A stretch of DNA of 64,000 nt from Aliidongia dinghuensis (lineage in GTDB: Bacteria > Pseudomonadota > Alphaproteobacteria > ATCC43930 > CGMCC-115725): assembly GCF_014643535.1 (NCBI RefSeq), contig NZ_BMJQ01000017.1:62001-126000 (forward strand). Reading direction: 5' to 3'. Shown here one piece after another: positions 1 through 64,000 of this stretch. A model generated the notes under the pieces. The model was not told where the DNA came from. It worked only from the letters and a program-made list of their open reading frames with translations, and did not search any database. The position numbers were made by a program, and so were the translations under genes. Each line of letters begins with the position of its first letter. Position 1 is the stretch's first letter.

Positions 1-198
1 GTCCGACGCAGACGGATCGTCCTGCGCGGCGTTCTTCTGCGTCACGAGCAGGATCTGCTTATCCTCCTTCATGACGTCTTCGAGGGCGCGTACCGACTTC
101 TCCCGGCCCACGAACAGGGGGACGATCATGTGGGGGAAAACCACGATGTCGCGCAACGGAAGGACGGGATAAAGGGCACCGCGCGGAATTTCGAACAT
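1..198 (-). CDS. lon: Lon ATP-dependent protease, N-terminal fragment
   Basis: The reverse strand encodes the first 66 residues of Lon, starting [20 protein letters not shown]; the rest lies beyond the window edge. The [20 protein letters not shown] stretch followed by REKSVRAL is the characteristic start of the Lon substrate-recognition domain. Lon is a cytosolic AAA+ serine protease that removes misfolded and regulatory proteins. It lies downstream of clpX on the same strand, the usual clpP-clpX-lon order. The ATG at 198 is the only sensible start. The Walker and catalytic Ser-Lys regions are not in the window. Confidence 0.93.
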
Positions 199-303
199 GA
201 TGCCTCGTCTTGGCTGGAGCCGTTCCCCGACACGCGGCGAAACGGCCGTTAAGGCGTAGCTGCCCGTGAACTAACGTGGCCTTTGTCGCGGCCCGTTCAA
301 GGT

Positions 304-331
304 CGGGGGAGGAAGCTCGCTTCCTCCCCCG
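304..331 (-). terminator. GC-rich hairpin between clpX and lon
   Basis: Two perfect 12-base complementary arms (304-315 and 320-331) are separated by the 4-base loop CTCG. The hairpin lies 40 bases after the clpX stop and about 105 bases before the lon start. No good U-run follows on the minus strand, so it may be an attenuator or processing site rather than a full terminator. The remainder of the 199-371 gap holds no gene. Confidence 0.55.
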
Positions 332-371
332 CGCATGTCAGGGGCGGTGTGGGGCCCCTTGAAATGCCGTC

Positions 372-1649
<1,278 letters not shown>

Positions 1650-1738
1650 AGGCACTCCGTCAACCACCGGGAAATTCCACCCCGGTCTTCGGTCATGTTA
1701 TCCATCAGCGCTTCGCCAGCACAAGCGCAAGCTGGCTC

Positions 1739-1797
1739 GCCCCTATTTGAGGGGCTTCTAGGCGCATGACGGGACGAACCGCCATCGGATCGTCCCG
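1739..1797. other. Inverted repeats in the clpP-clpX gap
   Basis: The 214-base gap between clpP and clpX has no gene. It holds a small hairpin (GCCCCT at 1739-1744 with AGGGGC at 1750-1755) and a perfect 8-base inverted repeat (CGGGACGA at 1770-1777, TCGTCCCG at 1790-1797). They lie in the transcript between the clpP stop and the clpX start and could act as an attenuator, a processing site or an operator for a separate clpX promoter. None of these is proven by sequence. Confidence 0.4.
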
Positions 1798-1863
1798 CCG
1801 ATCCCATCAAACCGTAACATTGCGGACATCAACACCCCCTTAACAAGGGTGCGGGGTGCCTGC

Positions 1864-2514
1864 TCAACGGTTCTTGCTGTCCTCTTCCTTGGCCAACACC
1901 GGCCGCGCGGCCATGACGTCATCGATCAGACCGAAAACCTTCGACTCCTCCGGTGAGAGGAATTTGTCTCGCTCGACCGCCTCTTCAATGACGTCGAGCG
2001 ACTGCCCGGTATGCTTCACGTAGATCTCGTTCAGGCGCCGGCGCAGCGACAGGATCTCGCGCGCCTGGATCTCGATGTCAGACGCCTGGCCCTGGGCGCC
2101 GCCCGACGGCTGGTGGATCATGATGCGGGAGTTCGGCAGCGCGAATCGCTTGCCCTTGGCGCCGGCGGCGAGCAGCAGCGATCCCATGGAGGCCGCCTGG
2201 CCGACGCAGATGGTGGCGATGTCCGGACGGACGTACTGCATCGTGTCGTAGATCGCGAGGCCGGCCGTGACGAGGCCGCCCGGCGAATTGATGTAGATCG
2301 AGATGTCCTTGGTCGGATTCTCGGCCTCGAGGAACAGGAGCTGCGCGCAGACGAGGCTGGCCACCGGGTCGCTGACCGGGCCTACCAGGAAAATGATCCG
2401 CTCCTTCAACAGGCGCGAATAGATGTCGTAGGCCCGCTCGCCGCGGTTGGTCTGTTCGACCACCATCGGCACCAGGCTGTTCATATACACTTCCAAAGCG
2501 TCGGCCATGATCAC
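1864..2514 (-). CDS. clpP: ClpP serine protease subunit
   Basis: ClpP is the tetradecameric peptidase that degrades proteins delivered by ClpX or ClpA. The catalytic triad is visible as Ser109 in [14 protein letters not shown], His134 in [10 protein letters not shown] and Asp183 in [10 protein letters not shown]. The N-terminal [20 protein letters not shown] segment is typical. The start is probably the GTG at 2514, because AAGGA lies six bases upstream of it; the ATG at 2508 gives a protein two residues shorter. It lies between tig and clpX on the same strand, so folding and proteolysis genes are clustered. Confidence 0.98.
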
Positions 2515-2579
2515 ACAGGTTCCTTCAAACTACTCGACCCGTCCCAGGGTACGTCCCAGGGTGCCGAGCATGCCCCGGT

Positions 2580-2614
2580 GGGGTGCCGTCCGCAATCGCT
2601 GCGAACGGCACCCC
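2580..2614 (-). terminator. Hairpin between tig and clpP
   Basis: GGGGTGCCGT at 2580-2589 pairs with ACGGCACCCC at 2605-2614, and the inner bases extend the stem. It lies just after the tig stop and about 65 bases before the clpP start. There is no U-run, so it could be a weak terminator, an attenuator or an RNA-processing element that sets different tig and clpP levels. Confidence 0.5.
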
Positions 2615-2658
2615 AAGGGCGTTGGATCAGGCCTCGAACCTGCCGGACGAACGCCCGA

Positions 2659-4017
2659 TCAGGCTTCAGCGGTTTCCTCTTCGTCATCGAGGCCGGCGAG
2701 CGCCACCAGTTCCTTCGGCGGCACCGCCTTGTCGGTGACCTGGGCAAGATCGACGATGAAATCGACGACCTTGTCCTCGTAGATCGGCGCGCGGAGCTGG
2801 CCCATCGCGTCGGGATTGTTGCGGTAGAAGTCCATCACGGCCTTCTCCTGCCCCGGGTAGTTGCGCGCCTGGGCCATCACGGCCCGGTTCACCTCGTCCT
2901 GGGTTACCTGGATGTTGTTCGTCCGACCCACTTCGGCAAGGACCAGGCCAAGCCGCACGCGCCGCTCGGCGATCTTGCGGTACTCGTCCTTGGTCTCCTC
3001 CTCGGGCTTGGCCTCTTCTTCCTTGTAAGTGCCGGCCGCCTTGGAGCGCTCGCGCTCGGCCTCGAACTGCTTCCAGATGCTGTCGAACTCGAGGTCGACC
3101 ATGCCGGTCGGCACGGCGAAGTCGTGCTTGTCCGACAGGATGTCCAAGAGGTCGCGCTTCAGCTTCTGGCGGGCGACGCCGGCGTACTCGCGCTCCATCT
3201 GCTCGCGAACCGCCGTGCGCAGCGCTTCCAGGTTCTCGAGCCCGAGCGTGTCGGCGAGCTTCTCGTCGACCACGGCCGGCAGCTTGCGCTTCAGGCCCTT
3301 GACGTCGACCTCGAACACCGCGTCCTTGCCGGCGAGCGTCTCGACGCCGTAATCGGCCGGGAACGGCACCTTGACCGCGACATGGTCGCCAACCTTGGCG
3401 CCCACGAGCTGCTCTTCGAAGCCCGGGATGAAACGGCCGGAGCCCAGCTCCAGCGAGAAGTCGGTGCCGGCGCCGCCGTCGAACTTCTCACCGTCGATCG
3501 AGCCCACGAAGTCGATGACGGTCACGTCGCCGTTGGCGGCGGCGCTGCCGTCGGTCACATCCTCGGTCTCGCGATAGCGCTCGGCCAGGTTCGTCAGCGC
3601 CTCGTCCAGCTCCTCGTTCGGGATCTCGGGCTTCAGGCGCTCGAGCGCCACCGTCGAGAAATCCATGGTCTGGATCTCGGGCAGGATCTCGAGGCTCATG
3701 TCGTAGACGAGATCGGCACCCTTCTCGAACGAGGTGATCTCGATCTTCGGCTGCAGCGCCGGACGCAGGTTGCGTTCGGCCAGCGCCTGGCTCGAAGTCT
3801 CGTTCACCGTCTGCTCCAGCACCTCGCCCAGGAGGCTGTCGCCGTAGCGCTGCTTGACGACCGAGGTCGGCACCTTGCCCGGACGGAAGCCCGGCAGACG
3901 GACGGTCTTGGCGACCTCGGCGAGCCGCGCGTCAACGCGCTTTTCGATATCCTGGGAGGCGACGACGACCTTGAAGCCGCGCTTCAGGCCTTCGGTGCTG
4001 GTCTCGGTGATCTGCAT
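2659..4017 (-). CDS. tig: Trigger factor, ribosome-bound chaperone
   Basis: Trigger factor binds the ribosomal exit tunnel and holds nascent chains; it also has a peptidyl-prolyl isomerase domain. The 452-residue protein has the ribosome-docking signature GFRPGKVP at residues 43-50, a central FKBP-like domain (roughly residues 150-250, with the DFVGSIDGEKFDGG stretch) and a long helical C-terminal arm domain. The C-terminal tail is acidic (DDEEETAEA). Its place upstream of clpP-clpX is conserved widely in bacteria. Confidence 0.97.
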   Translation of the reverse strand: MQITETSTEGLKRGFKVVVASQDIEKRVDARLAEVAKTVRLPGFRPGKVPTSVVKQRYGDSLLGEVLEQTVNETSSQALAERNLRPALQPKIEITSFEKGADLVYDMSLEILPEIQTMDFSTVALERLKPEIPNEELDEALTNLAERYRETEDVTDGSAAANGDVTVIDFVGSIDGEKFDGGAGTDFSLELGSGRFIPGFEEQLVGAKVGDHVAVKVPFPADYGVETLAGKDAVFEVDVKGLKRKLPAVVDEKLADTLGLENLEALRTAVREQMEREYAGVARQKLKRDLLDILSDKHDFAVPTGMVDLEFDSIWKQFEAERERSKAAGTYKEEEAKPEEETKDEYRKIAERRVRLGLVLAEVGRTNNIQVTQDEVNRAVMAQARNYPGQEKAVMDFYRNNPDAMGQLRAPIYEDKVVDFIVDLAQVTDKAVPPKELVALAGLDDEEETAEA

Positions 4018-4101
4018 GAAAAAGAAGCCTATGGGTCAGCAGGGCGGCACGTCCGATAACGGCGCGCCACCCCTGGCAAGGGTTGATCGTTCAATCGATG
4101 C

Positions 4102-4186
4102 TGGTGCGGGCGAAGGGACTTGAACCCCCACGACTTTCGTCGCTGGAACCTAAATCCAGTGCGTCTACCAATTCCGCCACGCCCGC
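4102..4186 (-). tRNA. tRNA-Leu (anticodon UAG)
   Basis: The reverse strand folds as a class II tRNA. The acceptor arms GCGGGCG and CGCCCGC pair fully, the anticodon stem-loop is CTGGA-TTTAGGT-TCCAG with anticodon TAG, a long variable arm follows, and the T arm carries GGTTCAAGTCC. The discriminator A is at 4105 and the CCA end is encoded (4104-4102). It reads CUN leucine codons. It lies between tig and the AceE-like gene. Confidence 0.97.
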
Positions 4187-4296
4187 GCCGGCCCGACGTC
4201 GGCCGGTTGACATAGCACAAGCTTTTTGGCCATCCCACGACAAATACGCAGGCGGCGACCGCTATTTCGCCGGATCAGGCGCCCGTCGGGCCCCGG

Positions 4297-6657
4297 TCAG
4301 GCAAGGCAGGCGCGCGCCACAGCGTCCAGAATCGCGTCCTCGTCAAGGCCATAGGCGCGATAGAGGTCCGGCAGATCGCCCGATTGGCCGAAATGATCGA
4401 CACCCAGCGGCTCGACCCGCCGGCCGCCGGCGGCGCCGAGCCAGCTGAGCGCCGCCGGATGGGCGTCGATGACCGTGACGAGCCCCGCGTCGGGTGCTAG
4501 CGGCGCCAGCAGCCGTTCGATATGGCTCGGCCCCCGTCCTTCTTGACGATGCAGGAGCCAGTCCGCGTGCAGCCGGTCCGGCGACGTCACCGCCAGCAGG
4601 CCGGCGCCCGGGATATCCTCCAGGATCGCCTGATGCGCCCGGCGCGCCTCCTCCGCCACGGCGCCGCAATAGACGATAGCGAGCTCGGCGCCAGACGCCG
4701 GCTCGACCAGCCAATAGGCGCCGGCGACGATGCCGTCGCGCAAGGCCGGGGTCAGCGTCCGCGCCGGCTGCTCGATCTGCCGGGTCGAAAGCCGGAGATA
4801 GATCGACCCGCCCTCGCCCGCCGGCCGCTGCATATAGTCGAAGCCCCAGGCCATGAGCACGCCTAGCTCGTCGACATAGGCCGGCTCGAACGACGCGAGC
4901 CCGGCCTGGCCTATGCCGATGAGCGGCGTGTTGATCGACTGATGCGCGCCGCCCTCGGGCGCCAAGGTCAAGCCCGACGGCGTCGCCACGACCATGAAGC
5001 GCGAATCCTGGTAGCAGCCATAGTTGAGCGCGTCCAAGCCGCGATTGATGAACGGGTCGTAGAGCGTGCCGACCGGCAAGAGCCGCGCACCGAACAGTGG
5101 GGCCGTCAGCCCCAGCGCCGCCAGCATCAGGAACAGGTTGTGCTCGGCGATGCCCAGCTCCAGGTGCTGACCGCCGGGCGCCATGGCCCAGCGCTGGGCC
5201 GAGACGACCTTCTCGTCGCGGAACGTGTCGGCGATCTCGCGCCGGTGGAAGATGCCGCGCCGGTTGACCCAGCCGCCGAGATTGGTCGAGACCGTGACGT
5301 CGGGCGAGGTGGTGACGATCCGGTCGGCGAGCGGGCTCGTGGTGCCGGCAAGGTCGTTCAGGATCTTGCCGAAGCCTTCCTGGGTCGAGGCCTTGCTGCC
5401 GCCGACCGCCGGCACCGGCAGGTCGCCGATCGGCACGGCTGCCGCCCGGTACTGACGCTCGCCTGCAGCCGCGAACGGCACCTGGTCGAGGAACGCCTGG
5501 AGCTCGGCCTCGGGCAGCTTGGCGCCGGCGAACTTATCCCATTCGGCGCCGTCCGGGATGCCGAGCTTCGTCTTGAAGCCCGCCATCTGCTCCTTGTTCA
5601 TGAGGCCGGCGTGGTTGTCCTTGTGGCCGGCGAACGGCAGGCCGTGGCCCTTGATCGTATAGGCGATGAAGCAGGTCGGCGTGTCGTCCTCGATGCCGTG
5701 GAACGCCTCCAGCACCGCTTCCATGTCATGGCCGGCAAGATTGGTCATGAGCGCATGGAGCTGGTCGTCGTCATGCTCGTCCAGGATGCGGCGGATGCCC
5801 GGATAGCGGTTCAAGTCGCGCTGAAGGTGCTCGCGCCAGCCGGCGCCGCCCTTGTAGACCAGCGCCGAATAGCGCGAGTTCGGACATTCGTCGATCCACT
5901 GGCGCAAATGCTCGCCGTCGGGCCGCGCGAAGGCGGCTTCGAGCCGCTTGCCGTATTTCAAGGTGACGACGCGCCAGCCCATCATCTCGAACAGGCTGTC
6001 GATGCGGTTGAACAGCCGGTCGTTGACGATCGAATCGAGGCTCTGGCGGTTGTAGTCGATAACCCACCAGAGGTTCCGGACATCGTGCTTCCAGCCCTCG
6101 AGCAGCGCCTCGAACACGTTGCCCTCGTCGAGTTCGGCATCGCCGACCAGCGCCACCATACGGCCCGGCGGCCGCTTGTCGGCCGAAAGCTCCTTGAGCT
6201 TGACGAAATCCTGGGCGATCGAGGCGAACAGCGTGATCGCAACGCCAAGGCCGACCGAGCCGGTCGAGAAATCGACGTCGTCCGTGTCCTTGGTGCGCGA
6301 CGGATAGGATTGCGCCCCGCCGAACGCGCGGAAGCGCTCGAGCTTCTCGCGCGTCTGGTGGCCCAGGAGATATTGCAGCGCGTGGAACACCGGCGAGGCA
6401 TGCGGCTTGACCGCGACCCGGTCTTCCGGCCGGAGCACGTCCAGGTAAAGCGCCGTCATCAGCGTGACGAGCGAGGCGGACGAGGCCTGGTGGCCGCCGA
6501 CCTTGAGCCCGTCGCGGTTCGGCCGGACATGGTTCGCGTTGTGGATCGTCCAGGCCGAAAGCCACAGTACCCTCTCGGCCAGCGCTTCGAGGCGGCGGAT
6601 CCGCTCGGGCGCAATGGTGGGCGGAGCGGGCGGCGGAACGATCGATAGCTTGGCCAT
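4297..6657 (-). CDS. AceE-like 2-oxoacid dehydrogenase E1 / transketolase-family enzyme
   Basis: This 786-residue thiamine-diphosphate enzyme resembles the single-chain homodimeric E1 group (AceE and relatives) and is often catalogued simply as transketolase. The cofactor-binding region is GDAELDEGN at about 172-180 with Asn203 in VIDYNRQSLDS, a layout like AceE rather than classical transketolase. A second pyrimidine-domain block contains LELGIAEHNLFLMLAALG, with the Glu expected to activate the cofactor. The usual GDG glycine is alanine here. It is about 100 residues shorter than AceE, and no E2 or E3 gene is adjacent. The frame stays open upstream to 7479, but that part overlaps the nnr gene antisense-like in another frame; the ATG at 6657 begins the conserved protein. 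Substrate is not certain. Confidence 0.82.
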   Translation of the reverse strand: MAKLSIVPPPAPPTIAPERIRRLEALAERVLWLSAWTIHNANHVRPNRDGLKVGGHQASSASLVTLMTALYLDVLRPEDRVAVKPHASPVFHALQYLLGHQTREKLERFRAFGGAQSYPSRTKDTDDVDFSTGSVGLGVAITLFASIAQDFVKLKELSADKRPPGRMVALVGDAELDEGNVFEALLEGWKHDVRNLWWVIDYNRQSLDSIVNDRLFNRIDSLFEMMGWRVVTLKYGKRLEAAFARPDGEHLRQWIDECPNSRYSALVYKGGAGWREHLQRDLNRYPGIRRILDEHDDDQLHALMTNLAGHDMEAVLEAFHGIEDDTPTCFIAYTIKGHGLPFAGHKDNHAGLMNKEQMAGFKTKLGIPDGAEWDKFAGAKLPEAELQAFLDQVPFAAAGERQYRAAAVPIGDLPVPAVGGSKASTQEGFGKILNDLAGTTSPLADRIVTTSPDVTVSTNLGGWVNRRGIFHRREIADTFRDEKVVSAQRWAMAPGGQHLELGIAEHNLFLMLAALGLTAPLFGARLLPVGTLYDPFINRGLDALNYGCYQDSRFMVVATPSGLTLAPEGGAHQSINTPLIGIGQAGLASFEPAYVDELGVLMAWGFDYMQRPAGEGGSIYLRLSTRQIEQPARTLTPALRDGIVAGAYWLVEPASGAELAIVYCGAVAEEARRAHQAILEDIPGAGLLAVTSPDRLHADWLLHRQEGRGPSHIERLLAPLAPDAGLVTVIDAHPAALSWLGAAGGRRVEPLGVDHFGQSGDLPDLYRAYGLDEDAILDAVARACLA

Positions 6658-6752
6658 GGACGGCGGTCTCTCCCGAGGGGCTTTGAGGGGCGGCAGGCAT
6701 CCCTTTTTTGCTGTTCTCCCCCAACCGGCGCCGGAGAGCAAGCCGCGCGATG

Positions 6753-8219
6753 CTAGGCCCGTGACCGGCCGAGACGCCGCAGCGCGACGGGGATCCGGTC
6801 GGGCAGATCGGAGGCGATCAGCCCTGGACCGAACGTCGCGGCCGCGGCACCGTGGAGCCACACTCCGGCGGCGGCCGCCTCGAATGCGGGCATGCCCTGG
6901 GCGAGCAGCCCGACGATCAGGCCGGCAAGCACATCGCCGGTGCCGCCGGTCGCGAGCGTCGGCGGCGCGTTCGCATTGATCACCGCGCGCCCGTCGGGTG
7001 CGGCGACGACCGTGTCGCCGCCCTTCAGGACCAGGACGGCACCGCTCTCGGCTGCAGCGGCACGGGCCTGGGTCAGCTTGTCGCCCGACGTCTTGAACAG
7101 GCGCGCGAATTCGCCGGCATGCGGCGTCAACACGGTCGGCGCGCGGATCGCGGCGAAGAGCTCGGCCGGCGCGTCGGCAAAGGCGGTAAGCGCATCGGCG
7201 TCGAGCACGCACGGCCGCTCGGCCGCGAGCAGGCGCAGCGCCATGACCCGCGTGGTCCCCCCGGCGCCCGCCCCCGGGCCGAGCAGCAGGCCGGTGAAGC
7301 GGCGATCGGCGAGCAGCGCGTCCAGCGCATGCGCATCGGCGAGCGGCCGGACGATCTGGCTTTCGAACGCCGCCGCATAGGTCCCGTGCCCGGCTGGCGG
7401 CACTGCGACCGTGACCAGGCCGGCACCGGCCCGCGCGGCGGCCCGGGCGGCGAGTCGCCCTGCCCCACTCATCGGCCACCCGCCCAGGACCAGCGCGTGG
7501 CCGCGCATATATTTATGTGTGCCGCTCGCAAGACGCGGCAGGGCGACGCGCCAGGACGCCGGATCGTTCGCCCAGGTCTTGACCCCGAGCGCGTCGAGGG
7601 CCGCCGGGTCGAGGCCGATGTCGGCCAGCACGGTCTCGCCGCACAGGTCGCGGCCTGGCTGCAACAGATGACCGGGCTTGAGCCAGCCGAACGTCACGGT
7701 GAGATCGGCCGCGACCGCGCCCGATGCCAGGCCGGTGGCACCATCGAGGCCGCTCGGCACGTCGACCGCCACAACGGCCAAGCGCCGGCGGCCGACCTCG
7801 GCCAGGAGACCGGCCACCGGCGCATCAAGCGGCCGGCTGAGCCCCGCGCCGAAGAGCGCGTCGACGACCAGGCCGGCGCCGTCCAGCGCGGCCGGACCGA
7901 GCGGCTCGACTGGCTGGAGCCATAGGGCCGCATGATGGGCGGCGTCGCCACGGAGTGCTGCGCGCTCGCCCAGCAAGGCCAGCCGGACCGGCCAGCCCTC
8001 GGCCGCGAGCCGCCGTGCCACGACGAAGCCGTCGCCGCCGTTGTTGCCGGGGCCGCACAGCACCGCGACGGGCCGGCGCGTCCAGCGCCGCCCGATTTCG
8101 GCCGCGACCGCGGCGCCGGCCCGTTCCATGAGGAGCGCGCCGGCCGTGCCGCCGGCGATGGTGCGGCGATCGACCTCGCCCATCTCGGCCGGGGTCAGGA
8201 GGGCGGTCGCGAGCGCCAT
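6753..8219 (-). CDS. nnr: Bifunctional NAD(P)H-hydrate epimerase / dehydratase
   Basis: This enzyme repairs damaged hydrated NADH and NADPH: the N-terminal half epimerises R- and S-NAD(P)HX and the C-terminal half dehydrates the S form using ADP. The 488-residue chain shows the YjeF_N motif GPGNNGGDG at 56-64, then the ribokinase-like carbohydrate-kinase domain with TPHAGEFARLF, LKGGDTVVAAPDG and the catalytic TGGTGDVLAG near residue 430. The fused form is common in proteobacteria. It starts at an ATG directly downstream of the aldolase gene (20-base gap), so the two are probably co-transcribed. Confidence 0.95.
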   Translation of the reverse strand: MALATALLTPAEMGEVDRRTIAGGTAGALLMERAGAAVAAEIGRRWTRRPVAVLCGPGNNGGDGFVVARRLAAEGWPVRLALLGERAALRGDAAHHAALWLQPVEPLGPAALDGAGLVVDALFGAGLSRPLDAPVAGLLAEVGRRRLAVVAVDVPSGLDGATGLASGAVAADLTVTFGWLKPGHLLQPGRDLCGETVLADIGLDPAALDALGVKTWANDPASWRVALPRLASGTHKYMRGHALVLGGWPMSGAGRLAARAAARAGAGLVTVAVPPAGHGTYAAAFESQIVRPLADAHALDALLADRRFTGLLLGPGAGAGGTTRVMALRLLAAERPCVLDADALTAFADAPAELFAAIRAPTVLTPHAGEFARLFKTSGDKLTQARAAAAESGAVLVLKGGDTVVAAPDGRAVINANAPPTLATGGTGDVLAGLIVGLLAQGMPAFEAAAAGVWLHGAAAATFGPGLIASDLPDRIPVALRRLGRSRA

Positions 8220-8238
8220 CGTGGGTCAGCCTTCGGGG

Positions 8239-9006
8239 TCAGCGCGGCAGGCTGCGCAGCTGCGCCAGCGCCGCGTCGCGCAGCAGCGCCACGTCGGCGC
8301 CCGAGCAGATGAAGCGATGGCCGCGCCGATGGAGCTCGACCGGGTCGGCGCCCGGATACGGCAGGCAGCCCAGGACCTTCCCGGCCGACTTCACGCCGGC
8401 CTCGATCGCGGCCACGGCCTTGACGTAGTCCGGATGGTCGAACTGGCCCAGCACGCCCAGATCGCCCGAGAGGTCGTTCGGGCCGATGAACACCACGTCG
8501 ACGCCGTCGACCGCGGCGATCTCCGCCGCGCGCGACGCCCCGGCGAGCGTCTCGATCTGCACCGCGATCAAGAGCTCGTCGGCCGCCCGGGCGATATATT
8601 CCGCCGTCACCAGGCCGAAGTTCGCCGCGCGCAGGATCGGCGCCGCGAAGCCGCGTTTGCCGCCGTTCGGATAGCGGCAGGACTCGACCGCAGCCGCAGC
8701 TTCGAGCGCGCTCGTGACGTTCGGCACCATCACACCCTCGACGCCGATGTCGAGCGCGCGCTTGAACTGGGTCGGCTCGTTGACGGCGACGCGCAGCATG
8801 GCCATGGCCGGCGTCGCCTGCACCGCCTGGACCTGCGCCAGATGCGTCATCACGTCGCCCGGCCCGTGCTCGCCGTCGATCAAGACGAAATCATAGCCGA
8901 CGAGCCCCAAAAGCTCGGCGACCAGCGGGCTCGCGAAGCCATGGAACAGGCCGTAGACCGCCTCGCCGGCCTTGAGCCGCGCCTTCACGCCGTTGGGTCG
9001 CCACAT
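8239..9006 (-). CDS. HpcH/HpaI-family aldolase
   Basis: This 255-residue protein belongs to the class II pyruvate-dependent aldolase family (HpcH/HpaI), which cleaves 4-hydroxy-2-oxo acids such as 2,4-dihydroxyhept-2-ene-1,7-dioate or 2-keto-3-deoxy sugar acids, using a divalent metal. Diagnostic segments are YDFVLIDGEHGPGD (acidic metal and substrate site), GVEGVMVPNVTS, VQIETLAG with the metal-binding Glu, and VDVVFIGPNDLSGDLG with the metal-binding Asp. An upstream start at 9027 is possible, but AGGAG six bases before the ATG at 9006 decides the start. The exact substrate cannot be read from sequence, and no aromatic-catabolism genes flank it. Confidence 0.9.
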   Translation of the reverse strand: MWRPNGVKARLKAGEAVYGLFHGFASPLVAELLGLVGYDFVLIDGEHGPGDVMTHLAQVQAVQATPAMAMLRVAVNEPTQFKRALDIGVEGVMVPNVTSALEAAAAVESCRYPNGGKRGFAAPILRAANFGLVTAEYIARAADELLIAVQIETLAGASRAAEIAAVDGVDVVFIGPNDLSGDLGVLGQFDHPDYVKAVAAIEAGVKSAGKVLGCLPYPGADPVELHRRGHRFICSGADVALLRDAALAQLRSLPR

Positions 9007-9062
9007 GCTCGTCTCCTCGGGATTCATTTCCGTTTAGCAAGGCAGCCACTCTAACGCCGCTT

Positions 9063-9088
9063 GGAACGATTGCCGAGCGATGACGGTT
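9063..9088 (+). promoter_or_regulatory. Weak EcfG-like promoter candidate
   Basis: GGAAC at 9063-9067 is followed after 17 bases by GGTT, one base off the GGAAC-N16/17-CGTT consensus of alphaproteobacterial general-stress sigma factors. It points toward the acyltransferase gene, about 150 bases away. The 9007-9240 gap between the divergent genes is AT-rich around 9100-9155 and holds no gene. This is a weak call because of the mismatch. Confidence 0.25.
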
Positions 9089-9240
9089 TGCGCTCATTAT
9101 CGAAAATTTGCGGCAATAAGCCTCGACATCTGCAAGAAAATAAATAAACCTAGAGGTGTCCGAACGAGGACCGCGCTGCTCAGATCGATGCCTCGAAGAA
9201 CCTTCTTCTTCGCCTCATCCCTGACCGGAATCGCTGTCCC

Positions 9241-10353
9241 GTGAACCGACCGCTCTCCCTGCTGCTCGACGTGATCCGCTTTGTCGCGGCGTTGCTCGTC
9301 TTCTTTCATCACGCCGCCTTCGGCAAGTTCGGCTCCGGCCTGCCCTATCGCTTGGTCCTGACCGAGCGGGAGCCGGTCATCGTGTTCTTCGTGCTGTCCG
9401 GCTTCGTCATCGCCTACAGCGCCGAGACGAAGGATCGGACCCCCGGCGCCTACGCGCTCAATCGCCTGGCGCGACTCTATTCCGTCGTGCTGCCGGCGCT
9501 CGTCGCGACGGTGCTGCTCGACGCGGCCGGCAGCTGGCTGGCGCCGGCCCTCTATGCCGACCATTGGACCGATCCTGCGACGCTTGCCAACATCGGCCGG
9601 CCGATCGGCCTGCAGCTCGCGGCGAGCGGGCTGTTCCTGAACGAGATCTGGTGGTGGGACGTCTGGCCCGGGGTCAACAGCCCGCTCTGGTCGCTGGGAT
9701 ACGAGGCGGTCTATTACCTGTTGTTCGCGCTCGTCGTGTGGGGCGGACGCTATCGCTGGCTCTGGGCCGGCCTCGCTGCACTCGCCGCCGGCCCCAAGAT
9801 CCTGCTGCTGATGCCGCTCTGGGTGCTGGGCGTGGCAATATATTACCTGGTGCAAGCCGAACGGGTCGGCCGCTTCGTGGGCACCCTGCTGGTCGTGGGC
9901 TCGGTCGCGGCCTATGTCCTGTTCCTCAGCCTCGGCATCAAGACGGCGCTCGATCGGGCGGTCGTCGACCTCTTCGGCGACCAGACCGTGGCGCTCTTGA
10001 GCAATTCCCAGGGCTTCCTCGCCAATTACGTGACCGGCATCCTGTTTTCAGCGCTGCTCGTCGGCCTGGCTGCGATCGCCCAGGATCTGGCAGCCCCGCT
10101 CTACCGCCTGCAGAAGCCGATCCGCTATCTGGCCGGCCTCACCTTCGCGCTCTATCTCTTCCACTATCCGCTGGTCTATTTCCTGCGCGCGGTGGCACTG
10201 GCCGGCCATCTCGACCGGCTGAGCCCGCTCGTCGTGACCGGCGGCACGCTCGCGGCCGTGGCGCTCCTCGCCCCCGTGACCGAGGCGCAGAAGGGCAATT
10301 TCCGCCGCCTGATCGCGCGCATCGCGCTGCGCAAGCCCCGGCCAGCGCTCTGA
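9241..10353 (+). CDS. Acyltransferase family 3 membrane protein (OafA-like)
   Basis: The 370-residue protein is a polytopic inner-membrane O-acyltransferase of the acyltransferase-3 family. It begins with LDVIRFVAALLVFFHHAAFG, which carries the conserved His of the active site in the first membrane segment. FFVLSGFVIAYS and the R-x-x-R-L-x-R-L-Y segment (NRLARLYSVV) are also typical. About ten hydrophobic helices follow. Family members acetylate or succinylate cell-surface sugars or lipids. The start is a GTG, with a weak GGAA ten bases upstream. No polysaccharide genes flank it, so its substrate is unknown. Confidence 0.87.
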   Translation: MNRPLSLLLDVIRFVAALLVFFHHAAFGKFGSGLPYRLVLTEREPVIVFFVLSGFVIAYSAETKDRTPGAYALNRLARLYSVVLPALVATVLLDAAGSWLAPALYADHWTDPATLANIGRPIGLQLAASGLFLNEIWWWDVWPGVNSPLWSLGYEAVYYLLFALVVWGGRYRWLWAGLAALAAGPKILLLMPLWVLGVAIYYLVQAERVGRFVGTLLVVGSVAAYVLFLSLGIKTALDRAVVDLFGDQTVALLSNSQGFLANYVTGILFSALLVGLAAIAQDLAAPLYRLQKPIRYLAGLTFALYLFHYPLVYFLRAVALAGHLDRLSPLVVTGGTLAAVALLAPVTEAQKGNFRRLIARIALRKPRPAL

Positions 10354-10443
10354 CCTGACAGGCCGGGCGAGCGGGACGGCCGGACGCGCACCGGCCGCGG
10401 GGGCGGTGACGGCGTCAGTCAGGTTCGTTCAAATGGAAGATTT

Positions 10444-10521
10444 TGGGGCGAGTGACCGGATTCGAACCGGCGACATCCAGAATCACAATCTGGCGCTCTA
10501 ACCAACTGAGCTACACCCGCC
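10444..10521 (-). tRNA. tRNA-His (anticodon GUG)
   Basis: The reverse strand folds into a cloverleaf with anticodon stem-loop CCAGA-TTGTGAT-TCTGG, anticodon GTG. The extra 5' G (G-1, position 10521) pairs with C73, the identity feature of tRNA-His. The D arm has AGCTCAGTTGGTTAGAGC, the T arm has GGTTCGAATCC, and the CCA end is encoded at 10446-10444. It lies between the acyltransferase and the aminotransferase. Confidence 0.97.
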
Positions 10522-10693
10522 GCACTTGGAGGCCGTTTTCTAGTCCAGCCCCGGCGCACCCGTCAAGCCGATGGCGCGAATGAATACGCATGGGTGGCGC
10601 GCGACGGAGGCACAGAGGGTCGGATCGCCCCGTTGCGAAGCCGCCCTCGGGCCTATAGCGTGACGGCCGGACAGAAACGGCGGGAGGGTGCCC

Positions 10694-12300
<1,607 letters not shown>

Positions 12301-12310
12301 CCAAAAAAGC

Positions 12311-12341
12311 GGCATTCCGCACAAAAATTAGGCAGAATGCC
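12311..12341. other. Inverted repeat in the glnB-glnA gap
   Basis: GGCATTC at 12311-12317 is repeated inverted as GAATGCC at 12335-12341, 11 bases after the glnB stop. The AT-rich loop could form an attenuator hairpin that lowers or separates glnA expression, or be an operator for a separate glnA promoter. Related bacteria use both. No clear promoter boxes were found in the rest of the gap. Confidence 0.4.
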
Positions 12342-12448
12342 CACTCCAACTTACCCGCCGGCACCGGTCGCGCGGACAGGCCGAAGGTCTGCGCCCCGAT
12401 GCCGCCGGGCTCGCATTCAAAGTCTGCTATCAAGGAAGGAACCTGCAG

Positions 12449-13858
12449 ATGTCCGACGTCGAAAAAGTCCTCGAGCTGATCAAGGAGAACGAGGTCAAAT
12501 ACGTTGACTTTCGTTTCACCGATCCGCGCGGCAAGTGGCAGCATCTGGCCCATCACGTTCGCACGGTCGACGCCGATCTGCTGACCAATGGCGTGATGTT
12601 CGACGGCTCTTCGATCGAGGGCTGGAAGGCGATCAACGAGTCCGACATGCTGCTGATGCCGGATCTGTCGACTGCCGTCATGGACCCGTTCGCGGCGCAG
12701 ACCCAGCTCATCATCGTCTGCGACGTGCTCGAGCCCGGCACCGGCCAGTCCTACAGCCGCGACCCGCGCTCGACCGCGAAGCGCGCCATCGCCTATCTCG
12801 GCTCGACCGGCATCGGTGACACCGCCTATTTCGGCCCCGAGGCCGAGTTCTTCGTGTTCGACGACGTGCGCTACAAGGTCGGCATGAACGGTGCCGGCTA
12901 CGAGATCGACAGCGACGAAGGCCCGTACAACAGCTTCACCAAGTATCCGGACGGCAACACCGGCCATCGCCCGGGCATCAAGGGCGGCTACTTCCCGGTG
13001 AACCCGGTCGACAGTGCCGTCGACCTGCGCGCCGAGATGCTGACCGTCATGGAGGACATGGGCCTCAAGGTCGAAAAGCATCACCACGAGGTGGCGCCCA
13101 GCCAGCACGAGCTCGGCTGCGAGTTCGACACGCTGCTGAAGTGCGCCGACGGCATGCAGATCTACAAGTATGTCGTGCACAACGTCGCGCATCAGTATGG
13201 CAAGACGGCGACCTTCATGCCGAAGCCGATCAAGGGCGACAACGGCTCGGGCATGCACGTCCATCAGTCGATCTGGAAGGAAGGCAAGCCGACCTTCGCG
13301 GGCTCGGGCTATGCTGATCTCTCGGACACGGCGCTCTACTACATCGGCGGCATCATCCGCCATGCCAAGGCGCTGAACGCCTTCACCAACCCGCTGACGA
13401 ACAGCTACAAGCGCCTCATCCCCGGCTTCGAAGCGCCGGTGCTGCTCGCCTATTCGTCGCGCAACCGCTCGGCCTCCTGCCGCATCCCCTACGTGTCGAG
13501 CCCGAAGGGCAAGCGCGTCGAGGTGCGTTTCCCGGATCCGGGTGCGAACCCCTACCTGGCCTATTCGGCCATGCTGATGGCTGGCCTCGACGGCATCCAG
13601 AACAAGATCCATCCGGGCGAGGCGATGGACAAGAACCTCTACGACCTGCCGCCGGAGGAGCTCAAGAACGTGCCGACCGTCTGCGGCTCGCTGCGCGAAG
13701 CGCTCGAGAACCTCAAGGCCGACCACGAGTTCCTGCTCAAGGGCGACGTGTTCACCAAGGACCAGATCGACGCCTACATCGAGCTCAAGTACCACGAGGT
13801 GCACGCGTTCGAGCACACGCCGCACCCGATCGAGTTCCAGATGTACTACTCGGTCTAA
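12449..13858 (+). CDS. glnA: Glutamine synthetase, type I
   Basis: This 469-residue dodecameric GSI enzyme makes glutamine from glutamate, ammonia and ATP. Signatures are [17 protein letters not shown] near residue 50, the metal and ATP site around [11 protein letters not shown] and [10 protein letters not shown], the [16 protein letters not shown] block, and [11 protein letters not shown] with substrate-binding Arg. The adenylylation Tyr is in NLYDLPPEE at about residue 397, so activity should be controlled by GlnE and, through it, PII. It follows glnB and ends just before a strong terminator. Length is normal. Confidence 0.98.
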
Positions 13859-13935
13859 TCGGAGCCCGCAGAGACACAGGCCTGGAAACCCCGGTTCGAA
13901 ACCAAAGCGTAGCAGGTCTGTGTAGCAACCAAGAG

Positions 13936-13970
13936 GCCCCCATCGGGAAACCGGTGGGGGCTTACTTGTT
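13936..13970 (+). terminator. Rho-independent terminator after glnA
   Basis: GCCCCCATCGG (13936-13946) pairs with CCGGTGGGGGC (13951-13961) around a GAAA tetraloop with one wobble pair, followed by the T-rich TTACTTGTTT. It lies 78 bases after the glnA stop. The remaining 13859-14164 gap (about 300 bases) shows no gene. Confidence 0.88.
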
Positions 13971-14164
13971 TCTCAGATTTGACGCGCTCCTTGGCTTTCC
14001 CCGGCAATAGCCATTGGCGATGCGCATGGGCGAGATGCGGATCTGCTGATAGCATTGTCGCAACTCAGCCCTCGAAGGACTGGTGCAACGCGATCCTCCG
14101 CTCTTTGGGTCCGACGACAGAACACACCTGCGTCACCGACGCGAGCTTTGATGGAGGGACAGCC

Positions 14165-14557
14165 ATGGACCGCGCGACAATCATCGAGCGTTATGATCGG
14201 GCGAGTGCTGCGGACGACTTCGAAGCGATGCGCAACTTTCGCCATCCAGAGTGGCAGATGACCTGGCCACAATCGGGTGAAACCGTGATCGGCCACGAAA
14301 ACTACGTCGCGATGCGCACGAACCGTCCTGAGGGCGGCGGCCCGCGCGTTGAGCCGATCGGCCACGGCGGCTCCGGCGACGTATGGTGGTCCGAGGGGAT
14401 CATCCACTACGGCGACGGCTCGCGCTGGCTCGGCGTCTGGATTTATGAGTTCGCCGACGACCTGATCCGCCGTGAGCGTGTCTATTTCGGCCAGCCCTTC
14501 GCACCACCCGCTTGGCGCGCCCGCTGGGTCGCGCGGGGCAATCCCGCCATCGCCTAA
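14165..14557 (+). CDS. SnoaL-like / NTF2-fold protein
   Basis: The 130-residue protein starts with MDRATIIERYDRASAADDFE and contains FRHPEWQMTWPQSGETVIGHENY, the pattern of SnoaL-like polyketide-cyclase/NTF2-fold proteins in which a cone-shaped pocket holds a small ligand. Such proteins are isomerases, dehydratases or binding proteins, and the function cannot be inferred here. A longer open frame begins at 13979, but GGAGG at 14152-14156 sets the ATG at 14165. It precedes the cyclase/ATPase gene by about 190 bases; a functional link is not shown. Confidence 0.78.
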   Translation: MDRATIIERYDRASAADDFEAMRNFRHPEWQMTWPQSGETVIGHENYVAMRTNRPEGGGPRVEPIGHGGSGDVWWSEGIIHYGDGSRWLGVWIYEFADDLIRRERVYFGQPFAPPAWRARWVARGNPAIA

Positions 14558-14744
14558 CGCCTGCCGGCGGCGGAACTCGGGATTGCTCGCCGTTCCCACG
14601 CTCGGGCCTTGGTCGCGTTCTTCTGTGGTCCCCCGAGCCTGCGCACGCTAATCTTGCTCGTCGCGTCCGAGTCTTGGCATTGACCGACGCGAGAGGCTTG
14701 GCTTCGGGACCGATGTCAAAAGCGGCATCGGAGAGGAGCGGCCG

Positions 14745-17700
14745 ATGGAACGCCGAGTCGTCACCGCGTTCTTCATCGATGTGGTGGGTTCCACCGCACT
14801 CACGGTGCAACTCGGCCCCGAGCGGTTCAAGCGCGCGCTCGATCAGGCTTTCCTCGAGTTGCGTACGATCATCGACGGCGAACAGGGCACCGTTGCGAAT
14901 ACCATCGGCGACGCCATCTTTGCGCTGTTCGGGACGCCCGCAGCCCACTCGGACGATCCGCAACGCGCCCTGCGCGCGGCACAGGCGTGTATTCGGTGGG
15001 CCGAGATGCGCGGCGGAGCGCCCGTCCCCCTTGCGGTTCGGATCGGCCTGGAGACGGGCGAGGTGATCGTGGATCTCACGGCCGAGCGCGAGGGCCAGCA
15101 GACGAGCATCGGCACCTGCGTGAACCTGGCGGCGCGTCTCCAGCAGCTTGCCGCGCCCGGGCAAGTTCTTGTCGGTCCCACTTGTCACCAGGTCGCCGCG
15201 GAGCTGGCGGCCTTCGCCCCCCTAGGCGAAGTCGAGCTCAAGGGGCTGGGGCGGCAGGCCGTCTGGCGTCTGGTCGCGATCGGCGAACCGGCGGGCCGCG
15301 CCCTTCCGCCATTGATCGGCCGAACTTCCGAGCTGGCCCGGCTCAAAGCCGCCTACCGGCGCGTCCGATCGGGGCGAAGCATCCTGGCCATCGTCTCCGG
15401 GCCACCGGGCCAGGGCAAGACACGGCTGGTCGAGGAATTCTTGGCGGCGATCGGCGCCAAGGCCAGAATTCTCCAGGCGCGGTGTCGCCCTGTCGCGGAG
15501 CGGGCTGCGCGCAATCCGTTGCGCGAGCTGCTGGCGTCGGACGGCGCCGGCGGATCGGCCGAGGCGCTCGCCGCTCGTCTGGCAGACTTGTTTTCGGATC
15601 CGCTCGAGCGCGATCGCGTGTCTGCCGCGCTCGCGCATAGCGCCGGCATGATCGTCAGCCACGAACTGGCGACGCTTCCCGCCGACCAGCGGCAAGACGA
15701 GGTCGAGAATGGATGGCGCCGATACCTCGCGGCCCTGACCCGGGACCGGCCACTTGTCGTGTGGGTCGACGACGCCCACTGGGGTGAGCCGGAAATCGTC
15801 CGCATGCTCGAGCGAATCACGCTCGGAGCGAGCCTGCCGCTCCTGGTCATCGCGACCGCGCGGCCCGCATTTGCGGCCCAAGCGCGGTTACGCGCGGGCG
15901 TCAATCGCCTGTTCGTCAGCCTGGATGCCCTCGAGGCGAGCGATGCCTGGGCCCTCGCCCGCCATGCGGGAAGTATCGACCCGGCGGGGATCGAGCGCGC
16001 CGAAGGCAACCCGCTCTTCATCATCGAGCTTTCGCGTGCGCGCAGCATGAGCGCGACGCCAGAGGTGCCGATCACCCTCAAGGGGATCATCGGGGCGCGC
16101 CTCGACGAGCTCTCTCGCCAGGATCGCGCGCTCCTGCAGTGCGTTGCCGTCGTCGGCGAGACGTTTACGGCGAGTGACGCCGCGCTGCTCTCCGGACGCG
16201 AGCCGGCCGACGTGGCGAGCGCCCTCGATCGGCTGGTCGCGATCGCTTACCTGCGCCCGGTCCAGGGTGGGCTGCGCTTTCACCATGCGCTCGTCCACGA
16301 CGTGGCGTACGGTCGCCTCGCGACCGCCGAGAGGCTGCAGCTCCATGCGCACTACGCTCGGTACGGCGTGCCGGCGGACGATGCCGAAACGCTCGCGCAT
16401 CACCTCTGGGAGGCCGTAGGGGGCGAGGATGCCGAGTGGGTGTGGGAGGGCAGCGAGGAACTGTCCCGAGTGCGAAGCCATGCGCGCGAGGCGCATCTTG
16501 CTGCGTCTCGCCGGTACGCCGACCGCTTTGCCTATGAGCGCGCGATCGAGGCCTGCCGCCGGGCAGCGCTGTTCGCGATCGATCCCGAAGATGTCGGACA
16601 GGTCGAGCAGACGATCGGCGACGTGTTTGCGGCCAAGGGTGACGCCGACCAGGCCTGGGCGCATTTCATGCGAGCCCGGCAGTGCTACCTCGAGGCGGGG
16701 CATCAGCCGCCGGCCGACCTCTATGCAAGCTTCCTGGAGCTGCCCGTCTATAACTCGGGCATGTTCCTTCGGCCACCGGATGAAGCTCTGGTCGAAGCGC
16801 TGCTTCGCGAAGGTGAAGGCGTGGCCCGCGGCGCCGGCGACGCCGCGTCGATGGCCCGGCTGCTCGCATTGCGCGCTTATCAGTCTTTCGATGTGGTGCA
16901 GCTGACGGAGGCGTTGCGCGTCTCCGAGACAGTCGTCGACCCGACCGCGCTCGGGTCCATTCTCGGGCATGCGGGAACTCTTCAGAACCGGGTCGGCGAC
17001 TTCGCAGCCGCGCGGCAGAGCTACGAGCGGCTCGACGCGCTGGCCCCGTTAGGCGCCGCGACGGACCGGCAGCACGAGTTTCGCGCGATCCTCGCGCTCA
17101 ATATCGGGCGCCTCGAAGAGGCCGAGGGCCTGGCCGCTCAATTCCTGGCAAGCAGCGCGTCGCGCGGCCCGCACCTGCGAACCCATGCCTATCGAGAGCA
17201 GTGCCACGTCCTGCTTGCGCAAGGCTACTGGCGCGGCCTGCGTGAACTCGCGGCCGATACAGAACGGCTCGTGTCGGAGCATCCGGAGACGGCCTTCTGC
17301 TACGCCGTAACCACCGCCCTCGCCTTCGCCGCGGTCGCCAGTGCTATCGAAGGCGAGGATATGGAGGCCCGGGCGCTTCTGTCGCGCGCGGAGGCGCCGC
17401 TCCAGGCGGAGCCGTTTGAGCGCGAGAGCGTGCTGCTGCTGGCCAATGGCGCGCTCGGGCTATCGGACAAGGTGGACGAGCTTCGCGGGATGACCCGCCA
17501 ACGCAATGCGACGCCGCTCTGGTACTTCGACCGGATGGACGCGGTCGTCCTCACGATGCTCGAGCGCTGGGACGAGGTGGACGAGGTGTTGCCGCGCCTC
17601 GAGCGTGTCGCCGCGCAGGGCAATAGCCGCTATGTCGCGGCCCTGGTGGCCGGGGTCCGAGAGGAGATGACGGCGGCGCGGGGTGGTGCCGCCGCCACCC

Positions 17701-17789
17701 ATCGCATGCTCCGGGAGCTCGGCTACAGGGGCTGGAGCCGGCTGCTCGCGTACCGACCGGCCGCGGGGGATGGCGGACGGGCCGCGTAA
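14745..17789 (+). CDS. Class III cyclase-domain / AAA ATPase signalling protein
   Basis: This 1014-residue protein joins an N-terminal class III nucleotide cyclase domain (about 1-180) to a STAND-like ATPase and a C-terminal helical-repeat region. The two metal-binding Asp residues are present (Asp12 in FFIDVVGST, Asp56 in TIGDAIF), as are the transition-state Asn127 and Arg131 in CVNLAARL. The purine-selecting Lys is Asn52 and its partner is Thr124, so the nucleotide used is uncertain. Walker A is GPPGQGKT at 219-226 and Walker B is LVVWVDDAHWGE. The C-terminal 450 residues look like TPR-type repeats. There is no DNA-binding domain and no membrane segment, so it is probably a cytosolic sensor. 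Confidence 0.88.
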   Translation: MERRVVTAFFIDVVGSTALTVQLGPERFKRALDQAFLELRTIIDGEQGTVANTIGDAIFALFGTPAAHSDDPQRALRAAQACIRWAEMRGGAPVPLAVRIGLETGEVIVDLTAEREGQQTSIGTCVNLAARLQQLAAPGQVLVGPTCHQVAAELAAFAPLGEVELKGLGRQAVWRLVAIGEPAGRALPPLIGRTSELARLKAAYRRVRSGRSILAIVSGPPGQGKTRLVEEFLAAIGAKARILQARCRPVAERAARNPLRELLASDGAGGSAEALAARLADLFSDPLERDRVSAALAHSAGMIVSHELATLPADQRQDEVENGWRRYLAALTRDRPLVVWVDDAHWGEPEIVRMLERITLGASLPLLVIATARPAFAAQARLRAGVNRLFVSLDALEASDAWALARHAGSIDPAGIERAEGNPLFIIELSRARSMSATPEVPITLKGIIGARLDELSRQDRALLQCVAVVGETFTASDAALLSGREPADVASALDRLVAIAYLRPVQGGLRFHHALVHDVAYGRLATAERLQLHAHYARYGVPADDAETLAHHLWEAVGGEDAEWVWEGSEELSRVRSHAREAHLAASRRYADRFAYERAIEACRRAALFAIDPEDVGQVEQTIGDVFAAKGDADQAWAHFMRARQCYLEAGHQPPADLYASFLELPVYNSGMFLRPPDEALVEALLREGEGVARGAGDAASMARLLALRAYQSFDVVQLTEALRVSETVVDPTALGSILGHAGTLQNRVGDFAAARQSYERLDALAPLGAATDRQHEFRAILALNIGRLEEAEGLAAQFLASSASRGPHLRTHAYREQCHVLLAQGYWRGLRELAADTERLVSEHPETAFCYAVTTALAFAAVASAIEGEDMEARALLSRAEAPLQAEPFERESVLLLANGALGLSDKVDELRGMTRQRNATPLWYFDRMDAVVLTMLERWDEVDEVLPRLERVAAQGNSRYVAALVAGVREEMTAARGGAAATHRMLRELGYRGWSRLLAYRPAAGDGGRAA

Positions 17790-17869
17790 ACGCCTTGTCG
17801 GGCGGCGGGCCGTTTCCGCCCCGAATTTGATGAAATGGACATGATGGAGCTTGTTGACCGGCGCCAAGG

Positions 17870-17995
17870 TCAGGCCATCGCGGATGCCTTGGGCGTCCAG
17901 CTCCACGGCAGCAATTCGTCGAGCCGGTGAGCGGGATGGGTGGCGATCCTGGCGCGCTCGATCGCCAGCGCCGATCGTCGTGGCGCCAAGCATGC
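17870..17995 (-). pseudogene. IS66-family transposase C-terminal remnant
   Basis: On the minus strand a 30-codon tail runs IERARIATHPAHRLDELLPW and then SWTPKASAMA to a stop at 17870-17872. This matches the typical end of IS66 TnpC proteins (a run such as ARIADHP-x3-R-[LI]-DELLPW-x-W). The upstream coding sequence does not continue as a transposase, and no DDE domain or terminal inverted repeats are seen, so only the extreme 3' end of an element survives. The left boundary is exact; the right one is approximate. Confidence 0.6.
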
Positions 17996-18046
17996 AGACG
18001 ACGACGGTCGAGCGTTCCACGACGGTGACGCCGCTCAAAAGAAAGA

Positions 18047-18082
18047 CCCCCGCCGGCAATCCGGCGGGGGCTAGTTTGTCTT
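18047..18082. terminator. Strong bidirectional terminator hairpin
   Basis: CCCCCGCCGG (18047-18056) and CCGGCGGGGG (18061-18070) form a perfect 10-bp stem with a CAAT loop. The plus strand continues CTAGTTTGTCTT and the minus strand continues TCTTTCTTTT, so both directions have T-rich tails. It most likely ends the 59-residue gene on the minus strand (stop at 18139) and also insulates the cyclase gene. The 17790-18138 stretch otherwise contains only the IS66 remnant. Confidence 0.82.
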
Positions 18083-18138
18083 GGGGGATGCCGCGCTTCA
18101 GAGGGGACCCGCGCGCGACCAGCGGGTGTTCGAATAGG

Positions 18139-18318
18139 TCAGTGTGTCGTAGCCACAGGCTTGCGGGCGGCGGGGGCGCCGTGTACGAAACGGTCGCGCA
18201 CCTCGTCGATCAGGCTGCGCAGATCCGCCTCCTTGACGGCGTCGCGCGCCATCAGTGCCCGAATCATCGGGTCGGCGATCAGGTCGTTGAGATTCAGCTC
18301 TTCGCACTGGCACCGCAT
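18139..18318 (-). CDS. Small acidic hypothetical protein (59 aa)
   Basis: The 59-residue protein starts MRCQCEELNLNDLIADPMIR. The middle (ALMARDAVKEADLRSLIDEV) looks like two short amphipathic helices. An in-frame extension to 18447 is possible, but a GGGGAG ribosome site eight bases before the ATG at 18318 supports the short form. The DP-[ML]-I-R-x-[LV]-M-x-RD pattern resembles small unnamed alphaproteobacterial proteins; I do not recognise a function. Two Cys residues near the start could bind metal or be oxidised. Its own terminator follows. Confidence 0.65.
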   Translation of the reverse strand: MRCQCEELNLNDLIADPMIRALMARDAVKEADLRSLIDEVRDRFVHGAPAARKPVATTH

Positions 18319-18597
18319 GATGAACGCTCCCCTTATCCAGGCCCCGGCTCTGTCGTCCCATCGACCGCCCGGCGGGCTTTCAACGAGGATCAGAGTGCCG
18401 GTGCTCCGCGGCGAGTAGTTGGCGGATATGAGGCGTTTTGAAGGCACCTCGTATCATTGTGCGTGTCGACCGTTTCAATCACCACAACCACTATAGACCT
18501 GAAACAGAGCGACGTCTTGTGACGATCGCCACAGCCGCCGCATTTGCCCTGGAATCGCCACATCCGTGACAATTATGGGGTATTTCCGCCCCATGCC

Positions 18598-18623
18598 GGA
18601 ACATTGCCACAATTTTGGTCGTT
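18598..18623 (+). promoter_or_regulatory. EcfG-type general stress promoter upstream of rlpA-like gene
   Basis: GGAAC (18598-18602), a 17-base spacer and CGTT (18620-18623) match the alphaproteobacterial EcfG consensus GGAAC-N16/17-CGTT exactly. It lies 62 bases upstream of the RlpA-like start, on the coding strand. The 18319-18684 gap (about 365 bases) also holds three copies of AT[CT]GCCACA (18525, 18554, 18603), the last inside this promoter spacer, and an ATGGGG/CCCCAT inverted repeat (18575-18594). No other gene is seen there. Confidence 0.65.
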
Positions 18624-18684
18624 GATGCGCCTGTGAAATTCACGAACCCTGAGCAATCGGGCCCGGGGATCAAGGAATAAACAG

Positions 18685-19143
18685 GTGAAATCAGAACATA
18701 TTCGATATCTCTTCGCGGCCGGCTTGATCGGCTTCTCGCCTGTATTCGCAGCGCATGCGGCCGAGACTTCAAAGACATCGACAACACCTCACGCAGTCAT
18801 CGGCAAGGCGTCCTATTACGGGCATCACTTCGTCGGCAAGAAGACGGCAAGCGGCGAGCGGATGAACCCCGATCGCCTGACCGCGGCCTCGAAGACGCTG
18901 CCGCTCGGCACCCGCGTGCAGGTGACCAACCTCGAAAACGGCCGGACGGTCCATGTCACGATCAACGATCGCGGCCCCTACATCCGCGGCCGCGTGATCG
19001 ATCTCACGCCGCGCGCCGCAGATGCGCTCGCCATGCGCCACCAGGGCTTGGCCAGGGTCGAGGTCCGGCCGGAGCCGACGCCGACCCCGATCCAGGAAGC
19101 CGACGCGGCCGCGCCGACGCCGATCCCGCCGAACGCGGACTAA
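18685..19143 (+). CDS. RlpA-like double-psi beta-barrel exported protein
   Basis: The 152-residue product has an N-terminal signal peptide (positive start, hydrophobic FAAGLIGFSPVFAAHA) and a double-psi beta-barrel domain typical of RlpA: GKASYYGHHFVGKKTASGE, then LPLGTRVQVTN, then NDRGPYIRGRVIDLT with the catalytic-type Asp. RlpA acts on naked glycan strands at the septum in some bacteria. No SPOR domain is present, so this is a short single-domain form. The start is GTG at 18685 with AAGGA eight bases upstream. The C-terminal tail is Pro/Ala rich. The EcfG-like promoter suggests stress control. Confidence 0.9.
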   Translation: MKSEHIRYLFAAGLIGFSPVFAAHAAETSKTSTTPHAVIGKASYYGHHFVGKKTASGERMNPDRLTAASKTLPLGTRVQVTNLENGRTVHVTINDRGPYIRGRVIDLTPRAADALAMRHQGLARVEVRPEPTPTPIQEADAAAPTPIPPNAD

Positions 19144-19150
19144 ACGCCCA

Positions 19151-19204
19151 AACTTAGGCGTCGACTGGAACTTGGGCGTCGATTGGAACTTGGGCGTCGA
19201 CTGG
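19151..19204. repeat. Three-copy 18-bp tandem repeat at the thioesterase 3' end
   Basis: Three head-to-tail copies (19151-19168, 19169-19186, 19187-19204) of AACTT[AG]GGCGTCGA[CT]TGG. On the coding strand each reads P-[VI]-D-A-Q-V. The outermost copy has a single change that turns the CAA codon into TAA, which makes the stop codon of the thioesterase gene. Confidence 0.95.
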
Positions 19205-19588
19205 CCGCGGACGGCGGTTGCCGTCGATCGCGACATAGGTGAACACGCCTTCGGTCACCTTCATCATGCCCGGCACGCCGAGCCGGGAAACCCAGGTTTC
19301 GATCCTGACGGTCAGTGAAGTCCGCCCGACACGCGTGACCTCGGCATAGCAGCGCACCCGGTCGCCGACCAGGACCGCGCGATGAAACTTTATCGCCTCG
19401 ATCGCGATGGTGGCGACGCGCCCTTGGGCGCGCTCCGTCGCGGGGATGCTGCCCGCCAGGTCCATCTGCGAGAGCAGCCAGCCGCCGAAGATATCGCCCG
19501 CCGGATTCGCGTCACCCGGCATCGCGATGGTGCTGAGCGCCGCCTCGCCGACCGGCAGCGTCTCGGGGATGGAATCGTTATGATTCAT
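19154..19588 (-). CDS. Hotdog-fold acyl-CoA thioesterase (YciA-like)
   Basis: The 144-residue protein is a single hotdog domain of the YciA/BFIT acyl-CoA hydrolase type, which releases free CoA from acyl-CoA thioesters in the cytosol. Diagnostic segments are IAMPGDANPAGDIFGGWLLS (with the catalytic Asp after the N-P-x-G-D-x-F-G-G-W-L pattern), IEAIKFHRAVLVGD and VTEGVFTYVAIDG. A GGAG ribosome site is eight bases before the ATG. The last fifteen residues, VDAQVPIDAQVPVDA, come from an 18-bp DNA repeat and are not part of the fold. It is divergent from parE. Confidence 0.92.
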   Translation of the reverse strand: MNHNDSIPETLPVGEAALSTIAMPGDANPAGDIFGGWLLSQMDLAGSIPATERAQGRVATIAIEAIKFHRAVLVGDRVRCYAEVTRVGRTSLTVRIETWVSRLGVPGMMKVTEGVFTYVAIDGNRRPRPVDAQVPIDAQVPVDA

Positions 19589-19662
19589 GGAGATACTCCG
19601 GCTTCGGTCCGTGGCATCGGGGGCGGCTTGCCTTGAGGCCGAACGCCCCTATAGTGCGGAGC

Positions 19663-21612
19663 ATGGTGGATCTCTTCGACACGAGCGCACGCAAGTCCGA
19701 CGGCTACTCTGCCAAGGATATCGAGGTTCTGGAAGGCCTGGAGCCGGTCCGGCGGCGGCCGGGCATGTACATTGGCGGCACCGATGCGCGGGCGTTGCAT
19801 CACCTGGCCGCCGAAGTGCTCGACAACGCCATGGACGAGGCCGTAGCCGGCTATGCAAGCCGCATCGAGATCGAGCTCGCGGCCGACCTGTCGCTGACCA
19901 TCCGCGACAACGGCCGCGGCATTCCGGTCGACCCGCATCCGCGCTTTCCCGACAAGTCGGCGCTCGAAGTCATCCTCACCATGCTGCATTCGGGCGGCAA
20001 GTTCGGCGGCGACGCCTACAAGACCTCGGGCGGCCTGCACGGCGTCGGCGTCTCGGTCGTGAACGCGCTCTCCGATCGGCTGGTGGTCGAGATCGCGCGC
20101 GACAAGCAGCTCTATCGCCAGGAATATTCCCGCGGCCACGCACAGGCGCCGATCGCCAATATGGGCGCGGTCGCGAACCGGCGCGGCACCACGGTGACAT
20201 TCCATCCGGACGCCGAGATCTTCGGCGCCGGCAATCATCTGAACCCGGCGACGCTCTATCGCATGTGCCGGTCCAAGGCGTATCTGTTCAAGGGCGTCGA
20301 GCTGCGCTGGAACTGCGCCGAGGGCATTCCGCGGCCCGAGGGCATTCCCGAGAAGGAAGTGCTGCATTTCCCGGGCGGGCTCGCCGACTATCTGGGCTCG
20401 ACCCTGACCGAGCGCGCGACCGTGACGGCGCAGCCGTTCGTGGGCGAGGTCGAACTCGGCGACCATGCCCGGGTCGAATGGGCGATCGCCTGGCCCGAGG
20501 ATGGCGACGGCTTCGCCTCCTATTATTGCAACACGATCCCGACGCCGGACGGCGGCACCCACGAGCTGGGCTTGCGCGCCGCCCTCACCCGCTCGCTCCG
20601 CGCCTATGGCGAGCTGGTCGGCAACCGGCGCGCCGGCATCGTCGCGGCCGAAGACGTGGTCGGCGGGGCTGCGATCATGCTGTCGCTCTTCATGCGCGAC
20701 CCGCAGTTCCAGGGCCAAACCAAGGATCGCCTGGTCTCGCCCGAGGGGCAGAAGCTGGTCGAGCAGGCGGTCAAGGACCGGTTCGACCATTGGCTGTCCG
20801 ACGATTCGGCCTCGGCCAAGCTGCTGCTCGAGGCGCTCGTCGACAAGGCCGAGGAGCGGCAGCGGCGCAAGCAGCAGAAGGAGATGGCGCGCAAGAGTGC
20901 CACGCGCAAGCTGCGCCTGCCCGGCAAGCTCGCCGACTGCACGCGCGACAGCTCGATCGGCACCGAGATCTTCCTGGTCGAGGGCGACAGCGCCGGTGGC
21001 TCGGCCAAGCAGGCGCGCCAGCGCGACACCCAGGCGATCCTGCCATTGCGCGGCAAGATCCTGAATGTGGCGAGCGCCACCGCCGACAAGCTCAAGGCGA
21101 ACCAGGAACTTTCCGACCTGGTGCTGGCCTTGGGCTGCGGCACCGGCAAACACTACCTGGAAGACAAGCTGCGCTACGAGCGGGTCATCATCATGACCGA
21201 CGCCGACGTGGACGGCGCCCATATCGCCTCGCTGTTGATGACCTTCTTCTATCGCGAGATGCCCGGCCTGATCGAGAACGGCCACCTCTACCTCGCCCAG
21301 CCGCCGCTCTATCGCCTGACCGCCGGCGACGTGCGCATCTACGCGCGCGACGACGCGCATAAGGACGAGCTGCTCGAGACGACGTTCAAGAACAAGAAGA
21401 CCGAGATCAGCCGCTTCAAGGGCCTGGGCGAAATGCCGCCGGCCGATCTCAAGGTTACGACCATGGATGCGGCAAGCCGCACCCTGCTGCGTGTCAGCCA
21501 GCAGGATCTGCGCACTCCCGATCTGGTCGAAAGCCTGATGGGCCGCAAGCCGGAGTTGCGGTATAATTTCATCCAGCAGAATGCCCAATTCGCCCACGAC
21601 CTGGATATTTGA
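19663..21612 (+). CDS. parE: DNA topoisomerase IV subunit B
   Basis: ParE supplies the ATPase half of topoisomerase IV, which unlinks daughter chromosomes. The 649-residue protein has the GHKL ATPase motifs (EVLDNAMDEA with catalytic Glu and Mg-binding Asn, RDNGRGIPVDPHP, SGGLHGVGVSVVNALS) and the TOPRIM block with EGDSAGGSAKQARQR, LPLRGKILNV and MTDADVDGAHIASLL. Its partner parC is in the same window at 47.7-49.9 kb, not adjacent. A TTG at 19633 would lengthen it, but homologues begin near MVDLFDT, giving the ATG at 19663; the GGAG directly before it is tight, so the next GTG codon is possible. Confidence 0.95.
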   Translation: MVDLFDTSARKSDGYSAKDIEVLEGLEPVRRRPGMYIGGTDARALHHLAAEVLDNAMDEAVAGYASRIEIELAADLSLTIRDNGRGIPVDPHPRFPDKSALEVILTMLHSGGKFGGDAYKTSGGLHGVGVSVVNALSDRLVVEIARDKQLYRQEYSRGHAQAPIANMGAVANRRGTTVTFHPDAEIFGAGNHLNPATLYRMCRSKAYLFKGVELRWNCAEGIPRPEGIPEKEVLHFPGGLADYLGSTLTERATVTAQPFVGEVELGDHARVEWAIAWPEDGDGFASYYCNTIPTPDGGTHELGLRAALTRSLRAYGELVGNRRAGIVAAEDVVGGAAIMLSLFMRDPQFQGQTKDRLVSPEGQKLVEQAVKDRFDHWLSDDSASAKLLLEALVDKAEERQRRKQQKEMARKSATRKLRLPGKLADCTRDSSIGTEIFLVEGDSAGGSAKQARQRDTQAILPLRGKILNVASATADKLKANQELSDLVLALGCGTGKHYLEDKLRYERVIIMTDADVDGAHIASLLMTFFYREMPGLIENGHLYLAQPPLYRLTAGDVRIYARDDAHKDELLETTFKNKKTEISRFKGLGEMPPADLKVTTMDAASRTLLRVSQQDLRTPDLVESLMGRKPELRYNFIQQNAQFAHDLDI

Positions 21613-21623
21613 GCGAACCGGCC

Positions 21624-22238
21624 ATGGCTTCACGCACGCCGATCTTCATTCTTGACGTCGGCGGCGTGCTGTTGCGGCACGACAACGAAATCCTCTACGA
21701 CCGGCTGGCCGCACGCTGCGCCGATCCGTTCGCGGCGCGGTCCCAGTTGGCCGCCTCCGTCCATGACCAGGTCATCGGCAGCGGCCACATGAGCGTCGCC
21801 GACCTCCACGGCACGCTTGTTGCCGAATATGGGCTCGCCGCGACCTACGATGCCTTCCTCGTGCTCTGGAGCAGCCATTTCAGCGCCATGCCCGAGATGG
21901 AGCCGGTCATGCGTGCGCTCACCGCGCGCCATCGGGTCGTGCTGTTCTCCAACACGAACGCGGCGCACTGGGCCCATGTGACGGCCTATTATCCCATCCT
22001 GTCCTATGCGCGCTGCGCCTATCTCTCGTTCGAGCTCGGTCTGGTCAAACCGGATCCGACGGCCTATCGGCGCGTGCTGACGCTCGAACAATGCGCGGCG
22101 GAAGACGTCGTCTTTGTCGACGACCGCGCCGAGAATGTCGCGGCCGCCACGGCGCTCGGCATGGACGGCATCGTCTTCACCGACGCCATGACCTTCGGTG
22201 CCGCCCTCGCCGACCGCGGGATCCGGCTGGATTCCTGA
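21624..22238 (+). CDS. HAD-superfamily hydrolase (subfamily IA)
   Basis: The 204-residue protein is a haloacid dehalogenase-type phosphatase. Motif I is FILDVGGVLLR with the nucleophilic Asp, motif II is LFSNTNAAHW, motif III is the Lys of GLVKPDPTAYRR and motif IV is VVFVDDRAENV. The D-x-G form of motif I and the helical cap between I and II resemble the YihX sugar-phosphatase group. It starts 11 bases after the parE stop; a TTG overlapping that stop is an alternative start. The substrate is unknown. Confidence 0.9.
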   Translation: MASRTPIFILDVGGVLLRHDNEILYDRLAARCADPFAARSQLAASVHDQVIGSGHMSVADLHGTLVAEYGLAATYDAFLVLWSSHFSAMPEMEPVMRALTARHRVVLFSNTNAAHWAHVTAYYPILSYARCAYLSFELGLVKPDPTAYRRVLTLEQCAAEDVVFVDDRAENVAAATALGMDGIVFTDAMTFGAALADRGIRLDS

Positions 22239-22259
22239 TCGGCGAGAGCGGCGGCCTGA

Positions 22260-22742
22260 TCAGGGCTTCTTCGGCTTTTCCTTCTCGTTGTTCTCGGCAG
22301 CCAGCACGAAGGCATGGGCGTCGGCCACGTCCTTGATCGCGCGCGCCCGCCAGCCGAGCGCCTTCTTGTCGTCCTCGTCGGCGTTGAGGTCGCGCGTGAC
22401 CCCCTCGACCAGCGACTGGATCTCGTGCAGCCGGTCGCGGTGCGAGACGTTGGCGTCGATCGGCACGTGATCGTCCGGCGATTTGCCGTCGTCGATCGAG
22501 GCGTGCTTGATCTCGGCCATCGCCTGGTCGATGTCGTTGACCGCCGTCAGCTCGAACTTATGCGCCGGCGTGTCGTCCGGCACCATGAGCAGAGCCCGCG
22601 CCAGACGGAGGTCGACCAGCGCCTGGGAATAGTGCGGATGCGCACTCGCCGCGGCGGGCGGCGGCGTCTGCGCCAGACCGACCGTTGCAAATGTCAGGCC
22701 CGAGGCCGCAACGGCTGCCAAGATTGAAGTGTGACGCAGCAT
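22260..22742 (-). CDS. Small exported hypothetical protein
   Basis: The 160-residue product has a signal peptide (MLRHTSILAAVAASGLTFAT, then cleavage near AQT) and a soluble helical domain beginning with SQALVDLRLARALL. The C-terminus is highly charged and Lys-rich (NNEKEKPKKP). I do not recognise a named family; similar short periplasmic proteins of unknown function occur in alphaproteobacteria. The ATG at 22742 has GAGGAG ten bases upstream. The frame stays open to 22841, and a 15-bp repeat upstream duplicates the start-codon region. Confidence 0.75.
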   Translation of the reverse strand: MLRHTSILAAVAASGLTFATVGLAQTPPPAAASAHPHYSQALVDLRLARALLMVPDDTPAHKFELTAVNDIDQAMAEIKHASIDDGKSPDDHVPIDANVSHRDRLHEIQSLVEGVTRDLNADEDDKKALGWRARAIKDVADAHAFVLAAENNEKEKPKKP

Positions 22743-22792
22743 GGAACGAAGGCTCCTCGTAGGATGATGGTACCGGTGCAGCATGGAACGAA
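22737..22792. repeat. 15-bp direct repeat around the start of the exported protein
   Basis: GCAGCATGGAACGAA occurs at 22737-22751 and again at 22778-22792. On the minus strand each copy contains an in-frame ATG, so the second copy offers an alternative start 14 codons upstream. It could also be a pair of protein-binding sites in the leader. Confidence 0.8.
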
Positions 22793-22911
22793 CCGCACCT
22801 ACTAAGGCGTGACTTCCGTGAGTCCAGATGACCGGTATCATGAAATTTGCGTTTCAATCGACCGCATCCGTCCTAGACTTATGCGTTTCAGACGAGTGAG
22901 GCCGCGCGTCG

Positions 22912-24576
22912 TTGGATACGACCCTGACATTCATCGACTTGGCCGGATCGATCGCCCTGCTCCTTTGGGGCGTGCACATGGTCCAGACCGGCATTCAACG
23001 GGCATTCGGGCCGGATCTGCGGCGGCTGCTGGCCGCCGCGCTCGGCAATAGGCTGAAGGCGTTCGCCGCCGGGCTTGGCGTCACCGCCGTCCTGCAGAGC
23101 AGCACGGCAACCGGCCTCATGATCTCGTCATTCGCGGCCGCCGGCTTCATCGATTTGGCGTCCGGTCTCGCCGTCATGCTGGGGGCTAACGTCGGCACAA
23201 CCCTGATCGTTCAACTCCTGTCGTTCGATGTGACGCGCATCGCCCCGCCGCTCGTGCTGCTGGGCGTGCTCATGTTCCGGCGCGGCACATTGGCCCGCAC
23301 GCGCGACCTCGGCCGCGTCGCCATCGGGCTCGGCCTGATGCTGATTGCCCTCGGCCAGGTGCTGCAGGTGCTGACGCCGTTCGAGGACGTGCCGAGCCTC
23401 AGGATCCTCCTGGGCATGATCGCGACGGCCCCGATCGTGGCATTGCTATTCTCGGCGGCGCTCACCTGGCTCGCGCATTCGAGCGTTGCCGTCATCCTGC
23501 TCGTCATGTCGTTCGCGAGCCGCGGCGTGGTACCGCCCCATGCGGCCTTCGCACTGGTACTGGGCGCCAATCTCGGCACGGCGATCAACCCGGTGCTGGA
23601 GAGCGCCGGCGGCAACGATCCGGCCGCCAAGCGGCTGCCGCTCGGCAACCTGATCAACCGGCTGGTCGGCTGCGGACTGGCGCTCGCAGCCCTCGACTGG
23701 ATCGGGCCGGTGCTGGTGACGATCGAGCCTGACAGCGCCCGCGCCGTGGCAGATTTCCACACCGCCTTCAATCTGGTGCTGGCGCTGCTGTTCCTGCCGG
23801 CCCTCGAGCCGTTCTCACGCCTGCTGCAGCGCTGGATCCCCAACCGGGTCGACGCCCCCGATCCGTCGCAACCGCTCTACCTCGACCCTGCGGCCCGGGA
23901 AATCCCGTCGCTCGCGCTTGCCAGCGCCGCGCGCGAGGCATTGCGCATGGCGGACGCGCTCGAAGCCATGCTGCACGGCGTTGCGGATGCCTTCGACAAG
24001 GGCGATCGGACCAAGATCGCGGAAACCAAGCGGATCGACGACACGCTCGACCGGCTCAACACGGCGATCAAGGCCTATCTGACCGTGTTCGATCCCGATG
24101 CCATGGCGAATGCCGACAACCGGCGCCTGCTCGAAATCCTGACGTTCACCACCAACATCGAGCATGCCGGCGACGTGCTGGAGCGCGACATCCTCGGTAT
24201 CGTCAATCGACAGCTGAAGCGCGGCCTGAAGCTGTCGACGGTCGGCAAGGCCGAGATCCTGGGCCTGATCGATCGGCTGTGCCGCAATCTGCGCTCATGC
24301 GTCGCCGTGTTCATGACCGAGGATGCCGGTATGGCCCGGCTGCTCGCCGACGAGAAGGAAGCGTTCCGCGACATCGAGGCGGCAGCGACCCAGGCGCATT
24401 TCATGCGGCTGCGCGCCGGTGCGGCACTCACGGCCGAGACGAGCTCGCTCCATCTCGACCTGATCCGCGACCTGAAGCGCGTCAACGCCCACCTGGTTGC
24501 TGCCGCCGCCTACCCGGTCTTGAAGGAGCAGGGCGAACTGCTGCCGAGCCGGGTCCGAAGCGGGAACCAGGACTAA
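22912..24576 (+). CDS. Na/Pi cotransporter family protein with PhoU-like domain
   Basis: The 554-residue protein belongs to the NptA/YjbB sodium-phosphate cotransporter group. The membrane half contains the duplicated QSS-type signatures (LQSSTATGLM and LAHSSVAVILL), each followed by a GANxGT turn (GANVGTTL and GANLGTAI). The soluble half from about residue 330 is a PhoU-like helical bundle. Family members move phosphate out or in with sodium. The frame is closed upstream by a stop at 22897, so the start is the TTG at 22912. The stop codon overlaps the end of the convergent MFS gene by four bases. Confidence 0.92.
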   Translation: MDTTLTFIDLAGSIALLLWGVHMVQTGIQRAFGPDLRRLLAAALGNRLKAFAAGLGVTAVLQSSTATGLMISSFAAAGFIDLASGLAVMLGANVGTTLIVQLLSFDVTRIAPPLVLLGVLMFRRGTLARTRDLGRVAIGLGLMLIALGQVLQVLTPFEDVPSLRILLGMIATAPIVALLFSAALTWLAHSSVAVILLVMSFASRGVVPPHAAFALVLGANLGTAINPVLESAGGNDPAAKRLPLGNLINRLVGCGLALAALDWIGPVLVTIEPDSARAVADFHTAFNLVLALLFLPALEPFSRLLQRWIPNRVDAPDPSQPLYLDPAAREIPSLALASAAREALRMADALEAMLHGVADAFDKGDRTKIAETKRIDDTLDRLNTAIKAYLTVFDPDAMANADNRRLLEILTFTTNIEHAGDVLERDILGIVNRQLKRGLKLSTVGKAEILGLIDRLCRNLRSCVAVFMTEDAGMARLLADEKEAFRDIEAAATQAHFMRLRAGAALTAETSSLHLDLIRDLKRVNAHLVAAAAYPVLKEQGELLPSRVRSGNQD

Positions 24577-25838
24577 TGCGCCATGTCGGCAGCGCTGGCG
24601 ATGCCGCTTGCCGTCGGCTGGAACAGCCGGCCGCGCTCGGCCCATAGCACGGCGATGAGCGCCAAGCTGCTGCAGCCGGTGAAGCCCAGCGTCAGCGGCG
24701 TAACCGTGCCGTTGAAGTGCTGGCCGACGTAGAAGCCGATCAAGGCGCCGACCACGGTGCTGACGAAGCCCTGCACCGAGGACGCGGTGCCGGCGACATG
24801 GCCGAGCGGCTCCATCGCCATCGCGCCGAAATTCGGCCCGACCAGGCCGAAGCAGAACATCATCGCCGACTGGCAGAGCGCGAAGGTCACGAGCGTCTCG
24901 TGGCCGGCGATCGCGAGCGTCGCATGGCCGCCGGCGACGACGATGTAGCCGATCAGCGCCGAGTGGGAGATGACGCGCGTGCCGTAGCGGCCGACGAAGC
25001 GCGCGTTCAGCACCGACGAGATCGCCATGAACACGGCGATGAGCGCGAAGATCGTCGTGAACAGGCGCCCGGCCTGGAACACGTCGACGAACACCTGCTG
25101 GGCGGAATTGATGAAGCCGACGAGGCCGCCGTACATCAGCGTCTGGCCGCACATGTAGCCGACCGCGACGCGGTTGCTGACCGTGAGGCGGAACGCGTGG
25201 ACGACGCTCGCGATCGAGGTCGGCTGCCGGTCCTCCTCGTGCAGCGTCTCCGGCAGGCGCAGCGCCGCCCAGGCGAGCACGGCAATGCCGAACAGCGTCA
25301 GGCCGATGAAGATGCTGCGCCACGGAAAGGCCAGCATGATCAGCTGGCCGATCGACGGCGCCAGGATCGGCACGGCCAGGAACACGATGAAGGCGAGCGA
25401 CATGACCCGCGCCATCTTCCGGCCGCCGTAGCAGTCGCGCACGATCGAGATCACCAGCACGCGCGAGGAGGCGGCCGCGATGCCCTGCAGCACGCGGGCG
25501 ATCAGCATCATCTCGAACGAGACGGACAGCCCCGCCGCCAGGCTGAAGATCGTGTAGGCCGCAAGGCCGCCCAGCAGGATGGGCTTGCGGCCGAAATGAT
25601 CGGCGAGCGGGCCATAGACGATCTGCGCCGCGCCGAAGCCCAGGAGATAGGCAGTGACGACCCATTGGCGGGCGTTCTCGGTCGGGATGGCGAGCGACTG
25701 GCCGATGTCGGGCAGCGCCGGCAGCATCGTGTCAACCGCGAGCGCGTTCACCGCCATGATCGCCGCGATCAATGCCACGAACTCCCTGAACCCCATGCCG
25801 GCGTGCGGCGTCGCGGCACTCGTGGAGGCGACGGTCAT
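24573..25838 (-). CDS. Bcr/CflA-type MFS drug efflux transporter
   Basis: The 421-residue protein has twelve predicted membrane helices of the major facilitator superfamily. The N-terminal VDTMLPALPDIGQSL segment and the loop YGPLADHFGRKPILLGGL are signatures of the DHA1 Bcr/CflA group, proton-coupled exporters of small drugs such as bicyclomycin or chloramphenicol. It follows the alpha/beta hydrolase by a TGATG junction, so the two are translationally coupled. The stop overlaps the convergent Na/Pi gene. The transported compound is unknown. Confidence 0.92.
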   Translation of the reverse strand: MTVASTSAATPHAGMGFREFVALIAAIMAVNALAVDTMLPALPDIGQSLAIPTENARQWVVTAYLLGFGAAQIVYGPLADHFGRKPILLGGLAAYTIFSLAAGLSVSFEMMLIARVLQGIAAASSRVLVISIVRDCYGGRKMARVMSLAFIVFLAVPILAPSIGQLIMLAFPWRSIFIGLTLFGIAVLAWAALRLPETLHEEDRQPTSIASVVHAFRLTVSNRVAVGYMCGQTLMYGGLVGFINSAQQVFVDVFQAGRLFTTIFALIAVFMAISSVLNARFVGRYGTRVISHSALIGYIVVAGGHATLAIAGHETLVTFALCQSAMMFCFGLVGPNFGAMAMEPLGHVAGTASSVQGFVSTVVGALIGFYVGQHFNGTVTPLTLGFTGCSSLALIAVLWAERGRLFQPTASGIASAADMAH

Positions 25839-26536
25839 CAGGTGGTCAACCAGTCGAACATCGCGCGGTTCACGACATCCGGCTTCTCGAGCGTCGACAG
25901 GTGGCCGCAGCGCGCGATGACCTGGAACTCGGCCCCGCGGATGCCGTCCGCCAGCTCTTCGTTGACCGTGACCGGCGTCAGCTGATCGTCCGCGCCGACC
26001 ATGACCAGGGTCGGCACCACGATATCCTTGAGGAACGGCCGGCTATCCCGCCGGTTCATGATCGCGATCTCCTGCCGGATGAACGCCGGCTGGCCGATGC
26101 GCTGCGCCATGTCGGTCACGATGGTGCTCAAGGGCGGAAACTGATGATCCTTGTGCAGCAGCTGCGGCAGCAACCTGGGGGTGACGCCCTTGAACTTGCC
26201 GCGGTTCGCAAGCTCGATGAGCGCCTTGCGCCGCTCGGTGAGCTCCGGCGTATCGGACCGGCCCGAGGTGTCGAGCAGCGCCAGATGGCTCACCCGCTCC
26301 GGCGCCTGGCGCATGATCTCGAGCGCCACATAGCCGCCCATCGACAGGCCGGCGACGGCAAAACGTGCGGGCGCCGCCGCAAGCGCATCGCGCGCCATGC
26401 CCTCGATCGAATCGGATCGGGTCAGGTCCGCGACCGTGACCTCGGCGACGTCGACCAGCGCCTCGCGCTGGAACTGCCAGAGCGCCGCGTCGCACAGCAA
26501 TCCGGGTAACAGCAGCAACTGTTGCTTTTCTGCCAA
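25838..26536 (-). CDS. Alpha/beta hydrolase
   Basis: The 232-residue protein is an alpha/beta-hydrolase. The nucleophile elbow is GLSMGGY (Ser in G-x-S-x-G), the acid is the Asp of VGADDQLTP and the catalytic His is in ARCGHLSTLEKP. The oxyanion region is LLPGLLCDAALW. The start is probably the TTG at 26536, which has GGAGG five bases upstream; a GTG at 26563 would add nine residues with no ribosome site. It is coupled to the efflux gene downstream, suggesting modification or release of a compound that the pump exports. The substrate is unknown. Confidence 0.88.
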   Translation of the reverse strand: MAEKQQLLLLPGLLCDAALWQFQREALVDVAEVTVADLTRSDSIEGMARDALAAAPARFAVAGLSMGGYVALEIMRQAPERVSHLALLDTSGRSDTPELTERRKALIELANRGKFKGVTPRLLPQLLHKDHQFPPLSTIVTDMAQRIGQPAFIRQEIAIMNRRDSRPFLKDIVVPTLVMVGADDQLTPVTVNEELADGIRGAEFQVIARCGHLSTLEKPDVVNRAMFDWLTT

Positions 26537-26686
26537 GGAATCCTCCAGCCGGGCTCGATACACCCAGGACGGGAGCCATAGACGGAAGCCATGGCCGAGG
26601 CGCCATGAGACGAGCAGCCGTCCCCGAGTTCAACGGTGAATCGGCGCCCGCATGGCAGGGCTTCCCCGGAAGAGCAATGAACTGCT

Positions 26687-26710
26687 TTGACTTTTCGCGC
26701 AAACCGGACC
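26687..26710 (+). promoter_or_regulatory. Candidate sigma-70 promoter for the helicase gene
   Basis: TTGACT at 26687-26692 is followed 18 bases later by AATTAC, a weak -10 box, about 56 bases before the favoured helicase start. The 26537-26765 gap between the divergent genes holds no gene. The -10 element is poor, so this is a modest call. Confidence 0.35.
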
Positions 26711-26765
26711 AATTACAGCGCTATTCACGCTCGCACACTTGTATGAACCGGGGATCGAAACGCCC

Positions 26766-28319
<1,554 letters not shown>

Positions 28320-28331
28320 TCCCTGCCACCC

Positions 28332-28357
28332 AGAGCGAGTTCGAAGAGCGAGTTCGA
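28332..28357. repeat. 13-bp perfect tandem duplication
   Basis: AGAGCGAGTTCGA is repeated exactly at 28332-28344 and 28345-28357, in the 44-base gap between the helicase stop and the next gene. It ends six bases before the RAM protein ATG, so it occupies the ribosome-binding region. Confidence 0.9.
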
Positions 28358-28363
28358 CAGGCC

Positions 28364-28621
28364 ATGAAGACCATCTTCGTCAATGTGAAATGCGAGCTCG
28401 GCAAGGCCTATGTCGTGGCCGACGAGGCGGTGCAGGCGATCGAGCAGGTCTCCGAGGTCTACTCGACCTCTGGCCAGTGGGACCTCATGATGAAGTGCTA
28501 TCTCGACGAGGAGACCGACATCGGCCGCTTCGTGACCGAGAAGCTGCAGACGCTGCCCGGCGTCAAGGACACGTTCACAGTCATCGCCTACAAGGCGTTC
28601 TCGGAAGACCACTCGCACTAG
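28364..28621 (+). CDS. Stand-alone Lrp/AsnC ligand-binding (RAM) domain protein
   Basis: The 85-residue protein is only the effector-binding and oligomerisation domain of Lrp/AsnC regulators, without the helix-turn-helix. Recognisable segments are VKCELGKAYVVADEAVQAIE, VYSTSGQWDLMMKCYLDEE (with the glycine-rich turn that binds amino acids) and KLQTLPGVKDTFT near the end. Such proteins bind amino acids and can modulate full-length partners or act alone. It follows the helicase by 44 bases on the same strand. Confidence 0.88.
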   Translation: MKTIFVNVKCELGKAYVVADEAVQAIEQVSEVYSTSGQWDLMMKCYLDEETDIGRFVTEKLQTLPGVKDTFTVIAYKAFSEDHSH

Positions 28622-28631
28622 TCCCCTCGTC

Positions 28632-28740
28632 CGTCATCCCCGCGCAAGCGGGGATCCAGTCCCTTACGCGCGGCAGCGCGGACAAGACATGTCGCCGCAG
28701 ACGCGGCTCTCGCTGGGTTCCCGCCTACGCGGGAACGACG
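28632..28740. repeat. Dispersed inverted-repeat element, copy 1
   Basis: This 109-bp element begins CGTCATCCCCGCG and ends CGCGGGAACGACG, with long imperfect terminal inverted repeats and a middle containing ATGTCGCCGCAGACGCGGCT. A second copy lies at 49947-50057. It resembles the short palindromic elements often found between genes in high-GC proteobacteria. Read on the plus strand, its right half gives MSPQTRLSLGSRLRGND, which would form a false N-terminal extension of AroA. Confidence 0.88.
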
Positions 28741-28760
28741 CCTTCTCAATTGGGCAAGAC

Positions 28761-30026
28761 ATGACATACCTGGGACTGGACCGCTCAGCGCTCACCATCA
28801 TCCCGCCGACCGCCCCCTTGCGCGGGCGCGTTGCCCCGCCGGGCTCCAAGTCCATCACGAACCGGGTACTGCTGCTGGCGGCGCTTGCGACGGGTACCAG
28901 CCGCCTCACCGGCGCACTCAAGAGCGATGACACCGCCCGGATGGCGGAAGCGCTCCGCGACATGGGCGTGCGCGTCGACGAGCCGGACGAGACCAGCTTC
29001 GTCGTCACCGGCCAAGGCCGGCTCGCGTCCCCGCACCGCCCGCTGTTCCTCGGCAATGCCGGCACGGCGACCCGTTTCCTCACCGCCGTCGCCGCGACGG
29101 TCGACGGCACCGTCGTGGTCGATGGCGACCCGCACATGCGCAAGCGGCCGATCGGCCCGCTGGTGACGGCGCTCCGCTCGCTCGGCGTCGAGATCGAGGC
29201 GCCGACGGGCTGCCCGCCGGTGACGATCCGCGGCCGCGGCCCGCTCGACGCCGGCCGGGTCGAGATCGACGCCGGCCTGTCGAGCCAATATGTCTCGGCG
29301 CTCCTGATGGCGGCCGCCTGCGGCAAGGGGCCGATCGAAGTGGCGCTCTCCGGCACCGAGATCGGTGCCCGCGGCTATGTCGACCTGACGCTCGCCGCCA
29401 TGGCAAGCTTCGGTGCCGCGGTCGAGCGGGTCGACGCCGCGACCTGGCGCGTGGCGCCGACCGGCTATCGGGCGAGCGATTTCGCGATCGAGCCGGACGC
29501 CTCGGCCGCAACCTATCTCTGGGCGGCGGAAGCGCTCACCGGCGGCGCCATCGACATCGGCACGAAAGCGGCGGCCTTCACCCAGCCGGACGCGCACGCC
29601 CATGCGCTGATCGCCAGCTTCCCGCACATGCCGGCGGTCATCGACGGCGCGCAGATGCAGGATGCGGTGCCGACGCTCGCCGTGCTCGCCATGTTCAACG
29701 CGACGCCCGTGCGCTTCACCGGCATCGCCAATCTGCGCGTCAAGGAGTGTGACCGGATCAGGGCGCTCGCGACCGAGCTCGCCCGCATCCGCCCCGGGCT
29801 CGGCCGGGAGGAAGGCGACGACCTGATCGTTGCCGCCGACCCGGCACTGGTCGGCCAGACGCTGCCGACGCAGATCGAGACCTATGCCGACCACCGCATC
29901 GCCATGAGCTTCGCGCTCGCCGGCCTCAAGCTCCACGGCATCACGATCCTCGACCCCGGCTGCGTCGCCAAGACCTATCCCGGCTATTGGCAGGCGCTCG
30001 CGACGCTCGGCGTCCGCTTCGACTGA
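28761..30026 (+). CDS. aroA: 5-enolpyruvylshikimate-3-phosphate synthase
   Basis: AroA joins shikimate 3-phosphate and phosphoenolpyruvate, the sixth step of chorismate synthesis. The 421-residue protein has the substrate motifs PPGSKSITNRVLLLAAL, GNAGTATRFLTA, AGLSSQYVSALLMAA, KECDRIRA and the final DHRIAMSFAL, with the catalytic Asp and Glu expected in these regions. The frame is open upstream to 28689 through the dispersed element, but MTYLGLDRSA from the ATG at 28761 is the natural start. The PGSKSITNR and GNAGTATRFL forms are normal for the family. Confidence 0.96.
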   Translation: MTYLGLDRSALTIIPPTAPLRGRVAPPGSKSITNRVLLLAALATGTSRLTGALKSDDTARMAEALRDMGVRVDEPDETSFVVTGQGRLASPHRPLFLGNAGTATRFLTAVAATVDGTVVVDGDPHMRKRPIGPLVTALRSLGVEIEAPTGCPPVTIRGRGPLDAGRVEIDAGLSSQYVSALLMAAACGKGPIEVALSGTEIGARGYVDLTLAAMASFGAAVERVDAATWRVAPTGYRASDFAIEPDASAATYLWAAEALTGGAIDIGTKAAAFTQPDAHAHALIASFPHMPAVIDGAQMQDAVPTLAVLAMFNATPVRFTGIANLRVKECDRIRALATELARIRPGLGREEGDDLIVAADPALVGQTLPTQIETYADHRIAMSFALAGLKLHGITILDPGCVAKTYPGYWQALATLGVRFD

Positions 30027-30113
30027 GACGCTCCTCCCCCAAAACCGCGCTGCGTCGGATCGTCGTACCATTGCCCGGCGAAAACGTGTGATGATTGTAC
30101 CGATCCTGCCCTT

Positions 30114-30150
30114 CGCCGGCGCCGCCTCGTAACCGGAGGCGGCGCCGGCG
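30114..30150. other. Perfect 15-bp hairpin upstream of livK-like gene
   Basis: CGCCGGCGCCGCCTC (30114-30128) is perfectly complementary to GAGGCGGCGCCGGCG (30136-30150), around a seven-base loop. It lies 87 bases after the aroA stop and 62 bases before the next start. No U-run follows, so it is either a Rho-assisted terminator of aroA or a structured leader of the binding-protein mRNA. Confidence 0.65.
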
Positions 30151-30212
30151 ACACAATCAAGACAGGCGCAGGGAATCGCCCAAGTAGAGGGCGGAATTTC
30201 TGGGAGGAGAAC

Positions 30213-31475
30213 ATGCGTAAGAGATCAGGAAGGGTGACCTGTCTGCAGGCCGGCCTGCTGGCGACCACGGCTGTCGTGGGCGGCCTTGCGGCACCGGCCT
30301 CAGCGCAGACGCAGGACCCGATCAAGATTGGCATCATCGCCGAGGAATCGGCGATTGCCGGTGCCGGGATCAACAAGGGCGCCCAGCTTGCCGCCGACGA
30401 GATCAATGCGGCGGGCGGCATCGACGGGCGCAAGATCGAACTCGCGATCTACGACAATCATTCCTCGTCCTCCGACGCGGTGCGCGCGTTCCAGCGCGCG
30501 GTCAGCGAGGACAAGGTCGTGGCCGTGATCGGCAGCTACATCAGCGAGGTGGCGTTGGCGCTCGAGCCGTGGTCGGCTCGCCTCCACGTGCCCTTCATCA
30601 CGACTGGGGCGGCCTCGAACGACATCAGCAAGCATGTCCACGAGGACTACGATCACAACAAGTACACGTTCCACGAGTGGATGACCTCGGCCTTCATCGC
30701 CGATTCGGTCTGCGATTCGATGAAGCAGCTCCTGCAGCCGAAATATAAGACGGCGTCGGCGGTCATCTTCAGCGAGGACGCGGCCTGGACGACGCCGCTC
30801 GACAACGAATACCTCGCGTGCTTGCCCAAGATCGGCGTCAAGGTGCTCGACCATATCCGCTTCTCGCCGGACACGACCGACTTCACGCCGATCTTCAACA
30901 AGATCGAGGGCGAGAAGCCCGACGTGATCGTGACCGGCATCAGCCATGTCGGCGTGCAGCCGACCGTGCAGGCGGCGCAGCAGCAGGTGCCGATCCTGAT
31001 GGTCGGCCAGTCCTCGCAAGCGACCTCGGGCACGTTCTGGAAGGACACGAACGGGGCCGCATCCGGCGTCATCACCCAGTCGGCGGCGGCACCAGGCGCC
31101 GCCCTCACGCCCAAGACCCAGCCGTTCATGGAGGCCTACGCCAAGCGCTTCGGCGAGCCGCCGCCCTACACGGGCTTCACGACCAGCGACGCGGTCCATG
31201 TCGTGGCGGAGGCGATCAAGCGCGCCGGCTCGACGGACCCGGACAAGCTGGTCGACGCGCTCGAGAAGACCGACTACGTCGGCACCATCGGCCGGGTGCA
31301 GTTCTACGGCAAGGACAGCCCGTTCACCCACGCCATGATCTATGGCCCCGACAACGTGACCGGCGTCACCCTGCAGTGGCAGGACGGCAAGCAGATCACG
31401 CTCTGGCCCAAAGCCGCCGCCGGCGCGGAAATGAAGTTCCCGTCCTATATCCACCTCGACCCGGCGAAGAGCTGA
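30213..31475 (+). CDS. Branched-chain amino acid-type ABC substrate-binding protein
   Basis: The 420-residue precursor has a signal peptide (residues 1-31, ending AAPASAQ) and a periplasmic-binding fold of the LivK/Leu-Ile-Val type. Diagnostic segments are KIGIIAEESAIAGAGINKGAQ, AADEINAAGGIDGRKIELAIYD and the later DAVHVVAEAIKRAGSTDPDK. Such proteins deliver amino acids, amides or aromatic acids to a Liv-type transporter. No permease or ATPase genes are next to it, so it is an orphan component or works with a distant transporter. The ligand is unknown. Confidence 0.9.
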   Translation: MRKRSGRVTCLQAGLLATTAVVGGLAAPASAQTQDPIKIGIIAEESAIAGAGINKGAQLAADEINAAGGIDGRKIELAIYDNHSSSSDAVRAFQRAVSEDKVVAVIGSYISEVALALEPWSARLHVPFITTGAASNDISKHVHEDYDHNKYTFHEWMTSAFIADSVCDSMKQLLQPKYKTASAVIFSEDAAWTTPLDNEYLACLPKIGVKVLDHIRFSPDTTDFTPIFNKIEGEKPDVIVTGISHVGVQPTVQAAQQQVPILMVGQSSQATSGTFWKDTNGAASGVITQSAAAPGAALTPKTQPFMEAYAKRFGEPPPYTGFTTSDAVHVVAEAIKRAGSTDPDKLVDALEKTDYVGTIGRVQFYGKDSPFTHAMIYGPDNVTGVTLQWQDGKQITLWPKAAAGAEMKFPSYIHLDPAKS

Positions 31476-31490
31476 ACCGCCGTCTCCTCG

Positions 31491-31523
31491 GGCCGCCGGC
31501 ACCATGCCGGCGGCCTTTTTCTC
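31491..31523 (+). terminator. Rho-independent terminator after the binding-protein gene
   Basis: GGCCGCCGGCA (31491-31501) pairs with TGCCGGCGGCC (31505-31515) around a CCA loop, followed by TTTTT. It lies about 15 bases after the stop of the LivK-like gene. It is a canonical intrinsic terminator. Confidence 0.92.
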
Positions 31524-31626
31524 CTGCACCCGGGCGATGCCCAAAGCAGGTAAAAGCTGGTATCAGGCATGGCAAAAGGGGACACACGCCAAGGGTGCCC
31601 CGGCAAAACCGCTTTGGAGAACCGCC

Positions 31627-32994
31627 ATGGCCATCAACCGCAACATTCTGGAATCGATCGGCGATACGCCCATCGTCGAGATCAAGCAGATCGATACCGG
31701 GCTGTGCCGGCTGTTCGTGAAGCTCGAGAACCAGAATCCCGGCGGCTCGATCAAGGATCGTATCGGCCTCACCATGATCGAGGCGGCCGAGCGCGAGGGC
31801 AAGATCAAGCCCGGCGGTACGCTGATCGAGGCGACGGCCGGCAACACCGGCCTGGCGCTGGCGCTCGTTGCGGCGCAGAAGGGCTACAAGCTGATCCTGG
31901 TCGTGCCCGACAAGATGAGCCAGGACAAGGTGTTCCACCTGAAGGCGCTCGGCGCCGAGGTGCGCCTCACGCGTTCGGACGTCAACAAGGGCCATCCGGC
32001 CTATTACCAGGACATCGCCGAGCGGCTGGCGCGCGAGATCCCGAATTCGTTCTACGTCAACCAGTTCCAGAACCCGGCCAATCCGCTGGCGCACGAGACC
32101 TGGACCGGGCCTGAGATCTGGGCCCAGATGGGCCACGACCTCGACGCGGTCGTCGTCGGCGTTGGCTCCGGCGGCACGCTCACCGGCCTCGGCCGCTTCT
32201 TCAAGCGGGTCAACCCCAAGATCGAGATGGTGCTGGCCGACCCGGTCGGCTCCGTCCTGACCGAGCTCGTCAAGACCGGCCAGATGACCGAGGCCGGCAG
32301 CTGGCTCGTCGAGGGCATCGGCGAGGATTTCGTGCCGGACAATTGCGATCTGTCGCTGGTGCGCGCCGCCTATCCGATCTCGGACAAGGAGAGCTTCTTC
32401 GCGGCACGCGACCTGCTCCGCACCGAAGGCATCCTCGGCGGCTCGTCGACCGGCACGCTCTTCGCCGCGGCACTCAAATATTGCCGCGAGCAGACCACGC
32501 CGAAGCGGGTCCTGACCTTCATCCCCGATACGGGCAACAAGTACCTGTCGAAGATGTACAACGACTACTGGATGATCGATCAGGGTCTGCTCGAGCGGCC
32601 GCGCGAGGGCAACCTCAAGGACCTGATCAGCCGGCGCTACGAGGACGGCGGTGCCGTCACCGTGGCGCCCGACGATCGCCTGCTCGTGGTCTATCGCCGC
32701 ATGAAGCTCTACGAAGTCTCGCAGCTGCCGGTGCTCGAAGACGGCAAGCTCATCGGCATCGTCGACGAGTCCGACCTGCTGCTCGCCGTCACCCGCGACG
32801 CGAAGGGTTTCGACCAGCCGGTGAGCGCCGCCATGGTCGCCCGCGTCGAGACGATCGCGCCCAACGCCGACATCACGACGCTTCTGCCGATCTTCGCCAA
32901 GGACCATGTCGCCGTGGTCGAGGAGGAAGGCCGCTTCTACGGCATCATCACCCGCATCGACCTGCTCAACCATCTGCGCACGAAAGTCGCCTGA
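31627..32994 (+). CDS. Cystathionine beta-synthase
   Basis: This PLP enzyme condenses serine (or O-acetylserine) with homocysteine to cystathionine, the first step of reverse transsulfuration. The 455-residue protein has the fold-type II catalytic domain with the PLP Lys in NPGGSIKDRIG, the EATAGNTG loop and the GSGGTLTGLG phosphate-binding loop, followed after residue 330 by a pair of CBS domains (PVLEDGKLIGIVDESDLL and DHVAVVEEEGRFYGIITRID). CBS pairs often bind adenosyl ligands such as S-adenosylmethionine. An ATG at 31504 is in frame, but a GGAGA site sits before the ATG at 31627. It is followed by cystathionine gamma-lyase. Confidence 0.93.
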   Translation: MAINRNILESIGDTPIVEIKQIDTGLCRLFVKLENQNPGGSIKDRIGLTMIEAAEREGKIKPGGTLIEATAGNTGLALALVAAQKGYKLILVVPDKMSQDKVFHLKALGAEVRLTRSDVNKGHPAYYQDIAERLAREIPNSFYVNQFQNPANPLAHETWTGPEIWAQMGHDLDAVVVGVGSGGTLTGLGRFFKRVNPKIEMVLADPVGSVLTELVKTGQMTEAGSWLVEGIGEDFVPDNCDLSLVRAAYPISDKESFFAARDLLRTEGILGGSSTGTLFAAALKYCREQTTPKRVLTFIPDTGNKYLSKMYNDYWMIDQGLLERPREGNLKDLISRRYEDGGAVTVAPDDRLLVVYRRMKLYEVSQLPVLEDGKLIGIVDESDLLLAVTRDAKGFDQPVSAAMVARVETIAPNADITTLLPIFAKDHVAVVEEEGRFYGIITRIDLLNHLRTKVA

Positions 32995-33006
32995 GCGGCC
33001 GGTTCC

Positions 33007-33065
33007 CCCGGGAGAATTTCCCAATCACGGGCCCGAATCGCCCGAAGATTGGGAATTGTCCCGGG
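33007..33065 (+). promoter_or_regulatory. Long inverted repeat between the two transsulfuration genes
   Basis: Arms of 20 and 19 bases (33007-33026 and 33047-33065) are complementary except for one mismatch and one bulged base; the inner TTCCCAATC/GATTGGGAA is perfect. The 20-base loop lies between. The structure occupies the 133-base gap, 13 bases after the synthase stop, and could be a terminator, an attenuator or an operator controlling the downstream lyase. There is no T-run. Confidence 0.65.
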
Positions 33066-33127
33066 CTTGTCCGGCATAAGCTTTCGCGGTCTCCGCGCCA
33101 AAACTCATCACCAGGAGTCTCCGGCCC

Positions 33128-34297
33128 ATGTCCGACACCACGAGCAAGAATCGCCTCGGCCTCGCCACGCGCGCGATCCACGCAGGCCAGGAGCCGGACC
33201 CAACGACCGGCGCCATCATGCCGCCGATCTACCAGACCTCGACCTACGTCCAGGAGAGCCCGGGCAAGCACAAGGGCTTTGAATACTCACGCTCGCACAA
33301 CCCGACGCGCTTTGCCTACGAGCGCTGCATCGCCGACCTCGAGAGCGGCCAGCGCGGCTTCGCCTTCGCCTCGGGCCTGGCCGGCATCGCGACCGTCCTC
33401 GACCTGCTCGACAGCGGCGACCATGTCATCGCGTCCGACGATCTCTACGGCGGTACCTACCGCCTGCTGCATCGCGTGCGCCAGCGTTCGGCCGGCCTGA
33501 AGTTCACGCTCGTCGACATGAGCGACATCAGGAACATCGAAGCCGCAATCCGGCCGGAGACCAAGCTCATCTGGATCGAGACGCCGTCGAACCCGATGCT
33601 GAAGCTGATCGACATCGAGGCGGTGGCGGCTTTGGGCAAGCAGCGCGGCATCCTGACCGCGGCCGACAACACCTTCGCCTCGCCGATCGTGCAGCGGCCG
33701 ATCGAATTCGGCTTCGACCTGGTCATGCATTCGGCGACCAAGTACCTGAACGGCCATTCGGACATGGTGGGCGGCGTGGTCGTGGTCGGCGACAACCAGG
33801 AGATCGCCGACCGGCTGGGCTTCCTGCAGAATGCCGTCGGCGCCATCGCCGGCCCGTTCGACAGCTTCCTCGCCCTCCGCGGCCTGAAGACCCTGCCCTT
33901 GCGCATGCGCCAGCATTGCGCGTCGGCGAACGAGCTCGCCCATTGGCTCGAGGCGCATCCGAGGGTCGAGCGCGTGATCTATCCTGGCCTCGAGAGCCAT
34001 CCGCACCACGCGCTCGCCAAGCGCCAGATGCACGGCTTCGGCGGCATGATCACGCTCACGCTCAAGGGCGACATCGATGACGCCCGCCGCTTCCTCGAGC
34101 GCACGCATCTCTTCTCGCTGGCCGAGAGCCTGGGCGGCGTCGAGAGCCTGATCGAGCATCCGGCGATCATGACGCACGCCTCGATCCCGGCGCCCCAGCG
34201 CGCCGCCCTCGGCATCTCCGACACGCTCTGCCGGCTCTCGGTCGGCATCGAGGATCTGGACGATCTCAAGGCCGATCTCAAGCATGCGCTCGGTTGA
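33128..34297 (+). CDS. Cystathionine gamma-lyase/synthase family enzyme
   Basis: This 389-residue PLP enzyme of the Cys/Met metabolism family most likely cleaves cystathionine to cysteine, 2-oxobutyrate and ammonia, given the beta-synthase upstream. The PLP Lys lies in HSATKYLNGHSDM, the phosphate site is FASGLAGI and the substrate region is ETPSNPMLK. LATRAIHAGQEPDPTTGA and the R-x-N-P-T type segment YSRSHNPTRFAYE are typical. Gamma-synthase activity with O-acyl-homoserine cannot be excluded from sequence. Together the two genes convert homocysteine to cysteine. Confidence 0.92.
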   Translation: MSDTTSKNRLGLATRAIHAGQEPDPTTGAIMPPIYQTSTYVQESPGKHKGFEYSRSHNPTRFAYERCIADLESGQRGFAFASGLAGIATVLDLLDSGDHVIASDDLYGGTYRLLHRVRQRSAGLKFTLVDMSDIRNIEAAIRPETKLIWIETPSNPMLKLIDIEAVAALGKQRGILTAADNTFASPIVQRPIEFGFDLVMHSATKYLNGHSDMVGGVVVVGDNQEIADRLGFLQNAVGAIAGPFDSFLALRGLKTLPLRMRQHCASANELAHWLEAHPRVERVIYPGLESHPHHALAKRQMHGFGGMITLTLKGDIDDARRFLERTHLFSLAESLGGVESLIEHPAIMTHASIPAPQRAALGISDTLCRLSVGIEDLDDLKADLKHALG

Positions 34298-34347
34298 GTC
34301 GGCCGCCATGCTAAACGTAATATTAACGCCGCGCTGACATAGGAAAG

Positions 34348-34374
34348 GGGTGGACGGCGCCCAGCCGTCCACCC
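34348..34374 (+). terminator. Hairpin after the gamma-lyase gene
   Basis: GGGTGGACGGC (34348-34358) pairs perfectly with GCCGTCCACCC (34364-34374) around GCCCA. It lies 51 bases after the lyase stop. There is no U-run, so termination is likely but not certain. Confidence 0.5.
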
Positions 34375-34425
34375 TGCCCGGCCGCCTTGAAGGCGGGCCG
34401 GTCGGCATCGGTTTCGGACGCGAGC

Positions 34426-35652
34426 ATGGCTAAGTCGAACTCGGTCATCATCAAGAAGGTCAAGAAGGTCGCGGGCGGCCATCATGGCGGCGCCTGGAAA
34501 GTGGCCTATGCCGACTTCGTCACGGCGATGATGGCGTTCTTCCTGCTGCTCTGGCTGCTGAACGCGACGACCGACGCGCAGAAACGCGGCATCGCCGACT
34601 ATTTCGCCCCTTCGCTCGCGACGAAATCGCTGACCTCGGGCGCCGGCGGCGTGCTGGGCGGCCGCACCATGACCGAGCCGGGTTCGCAGGTCTCGACCTC
34701 GGCACCGCCGGGCGTTACGACCGCGCTCAACCAGCCGCAGGACTTCGACGACGAGGACAATGACGACGAGCCCGGCAAGGCGCCGAACGACAAGGACGCC
34801 AATGCCAATTCGTCGGGCTACCAGAATTCCGACGTCGCCAAGGACAACCCGAACGACCGCGCGAACGCGCTGAAGCCGAACGACGCCAAGGCCGGCCAGG
34901 CGCTGCTCGACCCGAGCAAGGTCGATCTCGCCAAGGTCGACGTTTCCAAGCTCGATCTCTCGAAGCTCGACCTTTCCAAAGTCGACCCGAGCAAGATGAC
35001 GCAGGAGCAGTTCGAGAAGCTCAAGACGGCGCGCGAGGAAGCGCAGTTCAAGCAGGCCGAACACGAGCTGAGGCAGGCAATCCAGCAGGTGCCGGACCTG
35101 AAGCAGCTGCAGCAGAACCTGGTGGTCGAGCGCACCGAGGAGGGCTTGCGCATCCAACTGGTCGACCAGGACAAGAACTCGATGTTCGCGCTCGGCTCGA
35201 CCGACATGAGCGACAAGGCGAAAGAGCTGATGAGCGCGGTCGCCCAGGCGATCGAGAAGCTGCCGAACAAGATCGCGATCACCGGGCACACGGATTCGAC
35301 GCCGTTCGTCCGGCCCGGCAACTATTCGAACTGGGAACTGTCGACCGACCGGGCGAACGCCAGCCGGCGCGCGCTCGTCGCCGCCGGCCTGCCGCCCGAC
35401 CGGATCGAGACGGTGGTCGGCAAGGCGGACACCGAGCCGATGATCAAGGACAACCCGAACTCGCCGCAGAACCGCCGGATCAGCATCGTCGTGCTGCGCG
35501 ACAACAAGCCGCCGGCTCAGGCCGCCGCCGCCGGCCCCGCCCAGGCGGCGCCAGCAACGCCCACATCGGCGACCCCGGCACCCCCGACCCCGGCACCCCC
35601 GACATCGGCATCCGCCACACCGGCGTCCGCCACCTCGGCCGCGCCGAAATAG
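34426..35652 (+). CDS. MotB-like stator protein with OmpA peptidoglycan-binding domain
   Basis: The 408-residue protein has an N-terminal VVK-type motor segment (IIKKVKKVAGGHHGGAWKVA), one membrane helix beginning with the proton-channel Asp (YADFVTAMMAFFLLLWLLN), a plug region and an OmpA/MotB domain (ITGHTDSTPFVRPGNYSNWE, then STDRANASRR and PQNRRISIVVL). It would anchor a flagellar stator to peptidoglycan. No motA or other flagellar gene is beside it. Residues of about 160-190 form a five-residue repeat (K-[VL]-D-[LVP]-[SA]) and the last 40 residues are Pro/Ala/Thr-rich. The ATG at 34426 is chosen; 34387 is an alternative. Confidence 0.92.
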   Translation: MAKSNSVIIKKVKKVAGGHHGGAWKVAYADFVTAMMAFFLLLWLLNATTDAQKRGIADYFAPSLATKSLTSGAGGVLGGRTMTEPGSQVSTSAPPGVTTALNQPQDFDDEDNDDEPGKAPNDKDANANSSGYQNSDVAKDNPNDRANALKPNDAKAGQALLDPSKVDLAKVDVSKLDLSKLDLSKVDPSKMTQEQFEKLKTAREEAQFKQAEHELRQAIQQVPDLKQLQQNLVVERTEEGLRIQLVDQDKNSMFALGSTDMSDKAKELMSAVAQAIEKLPNKIAITGHTDSTPFVRPGNYSNWELSTDRANASRRALVAAGLPPDRIETVVGKADTEPMIKDNPNSPQNRRISIVVLRDNKPPAQAAAAGPAQAAPATPTSATPAPPTPAPPTSASATPASATSAAPK

Positions 35653-35660
35653 CCCGCGCC

Positions 35661-36083
35661 ATGAGCGACCCGTTCAGTGACGTGCTGCTGCGCCGGGTGC
35701 TGGCCTACCTGCTCGACCTGCTGTTCGTGGCGCTGATCAGCGCCGTGCTGGGCCTCGTCTTCACGCTCCTCACCATCTTCAGCCTCGGCCTCCTGGGCGT
35801 GCTGTTCTACGTCCTGCCGGCGGTCGGCGTGCTCTATGGCGCGCTCACGATCGGTGGTCCGCGGTCCGCGACCTGGGGCATGCGGATCCTTGCAATCCAG
35901 GTTTTGCGCACCGACCGCGGGCGCCCGGATTTCGCGCAGGCGCTGGTCTTTTCGCTCTTGTTTTACGCAACCGTCGCATTGACCAGCTGGCTCATTTTGC
36001 TGGTCGCCCTGGTCATGCCGCGGAAACGCGCGCTTCACGACCTGTTATCGGGCGTTGTCGTCGTTCGCGCCGACCTGCCGTAA
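35661..36083 (+). CDS. RDD-family membrane protein
   Basis: The 140-residue protein has the RDD family layout: three to four membrane helices, an Arg in the first (LLRRVLAYLLDLLFVALIS) with the Asp that gives the family its name, TWGMRILAIQVLRTDRGRPD in the middle, and the final RKRALHDLLSGVVVV. RDD proteins are of uncertain function, possibly transport or membrane stress. The gap to motB is eight bases, so it is in the same operon. Confidence 0.88.
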   Translation: MSDPFSDVLLRRVLAYLLDLLFVALISAVLGLVFTLLTIFSLGLLGVLFYVLPAVGVLYGALTIGGPRSATWGMRILAIQVLRTDRGRPDFAQALVFSLLFYATVALTSWLILLVALVMPRKRALHDLLSGVVVVRADLP

Positions 36084-36232
36084 CGCCGAAGATGGCGCCC
36101 AATTCCTGGGCAATCTTCATGCTGGCTTATTCACGATTCAGCAGGCAATAATCTTGGGACGGACTGTCGATCGGAGGGAATTATTCCGGTCGATCAGGTG
36201 ATTACGGTATACGGGCAGACGGGACGCGTAGC

Positions 36233-37669
36233 ATGACGAATGAACGCGGCGATTCAGTCCTCAGCGGGTACGACCCGCACGAATTCTACTGCGAGATGCT
36301 GCGCGGCGAAGCCAACCAACCGATCCGGGACAGGCTCGCCAATCTCACGATCGAGGCGCTGCAGCGCCGTTCGGCCGATGCCGAGGCCGAGCTCTATAAT
36401 CTCGGCATTACCTTCACCGTCTATTCCGCCAAGGACGCGATCGACCGCATCCTGCCGTTCGACGTGATCCCCCGCGTGCTCTCGCCCAAGGAATGGGACC
36501 ATATCGAGCGCGGTGTGATCCAGCGTGTCTCCGCGATCAACCTGCTGCTCGACGACATCTACCACGACCAGAAGATCCTGAAGGACGGCATCGTGCCGGC
36601 GGAGCTCATCCTCGGCAACGCCAACTACCGGCCGATCATGCAGGGCGTCGACCTGCCCTATAAGTCCTACGTCAACATCTGCGGCACCGACATCGTGCGC
36701 GGCGCCGACGGCCAGTTCCTGGTGCTCGAGGACAATGCGCGCACGCCGTCGGGCGTCAGCTACGTCATCGAGAACCGCCACATGATGGCGCGCGCCTTCC
36801 CGGACCTCATGAACGGCATCGGGATCCGCCCGGTCGACAATTACGGGCTGATGCTGCAGCAGGCGATGCAGGAGATCGCGCCCAAGGGCATCATCGAGCC
36901 GCAGGTAGCACTGCTGTCGCCCGGCACCTACAACTCGGCCTATTTCGAGCACGTGTTCCTGGCGCGCGAGATGGGCGTGCCGCTGGTCGAGGGCCGCGAC
37001 CTCGTGATCGAGAACGACAAGGTCTACATGCGCACGACCGGCGGCCTCGCCCAGGTCCATGTGATCTACCGGCGCTTGAACGACGATTTCCTCGACCCCG
37101 AGGCGTTCCTGCCCGAGAGCATGCTGGGCGTGCCCGGCCTGATGCGGGCCTACCGCGCGGGCAACGTCTCGCTCGCGAACGCCGTCGGCACCGGCGTCGC
37201 CGACGACAAGGCGGTCTATGCCTACATGCCGCGCATCATCAAATACTACCTCGGCGAGGAGGCGATCCTGCCCAATGTCGAGACCCACATCTGCCGCGAG
37301 CCGGATGCGCTCAAATACACGCTCGACAACATGGAAAATCTGGTCGTGAAGCCGGTCGGCGAAGCCGGCGGCTACGGCATCACCATCGGTCCCAAGGCGA
37401 CCAAGGAGGAGCTGGCCGAGGCGCGGGAGAAGCTGATCGAGGACCCCGCGAACTACATCAGCCAGCCGGTCATCAGCCTGTCGGTCTCACCGACGCTCGT
37501 CGAGGGCGGCGTCGAGGGCCGGCATGTCGACCTCCGGCCGTTCGCAATCACCGGCGAGAAGACCTGGGTGCTGCCGGGCGGCCTCACCCGCGTGGCGCTC
37601 CGGCGCGGCTCGCTCGTCGTCAATTCCTCGCAGGGAGGCGGGTCGAAAGACACGTGGGTCCTTGAGTAG
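36233..37669 (+). CDS. Circularly permuted ATP-grasp protein
   Basis: The 478-residue protein belongs to the circularly permuted type 2 ATP-grasp family (formerly DUF404/DUF407). It shows ILGNANYRPIMQGVDLP, the ATP-binding LVLEDNARTPSGVSYVIENR, NLVVKPVGEAGGYGITIGP with the ATP-grasp Lys and glycine loop, and the final VDLRPFAITGEKTWVLPGG. Family members are predicted to form amide or peptide bonds, and they are nearly always linked to Alpha-E proteins. Here the next gene is Alpha-E and overlaps by eight bases. The substrate is not known. Upstream, a 150-base gap holds no clear promoter. Confidence 0.93.
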   Translation: MTNERGDSVLSGYDPHEFYCEMLRGEANQPIRDRLANLTIEALQRRSADAEAELYNLGITFTVYSAKDAIDRILPFDVIPRVLSPKEWDHIERGVIQRVSAINLLLDDIYHDQKILKDGIVPAELILGNANYRPIMQGVDLPYKSYVNICGTDIVRGADGQFLVLEDNARTPSGVSYVIENRHMMARAFPDLMNGIGIRPVDNYGLMLQQAMQEIAPKGIIEPQVALLSPGTYNSAYFEHVFLAREMGVPLVEGRDLVIENDKVYMRTTGGLAQVHVIYRRLNDDFLDPEAFLPESMLGVPGLMRAYRAGNVSLANAVGTGVADDKAVYAYMPRIIKYYLGEEAILPNVETHICREPDALKYTLDNMENLVVKPVGEAGGYGITIGPKATKEELAEAREKLIEDPANYISQPVISLSVSPTLVEGGVEGRHVDLRPFAITGEKTWVLPGGLTRVALRRGSLVVNSSQGGGSKDTWVLE

Positions 37670-38651
37670 CCTTCTTTCCCGCTATGCCGATTGCATCTTC
37701 TGGCTCGCCCGCTTCGTCGAGCGCGCGGAGAACCTGGCCCGCATCCTCGATGTCAACGAGACGTTCAGCCGCGACGCGCGCGGCAGCCAGAACTGGCTTT
37801 CGATCGTCCAGCTGAACGCCGACGAGAAGCGCTTCTTCGAGAAGCACCCGATCGCAACCGCCGACGCGGTGATCCGCTTCTACGTGACTGACATCGAGAA
37901 CCCGACGTCGATCATCTCGGCGATCCGCGCAGCCCGCGAGAATGCGCGCACGCTCCGCCCGCTCATCTCGACCGAGATGTGGGTGCATCTGAACGTCTTC
38001 TACAATCGGCTGAAACAGATCGACAAAGCCGAGCTGGCACCCGGCGCCATGACGCGGTTGCTCACCTGGATCAAGGAAGCCTGCCAGACCCACACAGGCA
38101 TCACCGAGGGCACGTTCTTCCGCGACCAGGGCTGGTACTTCTACCAGCTGGGCCGCTACATCGAGCGCGCCGACCAGACGACGCGGCTCCTCGACATCAA
38201 GTATCACCTGCTGCTGCCGAAATCGGCCGACGTCGGCTCGCCGGTCGATGCCAGCCAGTGGAGCGCGCTCCTGCGCTCGGCCGCGGGGTACCATGCGTTC
38301 CGCCGGCTGCATTCGAACGGCATCACGCCGAGCCGTGTCGCGGGCTTCCTGCTGCTCAACCACCGTTTCCCGCGTTCGGTCTATCTCTGCCTGCGCGAGG
38401 TCGACCAGAACCTGAACGAGCTGCGTTCGCGCCATTCGCTGCGCGGCGGCAGCGACGCCTGCAACGCGGTGGACGAGCTGCACGCGATCCTGTCGACCAA
38501 GACGATCGACGAAATCTTGGATGCGGGGCTGCACGAGTTCATTGATCTGATACAATGCCAGTTGGCCGACATTACGAACCGGCTGGCAGTCGCCTTCTTC
38601 GGCGCCATGCCGACCATGCCGGACGCCGAGGCCGCACCCGCGCCGCAATAG
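37662..38651 (+). CDS. Alpha-E domain protein
   Basis: The 329-residue all-helical protein belongs to the Alpha-E (formerly DUF403) family, which almost always accompanies a circularly permuted ATP-grasp enzyme. Signature segments are LLSRYADCIFWLARFVERAE at the start and FYQLGRYIERADQTTRLLD in the middle. The start is probably the TTG at 37662, eight bases inside the ATP-grasp gene, implying coupled translation. Its proposed role is in peptide or amide modification; no reaction is proven. A transglutaminase-like gene and a proteasome-like gene, which often complete this cluster, are absent here. Confidence 0.9.
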   Translation: MSSLLSRYADCIFWLARFVERAENLARILDVNETFSRDARGSQNWLSIVQLNADEKRFFEKHPIATADAVIRFYVTDIENPTSIISAIRAARENARTLRPLISTEMWVHLNVFYNRLKQIDKAELAPGAMTRLLTWIKEACQTHTGITEGTFFRDQGWYFYQLGRYIERADQTTRLLDIKYHLLLPKSADVGSPVDASQWSALLRSAAGYHAFRRLHSNGITPSRVAGFLLLNHRFPRSVYLCLREVDQNLNELRSRHSLRGGSDACNAVDELHAILSTKTIDEILDAGLHEFIDLIQCQLADITNRLAVAFFGAMPTMPDAEAAPAPQ

Positions 38652-38660
38652 CCGCAGACG

Positions 38661-39386
38661 ATGAACAAGCCGTTCCTGTCACCGCTGCACCATTTCTACC
38701 GAACGAGTTCGCAGCCGTGCCCCTATCTGGACGGCTTCGTCGAGCGCAAGGTCATCACCGAGGTGAGCGGCCCGGCACCGCAGCCGCTCTACAACGACCT
38801 GTCGCGCGCCGGCTTCCGCCGCTCGCACCAGCTCGCCTATCGGCCGGCCTGCCCCGCCTGCACGGCCTGCGTCCCGGTCCGGGTCGCCGTCAATGGCTTC
38901 GTTCCCGGCCGCTCGATCCGGCGGCTCGAAGCACTCAACGCCGATCTCCGCGTCGAGACGGTCGAGGCCTCGGGCACGGTCGAGCAATACCGGCTGTTCA
39001 CCCGCTACCAGCTCGCGCGCCACGCCGAAAGCGACATGGCGAGCATGGGCTTCGGCGACTATCGCGCCATGATCGAGGACAGCCCGGTTGCAACGGTGCT
39101 CGTGACGCTCCGCGACCGCACCGGGCGCCTGGTCGGCGTGTGCCTGACCGACGATCTCGATGACGGCGCCTCGGCGGTCTATAGCTTCTATGATCCCGAC
39201 CAACCGAAGCGCAGCCTCGGCACCTGGCTGGTCGTGGCGCTCATCGAGCGCGCCCGGCGGCTCGGCCGCCCTTATGTCTATCTGGGCTACTGGATCGCCG
39301 GCAGCCGCAAGATGGCCTACAAGACCCGCTTCCGCCCGCTCGAAGCGCTGAGCGCCGGCGGCTGGCAACCGTTCCATCCCGACTGA
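38661..39386 (+). CDS. bpt: Aspartate/glutamate leucyltransferase (Bpt)
   Basis: This 241-residue protein is a bacterial leucyl/arginyl-tRNA-protein transferase of the ATE1-related family. It adds Leu from Leu-tRNA to N-terminal Asp or Glu, making substrates for ClpS-ClpAP (N-end rule). Signature segments are YLDGFVERKVITEV, LSRAGFRRSHQLAYRPACPA with conserved Cys residues, YRAMIEDSP, VYSFYDPD and LGYWIAGSRKMAYKTRFRP. It follows the Alpha-E gene by nine bases and is thus in one transcription unit with the ATP-grasp pair. No clpS or clpA is in this window. Confidence 0.94.
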   Translation: MNKPFLSPLHHFYRTSSQPCPYLDGFVERKVITEVSGPAPQPLYNDLSRAGFRRSHQLAYRPACPACTACVPVRVAVNGFVPGRSIRRLEALNADLRVETVEASGTVEQYRLFTRYQLARHAESDMASMGFGDYRAMIEDSPVATVLVTLRDRTGRLVGVCLTDDLDDGASAVYSFYDPDQPKRSLGTWLVVALIERARRLGRPYVYLGYWIAGSRKMAYKTRFRPLEALSAGGWQPFHPD

Positions 39387-39462
39387 TCATTGCTTCAACA
39401 AACGTCCGCTGCCGGCCATACTCATACGAAATGGCAGGGCAAAATGGCAGGGAGTGGACGTC

Positions 39463-40227
39463 ATGCGGTTGAAGGACAAGGTCGCGATCGTCACCGGCGG
39501 CGGGTCCGGGTTCGGCGAAGGCATCGCCAAGCGGTTTGCCGACGAAGGGGCGAAGCTCGTCATCGCCGACATCGCCAAGGAAGGCGGCATGCGGGTCTGC
39601 GCCGAAATCGACGCCAAGCATCGCCCGGCGACCGCGTGCTTCAAGGAGACCGACGTCGCCTCCGACGCCTCCGTGGCAGCGCTCGTCGCGGCGGCACTCG
39701 ACTACCACGGCCGCATCGACATCCTCATCAACAATGCCGGCATCACCCACCGCAACCGGCCGATGCTCGAGGTCGACGAGGCCGAGTTCGACCGGATCTT
39801 TGCGGTCAACGTCAAGGCGATCTATCTGGCCGCCCGGCATGTCCTGCCGGTGTTCCGGCGCCAGGGCTCGGGCGGCGTCATCATCAACACCGCATCGACT
39901 GCCGGCATCCGGCCGCGTCCCGGCCTCGCCTGGTACAACGGTTCCAAGGGGGCGGCGATCTCGCTCACCAAGGCGATGGCGATCGAGCTGGCGCCGGAGA
40001 ACATCCGGGTGAATGCGCTCTGCCCGGTCGCCGGCGAAACGCCGCTCCTGGGCCAGTTCATGGGCAGCGACACGCCGGAGCTGCGCGAGAAGTTCCGCCA
40101 GAGCGTGCCGCTCGGCCGGCTCGCGACGCCGCAGGACATCGCCAATGCGGCACTCTACCTGGCGTCCGATGAGGGCGCGTTCCTGACCGGCGTCGCGCTC
40201 GAGGTCGACGGCGGCCGCTGCATCTGA
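39463..40227 (+). CDS. Short-chain dehydrogenase/reductase
   Basis: The 254-residue enzyme is a classical SDR with NAD(P)-binding motif TGGGSGFG at 11-18, NNAG near 90-93, catalytic Ser145 (IINTASTAG), and Tyr158 and Lys162 in WYNGSKGAA. It resembles 3-oxoacyl-ACP reductase and glucose 1-dehydrogenase relatives. An upstream GTG at 39454 is possible, but AGGGAG spacing supports the ATG at 39463. It is coupled to the next gene by a TGATG junction. Its substrate is unknown. Confidence 0.9.
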   Translation: MRLKDKVAIVTGGGSGFGEGIAKRFADEGAKLVIADIAKEGGMRVCAEIDAKHRPATACFKETDVASDASVAALVAAALDYHGRIDILINNAGITHRNRPMLEVDEAEFDRIFAVNVKAIYLAARHVLPVFRRQGSGGVIINTASTAGIRPRPGLAWYNGSKGAAISLTKAMAIELAPENIRVNALCPVAGETPLLGQFMGSDTPELREKFRQSVPLGRLATPQDIANAALYLASDEGAFLTGVALEVDGGRCI

Positions 40228-40619
40228 TGCGCCAGCACATCGGCGCGATCGCGCTCGTCGTCACCGACTACGACGAGGCGATCGCGTTCTACCGCGACAA
40301 GCTGGGATTCACGCTCGTCGAAGACACGGCTCTCGGGCCGGACAAGCGCTGGGTGCAGCTGGCACCGCCGGGCAGCCGGGAGACGCGCCTGCTGCTCGCC
40401 AAGGCCGCGACACCGGCACAAGCGGCGCACGTCGGCGACCAGACCGGCGGGCGCGTCTTCCTGTTCCTGCACACGGATGATTTCGACCGCGATCACGCGC
40501 GGATGCTGGCAGCGGGCGTCAGGTTCCTCGAGGCGCCGCGCCGCGAGCCCTACGGCACCGTCGCCGTGTTCGAGGATCTCTACGGCAACCGCTGGGACCT
40601 GCTGCAGTTGACCGCCTGA
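40227..40619 (+). CDS. VOC-family (glyoxalase-like) protein
   Basis: The 130-residue protein is a vicinal-oxygen-chelate metalloprotein of the glyoxalase/bleomycin-resistance fold. The two beta-alpha-beta-beta-beta units are visible: IGAIALVVTDYDEAIAFYRD with a His near the start and the C-terminal EPYGTVAVFEDLYGNRWDLL with the metal-binding Glu. Its start overlaps the SDR stop (TGATG), so both act in one unit, probably on related small molecules. Confidence 0.88.
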   Translation: MRQHIGAIALVVTDYDEAIAFYRDKLGFTLVEDTALGPDKRWVQLAPPGSRETRLLLAKAATPAQAAHVGDQTGGRVFLFLHTDDFDRDHARMLAAGVRFLEAPRREPYGTVAVFEDLYGNRWDLLQLTA

Positions 40620-40624
40620 AGGAT

Positions 40625-40658
40625 CGGGAGAGCCCCTGAGGACCCTCCCGTTTCTCCT
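40625..40658. terminator. Hairpin between convergent VOC and livK genes
   Basis: CGGGAG at 40625-40630 pairs with CTCCCG at 40645-40650 across a 14-base loop, and the plus strand continues TTTCTCCT. It lies directly after the VOC stop and before the end of the convergent binding-protein gene. The stem is short, so confidence is moderate. Confidence 0.5.
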
Positions 40659-41758
40659 CAGTCGACCGCGTAGTCGTAGGTCCCTTCGTGCCAGCGGTAG
40701 ACGACATAGCCGGGCGCCGTCACGTCGCCCTTGGCGTCGAAGCCGATCTGGCCCAGCACCGTGTCGGCCTTGTTCGACCGAAGAGCGGCCGCGACCTTCT
40801 TGCCGTCGGTCGAGCCGGCCTTGGTGACCGCCTGGGCCCAGGCCTGCATCGCGCCGTAGATGTAGAGCACGTAGCCCTCGGGATCGATGTTCTTCGCCTT
40901 GAATTCGGCCACCACCTTGGCCGCCGCCGGCGATTTGCGCGGATCCGGGCTGAAGGTCATCATCATGCCCTCGCCCGCCGGCCCGGCGATCGACCAGAAT
41001 TCCTGGGTCACCATGGCGTCACCCGACATCATCTTGGCCTGCAGCCCTTGCTCGCGCGCTTGGCGCAGGATCAGGCCCGCCTCGGTGTGATAGCCGCCGA
41101 GGTAGATCAGGTCGATGCCGGCCTGCTTCATCTTGGTCACGAGCGCCGTATAGTCCCGGTCGCCGGCCGTGTAGGACTCGACCATCGCCGGCTCGATGCC
41201 CAGGGCCTTGAGCCGCTTCTGCGTCTCCTGTGCCAGGCCCAGGCCGTAGGAGCTCTTGTCGTTCAGGATCGCGATGTGCTTGCCCTTGAAATGCGCCGCG
41301 ATGTAGTCGCCGGCGACGATGCCTTGCTGGTCATCGCGCCCACAGGTGCGGAACGTGTTGAACTTGCCGTCGTCGGTGTATTTCGGGTTGGTCGATGCCG
41401 GCGAGATCTCGACGACACCCGCTTCCTCATAGACCGCCGATGCCGGGATCGACGAGCCGGAGCAATAATGCCCGAACACGGCGACGACGCCCTGAGACAC
41501 GAGCTGGTTGGCGACCGCGACGGCCTGCTTCGGATCGCAGGCGTCGTCGCCCTGCGCCAGCACCAGCTTCTGCCCCAGGACCCCGCCCGCCTTGTTGAGC
41601 GCATCGACCGCCGCCAGCGCGCCGGTCTTCATCTGGTCGCCGAACGCGGCATATTGCCCGGTCAGCGGCCCTGCGACCGCGATCTTGATATCCGCCCGCG
41701 CCGGCCCTGCGGCGAGCGCCGCGACCGCCGCCGCCACAAAGAGTATGCTCCGTTTCAT
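40658..41758 (-). CDS. LivK-type ABC amino-acid-binding protein
   Basis: The 366-residue precursor has a signal peptide (ILFVAAAVAALAAGPARA) and a Leu/Ile/Val-binding fold: IKIAVAGPLTGQYAAFGDQM, the ligand loop GHYCSGSSIPASAVYEEAGV, and YVLYIYGAMQAWAQAVTKAG. The two Cys of ACDPK and GHYC are typical of the disulfide in LivJ/LivK. No transporter genes flank it. It is divergent from the CGNR regulator with a palindrome in between, which suggests regulation by that protein. Confidence 0.92.
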   Translation of the reverse strand: MKRSILFVAAAVAALAAGPARADIKIAVAGPLTGQYAAFGDQMKTGALAAVDALNKAGGVLGQKLVLAQGDDACDPKQAVAVANQLVSQGVVAVFGHYCSGSSIPASAVYEEAGVVEISPASTNPKYTDDGKFNTFRTCGRDDQQGIVAGDYIAAHFKGKHIAILNDKSSYGLGLAQETQKRLKALGIEPAMVESYTAGDRDYTALVTKMKQAGIDLIYLGGYHTEAGLILRQAREQGLQAKMMSGDAMVTQEFWSIAGPAGEGMMMTFSPDPRKSPAAAKVVAEFKAKNIDPEGYVLYIYGAMQAWAQAVTKAGSTDGKKVAAALRSNKADTVLGQIGFDAKGDVTAPGYVVYRWHEGTYDYAVD

Positions 41759-41774
41759 GCTTGCCTCCCTCTCG

Positions 41775-41782
41775 AACCGGTT
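41775..41782. promoter_or_regulatory. AACCGGTT palindrome in the livK leader
   Basis: A perfect 8-bp palindrome lies 17 bases upstream of the livK start on its transcribed side, in the 81-base divergent gap. A short palindrome of this length can arise by chance; it is listed because it lies beside the larger palindrome. Confidence 0.25.
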
Positions 41783-41806
41783 TCGTTCCCGGCCAATATC
41801 CTTTAA

Positions 41807-41828
41807 CCACCAAAAGGCGTTTTGGTGG
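41807..41828. promoter_or_regulatory. Perfect 9-bp palindrome, likely operator
   Basis: CCACCAAAA (41807-41815) is the exact inverse of TTTTGGTGG (41820-41828), spaced by GGCG. It lies between divergent livK and the CGNR regulator and overlaps the regulator's ribosome-binding region (GGTGGAG). A two-fold symmetric site in this place is what an autoregulating dimeric repressor would use. An alternative is an RNA hairpin hiding the ribosome site. Confidence 0.72.
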
Positions 41829-41839
41829 AGTCATTCTCG

Positions 41840-42469
41840 ATGACCGACGGCGAACTCGGTCCGCGCGCCGGCCGGCTGCCGCTGATCGGCGGGGCGCTGG
41901 CGCTGGATTTCTGCAACACGACGAGCGGGCTCGGCATGGCGCACTGCCTCGAGCACCTGAACGGGTTCGAGCATCTGGCGCTGTGGTCGGCTCATGCCGG
42001 CGCCGTGACGCCCGCCGAGGCCCACCGGCTGCGCCATCTGGCATTGAACGATCCGGCGGCGGCGCGAGCGGCGCTCGAGCAGGCGCTCAGCCTGCGCCGC
42101 ACACTGCACGACCTGTTCGAGGCGCTCGCCCATCGCCTTTCGCCGCCCGGCGAGTTGCTCGCAGCCCTCAATGCGGCGCTGGTGCCGAACCTCATGGCGC
42201 AGCGGCTGGTCGCGACCCCGTCCGGCTTTGCCTGGCACTACCCGGCGCCAGACGACGCGCTCGACGGGCCGCTGTTGCCGATCGCCCGCTCGGCCGCCGA
42301 CATCCTGCTCAACGAGCCGCGCGACCGCTTGAAGCAGTGCCCCGGCCATGATTGCGGCTGGCTGTTCCTGGACCGCAGCAAGAACAACATCCGCGTCTGG
42401 TGCGAGATGGAAGTCTGCGGCGCCCGCGCCAAGGCCCGGGCCCGAGCAGAGCGACGGCACAATCACTGA
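41840..42469 (+). CDS. CGNR-type zinc-finger (ABATE domain) regulator
   Basis: The 209-residue protein has the ABATE N-terminal domain (PLIGGALALDFCNT, a stress-linked ligand-binding region) and a C-terminal CGNR zinc finger: Cys167, Cys172, Cys188, Cys193 with CPGHDCGWLFLDRSKNNIRV followed by WCEMEVCGARAKARARAE. The family motif CGNR reads CGAR here. Such proteins are predicted DNA-binding regulators. The ATG at 41840 has GGAG nine bases upstream; TTG/GTG at 41822 and 41825 are alternatives. It is divergent from livK across a palindrome. Confidence 0.85.
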   Translation: MTDGELGPRAGRLPLIGGALALDFCNTTSGLGMAHCLEHLNGFEHLALWSAHAGAVTPAEAHRLRHLALNDPAAARAALEQALSLRRTLHDLFEALAHRLSPPGELLAALNAALVPNLMAQRLVATPSGFAWHYPAPDDALDGPLLPIARSAADILLNEPRDRLKQCPGHDCGWLFLDRSKNNIRVWCEMEVCGARAKARARAERRHNH

Positions 42470-42790
42470 ACGCCCGCTCAAGGGGCTGACACGCATCAAA
42501 GCTGTTGCAACCCTTGAGCGATCGGACTACCTTCCGTCTTATCCGCTATACGAGAATTTAGTCTGATATTTCGGACAAACGACCTTCGTTGACCCGCGCT
42601 CCTGGGGAGTGCGGCGCGGCATCGCCTGACAAATTTGCAGAAGCAACGATCGACCGGCCCGCATGAAGCCGGCGCGCCCTCATGGCCTGTATCGCTCGGA
42701 TAAGTTGCACATTCCCACTAGACCTTTCGACCGGCCGCGCCCCCCCTGCGAGGCGGCGGAGAGAGAACACGTCAACAGGAGGAAACCAGG
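42470..42790. other. Gene-free 321-base region before the oxidase
   Basis: No gene is seen here. A weak promoter candidate is TTGAGC at 42514-42519 with TCTTAT 17 bases later (42537-42542), followed by an AT-rich stretch (about 42540-42580). The last 20 bases hold the AGGAGG ribosome site of the oxidase gene. Confidence 0.4.
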
Positions 42791-44464
42791 ATGGAACGAC
42801 GCAACTTCCTCAAAGCCGGGGCTGCGACCGCCGGCACCATGGCCGGTCTACTGGCCTTGAGCGGCAAGAGCGAGGCCGCCGCCAGGACCGAGTTCGTCGC
42901 GGCGGCCGGCGGCTCGGCCGGCACGGATCTCTTGATCTTCGACCCGTCGAGCCCCCAGTTCCGCGGATTGACCCAAGGTTTCAACCGGCGCTGGACCGCG
43001 CCCAATGCTGCCGTTGTGTTCGTGCCCCTGACCGAGACCGGCGCCGCCGAGGCGCTGAGCAATGTCGTCTCCGGCGGCTGGGCGCAGAATTTCCGGGTTC
43101 GTGGCGGCGGCCACTGCTACGAGGATTTCGTCTTCAACGCCGACACGCGCGCGATCATCGACGTGAGCCTCTTGAACCGGGTCGGCTATGATGCGGCGCG
43201 CGGCTGCTACTTCGCCCAGGCCGGCGGTACCAACTGGGACCTTTATCGCCATCTCTACTGGCAGTTCGGCAAGACGCTGCCAGCCGGCTCCTGCTATTCG
43301 GTCGGGCTCGGCGGCCACATCTGCGGCGGCGGCTATGGGCTGATGTCGCGCGCCTTCGGCCTGACGGTCGACTGGCTGACCGGCGTCGACGTGGTGACGA
43401 TCGACCAGAACGACAGCGCTCAGCTGCGCCACGTGACGAACCAGAGCAGCAATGCCAACGACCAGTTGCTCTATTGGGCCCATACCGGCGGCGGCGGCGG
43501 CAATTTCGGGCTTATCACCCGCTATGAGTTCGCGGAGTTGCCGACGGCGCCGCAGAATGCCGAGCTGATCGTGCTCGCCTGGAACTGGTCCGACATCATC
43601 GCCGGCGGCGGTGCCTCGTACCTCGGCGGCATCCTCGATTACTTCCAGGATCTGACGCTCAACGGCGGCAACAGCATCTTCGGGCTGCTGAAGCTCAACC
43701 ATTCGAGCGCCGGCCAGGTGAAGATCATCATCCAGGCGAACTACGACGGCCCGATCGGCTCAACCAGCGCCCTACCGCTGGTGAACAGCCTCCTGGCCAA
43801 GCACGGCGTCGCCAACGTCGTGGAGCCGCGGGGTGCCATCATCGGCCATCCGGTCTCGGCACCCGCATCCTCCGCCTATGTCGACTATCGCTGGTGGCAG
43901 GTCGTGCAGGATCTGAACGGCTCCGGCGACAATCAGAAGGGCAAATATAAATCCGCTTACATGCGCGCGGGCTTCCCGGCCAACCAGGTGCAGACGATCT
44001 ACAAGTACCTGACGCAGAGCCGGACCGACAGCTCAGGCAACCCGGTCGACCTGTCCTCCTCGCTGCTCCAGGTCGATACGTACGCCGGCCAGATCAACAC
44101 GGTGGCCCCGACGGCGACGGCGGTCTGGCAGCGCAGCTCGATCTTCAAGCTGCAATACCAGACCTATTGGCAGGACCAGACCGAAGGGCCGAGCGCCAAC
44201 GGCGATAACCACATCGCCTGGATCCGCGACTTCTATACCGAGATGTACGCGGCCTACGGTGGCATCCCGGACCCGGCCCAGGACCAGACCAACAATGTCG
44301 ACGGCTGCTACATCAACTATCCGGACGTCGACCTGGACGCGCACGGCCCCGCGACGGCGCTCCGGCTCTACTACGGCGGCAACCTGCCCCGCCTGATCCA
44401 GGCCAAGCGGACTTGGGACCCGAACAACCGGTTCCACCATGCCCAGTCGATCCCGCTGGCATGA
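42791..44464 (+). CDS. Tat-exported bicovalent FAD oxidase (BBE/GOOX family)
   Basis: The 557-residue flavoprotein has a Tat signal (RRNFLKAGAATAGTMAG), the PCMH FAD domain and the C-terminal berberine-bridge domain ending YYGGNLPRLIQAKRTWDPNN. FAD should be bound by His108 (RVRGGGHCYEDF) and Cys168 (GSCYSVGLGGH), 60 residues apart, as in glucooligosaccharide oxidase. Such enzymes oxidise sugars to lactones, or alcohols or alkaloids, and reduce O2 to H2O2. The enzyme probably works in the periplasm. It is convergent with the Tat-exported lactonase-like gene. Substrate is unproven. Confidence 0.92.
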   Translation: MERRNFLKAGAATAGTMAGLLALSGKSEAAARTEFVAAAGGSAGTDLLIFDPSSPQFRGLTQGFNRRWTAPNAAVVFVPLTETGAAEALSNVVSGGWAQNFRVRGGGHCYEDFVFNADTRAIIDVSLLNRVGYDAARGCYFAQAGGTNWDLYRHLYWQFGKTLPAGSCYSVGLGGHICGGGYGLMSRAFGLTVDWLTGVDVVTIDQNDSAQLRHVTNQSSNANDQLLYWAHTGGGGGNFGLITRYEFAELPTAPQNAELIVLAWNWSDIIAGGGASYLGGILDYFQDLTLNGGNSIFGLLKLNHSSAGQVKIIIQANYDGPIGSTSALPLVNSLLAKHGVANVVEPRGAIIGHPVSAPASSAYVDYRWWQVVQDLNGSGDNQKGKYKSAYMRAGFPANQVQTIYKYLTQSRTDSSGNPVDLSSSLLQVDTYAGQINTVAPTATAVWQRSSIFKLQYQTYWQDQTEGPSANGDNHIAWIRDFYTEMYAAYGGIPDPAQDQTNNVDGCYINYPDVDLDAHGPATALRLYYGGNLPRLIQAKRTWDPNNRFHHAQSIPLA

Positions 44465-44483
44465 CGACACTGGAGTAAAGCAT

Positions 44484-44510
44484 GGGGCGGGCGACCCGGT
44501 CGCCCGCCCC
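44484..44510. terminator. Bidirectional terminator between convergent genes
   Basis: GGGGCGGGCGAC (44484-44495) and GTCGCCCGCCCC (44499-44510) form a perfect 12-bp stem with loop CCG. It lies 20 bases after the oxidase stop and 9 bases before the end of the convergent lactonase-like gene. Tails are not T-rich, but location and stability fit a shared terminator. Confidence 0.75.
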
Positions 44511-44519
44511 CTCTCGAGG

Positions 44520-45758
44520 CTAGACCAGGAAGGCGAGGCGCGCCGGGCTGCCGATCGGCACGTACTGATCGGTGAACACCGGCTTGCCGGTCGCGTGATC
44601 GATCTTGAAGATCGCGATCGCATCGCTGCGCTGGTTGGTGGTGTAGAAGAACTTGCCGGTCGGGTCGATCGAGAAGCTGCGCGGATAGTCGCCCATGGTC
44701 TGGGTATGGCCGACCAGCGACGGCAGACCGCTCGCGTCGAGCGCGAAGGTCGCGATGCTGTCGTGCAGGCGGTTGGCGGCATAGAGGAACCGGCCGTCCG
44801 CCGACACCGCCACTTCCGAGCCGTAGCTCGTGCCGACGAACTGCGCCGGCAGGGCCGAGACAGTGTCGAGCAGAGTGAGCGCGCCGGTGCTGCCATTGTA
44901 GGCATAGGTCAGGAGGACCGAGCTTTCCTCGGTCAGCGCATAGACGACCCGGCCGCTCGGATGGAAGGCCAGATGGCGCGGGCCCGAGCCCGGAGGCGCC
45001 GCCGTGAACGGCACCGCGGCCGGTGTAAGCTGCCCCGTGCTCGAATCGAAGCGCCAGGAATAGATCCGGTCCTGCCCGAGATCGACATGCAGGACGAAGC
45101 GCCCGGACGGATCGCTGTGGATGTAATGGGCGTGCGGCGCGTCATGGCCGCTGTTGGCGAAGCTGCCCGGCGGCGCGCCGGCGGGCGTCGTCGGCCCGAC
45201 ATTGCCCGTGTCGGTCTTGACGTCGGTCGCGTTGCCGAGGGTGCCGTCGGCATGGATCGGCAGCACCGCGATCGAACCGCCATTGTAATTGGCGACAAAC
45301 AGGAACTTGCCCGAGGGATGCGGGTTGAGATAAACGGGCGCGCCGCCCTGCGAGCTCACCACATTGAGCGCCGACAGGCTGCCGGTCGCGCGATCGATGC
45401 GGAAGGCGCTGACCGACCCGCTGGTCGTGCCGTTGAAATTGTCGATCTCGTTCGTCGCATAGAGCGTGCGGCCGTCGAGCCCGGATGTGATCCAGGACGG
45501 GTTCACGACGTCCGCAAACAGGTTCGCCTGCGTCAGCGCGCCGGTGGCGAGATCGATCCGGAACTGATAGATGCCGCCGCCGTTCGGCGTGTAGCACCCG
45601 GCATAGGCGAGTATGCCGCGCCCCGCAGCGGCCGGTTCCGCCGTCGCCGCAAGAGCTTTCGGCATGAGTCCTGTCATCGCCAGCGCCGTCGCCCCCGCAA
45701 GCATTTCGCGCCGCGAGACCCCGGCGCCGGATACGTCGATTTCTTCGTTGGATGGCAT
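44520..45758 (-). CDS. Tat-exported lactonase-family beta-propeller protein
   Basis: The 412-residue protein has a Tat signal (SRREMLAGATALAMTG, Arg16-Arg17) and a seven-bladed beta-propeller of the 6-phosphogluconolactonase (YbhE/Pgl) type. Repeated blade motifs include YLNPHPSGKFLFVANYNGGS, HYIHSDPSGRFVLHVDLGQD and RHLAFHPSGRVVYALTE. Exported members are lactonases of various substrates or cell-wall-bound binding proteins. GGAGG is eight bases upstream of the ATG at 45758. Because the neighbouring oxidase makes lactone-type products, a hydrolytic role in the same pathway is plausible. Confidence 0.88.
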   Translation of the reverse strand: MPSNEEIDVSGAGVSRREMLAGATALAMTGLMPKALAATAEPAAAGRGILAYAGCYTPNGGGIYQFRIDLATGALTQANLFADVVNPSWITSGLDGRTLYATNEIDNFNGTTSGSVSAFRIDRATGSLSALNVVSSQGGAPVYLNPHPSGKFLFVANYNGGSIAVLPIHADGTLGNATDVKTDTGNVGPTTPAGAPPGSFANSGHDAPHAHYIHSDPSGRFVLHVDLGQDRIYSWRFDSSTGQLTPAAVPFTAAPPGSGPRHLAFHPSGRVVYALTEESSVLLTYAYNGSTGALTLLDTVSALPAQFVGTSYGSEVAVSADGRFLYAANRLHDSIATFALDASGLPSLVGHTQTMGDYPRSFSIDPTGKFFYTTNQRSDAIAIFKIDHATGKPVFTDQYVPIGSPARLAFLV

Positions 45759-45887
45759 GGGTTTTCCTCCTCTGTCGACCGATTCTCTGTGGTTCTGTGC
45801 AGGGAAGATGCTGAGGAAGCCGATGCGCAACGCCGGCCCTGCCTCTTGGCGGGTCGCTTACCGCGAAAGGAAGTATCTATGTCCGAT

Positions 45888-45909
45888 ATACCAGACTTAA
45901 GTCCGGTAT
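45888..45909. promoter_or_regulatory. 22-bp near-perfect palindrome in the divergent gap
   Basis: ATACC-A-GACTTAAGTC-C-GGTAT is symmetric except for one base pair. It lies in the 286-base gap between the lactonase-like gene and the 2OG oxygenase gene. A related sequence TATGTCCGATAT (45879-45890) overlaps it and looks like a partial second site. It could be an operator for either gene. The rest of the gap is gene-free. Confidence 0.6.
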
Positions 45910-46044
45910 GTAGGATATGGTATCTAGCGGCATGCTTGCCGTCAATCCACGTGCACTCGCCGCTGCCGCACTCGGCATGGTTAGCGCGTCGTTAAGGAGG
46001 CTGGTCCTACCCTCTCGGCTCCTACCGCCGGATCGGACCCTTCC

Positions 46045-46707
46045 ATGCCGTTCGTCACTCAGAATCTCGAGATCAATTCCCTGTTTCCGACGCCTTTCGT
46101 CGTGCTGCAGCTCGGCGGCGACGATGGTGCCAACGAGCGGCTCAAGGCGCGCATCCTGGCGCGCGTCGAAAGCCATCCCTCGGTGTTGAAGAGCAACCGC
46201 GGCGGCTGGCAGTCGGACACGGATTTCCAGGACTGGGCCGGGCCCGAGGGTGAAGCGCTGTTGGCGGTTGCGAGCGAGATCGGCACCAAGATCAGCGCGC
46301 GCCAGACGGCCGACGGTTTCGTGCCGGCCGACTTCCCGTGGAAGGTCAACGCCTGGGCCAACGTCAACCGGGCCGGCAACACCAACGACATGCACACGCA
46401 TGCTGGCGCCTATTGGTCGGGCGTCTATTACGTCGACGATGGCGGTGTCGAGGCTGGCGGGGTCGAGGCTGGCGGTGTCGAGGCTGGCGGGGCGCTCGAG
46501 CTGATGGATCCGCGCGGGGTCATGCCGATGATGTATGCGCCGTTGGTCCGCATCGGCATCAAAGGCTGCTTGACCGCCGGCGGCTCGGAAACCTTCCAGC
46601 CCCGCACGGGCAATATGGTGCTGTTCCCGGCCTGGCTATTCCACGCGGTGCAGCCCTACCGAGGCGACGGCGTCCGGATCTCCGTGGCATTCAATCTGGG
46701 GGTCTGA
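46045..46707 (+). CDS. 2OG-Fe(II) oxygenase-like protein (TIGR02466-type)
   Basis: The 220-residue protein belongs to the putative 2-oxoglutarate/iron-dependent oxygenase family with SNRGGWQSDTDFQDW at the N-terminal side. The double-stranded beta-helix region has MHTHAGAYWSGVYYVDD, giving metal-binding His and Asp, and the C-terminal FPAWLFHAVQPYRGDGVRIS, giving the second His and the 2-oxoglutarate Arg. A GGVEA pentapeptide repeats three times around 132-148, encoded by a 15-bp tandem repeat in a surface loop. The substrate is unknown. Confidence 0.85.
   Translation: MPFVTQNLEINSLFPTPFVVLQLGGDDGANERLKARILARVESHPSVLKSNRGGWQSDTDFQDWAGPEGEALLAVASEIGTKISARQTADGFVPADFPWKVNAWANVNRAGNTNDMHTHAGAYWSGVYYVDDGGVEAGGVEAGGVEAGGALELMDPRGVMPMMYAPLVRIGIKGCLTAGGSETFQPRTGNMVLFPAWLFHAVQPYRGDGVRISVAFNLGV
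46441..46491. repeat. 15-bp tandem repeat inside the oxygenase gene
   Basis: Three copies of GGCGG[TG]GTCGAGGCT run from 46441 to 46485, with a partial copy to 46491. The unit is a multiple of three, so the frame is kept and each copy adds Gly-Gly-Val-Glu-Ala. Confidence 0.95.
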
Positions 46708-46720
46708 GCGAGGCGGCGTC

Positions 46721-47161
46721 ATGGCTACTCCGTCGCCGAACCTCCCGCGCCCGGCACCGGCCCGCCTGGTCCCCGAACTGCTGGTGGCCGATGTCAGGAA
46801 AAGTCTCAGCTTCTGGCGCGACCTGTGCGGCTTCCGCGTCGCCTATGACAGATTGGACGAAGGCTTCGCCTATCTCGACCGTGACGGTGCACAGGTGATG
46901 CTGGAAGAGCGTGGGCGCGGCCGAAACTGGGTGACGGGGCCGATGGAACCGCCGCTCGGCCGCGGCGTCAATTTCCAGATTGCCGTGCAATCGCTGAAGC
47001 CGATCCTGGCAGCACTTGAAGGCGCCGGCTGGCCCTTATTCATGGCGCCTGAACGAAAACTGTACCGCACAGGCAGCGTCGAGACCGAGGTCCACCAGTT
47101 CCTGGTGCAAGACCCGGATGGCTATCTGATCCGCTTCTCCGCGTCCATGGGCGAACGCTAG
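46721..47161 (+). CDS. Bleomycin-resistance-type VOC protein
   Basis: The 146-residue protein has the VOC fold of bleomycin-binding and related proteins: LVPELLVADVRKSLSFWRDL, FAYLDRDGAQVMLEERG, and the ending EVHQFLVQDPDGYLIRF. These proteins bind or modify small aromatic or glycopeptide compounds. It follows the oxygenase by 13 bases on the same strand. Resistance function is not shown. Confidence 0.88.
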   Translation: MATPSPNLPRPAPARLVPELLVADVRKSLSFWRDLCGFRVAYDRLDEGFAYLDRDGAQVMLEERGRGRNWVTGPMEPPLGRGVNFQIAVQSLKPILAALEGAGWPLFMAPERKLYRTGSVETEVHQFLVQDPDGYLIRFSASMGER

Positions 47162-47212
47162 CGGGCGAGCTGCGGGCCGGCGACAGCGAGCCGGTGCCGG
47201 AGGAAGCGACGC

Positions 47213-47344
47213 ATCGGCCGTTCGTACCCGCGATGCAACGGCAGGGCGATCGCCAACAAGACCGCGCGCATCGCCTGGAAGCTGATGGCCACCGGGGAAA
47301 GCTACCGACCCGGCGACACCCGAGCGATGCCGGGCGCGGTCTGA
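47213..47344 (+). pseudogene. IS110-family transposase C-terminal remnant
   Basis: In frame with the stop at 47342-47344 the sequence reads AIANKTARIAWKLMATGESY, a close match to the C-terminal end of IS110-type transposases (a run like ALANK-x-AR-x-AW-x2-M-x-RGE-x-Y). The preceding codons do not continue the transposase and no DEDD catalytic domain is present. The 47162-47676 stretch (515 bases) contains no intact gene; the region after the remnant, to about 47640, may be further decayed element sequence. Confidence 0.55.
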
Positions 47345-47676
47345 CCGGACCGACGGAATAGGCGGGCTGCCCACCCGCCCATCCGTCGACAGCCGGCCTT
47401 GCAAGCAGACGAGCAGAGGGTGGGCTCGGGCGAGCCGGGGCGGAAAGGTAAACCGAGGGATCCAGTGGCGTTGGAAGCAGCGTCTCAACCCTGTATGGAC
47501 CTTCCGTCGCGCAAACCCTCTTGGCCAGTGGCAACGCGCCACGGGAAACAGGCCGGACATATGGACGCAAGCGTATCGATCCGAAATCTGCCCGACCAAC
47601 TTGCAAGCAAGGGGCCGTCCACATATGGATCTCCGCCTCTCACGGGCATGACGATAGCGGACGACGGCTCGGTAAA

Positions 47677-49902
47677 TTAGCTCTCGAACCGCGTCGGCCG
47701 CGGGAAGCCGGTCGGCACCATGCGGCCGGACGAGCCGCGGCCGGTCTTCCAGGCGGTCAGGTCTGGCTCGGAACGGACGCGCGAGCCGGCGGGCCAGCTC
47801 AAGCCCTCGGCCAGGACGATGACCTTGGCGTCGGCAAGTCCGCCGTCCTTGTATTTCTGCAGGATGACGCCCCTGCCCTTCGACATCTCCGGGATCTCGG
47901 CCAGCGGCAGGACCAGGAGCTTGCGGTTGTCGCCGACCAGGGCCAGCGCGTCGCCGGTGAACGGCAGGCAGAAGCGCGCGGTCGCCCCCTCGGCCGGGTT
48001 CATGACCTGCTTGCCGGCGCGGGTCTGCGCCTGCGCCTCGTCCTGGTTGACGACGAAGCCGCGGCCGTCGGTCGAGACCAGCATGAGCTTCTCGCCCGGC
48101 CGATAGGGCCTCAGCGCCACGATCTCCGCCTCGTTCGGCAGGTCGATCATCAGCTTCAAGGGCTCGCCATGGCCGCGACCGCCCGGCAGCTTGTCGATGC
48201 CGACCGTGAAGAAGCGGCCGTTGGACGCGAACACCAGCAGACGGTCCGTCGTCTGCGTCTCGACGGCGAAGCGCGGCCCGTCGCCCTCCTTGTAGCGCTG
48301 GTCGGCCAAGGGCACGTTGTGGCCCTTGACCGCGCGGATCCAGCCCTTCTCGGAGCAGAGCACGGTTACCGGCTCGCGCTCGACCAGCGCATGGACCGGG
48401 ACCACGACGGCGGACGGCGCACCGCCAAGCTCGGTCCGGCGCCGGCCGAGCTCGGTGTGCGGGCCGAACTCCTCCTTCATCTCGAGCACTTCCTCGTCGA
48501 TCGCGGCCCAGCGCAGGCTCTCGTCGGCGAGCAGCGCCTCGAGCCCGGTCGCCTCGACGGCGAGATCGTCGATTTCCTTCTGGATCGCCAGCTGCTCGAG
48601 CTTGTGGAGCGCGCGCAAACGCAGGTTCAGGATGGCGTCGGCCTGGAGTTCGGTCAGCTCGAACCGCTCCATCAACGCCGTCTTCGGATGGTCGGCCTCG
48701 CGGATGATGCGGATCACCTCGTCGAGATTGAGATAGACCACCATCTGGCCGCGCAGGATCTCCATGCGGCGGCCGATCGCTTCCAGCCGATTGCGCGAGC
48801 GGCGCTCGAGCACGACCAGGCGATGGTCGAGGAACTCTCTGAGCGCCTCCTTGACGCTCATGACCCGCGGCACGCCCTCAGCGTCGAGGACGTTGAGGTT
48901 CAAGGGAATGCGCACTTCGAGGTCGGTCGAGCGGAAGAGCGACTCCATGAGCACGTCGGGATCGACGTTGCGGGTCTTGGGCTCGAAGACGAGGCGGATC
49001 TGCTCTGCCGATTCCTCCCGGATGTCGGCCAGAAGCGGCAGCTTCTTCTCTTCCAAGAGCTCGGCGATCTTCTCGATCAGCCGGGCCTTCGGCACCATGT
49101 AGGGGATCTCGGTCACGACGATCTGGTAGGCGCCGAGCGGTAGCGGCTCCTTCTCCCAGCGCGCGCGCAGCCGGAAGCTGCCGCGCCCCGTCGCATAGGC
49201 CTGGCGGATATTCTCCTCGGTCTCGACCAGCACGCCACCGGTCGGGAAATCCGGGCCGCGCACGACCTCCGTCAGCGCCTCGAGCGAGCAGTCGGGATGG
49301 GCGATCATCAGGCGCAGGCCGTCGCACAGCTCACCGACATTGTGCGGCGGGATGCTCGTCGCCATGCCGACGGCGATGCCGGTGGCGCCGTTCGCCAGCA
49401 GGTTCGGGAAGCGCGACGGGAGGACGACCGGCTCCTCGCCCTCGCCGTCATAGGTGCTGCGGAAATCGACCGTGTCGTTGTCGATCCCGTCCATGAGCGC
49501 GCGGGCGACGATGGTGAGCCGGCTTTCCGTGTAACGCATGGCCGCAGCGTTATCGCCGTCGACATTGCCGAAATTGCCCTGGCCGTCGACCAGCGGATAG
49601 CGCTGGGCGAAATCCTGCGCGAGCCGCACCAGCGCCTCGTAGATCGAGGCGTCGCCGTGCGGGTGATACTTACCGATGACGTCGCCCACGACGCGGGCGC
49701 ATTTCTTGTAGCCGGCGTCGGGGTCGAGTCTCAGCTGGCGCATCGCCCACAGGATCCGGCGATGCACCGGCTTCAGGCCGTCGCGCACATCCGGCAGCGA
49801 GCGCGCCATGATGGTCGAAAGCGCATAGGACAGGTAGCGCTCCGACAGGGCGTCGTGCAGTTCGGTGTCGCGGATTTCGCCGGCGGCGGAGGTCGAGGCC
49901 AT
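47677..49902 (-). CDS. parC: DNA topoisomerase IV subunit A
   Basis: ParC cuts and rejoins DNA with ParE to decatenate daughter chromosomes. The 741-residue protein has the breakage-reunion domain with catalytic Tyr124 ([11 protein letters not shown]), and the quinolone-resistance region [20 protein letters not shown], where the position equivalent to E. coli Ser80 is Ala85 and Glu89 is kept. The C-terminal beta-pinwheel begins near residue 490 with repeats such as [10 protein letters not shown] and [20 protein letters not shown]. Its partner parE is at 19.7 kb. A dispersed inverted-repeat element is just upstream. Confidence 0.97.
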
Positions 49903-49946
49903 GGATACTCTTCGTGCTCGTCAAATGTCGGACGCCGATCCCTATC

Positions 49947-50057
49947 CGTCATCCGCGCGAAGGCGGGCATCCAGTCCGTTCCGCGCGACCGCGCAGAAAA
50001 GACTCATGTCGCCGCAGACGCGGCTCGCGCTGGATTCCCGCCTCCGCGGGAATGACG
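49947..50057. repeat. Dispersed inverted-repeat element, copy 2
   Basis: This 111-bp copy aligns along its whole length with 28632-28740, including the central ATGTCGCCGCAGACGCGGCT and the right end ATTCCCGCCTCCGCGGGAAT. It lies between recO and parC. The terminal arms CGTCATCC...CATCCAG and CTGGATTCC...GAATGACG are inverted. Confidence 0.9.
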
Positions 50058-50121
50058 AGAGGAAAGGCGCCCCCTAACTCATCCCACGAGATATGGCCAC
50101 GAGCCGGCCGAGTCGGTCAAC

Positions 50122-50931
50122 CTATCGTGTGGGATCAGGCCGACGCTGGGGCACGGGCTCCAGGTCTGGTTCGCTGCCGCCAAGTCTCGCGAGGCGCGCT
50201 TGCGCGGAAAGCCTCCACAATCGATCAACATATCGCGTGCGCGCAGGCGGCAGGCCGCGGCCGTACGGCGCCAGGGCCTGGCGTTCGAGGAAGCTTGCGG
50301 TGAGCGCCAGCCCGTCCAGCAGGTCCTCGGCATCGGAGCCGCCGCTGCCGAGGCCGCCGAGCAGGCGCGGCAGGACCAGGAGCCTGTCCTTGTAGGCAAC
50401 ACCGGCGTCCTGGCTGACCGCCCGGCCGGTGCGCGGCGACACCCAGGCGAGATCGTCGCGCGAGCCGGTGACGGCGCAGGCCGTGAGATCGAGCCCATAT
50501 CCCAGCTCGCGCAACAGATCGACCTCCCAGGCGAGATGGGCGGCGGCATAGCCCTCGTCGCGGTCGAGCGCGCCCAGGAGCCGTATGAGCCCGTCGAACG
50601 CCGCCGGGTGTGCTTCCCGTTCGGGCAAAGCCACCTCGGTCAGCGCCACCGCCGCCTCGAGGCAGCCGAGCCTGAGCGGATCATCGAGCAGGCCCGCGAC
50701 ATAGCTGGTGCCGGGCTCGATCTGCAGATGGCCGAGATGCTCCTCGAGCCGGGCGCGCCAGGTCGCGGTCACGTGCGTGCCGGGTTCGTAGGCGCCGCGC
50801 TGCCGGCTCTTGGCGCCGCCACGGACGAGACCGCGCTGCCGGCCGTGCGCGCGGGTCAAGAGCGAGACGATCAGGCTCCCCTCGCCTTGCCGGCGAGCAC
50901 CAAGCACGATCGCCTCGTCGGTCCAGTCCAC
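50122..50931 (-). CDS. recO: DNA repair protein RecO
   Basis: RecO binds single-stranded DNA and SSB and helps load RecA with RecR and RecF. The 269-residue protein has the N-terminal OB-fold (DEAIVLGARRQGEGSLIVSL, LTRAHGRQRGLVRGGAKSR) and a helical C-terminal half. The start is a GTG at 50931, seven bases after the era stop. The Cys residues of the zinc ribbon found in some RecO proteins are only partly visible. It is the last gene of the rpoZ-to-recO block. Confidence 0.93.
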   Translation of the reverse strand: MDWTDEAIVLGARRQGEGSLIVSLLTRAHGRQRGLVRGGAKSRQRGAYEPGTHVTATWRARLEEHLGHLQIEPGTSYVAGLLDDPLRLGCLEAAVALTEVALPEREAHPAAFDGLIRLLGALDRDEGYAAAHLAWEVDLLRELGYGLDLTACAVTGSRDDLAWVSPRTGRAVSQDAGVAYKDRLLVLPRLLGGLGSGGSDAEDLLDGLALTASFLERQALAPYGRGLPPARTRYVDRLWRLSAQARLARLGGSEPDLEPVPQRRPDPTR

Positions 50932-50938
50932 CGGCGGC

Positions 50939-51841
50939 TCAGGGGTCGTATTCGAGCCCGATCGCGGCGTAGCGCTCGCGGTCCTCGGCCCAGTCCTCGC
51001 GCACCTTGACGAACAGGAACAGGTGGACCCGGCGCTCCAGCATCTTCTCGAATTCGGCGCGCGCACGCTCGCCCAGGCGCTTGATCTGCCGGCCGCCCTT
51101 GCCCAGCACGATCGCCTTCTGGCTCGCGCGCTGGACATAGATCACCTGGGAGATCTTGACGCTGCCGTCCTTGAGATCCTCCCAGGCTTCGGTCTCGACC
51201 GTTGTCTCGTACGGCAGCTCATCATGGAGCTGCAGGAACAGCTGCTCGCGCGTCACCTCGGCCGCGAGCAGGCGCTGCGGCACGTCCGACAGCTGGTCCT
51301 CCGGATAAAGCCAGGGGCCCTCCGGCAGGCGCTCGAGCAGGTATTTCTCGATGTCGGCGACGCCGTCGCCGCTCAGGCCCGAGATCATGAAGACCCGGTC
51401 GAAGACGCCTTCGAGATCGAGCGCGCCTGCGAGCTGCAGCAGCTTCTCATGGCGCGCCGCATCGGTCTTGTTGAGCGCGAGTACGGCGCGCCGCCCCGCC
51501 TCCTTCAGGCTCGCGACGATCGCTTTCACCTCGTCGGTCAAGCCGTCGGCCGCATCGACCAGCAGCAGGATCACGTCCGCATCGGCCGCCCCGCTCCAAG
51601 CGGCCGCAACCATGGCACGGTCGAGCCGGCGCTTCGGCCGGAAGATGCCCGGCGTATCGATATAGATCACCTGGGCCGCATCCAACACCTGGATGCCCAG
51701 CACGCGCGTTCGCGTCGTCTGGACCTTGGGCGAGACGATCGACAGCTTGGCGCCGACCAGCCGGTTCAACAACGTCGACTTGCCGGCATTCGGCGCGCCC
51801 AGGATCGCGACATAGCCGCATTTGGTGGCGTTCGCGGTCAT
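50939..51841 (-). CDS. era: GTPase Era
   Basis: Era is an essential GTPase that binds 16S rRNA and helps mature the 30S subunit. The 300-residue protein has G1 GAPNAGKST, G2/G3 DTPG (IDTPGIFRP), G4 NKTD (ALNKTDAARH) and a C-terminal KH domain with VLGKGGRQIKRLGERARAEF. AAAGGAGG, located inside the end of rnc, is the ribosome site, and its ATG overlaps the rnc stop (ATGA). This is the widely conserved rnc-era-recO order. Confidence 0.97.
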   Translation of the reverse strand: MTANATKCGYVAILGAPNAGKSTLLNRLVGAKLSIVSPKVQTTRTRVLGIQVLDAAQVIYIDTPGIFRPKRRLDRAMVAAAWSGAADADVILLLVDAADGLTDEVKAIVASLKEAGRRAVLALNKTDAARHEKLLQLAGALDLEGVFDRVFMISGLSGDGVADIEKYLLERLPEGPWLYPEDQLSDVPQRLLAAEVTREQLFLQLHDELPYETTVETEAWEDLKDGSVKISQVIYVQRASQKAIVLGKGGRQIKRLGERARAEFEKMLERRVHLFLFVKVREDWAEDRERYAAIGLEYDP

Positions 51842-52581
51842 GGGGTTCCTCCTTTGGCGCTGCCGCTGATGCGGGCCAGCAAGATGGCGGCCGCGGCCGC
51901 TTCGGCCAGGCGCTTCGAGGCGCCGCTCGCCACCTCCTCGGCCTCGCCCTCGACTGATGCTGACACGGTGAACACGGGCTGATGCGGCGGCCCGTCGGTC
52001 TTGACGAGACGGTAGACCGGCAACGGCCGCCCCCGCCCCTGCGCCCATTCCTGAAGCGCCGTTTTCGGATCCTTGGGCGGCGTCAGCGACGCGTTCATGC
52101 GCGGGGTCCAGCGCTCGACAACGAAGCGGCGGGCGGCCTCCAGCCCGCCATCGACATAGAGTGCGGCAATGACCGCCTCGCACACGTCGGCGAGCAGGCT
52201 CGGATTGTGCCGGGCGGCGCCATCGTCGAGCGCCGGCAGGCGGACATGATCGGCGAGATCGATGTCGGTCGCGACGGCGGCGAGCGTCTCCTTCCGCACG
52301 AGGTCGGCATGGCGGCGAGCGAGCGCTCCTTCCGCTTCGCGCGGGAACGCCGCCATCAGCATCTCGGCCACCAGCAGGCCCAGCACCCGGTCGCCGAGGA
52401 ACTCGAGCCGCTCGTATCCCAGCGAGCGGCGCGCGCCGCGGCGGTCGCGCCGGCCGGCGGCGACATAGGCGGCGCTGCGATGGGTCAAGGCCTCCTCGAG
52501 CAGCCCGGCATCGACGAAGCGGTGACCGAGCTCGCCTTCGAGCGCGCTGCGCTGCCCCGGAGCCGTGACCGCATCGCTCAT
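51838..52581 (-). CDS. rnc: Ribonuclease III
   Basis: RNase III cleaves double-stranded RNA in rRNA and mRNA processing. The 247-residue protein has the catalytic signature YERLEFLGDRVLGLLVAEML (the common GDSVL reads GDRVL) and the second acidic site LLADVCEAVIAALY, then a dsRNA-binding domain at the C-terminus (PKTALQEWAQGRGRPLPVY, then FTVSASVEG). Its ATG overlaps the stop of the upstream lepB gene (ATGA), so the frame open to 52644 is not used. It overlaps era by four bases. Confidence 0.95.
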   Translation of the reverse strand: MSDAVTAPGQRSALEGELGHRFVDAGLLEEALTHRSAAYVAAGRRDRRGARRSLGYERLEFLGDRVLGLLVAEMLMAAFPREAEGALARRHADLVRKETLAAVATDIDLADHVRLPALDDGAARHNPSLLADVCEAVIAALYVDGGLEAARRFVVERWTPRMNASLTPPKDPKTALQEWAQGRGRPLPVYRLVKTDGPPHQPVFTVSASVEGEAEEVASGASKRLAEAAAAAILLARISGSAKGGTP

Positions 52582-53321
52582 TGCACCACCCGCATCAGTC
52601 GATCCCAGCGGATCCGACCCGGCCATTCCCAAATCCTCCACCACGCCTCGTGCGGGACGATCGAAAAGAAGCGCAGATCGGCGCGCCCGACCAGGTTCTC
52701 GAGCGGGATATAGCCTACCTTGGTCAACATGCGGCTGTCCTGGGAATGCTCGCGATTGTCGCCCATGACGAAGAGATGGCCGTCCGGCACGACATAGATG
52801 CTGGTGTCGTCGAGCGGCCCGTCATCCTTCTCCTGCATGATCTCGTGCGCGACGCCGTTCGGCAGCGTCTCGATGAAACGGGGGAACGAGAGCTTCGTCG
52901 CCCCGTCGTCAACCACCAGCGGCGCCGTCGGCTCGCGCCGGACCGGCTCATCATTGATGGTGAGCACGCCATGGATCATCTGGATCCGGTCGCCCGGCAG
53001 CCCTACGACGCGCTTGATATAATCCTGGTCCGGATCGGCCGGTAGCCGGAAGACGACAACGTCGCCCCGCGCCGGCAGCCGGCCGAACAGCCGTCCCGCG
53101 ACCGGCGGATACCAGAGCGGCAGCGAATAGCGGCTGAAGCCGTAGGCGAACTTGGAGACGAACACATAGTCGCCGACGAGCAGCGTCGGCACCATTGACC
53201 CGGACGGGATCGAAAACGGCTCATAGACGAAGCTGCGCACGGCGAGCGCCAGCAGGACGGCCCAAAGGAGCGTGCGAACGATCTCCACCGGCCCGTCCCG
53301 TTCTTTTCTGCGTCTTCTCAT
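52578..53321 (-). CDS. Signal peptidase I, second copy
   Basis: The 247-residue protein is a type I signal peptidase, a membrane serine protease that removes Sec and Tat signal peptides. The catalytic Ser42 is in IPSGSMVPTLL and the base Lys103 is in DYIKRVVGLPGD; MGDNREHSQDSRM is the family C-terminal motif. It has one N-terminal membrane helix. It is adjacent to a second lepB gene (53361-54134), from which it differs in the C-terminal half. It overlaps rnc by four bases. Confidence 0.94.
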   Translation of the reverse strand: MRRRRKERDGPVEIVRTLLWAVLLALAVRSFVYEPFSIPSGSMVPTLLVGDYVFVSKFAYGFSRYSLPLWYPPVAGRLFGRLPARGDVVVFRLPADPDQDYIKRVVGLPGDRIQMIHGVLTINDEPVRREPTAPLVVDDGATKLSFPRFIETLPNGVAHEIMQEKDDGPLDDTSIYVVPDGHLFVMGDNREHSQDSRMLTKVGYIPLENLVGRADLRFFSIVPHEAWWRIWEWPGRIRWDRLMRVVQ

Positions 53322-53360
53322 GGGCGTCGCGTGCGGCGCTTCAAGGCCGCGGCATTCGGA

Positions 53361-54134
53361 TCAGTGCACGCCGGTGAACATGCGCGAAAAGCGGATCGCC
53401 CACGGCCATTCCCAGACCTGCCACCAGGGGGCGACATTGTCGTCGTAGGAAAAGAAGCGGAACTCGGCCCGGCCGACCAGGTTCTCGAGCGGCACGAAGC
53501 CCACGCCGTTGTTGCGCGGCGGCACGCGGCTGTCGAGCGAGTTGTCCCGGTTGTCGCCCATGGCGAAGATGCTGTCGGCCGGCACTTCAAAGACCGGCGT
53601 GTTGTCATAGGTGCCGGTGCCCGGCTTCTGCAGCTTCAGGATCGGATGCTGGCGCCCCTCGGGCAGCGTCTCGATGAACTGCGGCGTCTCGATGTTGCGC
53701 TGATATTCCGTGTCGTAGAAATCCTCGGTCCGCGACAGCTCGACCGGCTTGCCGTTCACGTTCAGCACGCCGTCGACCATCTGGATCTTGTCGCCGGGCA
53801 GCCCGATCACCCGCTTGATGTAGTCGACCGACGGATCGCGCGGCAGCTTGAACACGACGACGTCACCGCGCGCCGGCAGGCGGCCGAAGATCCGGCCGGA
53901 GAACGGCGGATGGATCAGCGGAAACGAATAGCGGCTGAAGCCGTAGGAATATTTCGAGACGAAGACGTAGTCGCCGATCAGCAGCGTCGGGATCATCGAG
54001 CCCGAGGGGATGTTGAACGGCTCGAACGCGAAAGTCCTGAGGATCAGGACGACGAGCCCCACGGTCACGACAGTTTTGACGATCTCGAAGAAGCTGTCGC
54101 CGCTCTTCGTCTTGCTCTTGGTCACAGCGGCCAT
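53361..54134 (-). CDS. lepB: Signal peptidase I
   Basis: The 257-residue signal peptidase has one membrane helix near residue 20-38, catalytic Ser46 (NIPSGSMIPTLLIGDYVFVS), Lys107 (DYIKRVIGLPGDKIQMVDG) and the MGDNRDNSLDSRV motif. It lies in the usual place between acpS and rnc. The next gene downstream is a related copy, 39 bases away. The insertion between the Lys and the final motif is longer here (EDFYDTEYQRNIETPQF). Confidence 0.95.
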   Translation of the reverse strand: MAAVTKSKTKSGDSFFEIVKTVVTVGLVVLILRTFAFEPFNIPSGSMIPTLLIGDYVFVSKYSYGFSRYSFPLIHPPFSGRIFGRLPARGDVVVFKLPRDPSVDYIKRVIGLPGDKIQMVDGVLNVNGKPVELSRTEDFYDTEYQRNIETPQFIETLPEGRQHPILKLQKPGTGTYDNTPVFEVPADSIFAMGDNRDNSLDSRVPPRNNGVGFVPLENLVGRAEFRFFSYDDNVAPWWQVWEWPWAIRFSRMFTGVH

Positions 54135-54215
54135 CGGGGCTCACGGGTTGGGGTTATCGGTTTCGGGCGATAGGCGGGACGCTGGCCGCCATGAAGCGCG
54201 GCGCGCGAGCCGGCG

Positions 54216-54623
54216 TCAAGCATTCGCGGGCACCGCGACAATCATGACCATCGCTTCGGCGAGCGGCGGCTCGTCGGTGAGCGTCAGATGGATCTGCGCC
54301 ACCATGCCGGGCGGGGTCATCGCGTCGAGGCGCGCCCGGGCGCCGCCGGTCAGCTGCAGCGTCGGCTGCCCGCTGGCCAAGTTGACGACGCCGATGTCGC
54401 GCCAGAACACGCCGGCGCGGAAGCCGGTGCCGAGCGCCTTGGAGCAGGCTTCCTTGGCCGCATAGCGCTTGGCGTAGGTCGCCGCCCGCTGCGCCCGCCG
54501 GTCGGCCTTGGCCCGCTCGACCGGCGTGAAGCAGCGCTCGGTGAACTTGTCGCCGTAGCGCTCCAGCGTCTTCTCGATGCGGCGGATGTCGATGAGATCG
54601 GTGCCGAGGCCCAGGATCATCAT
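54216..54623 (-). CDS. acpS: Holo-[acyl-carrier-protein] synthase
   Basis: AcpS transfers 4'-phosphopantetheine from CoA to apo-ACP for fatty acid synthesis. The 135-residue protein shows [20 protein letters not shown] with the metal-binding Asp and [15 protein letters not shown] with the second metal ligand Glu. Its ATG overlaps the pdxJ stop (ATGA). Length is normal for the trimeric AcpS family. Confidence 0.96.
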
Positions 54624-55375
54624 GCTTCCGCCCCGGCGCGCGCCGCGTCCATGGCCTGCCGCATTCCGTGGATCGACGCTTCCAGCCCGACGAAGATCGC
54701 CTCGCCGATCAGGAAATGGCCGATGTTGAGCTCCGCGATCTCAGGCAGCGCCGCGACGTCGCGGACCGTATCGTAATCGAGCCCGTGCCCGGCATGGACC
54801 TCGAGCCCCAGCGCATGACCGTGGGCCGCGGCCTCGGCCAGGCGCTCAAGCTCGCGCTGCCGCTCCGGGCCCGGGGCGGCGTGGCAATAGGGCCCAGTGT
54901 GGAGCTCGACGACCGGCGCGCCCAGGCGCCGCGCCATGTCGAGCTGCGCCTTGTCGGGTGCGATGAACAGCGAAACGCGGATGCCCGCGTCCCGGAGCTG
55001 CGCGATCTTGGGCGCCAGCTCGTTATGGCCGGCGACCGCATCGAGCCCGCCCTCGGTCGTGCGCTCCTCGCGCCGCTCCGGCACGAGGCAGGCGGCGTGC
55101 GGCCGGTGCCGGAGCGCGATCGCGACCATCTCGTCGGTCGCCGCCATCTCGAGATTGAGCGGCAGGTTGATCGTCGTCATCAGGCGGTCGATGTCCTCGT
55201 CGCTGATGTGGCGCCGATCCTCGCGCAGATGTGCCGTGATGCCGTCGGCGCCGGCCTGGGCCGCGAGCAGGGCCGCGCGCAGGGGCTCGGGGTGGCTGCC
55301 GCCGCGGGCGTTCCGCACAGTTGCGACATGGTCGATGTTGACGCCGAGCCGAAGATGCTGATGGACGTACGCCAT
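54620..55375 (-). CDS. pdxJ: Pyridoxine 5'-phosphate synthase
   Basis: PdxJ condenses 1-deoxyxylulose 5-phosphate with 3-amino-2-oxopropyl phosphate in the DXP-dependent vitamin B6 pathway. The 251-residue TIM-barrel protein starts [19 protein letters not shown], with [48 protein letters not shown] and [16 protein letters not shown] following. The two His residues and the Glu of catalysis lie in these segments. It is coupled to acpS. Confidence 0.97.
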
Positions 55376-55415
55376 GGGTTCTCGCTCGTTTCTGAGGATC
55401 AGGTGGGCAACGGCG

Positions 55416-57551
55416 TCAGCTGCGCGCGCGTTCCACCGAATTGATCGACGGCATCGCTCTCAGGGCCGCGATCAGGTTGGTCAGATGCTTGACGTCCTTG
55501 ACCTCGATGTCCACCAGGATCTCGAAGAAGTCGTTCGCCCGGTTGGTGATCTTGAGGTTGGTGATGTTGCCGGCATTCTTGCCGATCACCGTCGTCAAGT
55601 TGCCGAGCGCGCCCGGCTCGTTGCCGATCATGACCGAGATGCGGCCGATATGGCTGTGCCCCTCGTCGGTCTGGTCCCAGGCCACGTCGAGCCAGCGCTC
55701 CGGCGTATCGGCGAAGCTCTCGAGCGTCTCGCAGTCGATCGTGTGGATCGTGACCCCTTTGCCGGTGGTCACGATGCCGACGATGCGGTCGCCCGGCAAC
55801 GGATGGCAGCAGCCGGCGTAGTGCAGCGCCATGCCCGGGATGAGCCCGCGGATCGGCACCGCATTGTCGGAGCTTTTCGAGCGAGCACGCGGCAGCGGCA
55901 CGACCTTGGCCGTCTTGGTCTCGACCCGGTTCGGGAAGACGGCGTTCAGCACCTCGCCCTTGGTGACGAGCCCCTCGCCGACTGCGGCATAAAGGTCTTC
56001 CACGGTCGTGACCGCGAAATTCTTCGTGACCGCTTCGAGCGCCTTTTCCGACAGTTCCTGATGCTCGTGCCGGAACGCCTTGGTCAGGATCTCCTTGCCG
56101 AGGTTCAGGTACTGCGCGCGCTGCTGGGCGCGGATGAAGCGGCGGATGCGCGCCCGCGCCTTGCCGGTGACGACGAAGCGTTCCCAGGTCGGCGACGGCG
56201 TCTGCGCCTTGGACGTGATGATGTCGACCTGGTCGCCATTCGCGAGCTGCGAGCGCAGCGGCACGATCCGTCCGTTGATCTTGGCGCCGACGCAGGTATC
56301 GCCGACCTGGCTGTGGACGGCATAGGCGAAGTCGACCGGCGTCGCCCCGCGCGGCAGCGCGATCAGGTCGCCCTTGGGCGTGAAGCAGAACACCTGGTCC
56401 TGGAACATCTCGAGCTTGGTGTTCTCGAGGAATTCCTCCGGCCCCGACGCGTGCTCCAGAATGTCGAGCAGCTCGCGCAGCCAGCGGTACTGCTTGCCCT
56501 CGGTCCGGCCGGCGTTCTGCTTGTAGCTCCAGTGCGCTGCGACACCGAGTTCCGCCACCTCGTGCATCTCACGCGTGCGGATCTGCACCTCGATACGCTG
56601 GCGCTCGGGCCCGAAGATGCCGGTATGGAGCGAGCGGTAGCCGTTCGGCTTCGGTGTCGAGATATAGTCCTTGAAGCGCCCATGCACGACCGGGTAATGG
56701 CTGTGGATGACGCCCAGCGCCTGGTAGCATTCGCCCACGGTCTCGACCGTGACGCGGAAGGCCATGATGTCGGACAGCTGCTCGAAGCCCACGTTCTTGC
56801 GCTGCATCTTGCGCCAGATCGAATAGGGCGTCTTCTCGCGGCCGGTCACGGTCGCCTCGTCGAGGCCGCCTTCCTTGAGCGTCTCCGTCAGCTGATTGAT
56901 GACCTTCTCGACGAGACTGCCGCCTTGCTCCTTCAGGAACGCGAAGCGCGTCTTGATCGATTCGCGCCCCTCGGGATGCAGCTCGGCGAACGCCAGATCC
57001 TCGAGCTTGTCCTTCATCTGGTGCATGCCGATACGCTCGGCGAGCGGCGCGTAGATCTCCATGGTCTCGCGCGCAATCCGGCGGCGTTTCTCGTCGCTCT
57101 TGATGTAGTGCAGCGTCTCCATGTTGTGCAGGCGATCGGCGAGCTTCACCAGCAGCACCCGGATGTCCTCGGACATCGCGAGCACGAGCTTGCGGAAATT
57201 CTCGGCCTGCTTCGTCTGGTCTGACTGCAGCTCGAGGCGCGACAGCTTGGTGACGCCGTCGACGAGCCGGGCGATGTCCCGGCCGAACAGCCGCTCGATA
57301 TCGTCGAGCGTCGCGACCGTGTCCTCGACCGTGTCGTGGAGCAGGCCGGTGACGATCGACGCGGAGTCGAGCTTCATCTGGGCCAGGATGCCCGCGACCT
57401 CGACCGGATGGGAGAAATAGGGGTCGCCCGATGCTCGCTTCTGCGAGCCGTGAGCTTGCATGGAGAAGACGTAGGCGCGATTGAGCGCATCTTCGTCGGC
57501 GTTCGGGTCGTAGGCCTTGACGCGCTCGACCAGGTCGTACTGGCGGATCAC
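55416..57551 (-). CDS. Bifunctional (p)ppGpp synthase/hydrolase
   Basis: This Rsh protein makes and degrades the stringent-response alarmone (p)ppGpp. The 711-residue chain has the HD hydrolase domain (LLHDTVEDT, His72-Asp73), the synthetase domain with [20 protein letters not shown] (the RXKD form of bifunctional enzymes rather than EXDD), the TGS domain near residue 400, and a C-terminal ACT domain ([19 protein letters not shown]). Alphaproteobacteria usually have one such enzyme. The start is a GTG at 57551, with a weak ribosome site. It follows rpoZ and precedes pdxJ. Confidence 0.96.
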
Positions 57552-57564
57552 GGTTGTCGCGCCC

Positions 57565-57609
57565 CAAGAAACGAACGGCCAAGAAACGAATGGCCAAGGG
57601 ACGAACGGC
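57565..57609. repeat. Three-copy 15-bp tandem repeat upstream of rsh
   Basis: CAAG[AG][AG]ACGAA[CT]GGC is repeated at 57565-57579, 57580-57594 and 57595-57609, ending 13 bases before the rsh start. It lies in the leader; there is an adjacent hairpin. No gene reads through it with a good start. Confidence 0.9.
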
Positions 57610-57630
57610 CCGACGCATCACGTCGGGCCG
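57606..57630 (-). terminator. Hairpin between rpoZ and rsh
   Basis: CGGCCCGACG (57606-57615) is perfectly complementary to CGTCGGGCCG (57621-57630) with loop CATCA. It lies 84 bases after the rpoZ stop and 55 bases before the rsh start. There is no U-run, so it may attenuate rather than end transcription into rsh. Confidence 0.55.
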
Positions 57631-57714
57631 TCATCACAAACATGCTGCGAGTGCGGCGACTCATCGGGGAAGTTGGCTGTTGTGCCACGCGACCAGACGC
57701 TCGCCCACGCGGGG

Positions 57715-58134
57715 TCAGATCTCGTCGGAGAAGTCGGCGTCGCCGAGTTTCTCTTCCACCTCGGACTCGAGGTCGACCTCGCCTTCCTCGACATCGACGA
57801 ACTGCATGTCGTCCTTGAGCTCCTCGTCGATCGCCTGCGCACCGGCACCATCGGGCCAGGTCTGCTCGTCGATCGACAGCTCGGTATCTTCCTCCGGCTC
57901 GTCGATCTCCGGCTGCTTCTGCAGGCCGGTCACGAGGGCGTTCTGCAGCGCATCGACCTCGATCGTGTATTCCGCGATCTCGCGCAGCGCCACGACCGGA
58001 TTCTTGTCATTGTCGCGGTCGACCGTGATCAATGCGCCAGATGCGATATCCCGCGCCCGCTGTGCCGCCACGAGAACCAGCTCGAAGCGGTTCGGCACTC
58101 TCGTCACGCAATCTTCAACCGTTACACGCGCCAT
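57715..58134 (-). CDS. rpoZ: RNA polymerase omega subunit
   Basis: Omega helps assemble RNA polymerase and carries one ppGpp site. The 139-residue protein has the conserved core [32 protein letters not shown] and [14 protein letters not shown]. The C-terminal 70 residues are acidic and disordered-looking, as in other alphaproteobacterial forms that are longer than the E. coli protein. It precedes rsh, whose product ppGpp it helps sense. The ATG at 58134 is chosen; the open frame reaches 58188. Confidence 0.95.
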
Positions 58135-58170
58135 TCTGGTCAAGCCCGCCGAATTAATGGGTAGCAACGA

Positions 58171-58199
58171 GATATACGACGCGGGCAATCATGGTGCAA
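58171..58199 (-). promoter_or_regulatory. Sigma-70-type promoter of rpoZ
   Basis: On the minus strand TTGCAC (58199-58194) is followed after exactly 17 bases by TATATC (58176-58171). This places the start of transcription about 30 bases upstream of the rpoZ ATG. Good spacing and location support it; each box differs from the consensus at one or two positions. Confidence 0.6.
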
Positions 58200-58296
58200 T
58201 GCCGAGATCTTCATAACGGCCCCGCTTCTCTTGCCGCGCAGCCTTGCCGCAGCCTCATGAATGGCGCGCCCGCACCCCGGCGCGCGAGTCACGGGT

Positions 58297-58800
58297 TCAC
58301 GGCAGGCGCCGCGTCGTCTGCTCCGGGCCGATGCCTGCGAGCATTTCTCGGATATCACGGCCGTCGACCGGATGGCGCCACTCCGGCGCCACGTCGGCGA
58401 GCGGCTGCAGCACGAAGGCCCGCTCGTGCAGCCGCGGGTGCGGCAGCACCGGCCAATCGCCCGAGGGCCAGCCGTCCGAAACGATATCGCCGTGGGCCAA
58501 GAGATCGAGATCTAGCACGCGCGGCCCGTTGACGATGTCGCGCACCCGTCCGAACGCCTCTTCGATGCGATGCAGCCTCTCGAGCACCGGCGCCGGGCCA
58601 AGCGCCGTCTCGACCGCCACCACGCCGTTCACAAACCAGGGCTGGTCCGAGATCGGCACCGGTGCCGTCTCGTACCAGGCCGAGCGCGCAACGACCTTGA
58701 GGCCGGACCGGTTGAGCGCCTTCAGGGCCGCCTCCAGCGTCGCCCGCGGGCTGCCATGGACCGGGCTCGGCATGTTGGCCCCCAGCGCCACCAGAATCAT
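58297..58800 (-). CDS. folK: 7,8-dihydro-6-hydroxymethylpterin pyrophosphokinase
   Basis: FolK transfers pyrophosphate from ATP to hydroxymethyl-dihydropterin in folate synthesis. The 167-residue protein has the substrate segments MILVALGANMPSPVHGSPRA, SAWYETAPVPISDQPWFVNG, GPRVLDLDLLAHGDIV (the metal-binding D-x-D) and LPHPRLHERAFVLQPLADVA. An open frame extends to 58914, but the ATG at 58800 has GGAGGG upstream. The 200-base gap to the divergent NYN gene is AT-rich and gene-free. Confidence 0.95.
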   Translation of the reverse strand: MILVALGANMPSPVHGSPRATLEAALKALNRSGLKVVARSAWYETAPVPISDQPWFVNGVVAVETALGPAPVLERLHRIEEAFGRVRDIVNGPRVLDLDLLAHGDIVSDGWPSGDWPVLPHPRLHERAFVLQPLADVAPEWRHPVDGRDIREMLAGIGPEQTTRRLP

Positions 58801-58999
58801 GAGCCCAGCCCTCCCTTGCTCGTCCTCGGCGCCCTGGCGCCCGACGCGCGCTCGAGACGCAAGCTTATTGATCATACAAATTGCCCCAAAAAACCGGACT
58901 TGCCACCCCTCCATCTCCTATTCCATAATTCCGTCACTATTTAATGCTTAGCCCCACATGCATTAATCCGGCAAATTCGCCCAAAAGGATTTTAATAAG

Positions 59000-59587
59000 A
59001 TGGTATTCTACCCACAGGAGCGGCTAGGGCTTTTCATCGACGGCGCAAATCTCTACGCCGCTGCCCGCGCGCTCGGCTTCGATATTGATTACAAAAAGCT
59101 GCTAGACGTATTTCGCAAGAATGGCCAATTGATTCGCGCCTTCTATTACACAGCCTTGATTGAAGATCAGGAATATTCGCCGATCCGGCCGCTGGTCGAC
59201 TGGCTCGATTACAACGGCTATACCATGGTCACGAAGCCGACCAAGGAATTCACCGATGCGACGGGCCGGCGCAAGCTCAAAGGCAATATGGATATTGAGC
59301 TCGCGATCGACGTGATGGAGATGGCCGAGCATCTCGACCACGTCGTGCTGTTCTCGGGCGACGGCGATTTCCGGCGGCTGGTGGAGGCCGTCCAGCGCAG
59401 GGGCGTGCGCGTCACCGTCGTCTCCACGGTGCGCTCCAACCCGCCGATGGTGGCCGACGAGCTTCGACGCCAGGCCGACACCTTCATGGAGCTGCAGGAT
59501 CTGGCGCCCAGCATCATGCGCGCCCATGTGCATCGCGAGGCGCTGCCGCCCGATGAAGACGACGAGGACGAGGACGACGAGGCATAG
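59000..59587 (+). CDS. NYN-domain (LabA/DUF88-like) nuclease
   Basis: The 195-residue protein has the PIN-like NYN fold: LGLFIDGANLYAAARALGFD with the first acidic residue, GNMDIELAIDVMEMAEHLD, and VVLFSGDGDFRRLVEAVQRRG with the second acidic pair. These residues bind a metal in RNA-cleaving relatives. The C-terminus is an acidic tail (DEDDEDEDDEA-like). AAAGGA is ten bases upstream of the ATG. The RNA target is unknown; such proteins are common in alphaproteobacteria. Confidence 0.92.
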   Translation: MVFYPQERLGLFIDGANLYAAARALGFDIDYKKLLDVFRKNGQLIRAFYYTALIEDQEYSPIRPLVDWLDYNGYTMVTKPTKEFTDATGRRKLKGNMDIELAIDVMEMAEHLDHVVLFSGDGDFRRLVEAVQRRGVRVTVVSTVRSNPPMVADELRRQADTFMELQDLAPSIMRAHVHREALPPDEDDEDEDDEA

Positions 59588-59614
59588 TCGCGCCCGCCTC
59601 TGCTGCATCTGCTC

Positions 59615-60259
59615 ATGTTGAACTCCGATTCTTGCGGACCGGCGCCGGACTGCCGGCTGTGCCCTCGCCTCGCCGCGTTCCGCGACGACCACCGCGCGCG
59701 ATATCCGGACTGGCACAATGCGCCGGTCCCGTCGTTCGGCGGCGCCGATGCGCGCCTGCTGATCGTGGGATTGGCGCCGGGCCTCAGGGGAGCCAATCGC
59801 ACGGGTCGCCCCTTCACCGGTGATTATGCCGGCGACCTGCTCTACGCGACGCTCGTCAAGTTCGGCCTCGCAGAGGGGCAATACGGGCAGGCGCGCGACG
59901 ATGGCCTTGAGCTCAAGGGCGCGCGCATCACCAACGCGGTGCGCTGCGTGCCGCCGGAGAACAAGCCGGACCCGTCGGAGATCAAGAACTGCCGGCCGTT
60001 CCTCGTCGCGGAGCTGGCCGCCCTCGGCCGGCTCAAGGCGATCCTGGCGCTGGGCCAGCTGGCCCATACCCAGGTGCTGGCGACGCTCGGGCTCCGGCAA
60101 GCCGCCTACAAGTTCGCCCACGGCGCGCAGCATCAGCTGCCGAACGGCCTGATGCTGGCCGACAGCTATCATTGCTCGCGCTACAACACGAACACCGGCA
60201 GACTCACGACCGAGATGTTCGAGGCGGTCTTCGCCGGGCTGATGCCAACGCTCGGCTGA
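59615..60259 (+). CDS. Type 5 (UdgB-like) uracil-DNA glycosylase
   Basis: The 214-residue enzyme removes uracil and other deaminated bases from DNA. The UDG motif A is GLAPGLRGANRTGRPFTGD (GLAPG at 52-56), which lacks the polar Asp/Asn of families 1 and 4, as expected for type 5. Cys residues of the iron-sulfur cluster are seen as CRLCPRL near the N-terminus, NAVRCVPPENKP and NCRPFL. The motif with catalytic His is ADSYHCSRYNTNTGRL. The ATG is 28 bases after the NYN gene stop, so they are likely co-transcribed. Confidence 0.93.
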   Translation: MLNSDSCGPAPDCRLCPRLAAFRDDHRARYPDWHNAPVPSFGGADARLLIVGLAPGLRGANRTGRPFTGDYAGDLLYATLVKFGLAEGQYGQARDDGLELKGARITNAVRCVPPENKPDPSEIKNCRPFLVAELAALGRLKAILALGQLAHTQVLATLGLRQAAYKFAHGAQHQLPNGLMLADSYHCSRYNTNTGRLTTEMFEAVFAGLMPTLG

Positions 60260-60345
60260 TCTTTTTTAGCGCGCCCGTCAAATCATGACATTCGATGTCG
60301 TGTTTAGGGCGGTATAGCGGTCTCGCACGTTCGAGCGAGGCCCCC

Positions 60346-60840
60346 ATGACCACAGAAGCCCCGGCCCATGACGGGCTGCATGATTTCGATTTCCTCATCG
60401 GCCGCTGGCAGGCTCATCTGAAGAAGCTGCTCAATCCGCTGACCGGCTCGACCGAATGGATCGAATACGAAGGCACGTCCGTCACGCGGAAGCTCTGGGG
60501 TGACCGCGCCAATACCGAGGAATTCGCGGTCTCCGGCATCGGGCACGACCGACGCATCGAGGCGCAGACCCTGCGGCTTTATAATCCTGAGGCGCGCCAG
60601 TGGAGCATCTACCTGGTCGACGCCGCCAAGGGCAATCTGGCGCTGCCACCGGTCATCGGCCAATTCACCGACGGGCGCGGCGAATTCTACGACCACGAGA
60701 TCTTCGACGGCCGGGCAATCTTCGTCCGCTACGTCTGGTTCGATGTCTCGCCGCAGGCGGCGCGCATGGAGCAGTCCTTCTCGGCGGACGGCGGCCGGAC
60801 GTGGGAGGTGAACTGGATCTGCTCGCTGACGCGCGACTAG
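60346..60840 (+). CDS. DUF1579-like lipocalin-fold hypothetical protein
   Basis: The 164-residue protein begins HDGLHDFDFLIGRWQAHLKK, the pattern of DUF1579-type proteins (a beta-barrel with a conserved GxW). Later strands include GEFYDHEIFDGRAIFVRYVW and the ending ARMEQSFSADGGRTWEVNW. Function is unknown; members may bind small hydrophobic ligands. The ATG at 60346 has GCGAGG five bases upstream; an earlier frame start at 60295 is weaker. Confidence 0.75.
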   Translation: MTTEAPAHDGLHDFDFLIGRWQAHLKKLLNPLTGSTEWIEYEGTSVTRKLWGDRANTEEFAVSGIGHDRRIEAQTLRLYNPEARQWSIYLVDAAKGNLALPPVIGQFTDGRGEFYDHEIFDGRAIFVRYVWFDVSPQAARMEQSFSADGGRTWEVNWICSLTRD

Positions 60841-60898
60841 CGCTCGTCGTGGATTCTTCCCTCGCGGTTCCAGCCAGGCCGCTCCGATAAAGCGAGCC

Positions 60899-61540
60899 CT
60901 ACAATCCCGGTGATCTCGCCGCCCAAGCCTTGGTGGCCTGGCAGCTTTCCATCGCTCGGGCGTAGGCAGGGCGTGCCGTCGTGCGGGCGAGATAGTCCCG
61001 CTCGGTAGAACCGGGGACGTAGTTGCCAGTTCGCAGGCCGAGCAGGAGGGCGTAGCTCACCGAGATATCGGCAGCAGTGAATCGGTCGCCGGCGAGATAG
61101 GGGCAATCCCCGAGGCGGCGGATAACCAACCCCAGCCGGCTCTCGAAGGTCTCGCGTGCCCAGCAGGTAACCCGGGCATCTCGCTCGGCTTCGGGCGCCA
61201 GTTCGCGACCGACAAAGACGGCGTTCATCGGCCCGGCGAGCCCGGCCTCGCCTAAGTGGAGAAACTGCAGATAGGAAGCGAAGGCGGGATCGTCCGGAGC
61301 GACGGCAAGCGAACCTGAGCCGTGGCGGGCGAGCAGGTACTCAAGAATCGCGATCGATTCGACCATGATCGTCTCGCCGTCCTGCAGTGCGGGAATGAAG
61401 CCGGCGGGGTTGATCGCGAGGAAATCGCGATCATTCTCGACAGCCAGCAGATCGACCGGGCGCAGCCGATAAGCCAATCCTAATTCCTCAAGCAGCCAGA
61501 CAACACGGAAGCCACGACCTTCGCCATAGACGGTGAGCAT
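60899..61540 (-). CDS. Glutathione S-transferase family protein
   Basis: The 213-residue protein has the thioredoxin-like GST N-terminal domain (MLTVYGEGRGFRVVWLLEEL, INPAGFIPALQDGETIMVES with the gamma-glutamyl site ES) and the helical C-terminal domain with LAGDRFTAADISVSYALLL (the N-capping Asp). It conjugates glutathione to an electrophile or acts as a related isomerase. The start ATG is 61540. The frame is open to 61588 in a different start context. Substrate is unknown. Confidence 0.9.
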   Translation of the reverse strand: MLTVYGEGRGFRVVWLLEELGLAYRLRPVDLLAVENDRDFLAINPAGFIPALQDGETIMVESIAILEYLLARHGSGSLAVAPDDPAFASYLQFLHLGEAGLAGPMNAVFVGRELAPEAERDARVTCWARETFESRLGLVIRRLGDCPYLAGDRFTAADISVSYALLLGLRTGNYVPGSTERDYLARTTARPAYARAMESCQATKAWAARSPGL

Positions 61541-61715
61541 GGTTAAGCGTTCCTGGATTGGGCTAGATATACTAACTCGCAGAGGCAAGCCGGTCGCGCA
61601 ATGGACTATCGATGGCGCATAACGCGCTCAAGGCTTGGCGCATGTTCGTCACCCTACAGCGCGGGCCCTGCCCACTTTATGGGTTCACGACCTAGCCAAA
61701 GAATAGCCGAAACCG

Positions 61716-61744
61716 TTGACAATCAAAGGTTGTATTGGTAAAAT
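61716..61744 (+). promoter_or_regulatory. Near-consensus sigma-70 promoter of the orphan gene
   Basis: TTGACA (61716-61721), a 17-base AT-rich spacer and TAAAAT (61739-61744) match the consensus TTGACA-N17-TATAAT with one difference. It lies 45 bases upstream of the AT-rich orphan gene. The quality of this promoter is unusual in this GC-rich window, where most genes have poor -10 boxes. Confidence 0.8.
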
Positions 61745-61789
61745 ATATCTGCCGCTCAAATCCTGTTAGGCCAACACTGGGGGACGGTG

Positions 61790-62071
61790 ATGGGAAAACT
61801 GGCCACGCAGTCATTTGAAAGAGATCATGCACAGTCCGCCACCCAAAAGGCGTTGAATTTTTACAACGCCAACATCGATGATTTCCACCGAGCAATACAA
61901 GCGGTAACAAAAATTGAATTAAATAAAAATATCGGCGCTGTATCTGTGAGGTTTTTGCCTGGAGATGAAAACAAGTTCTGCAGGGTGATCATAAATACAA
62001 GCACAAAGACCGTCGATATCACCTACGATGGCAGCGATATTTATATATCGGAACCAGCCCACACTCAGTAA
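61790..62071 (+). CDS. AT-rich orphan hypothetical protein (93 aa)
   Basis: The 93-residue protein is encoded by DNA of about 43% G+C, far below the neighbours. It runs MGKLATQSFERDHAQSATQK, KALNFYNANIDDFHRAIQ, SVRFLPGDENKFCRVIIN and TSTKTVDITYDGSDIYISEP. The second half looks like beta strands, the first half like helices. There is no signal peptide or membrane segment. GGGGGAC precedes the ATG; a GTG three bases earlier is possible. I do not recognise a family. Low G+C, a good promoter and a position beside the unrelated urt genes suggest recent acquisition. It is convergent with urtE. Confidence 0.7.
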   Translation: MGKLATQSFERDHAQSATQKALNFYNANIDDFHRAIQAVTKIELNKNIGAVSVRFLPGDENKFCRVIINTSTKTVDITYDGSDIYISEPAHTQ

Positions 62072-62102
62072 ATTTGCGCTGTAGACTCATTATGGGAATG
62101 CC

Positions 62103-62795
62103 CTAGACCGCCAGGTAGCGCTGCACCGCTTCGTCGTCGAGTTCGCCGCGATTGCCCGAGACGACGATCTCGCCGCGCTCCATGACGGCAAAGCGGTCGG
62201 CGAGTTCGCGGGCGAAGTCGAGATATTGCTCGACCAGCAGGATCGCCATGTCGCCGCGCTCGGCCAGCAGCCGGATCACCCGGCCGATGTCCTTGATGAT
62301 CGAGGGCTGGATGCCCTCGGTCGGCTCGTCCAGCACCAGGCACTTCGGCCGGGTGACGAGCGCGCGTGCGATCGCCAGCTGCTGCTGCTGGCCGCCCGAG
62401 AGATCACCGCCGCGCCGGTGCAGCATCTTGTCCAGCACCGGGAACAGCTCGAAGATCTCGTCCGGGATGGTCGTCTCGCCCTTGGCCGCGGCGAGGCCGG
62501 TCTTCAGGTTCTCCAGTACCGTCAGGCGCGGGAAGATCTCGCGGCCCTGGGGCACCAGCGCCAGGCCGGCGGCGGCGCGCTTGTGCGGCGGCAGCTTGTC
62601 GATCGGCTGGTCGTTCCACAGGATGCGGCCGGCCGCGATCGGCTGCAGCCCGAAGATGCCGCGCAGCAGGCTGGTCTTGCCGACACCGTTGCGGCCCAAG
62701 ACGCAGGTCACTTCGCCGAGGCGCGCGGTCAGGCTGACCCGGCGCAGGATCCGGCTCGCCCCATAGGAAAGATCGATCGCGTCGACGGTCAGCAT
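62103..62795 (-). CDS. urtE: Urea ABC transporter ATPase (UrtE-like)
   Basis: The 230-residue ATPase has Walker A GRNGVGKTS, the signature LSGGQQQQLAIARAL, Walker B CLVLDEPTEGIQPS and the H-loop. Together with urtD and urtC upstream it matches the urea-type high-affinity importer (UrtABCDE); the short LivF-like ATPase is usually the last gene. A glutamine-rich GGQQQQLAIARAL signature is typical of UrtE. It starts four bases after urtD. Confidence 0.85.
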   Translation of the reverse strand: MLTVDAIDLSYGASRILRRVSLTARLGEVTCVLGRNGVGKTSLLRGIFGLQPIAAGRILWNDQPIDKLPPHKRAAAGLALVPQGREIFPRLTVLENLKTGLAAAKGETTIPDEIFELFPVLDKMLHRRGGDLSGGQQQQLAIARALVTRPKCLVLDEPTEGIQPSIIKDIGRVIRLLAERGDMAILLVEQYLDFARELADRFAVMERGEIVVSGNRGELDDEAVQRYLAV

Positions 62796-62799
62796 CGGC

Positions 62800-63552
62800 T
62801 CAACGTCCCAAATAGACTTCGATCACGCGCGGATGGTTCTGCACGGCGTCGATCGATCCCTCGGCCAGCACCGAGCCTTCGTGCAGCACCGTGACCTTGG
62901 CGCCCAGGCTGCGCACGAACGCCATGTCGTGCTCGACGACGACGATGGTGTGATATTGGGCGAGCCGGGTGATGAGGTCGGCGGTCGCCGCCGTCTCGGC
63001 GTCGGTCATGCCGGCGACCGGCTCGTCGAGCAGGATGAGCCGCGGGTCGTGCACCAGCAGCATGCCGATCTCGAGCCACTGCTTCTGGCCGTGGCTCAGA
63101 AGTCCGGCCAGATCGTGGCGCCGATGCATGAGGCCGATCTCACCCAGCACGCGCTCGAGCCGCCCGGCCTGCTCGTCGTCGAGCCGGCGGAACAACGTGT
63201 GGCGGATGCGCCGGTCGTCCTTGAGCGCCAGCTCGAGGTTCTCCTCGACCGTCAGGTTCTCGAACACGGTCGGCTTCTGGAACTTGCGGCCGATCCCGAG
63301 GTTGGCGATGGCCGGCTCGTCGAGCCGCGTCAGGTCATGCCGCCCTTCGAAGAGCGCGGTGCCGCTGTCGGGTCGCGTCTTGCCGGTAATCACGTCCATC
63401 ATGGTGGTCTTGCCGGCGCCGTTCGGGCCGATGATGGTCCTGAGCTCGCCCGGCTCGATGACGAGCGACAGCGCGTTCAACGCCTTGAACCCGTCGAAGC
63501 TGACGGTAATGCCGTCGAGATAGAGCTGGGCGGTCGAAAGCGCCTCAGTCAT
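62800..63552 (-). CDS. urtD: Urea ABC transporter ATPase (UrtD-like)
   Basis: The 250-residue LivG-type ATPase has Walker A GPNGAGKTT, the LIVG-type GRKFQKPTVFENLTVEENLE loop, signature SHGQKQWLEIGMLL, Walker B LILLDEPVAGMTDAE and the His of VVVEHDMAFVR. The Q-W-L-E form of the signature and the FQKPTVFE motif are typical of UrtD. Its ATG overlaps the urtC stop by eight bases. It is followed by urtE. Confidence 0.87.
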   Translation of the reverse strand: MTEALSTAQLYLDGITVSFDGFKALNALSLVIEPGELRTIIGPNGAGKTTMMDVITGKTRPDSGTALFEGRHDLTRLDEPAIANLGIGRKFQKPTVFENLTVEENLELALKDDRRIRHTLFRRLDDEQAGRLERVLGEIGLMHRRHDLAGLLSHGQKQWLEIGMLLVHDPRLILLDEPVAGMTDAETAATADLITRLAQYHTIVVVEHDMAFVRSLGAKVTVLHEGSVLAEGSIDAVQNHPRVIEVYLGR

Positions 63553-64000
63553 GGGCCGTCTCCCCCACGGCAGCGGCGGGCGTGGCACCACGCCAGCGCC
63601 GCAGCTGGGTGGCCAGCCCCAGGATGCCGTGCGGCATGGCGAGCGTGACGGCGATGAAGAGCGCGCCCAGCGCGAACAGCCACAGCTCCGGCGCCGCCCC
63701 GGTGAGCCAGGTCTTGATGAAATTGACGACCAGCGCGCCAAGGATCGCGCCGACGAGCGTGCCGCGCCCGCCGACCGCGACCCAGATCGCGACCTCGATC
63801 GAGTTGCCCGGCGAGAATTCGCTGGGATTGATGATGCCGATCTGCGGCACGTAGAGCGCGCCCGCAAGGCCGCACAGCAGTGCCGAGAGCGTGAAGACGA
63901 AGAGCTTCGCTCCCGTCGTGGAATATCCCAGGAACCGGACGCGGCTCTCCGCGTCGCGCAGCGCCAGCAGCACCCGGCCGAACCGGCTCGTCACGACGAA
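63545..64000 (-). CDS. urtC: Urea ABC transporter permease (UrtC-like), C-terminal part
   Basis: This is the last 151 residues of a LivM-type membrane permease; the start lies outside the window. It shows the EAA-type loop FGRVLLALRDAESRVRFLGY, several hydrophobic helices, and the IWVAVGGRGTLVGAILGALV segment characteristic of UrtC/LivM. It overlaps urtD by eight bases. The order C-D-E supports the urea transporter assignment. Confidence 0.85.
   Translation of the reverse strand, partial: FVVTSRFGRVLLALRDAESRVRFLGYSTTGAKLFVFTLSALLCGLAGALYVPQIGIINPSEFSPGNSIEVAIWVAVGGRGTLVGAILGALVVNFIKTWLTGAAPELWLFALGALFIAVTLAMPHGILGLATQLRRWRGATPAAAVGETAHD

Follow-up and report, generated by a model that had tools for sequence, protein, structure and literature searches.

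Horizontally acquired ORFans of bacteria, as PMC2275313 describes them for Escherichia coli, are short, A+T-rich for their host, confined to one lineage and without a family match. Elements of the IS427 group of the IS5 family, in the outline given by PMC3281130, mostly measure 832-865 bp, make a 2-bp target duplication and have short terminal repeats, often with two overlapping ORFs. In mobile insertion cassettes and in insertion sequences (IS) with passenger genes, both named in PMC3129680, a gene other than the transposase adjoins the IS ends.

The gene examined here lies in a 64,000-nt stretch of the Aliidongia dinghuensis genome (the window). It is short, A+T-rich, lineage-restricted and unmatched like the E. 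coli ORFans but differs from them, as portrayed in that source, in that two long-diverged members within one genome keep their promoter and leader. It is not itself part of an IS, and the window keeps terminal-like sequences of IS427-type elements only. As in a mobile insertion cassette, a non-transposase gene stands next to IS-end-like sequences; unlike in such cassettes, the gene is not framed by an inward-facing pair of terminal repeats, both ends having the same orientation.

An A+T-rich gene of narrow distribution

The gene (61790-62071, forward strand, TAA stop included) encodes 93 aa from an ATG start; a GTG three bases upstream would give 94. Its G+C content of 42.6%, against 66.5% for the window, makes it the lowest-G+C stretch of the 64 kb. 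When the window was cut into 6372 segments of 282 bp in 10-bp steps, only four had a G+C as low as the gene itself, and every segment at or below 45% starts within 61671-61861. The initial annotation had described an ORF of 93 residues with about 43% G+C and had called it the most foreign-looking gene of the window, and both descriptions agree with these values. The foreign origin that it proposed is likewise favored by the low G+C, by a congener that lacks the gene (below) and by the lack of a relative in the other genomes searched.

Scans of the protein against Pfam, NCBIfam and PADLOC assigned it no family, PADLOC returned no match for its paralogue (below) either, and a PDB sequence search gave nothing under E 0.5. 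A PHROG match of 28 residues (E 0.0089, function unknown), a Pfam match to SspH (0.14) and weak PHROG matches of the paralogue were all rejected as chance. The earlier impression that the protein belongs to no recognized family was thus upheld in Pfam, NCBIfam, PHROGs and PADLOC. Among 61 related genomes, own genome included, a credible relative was found in the own genome only, and none was found outside it among 43 genomes of the order, 385 sampled genomes of the class and 398 sampled genomes of the phylum (the own genome is counted in each, and the four sets overlap). Weak matches beyond the own genome (E 0.006-0.8) occur in the relatives, order and class sets, in open frames of 85-1741 codons. 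The best of these (E 0.0084 in the relatives set, E 0.0275 in genome G028 and E 0.0059 in G411) were rejected as chance; rejection of the weak matches was based on score and length, with the DNA read for two of them. When both family members were run by tblastn on 72,556 plasmids and 50,697 phages, no match reached E <= 1, and scans of GTDB and IMG/VR contigs seeded by a short exact peptide also gave nothing, though such seeding could miss distant relatives. The protein probably belongs to an undescribed family, judging from these searches.

AlphaFold2 models built from a two-row alignment were poor (mean pLDDT 56.4 and 62.3). They suggest three helices followed by a four-stranded meander, and we claim no fold. 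Foldseek retrieved nothing with E <= 0.001, and the structure-prediction search that had been proposed at the outset therefore yields, from poor models, no usable fold match. The protein is small and presumably soluble. Our best guess at its role, offered with low confidence, is a stand-alone accessory protein (moron-like) of phage or mobile-element origin that would act by binding a host protein.

A second copy and a shared promoter

The one credible relative is a paralogue in the same 7.37-Mb genome (G000; 91 contigs), located at C8:211045-211344 with the stop codon (L002:1501-1800) or 211045-211341 without it. It encodes 99 aa and is 40% identical to the window protein in amino acids over 87 columns (E 6e-19). 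A two-row profile search of the genome found no credible third member. The description of the gene as an orphan is thus accurate in the taxonomic sense, with no relative beyond the own genome in the sets searched, but the gene is not a singleton. The paralogue is A+T-rich as well (46.1% G+C), and the genes flanking the two copies differ. At the nucleotide level the copies share 146 of 264 positions (55%), with identities of 56.8, 59.1 and 50.0% at codon positions 1, 2 and 3, and neither ORF is interrupted over the roughly 88 aligned codons, where all gaps keep the frame. Three methods gave a dN of 0.53-0.59 (about 0.56) and a dS of 1.0-1.7 (about 1.4), suggesting a protein that is likely under constraint, although dS is near saturation and dN/dS is therefore a rough measure.

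Upstream of the window gene is a sigma-70-type promoter, TTGACA-N17-TAAAAT (61716-61744, forward strand), which matches 11 of 12 consensus bases and has a TG before the second hexamer (an extended -10); the near-perfect promoter reported in the initial annotation is thus present. It ranks first among five promoter-like sites in 44001-64000; shuffles of that stretch contain 2.5 such sites on average. It is followed by a 5' leader (61745-61789, forward strand), which we compared with the leader of the paralogue. The two copies have an identical TTGACA box, the spacer motif GGTnGTATTGnTA in common and the same 74-nt distance from TTGACA to the start codon. Over this stretch 42 of 74 positions are identical without an indel, an agreement equalled by none of 20000 shuffles with the -35 box left out. 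In contrast, the 60 nt upstream of the -35 box agree at 18 positions, which is chance level (5988 of 20000 shuffles). Since identity drops to chance beyond the -35 box, the conserved unit is, by this comparison, promoter plus leader plus ORF. The same comparison excludes chance as the source of the ORF and promoter, because both are retained in a copy at another locus of the genome.

Across the 7.37-Mb genome the combined promoter motif is matched perfectly at two places, one at each family gene; four further matches carry three mismatches, and a reversed control gives two. RNA folding of the leader and the 3' ends was no better than that of shuffles, an Rfam search gave no match, and a tRNA search of three stretches of DNA found none. 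That the promoter was kept in both copies speaks for its use, and the gene may be actively expressed, as the initial annotation suggested. Still, MucR-type proteins can silence A+T-rich foreign DNA in alphaproteobacteria, and even a good promoter is therefore no proof of expression.

The junction and nearby IS5-like sequences

In the one congener compared, G001, a uracil-DNA-glycosylase-like gene and urtE are transcribed toward each other, 39 bp apart, with no orphan-family gene between them. The window has at this place an extra segment of 1857 bp (60247-62103) that has no counterpart in G001, and the flanking DNA of the two species is 81-86% identical. Besides the orphan-family gene, the segment contains a GST-like gene and an unnamed ORF. 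The latter encodes about 164 aa (60346-60840, forward strand; 181 aa are listed from an ATG at 60295) and has no Pfam or NCBIfam family. The GST-like gene (60899-61540, reverse strand; Pfam GST_N, 6.7e-14) is divergent from the orphan-family gene; two of 39 family genomes (own included) contain a match to it at E <= 1e-40. We note that it is possibly foreign too, despite a G+C near 64%. A urtE match at E <= 1e-70 is present in 23 of the 39 family genomes, and the glycosylase gene stands beside urtE in 1 of the 22 non-own loci (that of G001) within the DNA examined around each. The comparison of this junction in relatives, suggested earlier, thus yields one congener without the gene, and a choice between gain here and deletion in G001 would rest on that one genome.

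At the paralogue, a 112-bp remnant of an IS5-family (IS427-like) element starts at the stop codon. It is 79% identical to one end of a related full element in the same genome (L061:1496-2340, on contig C37), and a profile of ten IS ends matches it at E 5.6e-20. The full element is like those of the IS427 group in its length of 845 bp, its 19-bp terminal repeats (at 89%) and its two overlapping transposase ORFs, and it shows about 72-75% identity to elements on plasmids that carry an IS5-family annotation. No IS end is seen upstream of the paralogue (277 of 1000 shuffles). Another IS-like match, L062, was set aside, having no terminal repeats of the IS5/L061 kind.

Around the window gene, a sequence resembling an IS5 terminal repeat, CTAGG-N7-CCCATAA (61677-61695, reverse strand), ends 20 nt before the -35 box with its interior side to the left, away from the gene. 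A second IS5-end-like sequence, CTAGGG-N4-CCCATAA (62090-62106, reverse strand), has the same orientation and sits where the extra segment ends on the right, overlapping the stop codon of urtE. The pattern of the IS terminus, CTAGG-N{4,8}-CCCATAA, occurs in the 64-kb window at just these two sites, one on either side of the gene, where shuffles predict 0.00, and is absent from 415,236 strand-bases of other loci; it was, however, written post hoc, after both sites had been seen. In the profile search the left site reached only E 2.7, its alignment score being matched by 8 of 1000 shuffles, and the score of the right site was matched by 269 of 1000, so that by alignment score alone this site is not significant. 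For these reasons we give the IS-end evidence in the window limited weight.

The two sites form direct, not inverted, repeats, so they are not inverted ends enclosing the gene, and no inward-facing left IS end was found at it. The left edge of the extra segment has no IS end (905 of 1000 shuffles), and a profile search found no IS body in the window. As to a target-site duplication, CTAG occurs at 61692-61695 and 62103-62106, but the same four bases form the outer end of the IS repeats as aligned, and in G001 the empty site does not align cleanly base by base. With up to three mismatches allowed, no further copy of the 20-base IS-end-like sequence turned up in G001 or elsewhere in G000, and it is therefore not the end of a recent multicopy IS. 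Mobile DNA is nevertheless probably present near the window gene, and the initial statement that the gene lacks flanking mobile sequence is probably wrong, given IS5-like ends on both sides, for which the evidence is weak to moderate, and the clear IS5-family remnant that abuts the paralogue.

Origin of the gene

We consider it somewhat probable that the gene is a self-contained unit of foreign cargo near IS5-family insertions, with a second, diverged member of its family beside the same kind of IS. Such a unit would combine a sigma-70 promoter of its own with a short leader and an ORF whose product is small, soluble and of an undescribed family. It would have arrived in a part of the genome that IS5-family (IS427-like) insertions had shaped, and the second, long-diverged member would have come in at a different locus, next to an IS of that type. 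As a near-consensus promoter would travel with the unit, the gene could be expressed wherever it lands. The IS ends may have been the agents of movement. The earlier reading changes in three respects: the gene belongs to a two-member family, the promoter falls inside the conserved unit, and mobile DNA probably lies nearby. A more specific version, which we regard as doubtful, is a mobile single-gene unit (near-consensus promoter, fixed 74-nt lead and small new-family protein) spreading from an unsampled gene pool, inserting at CTAG sites beside IS427-type ends and arriving at least twice independently.

The divergence of the two copies bears on their age. Because the paralogues are 55% identical and the flanking DNA of the two species 81-86%, a duplication after the species split, and so a recent one within this genome, is unlikely unless the paralogues evolve very fast; if rates are equal, the paralogue split predates the species split. 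This excess of divergence over that of the species would also suit an old native pair that arose by duplication before the genus split, was retained in this species and disappeared from its congener and all others in the family; local conditions rather than transfer would then account for the low G+C. We find that history quite unlikely: it requires that G001 and all the other family genomes searched have each lost both copies, and both copies are A+T-rich (42.6% and 46.1%). Since neither copy was found in any other family genome, two separate acquisitions from an unsampled family appear more likely than an older pair lost twice in G001.

The gene could instead be a decayed fragment of a mobile element or phage, its ORF a functionless passenger remnant adrift. 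The lack of a recognizable fold or family, the IS remnants close by and third codon positions barely more diverged than the others are consistent with this, but both ORFs have remained open with in-frame gaps only, promoter and leader spacing are kept in both copies, and dN is below dS, so we judge decay unlikely. Very unlikely, in our view, is that the gene is half of a two-gene system (toxin-antitoxin or defense pair) with its partner nearby. Small size and an own promoter suit such genes in general, but the conserved unit is a single ORF with no adjacent co-conserved partner, the neighbors differ between the copies, and neither protein has a PADLOC match.

To return to the self-contained foreign unit, the gene is probably ordinary foreign cargo and, on present evidence, no new kind of system. 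It offers a clean small example of the way a foreign A+T-rich gene may arrive with its own promoter, and the paralogue pair, through its conserved residues and promoter, gives a handle on where orphan families originate.

The surroundings of the paralogue were also inspected. With its AAA neighbor as a probe, 8 of 8 genomes gave only general Clp-like matches, and no empty site was shown. Beside the paralogue (C8; L048:4719-15534) are genes for a MoxR-type AAA protein, a SWIM zinc-finger protein, a DUF4132 protein and a 1139-aa Clp-like double-AAA protein, the last scoring far under the Clp equivalog cut-offs. This run of genes looks like an accessory AAA cluster.
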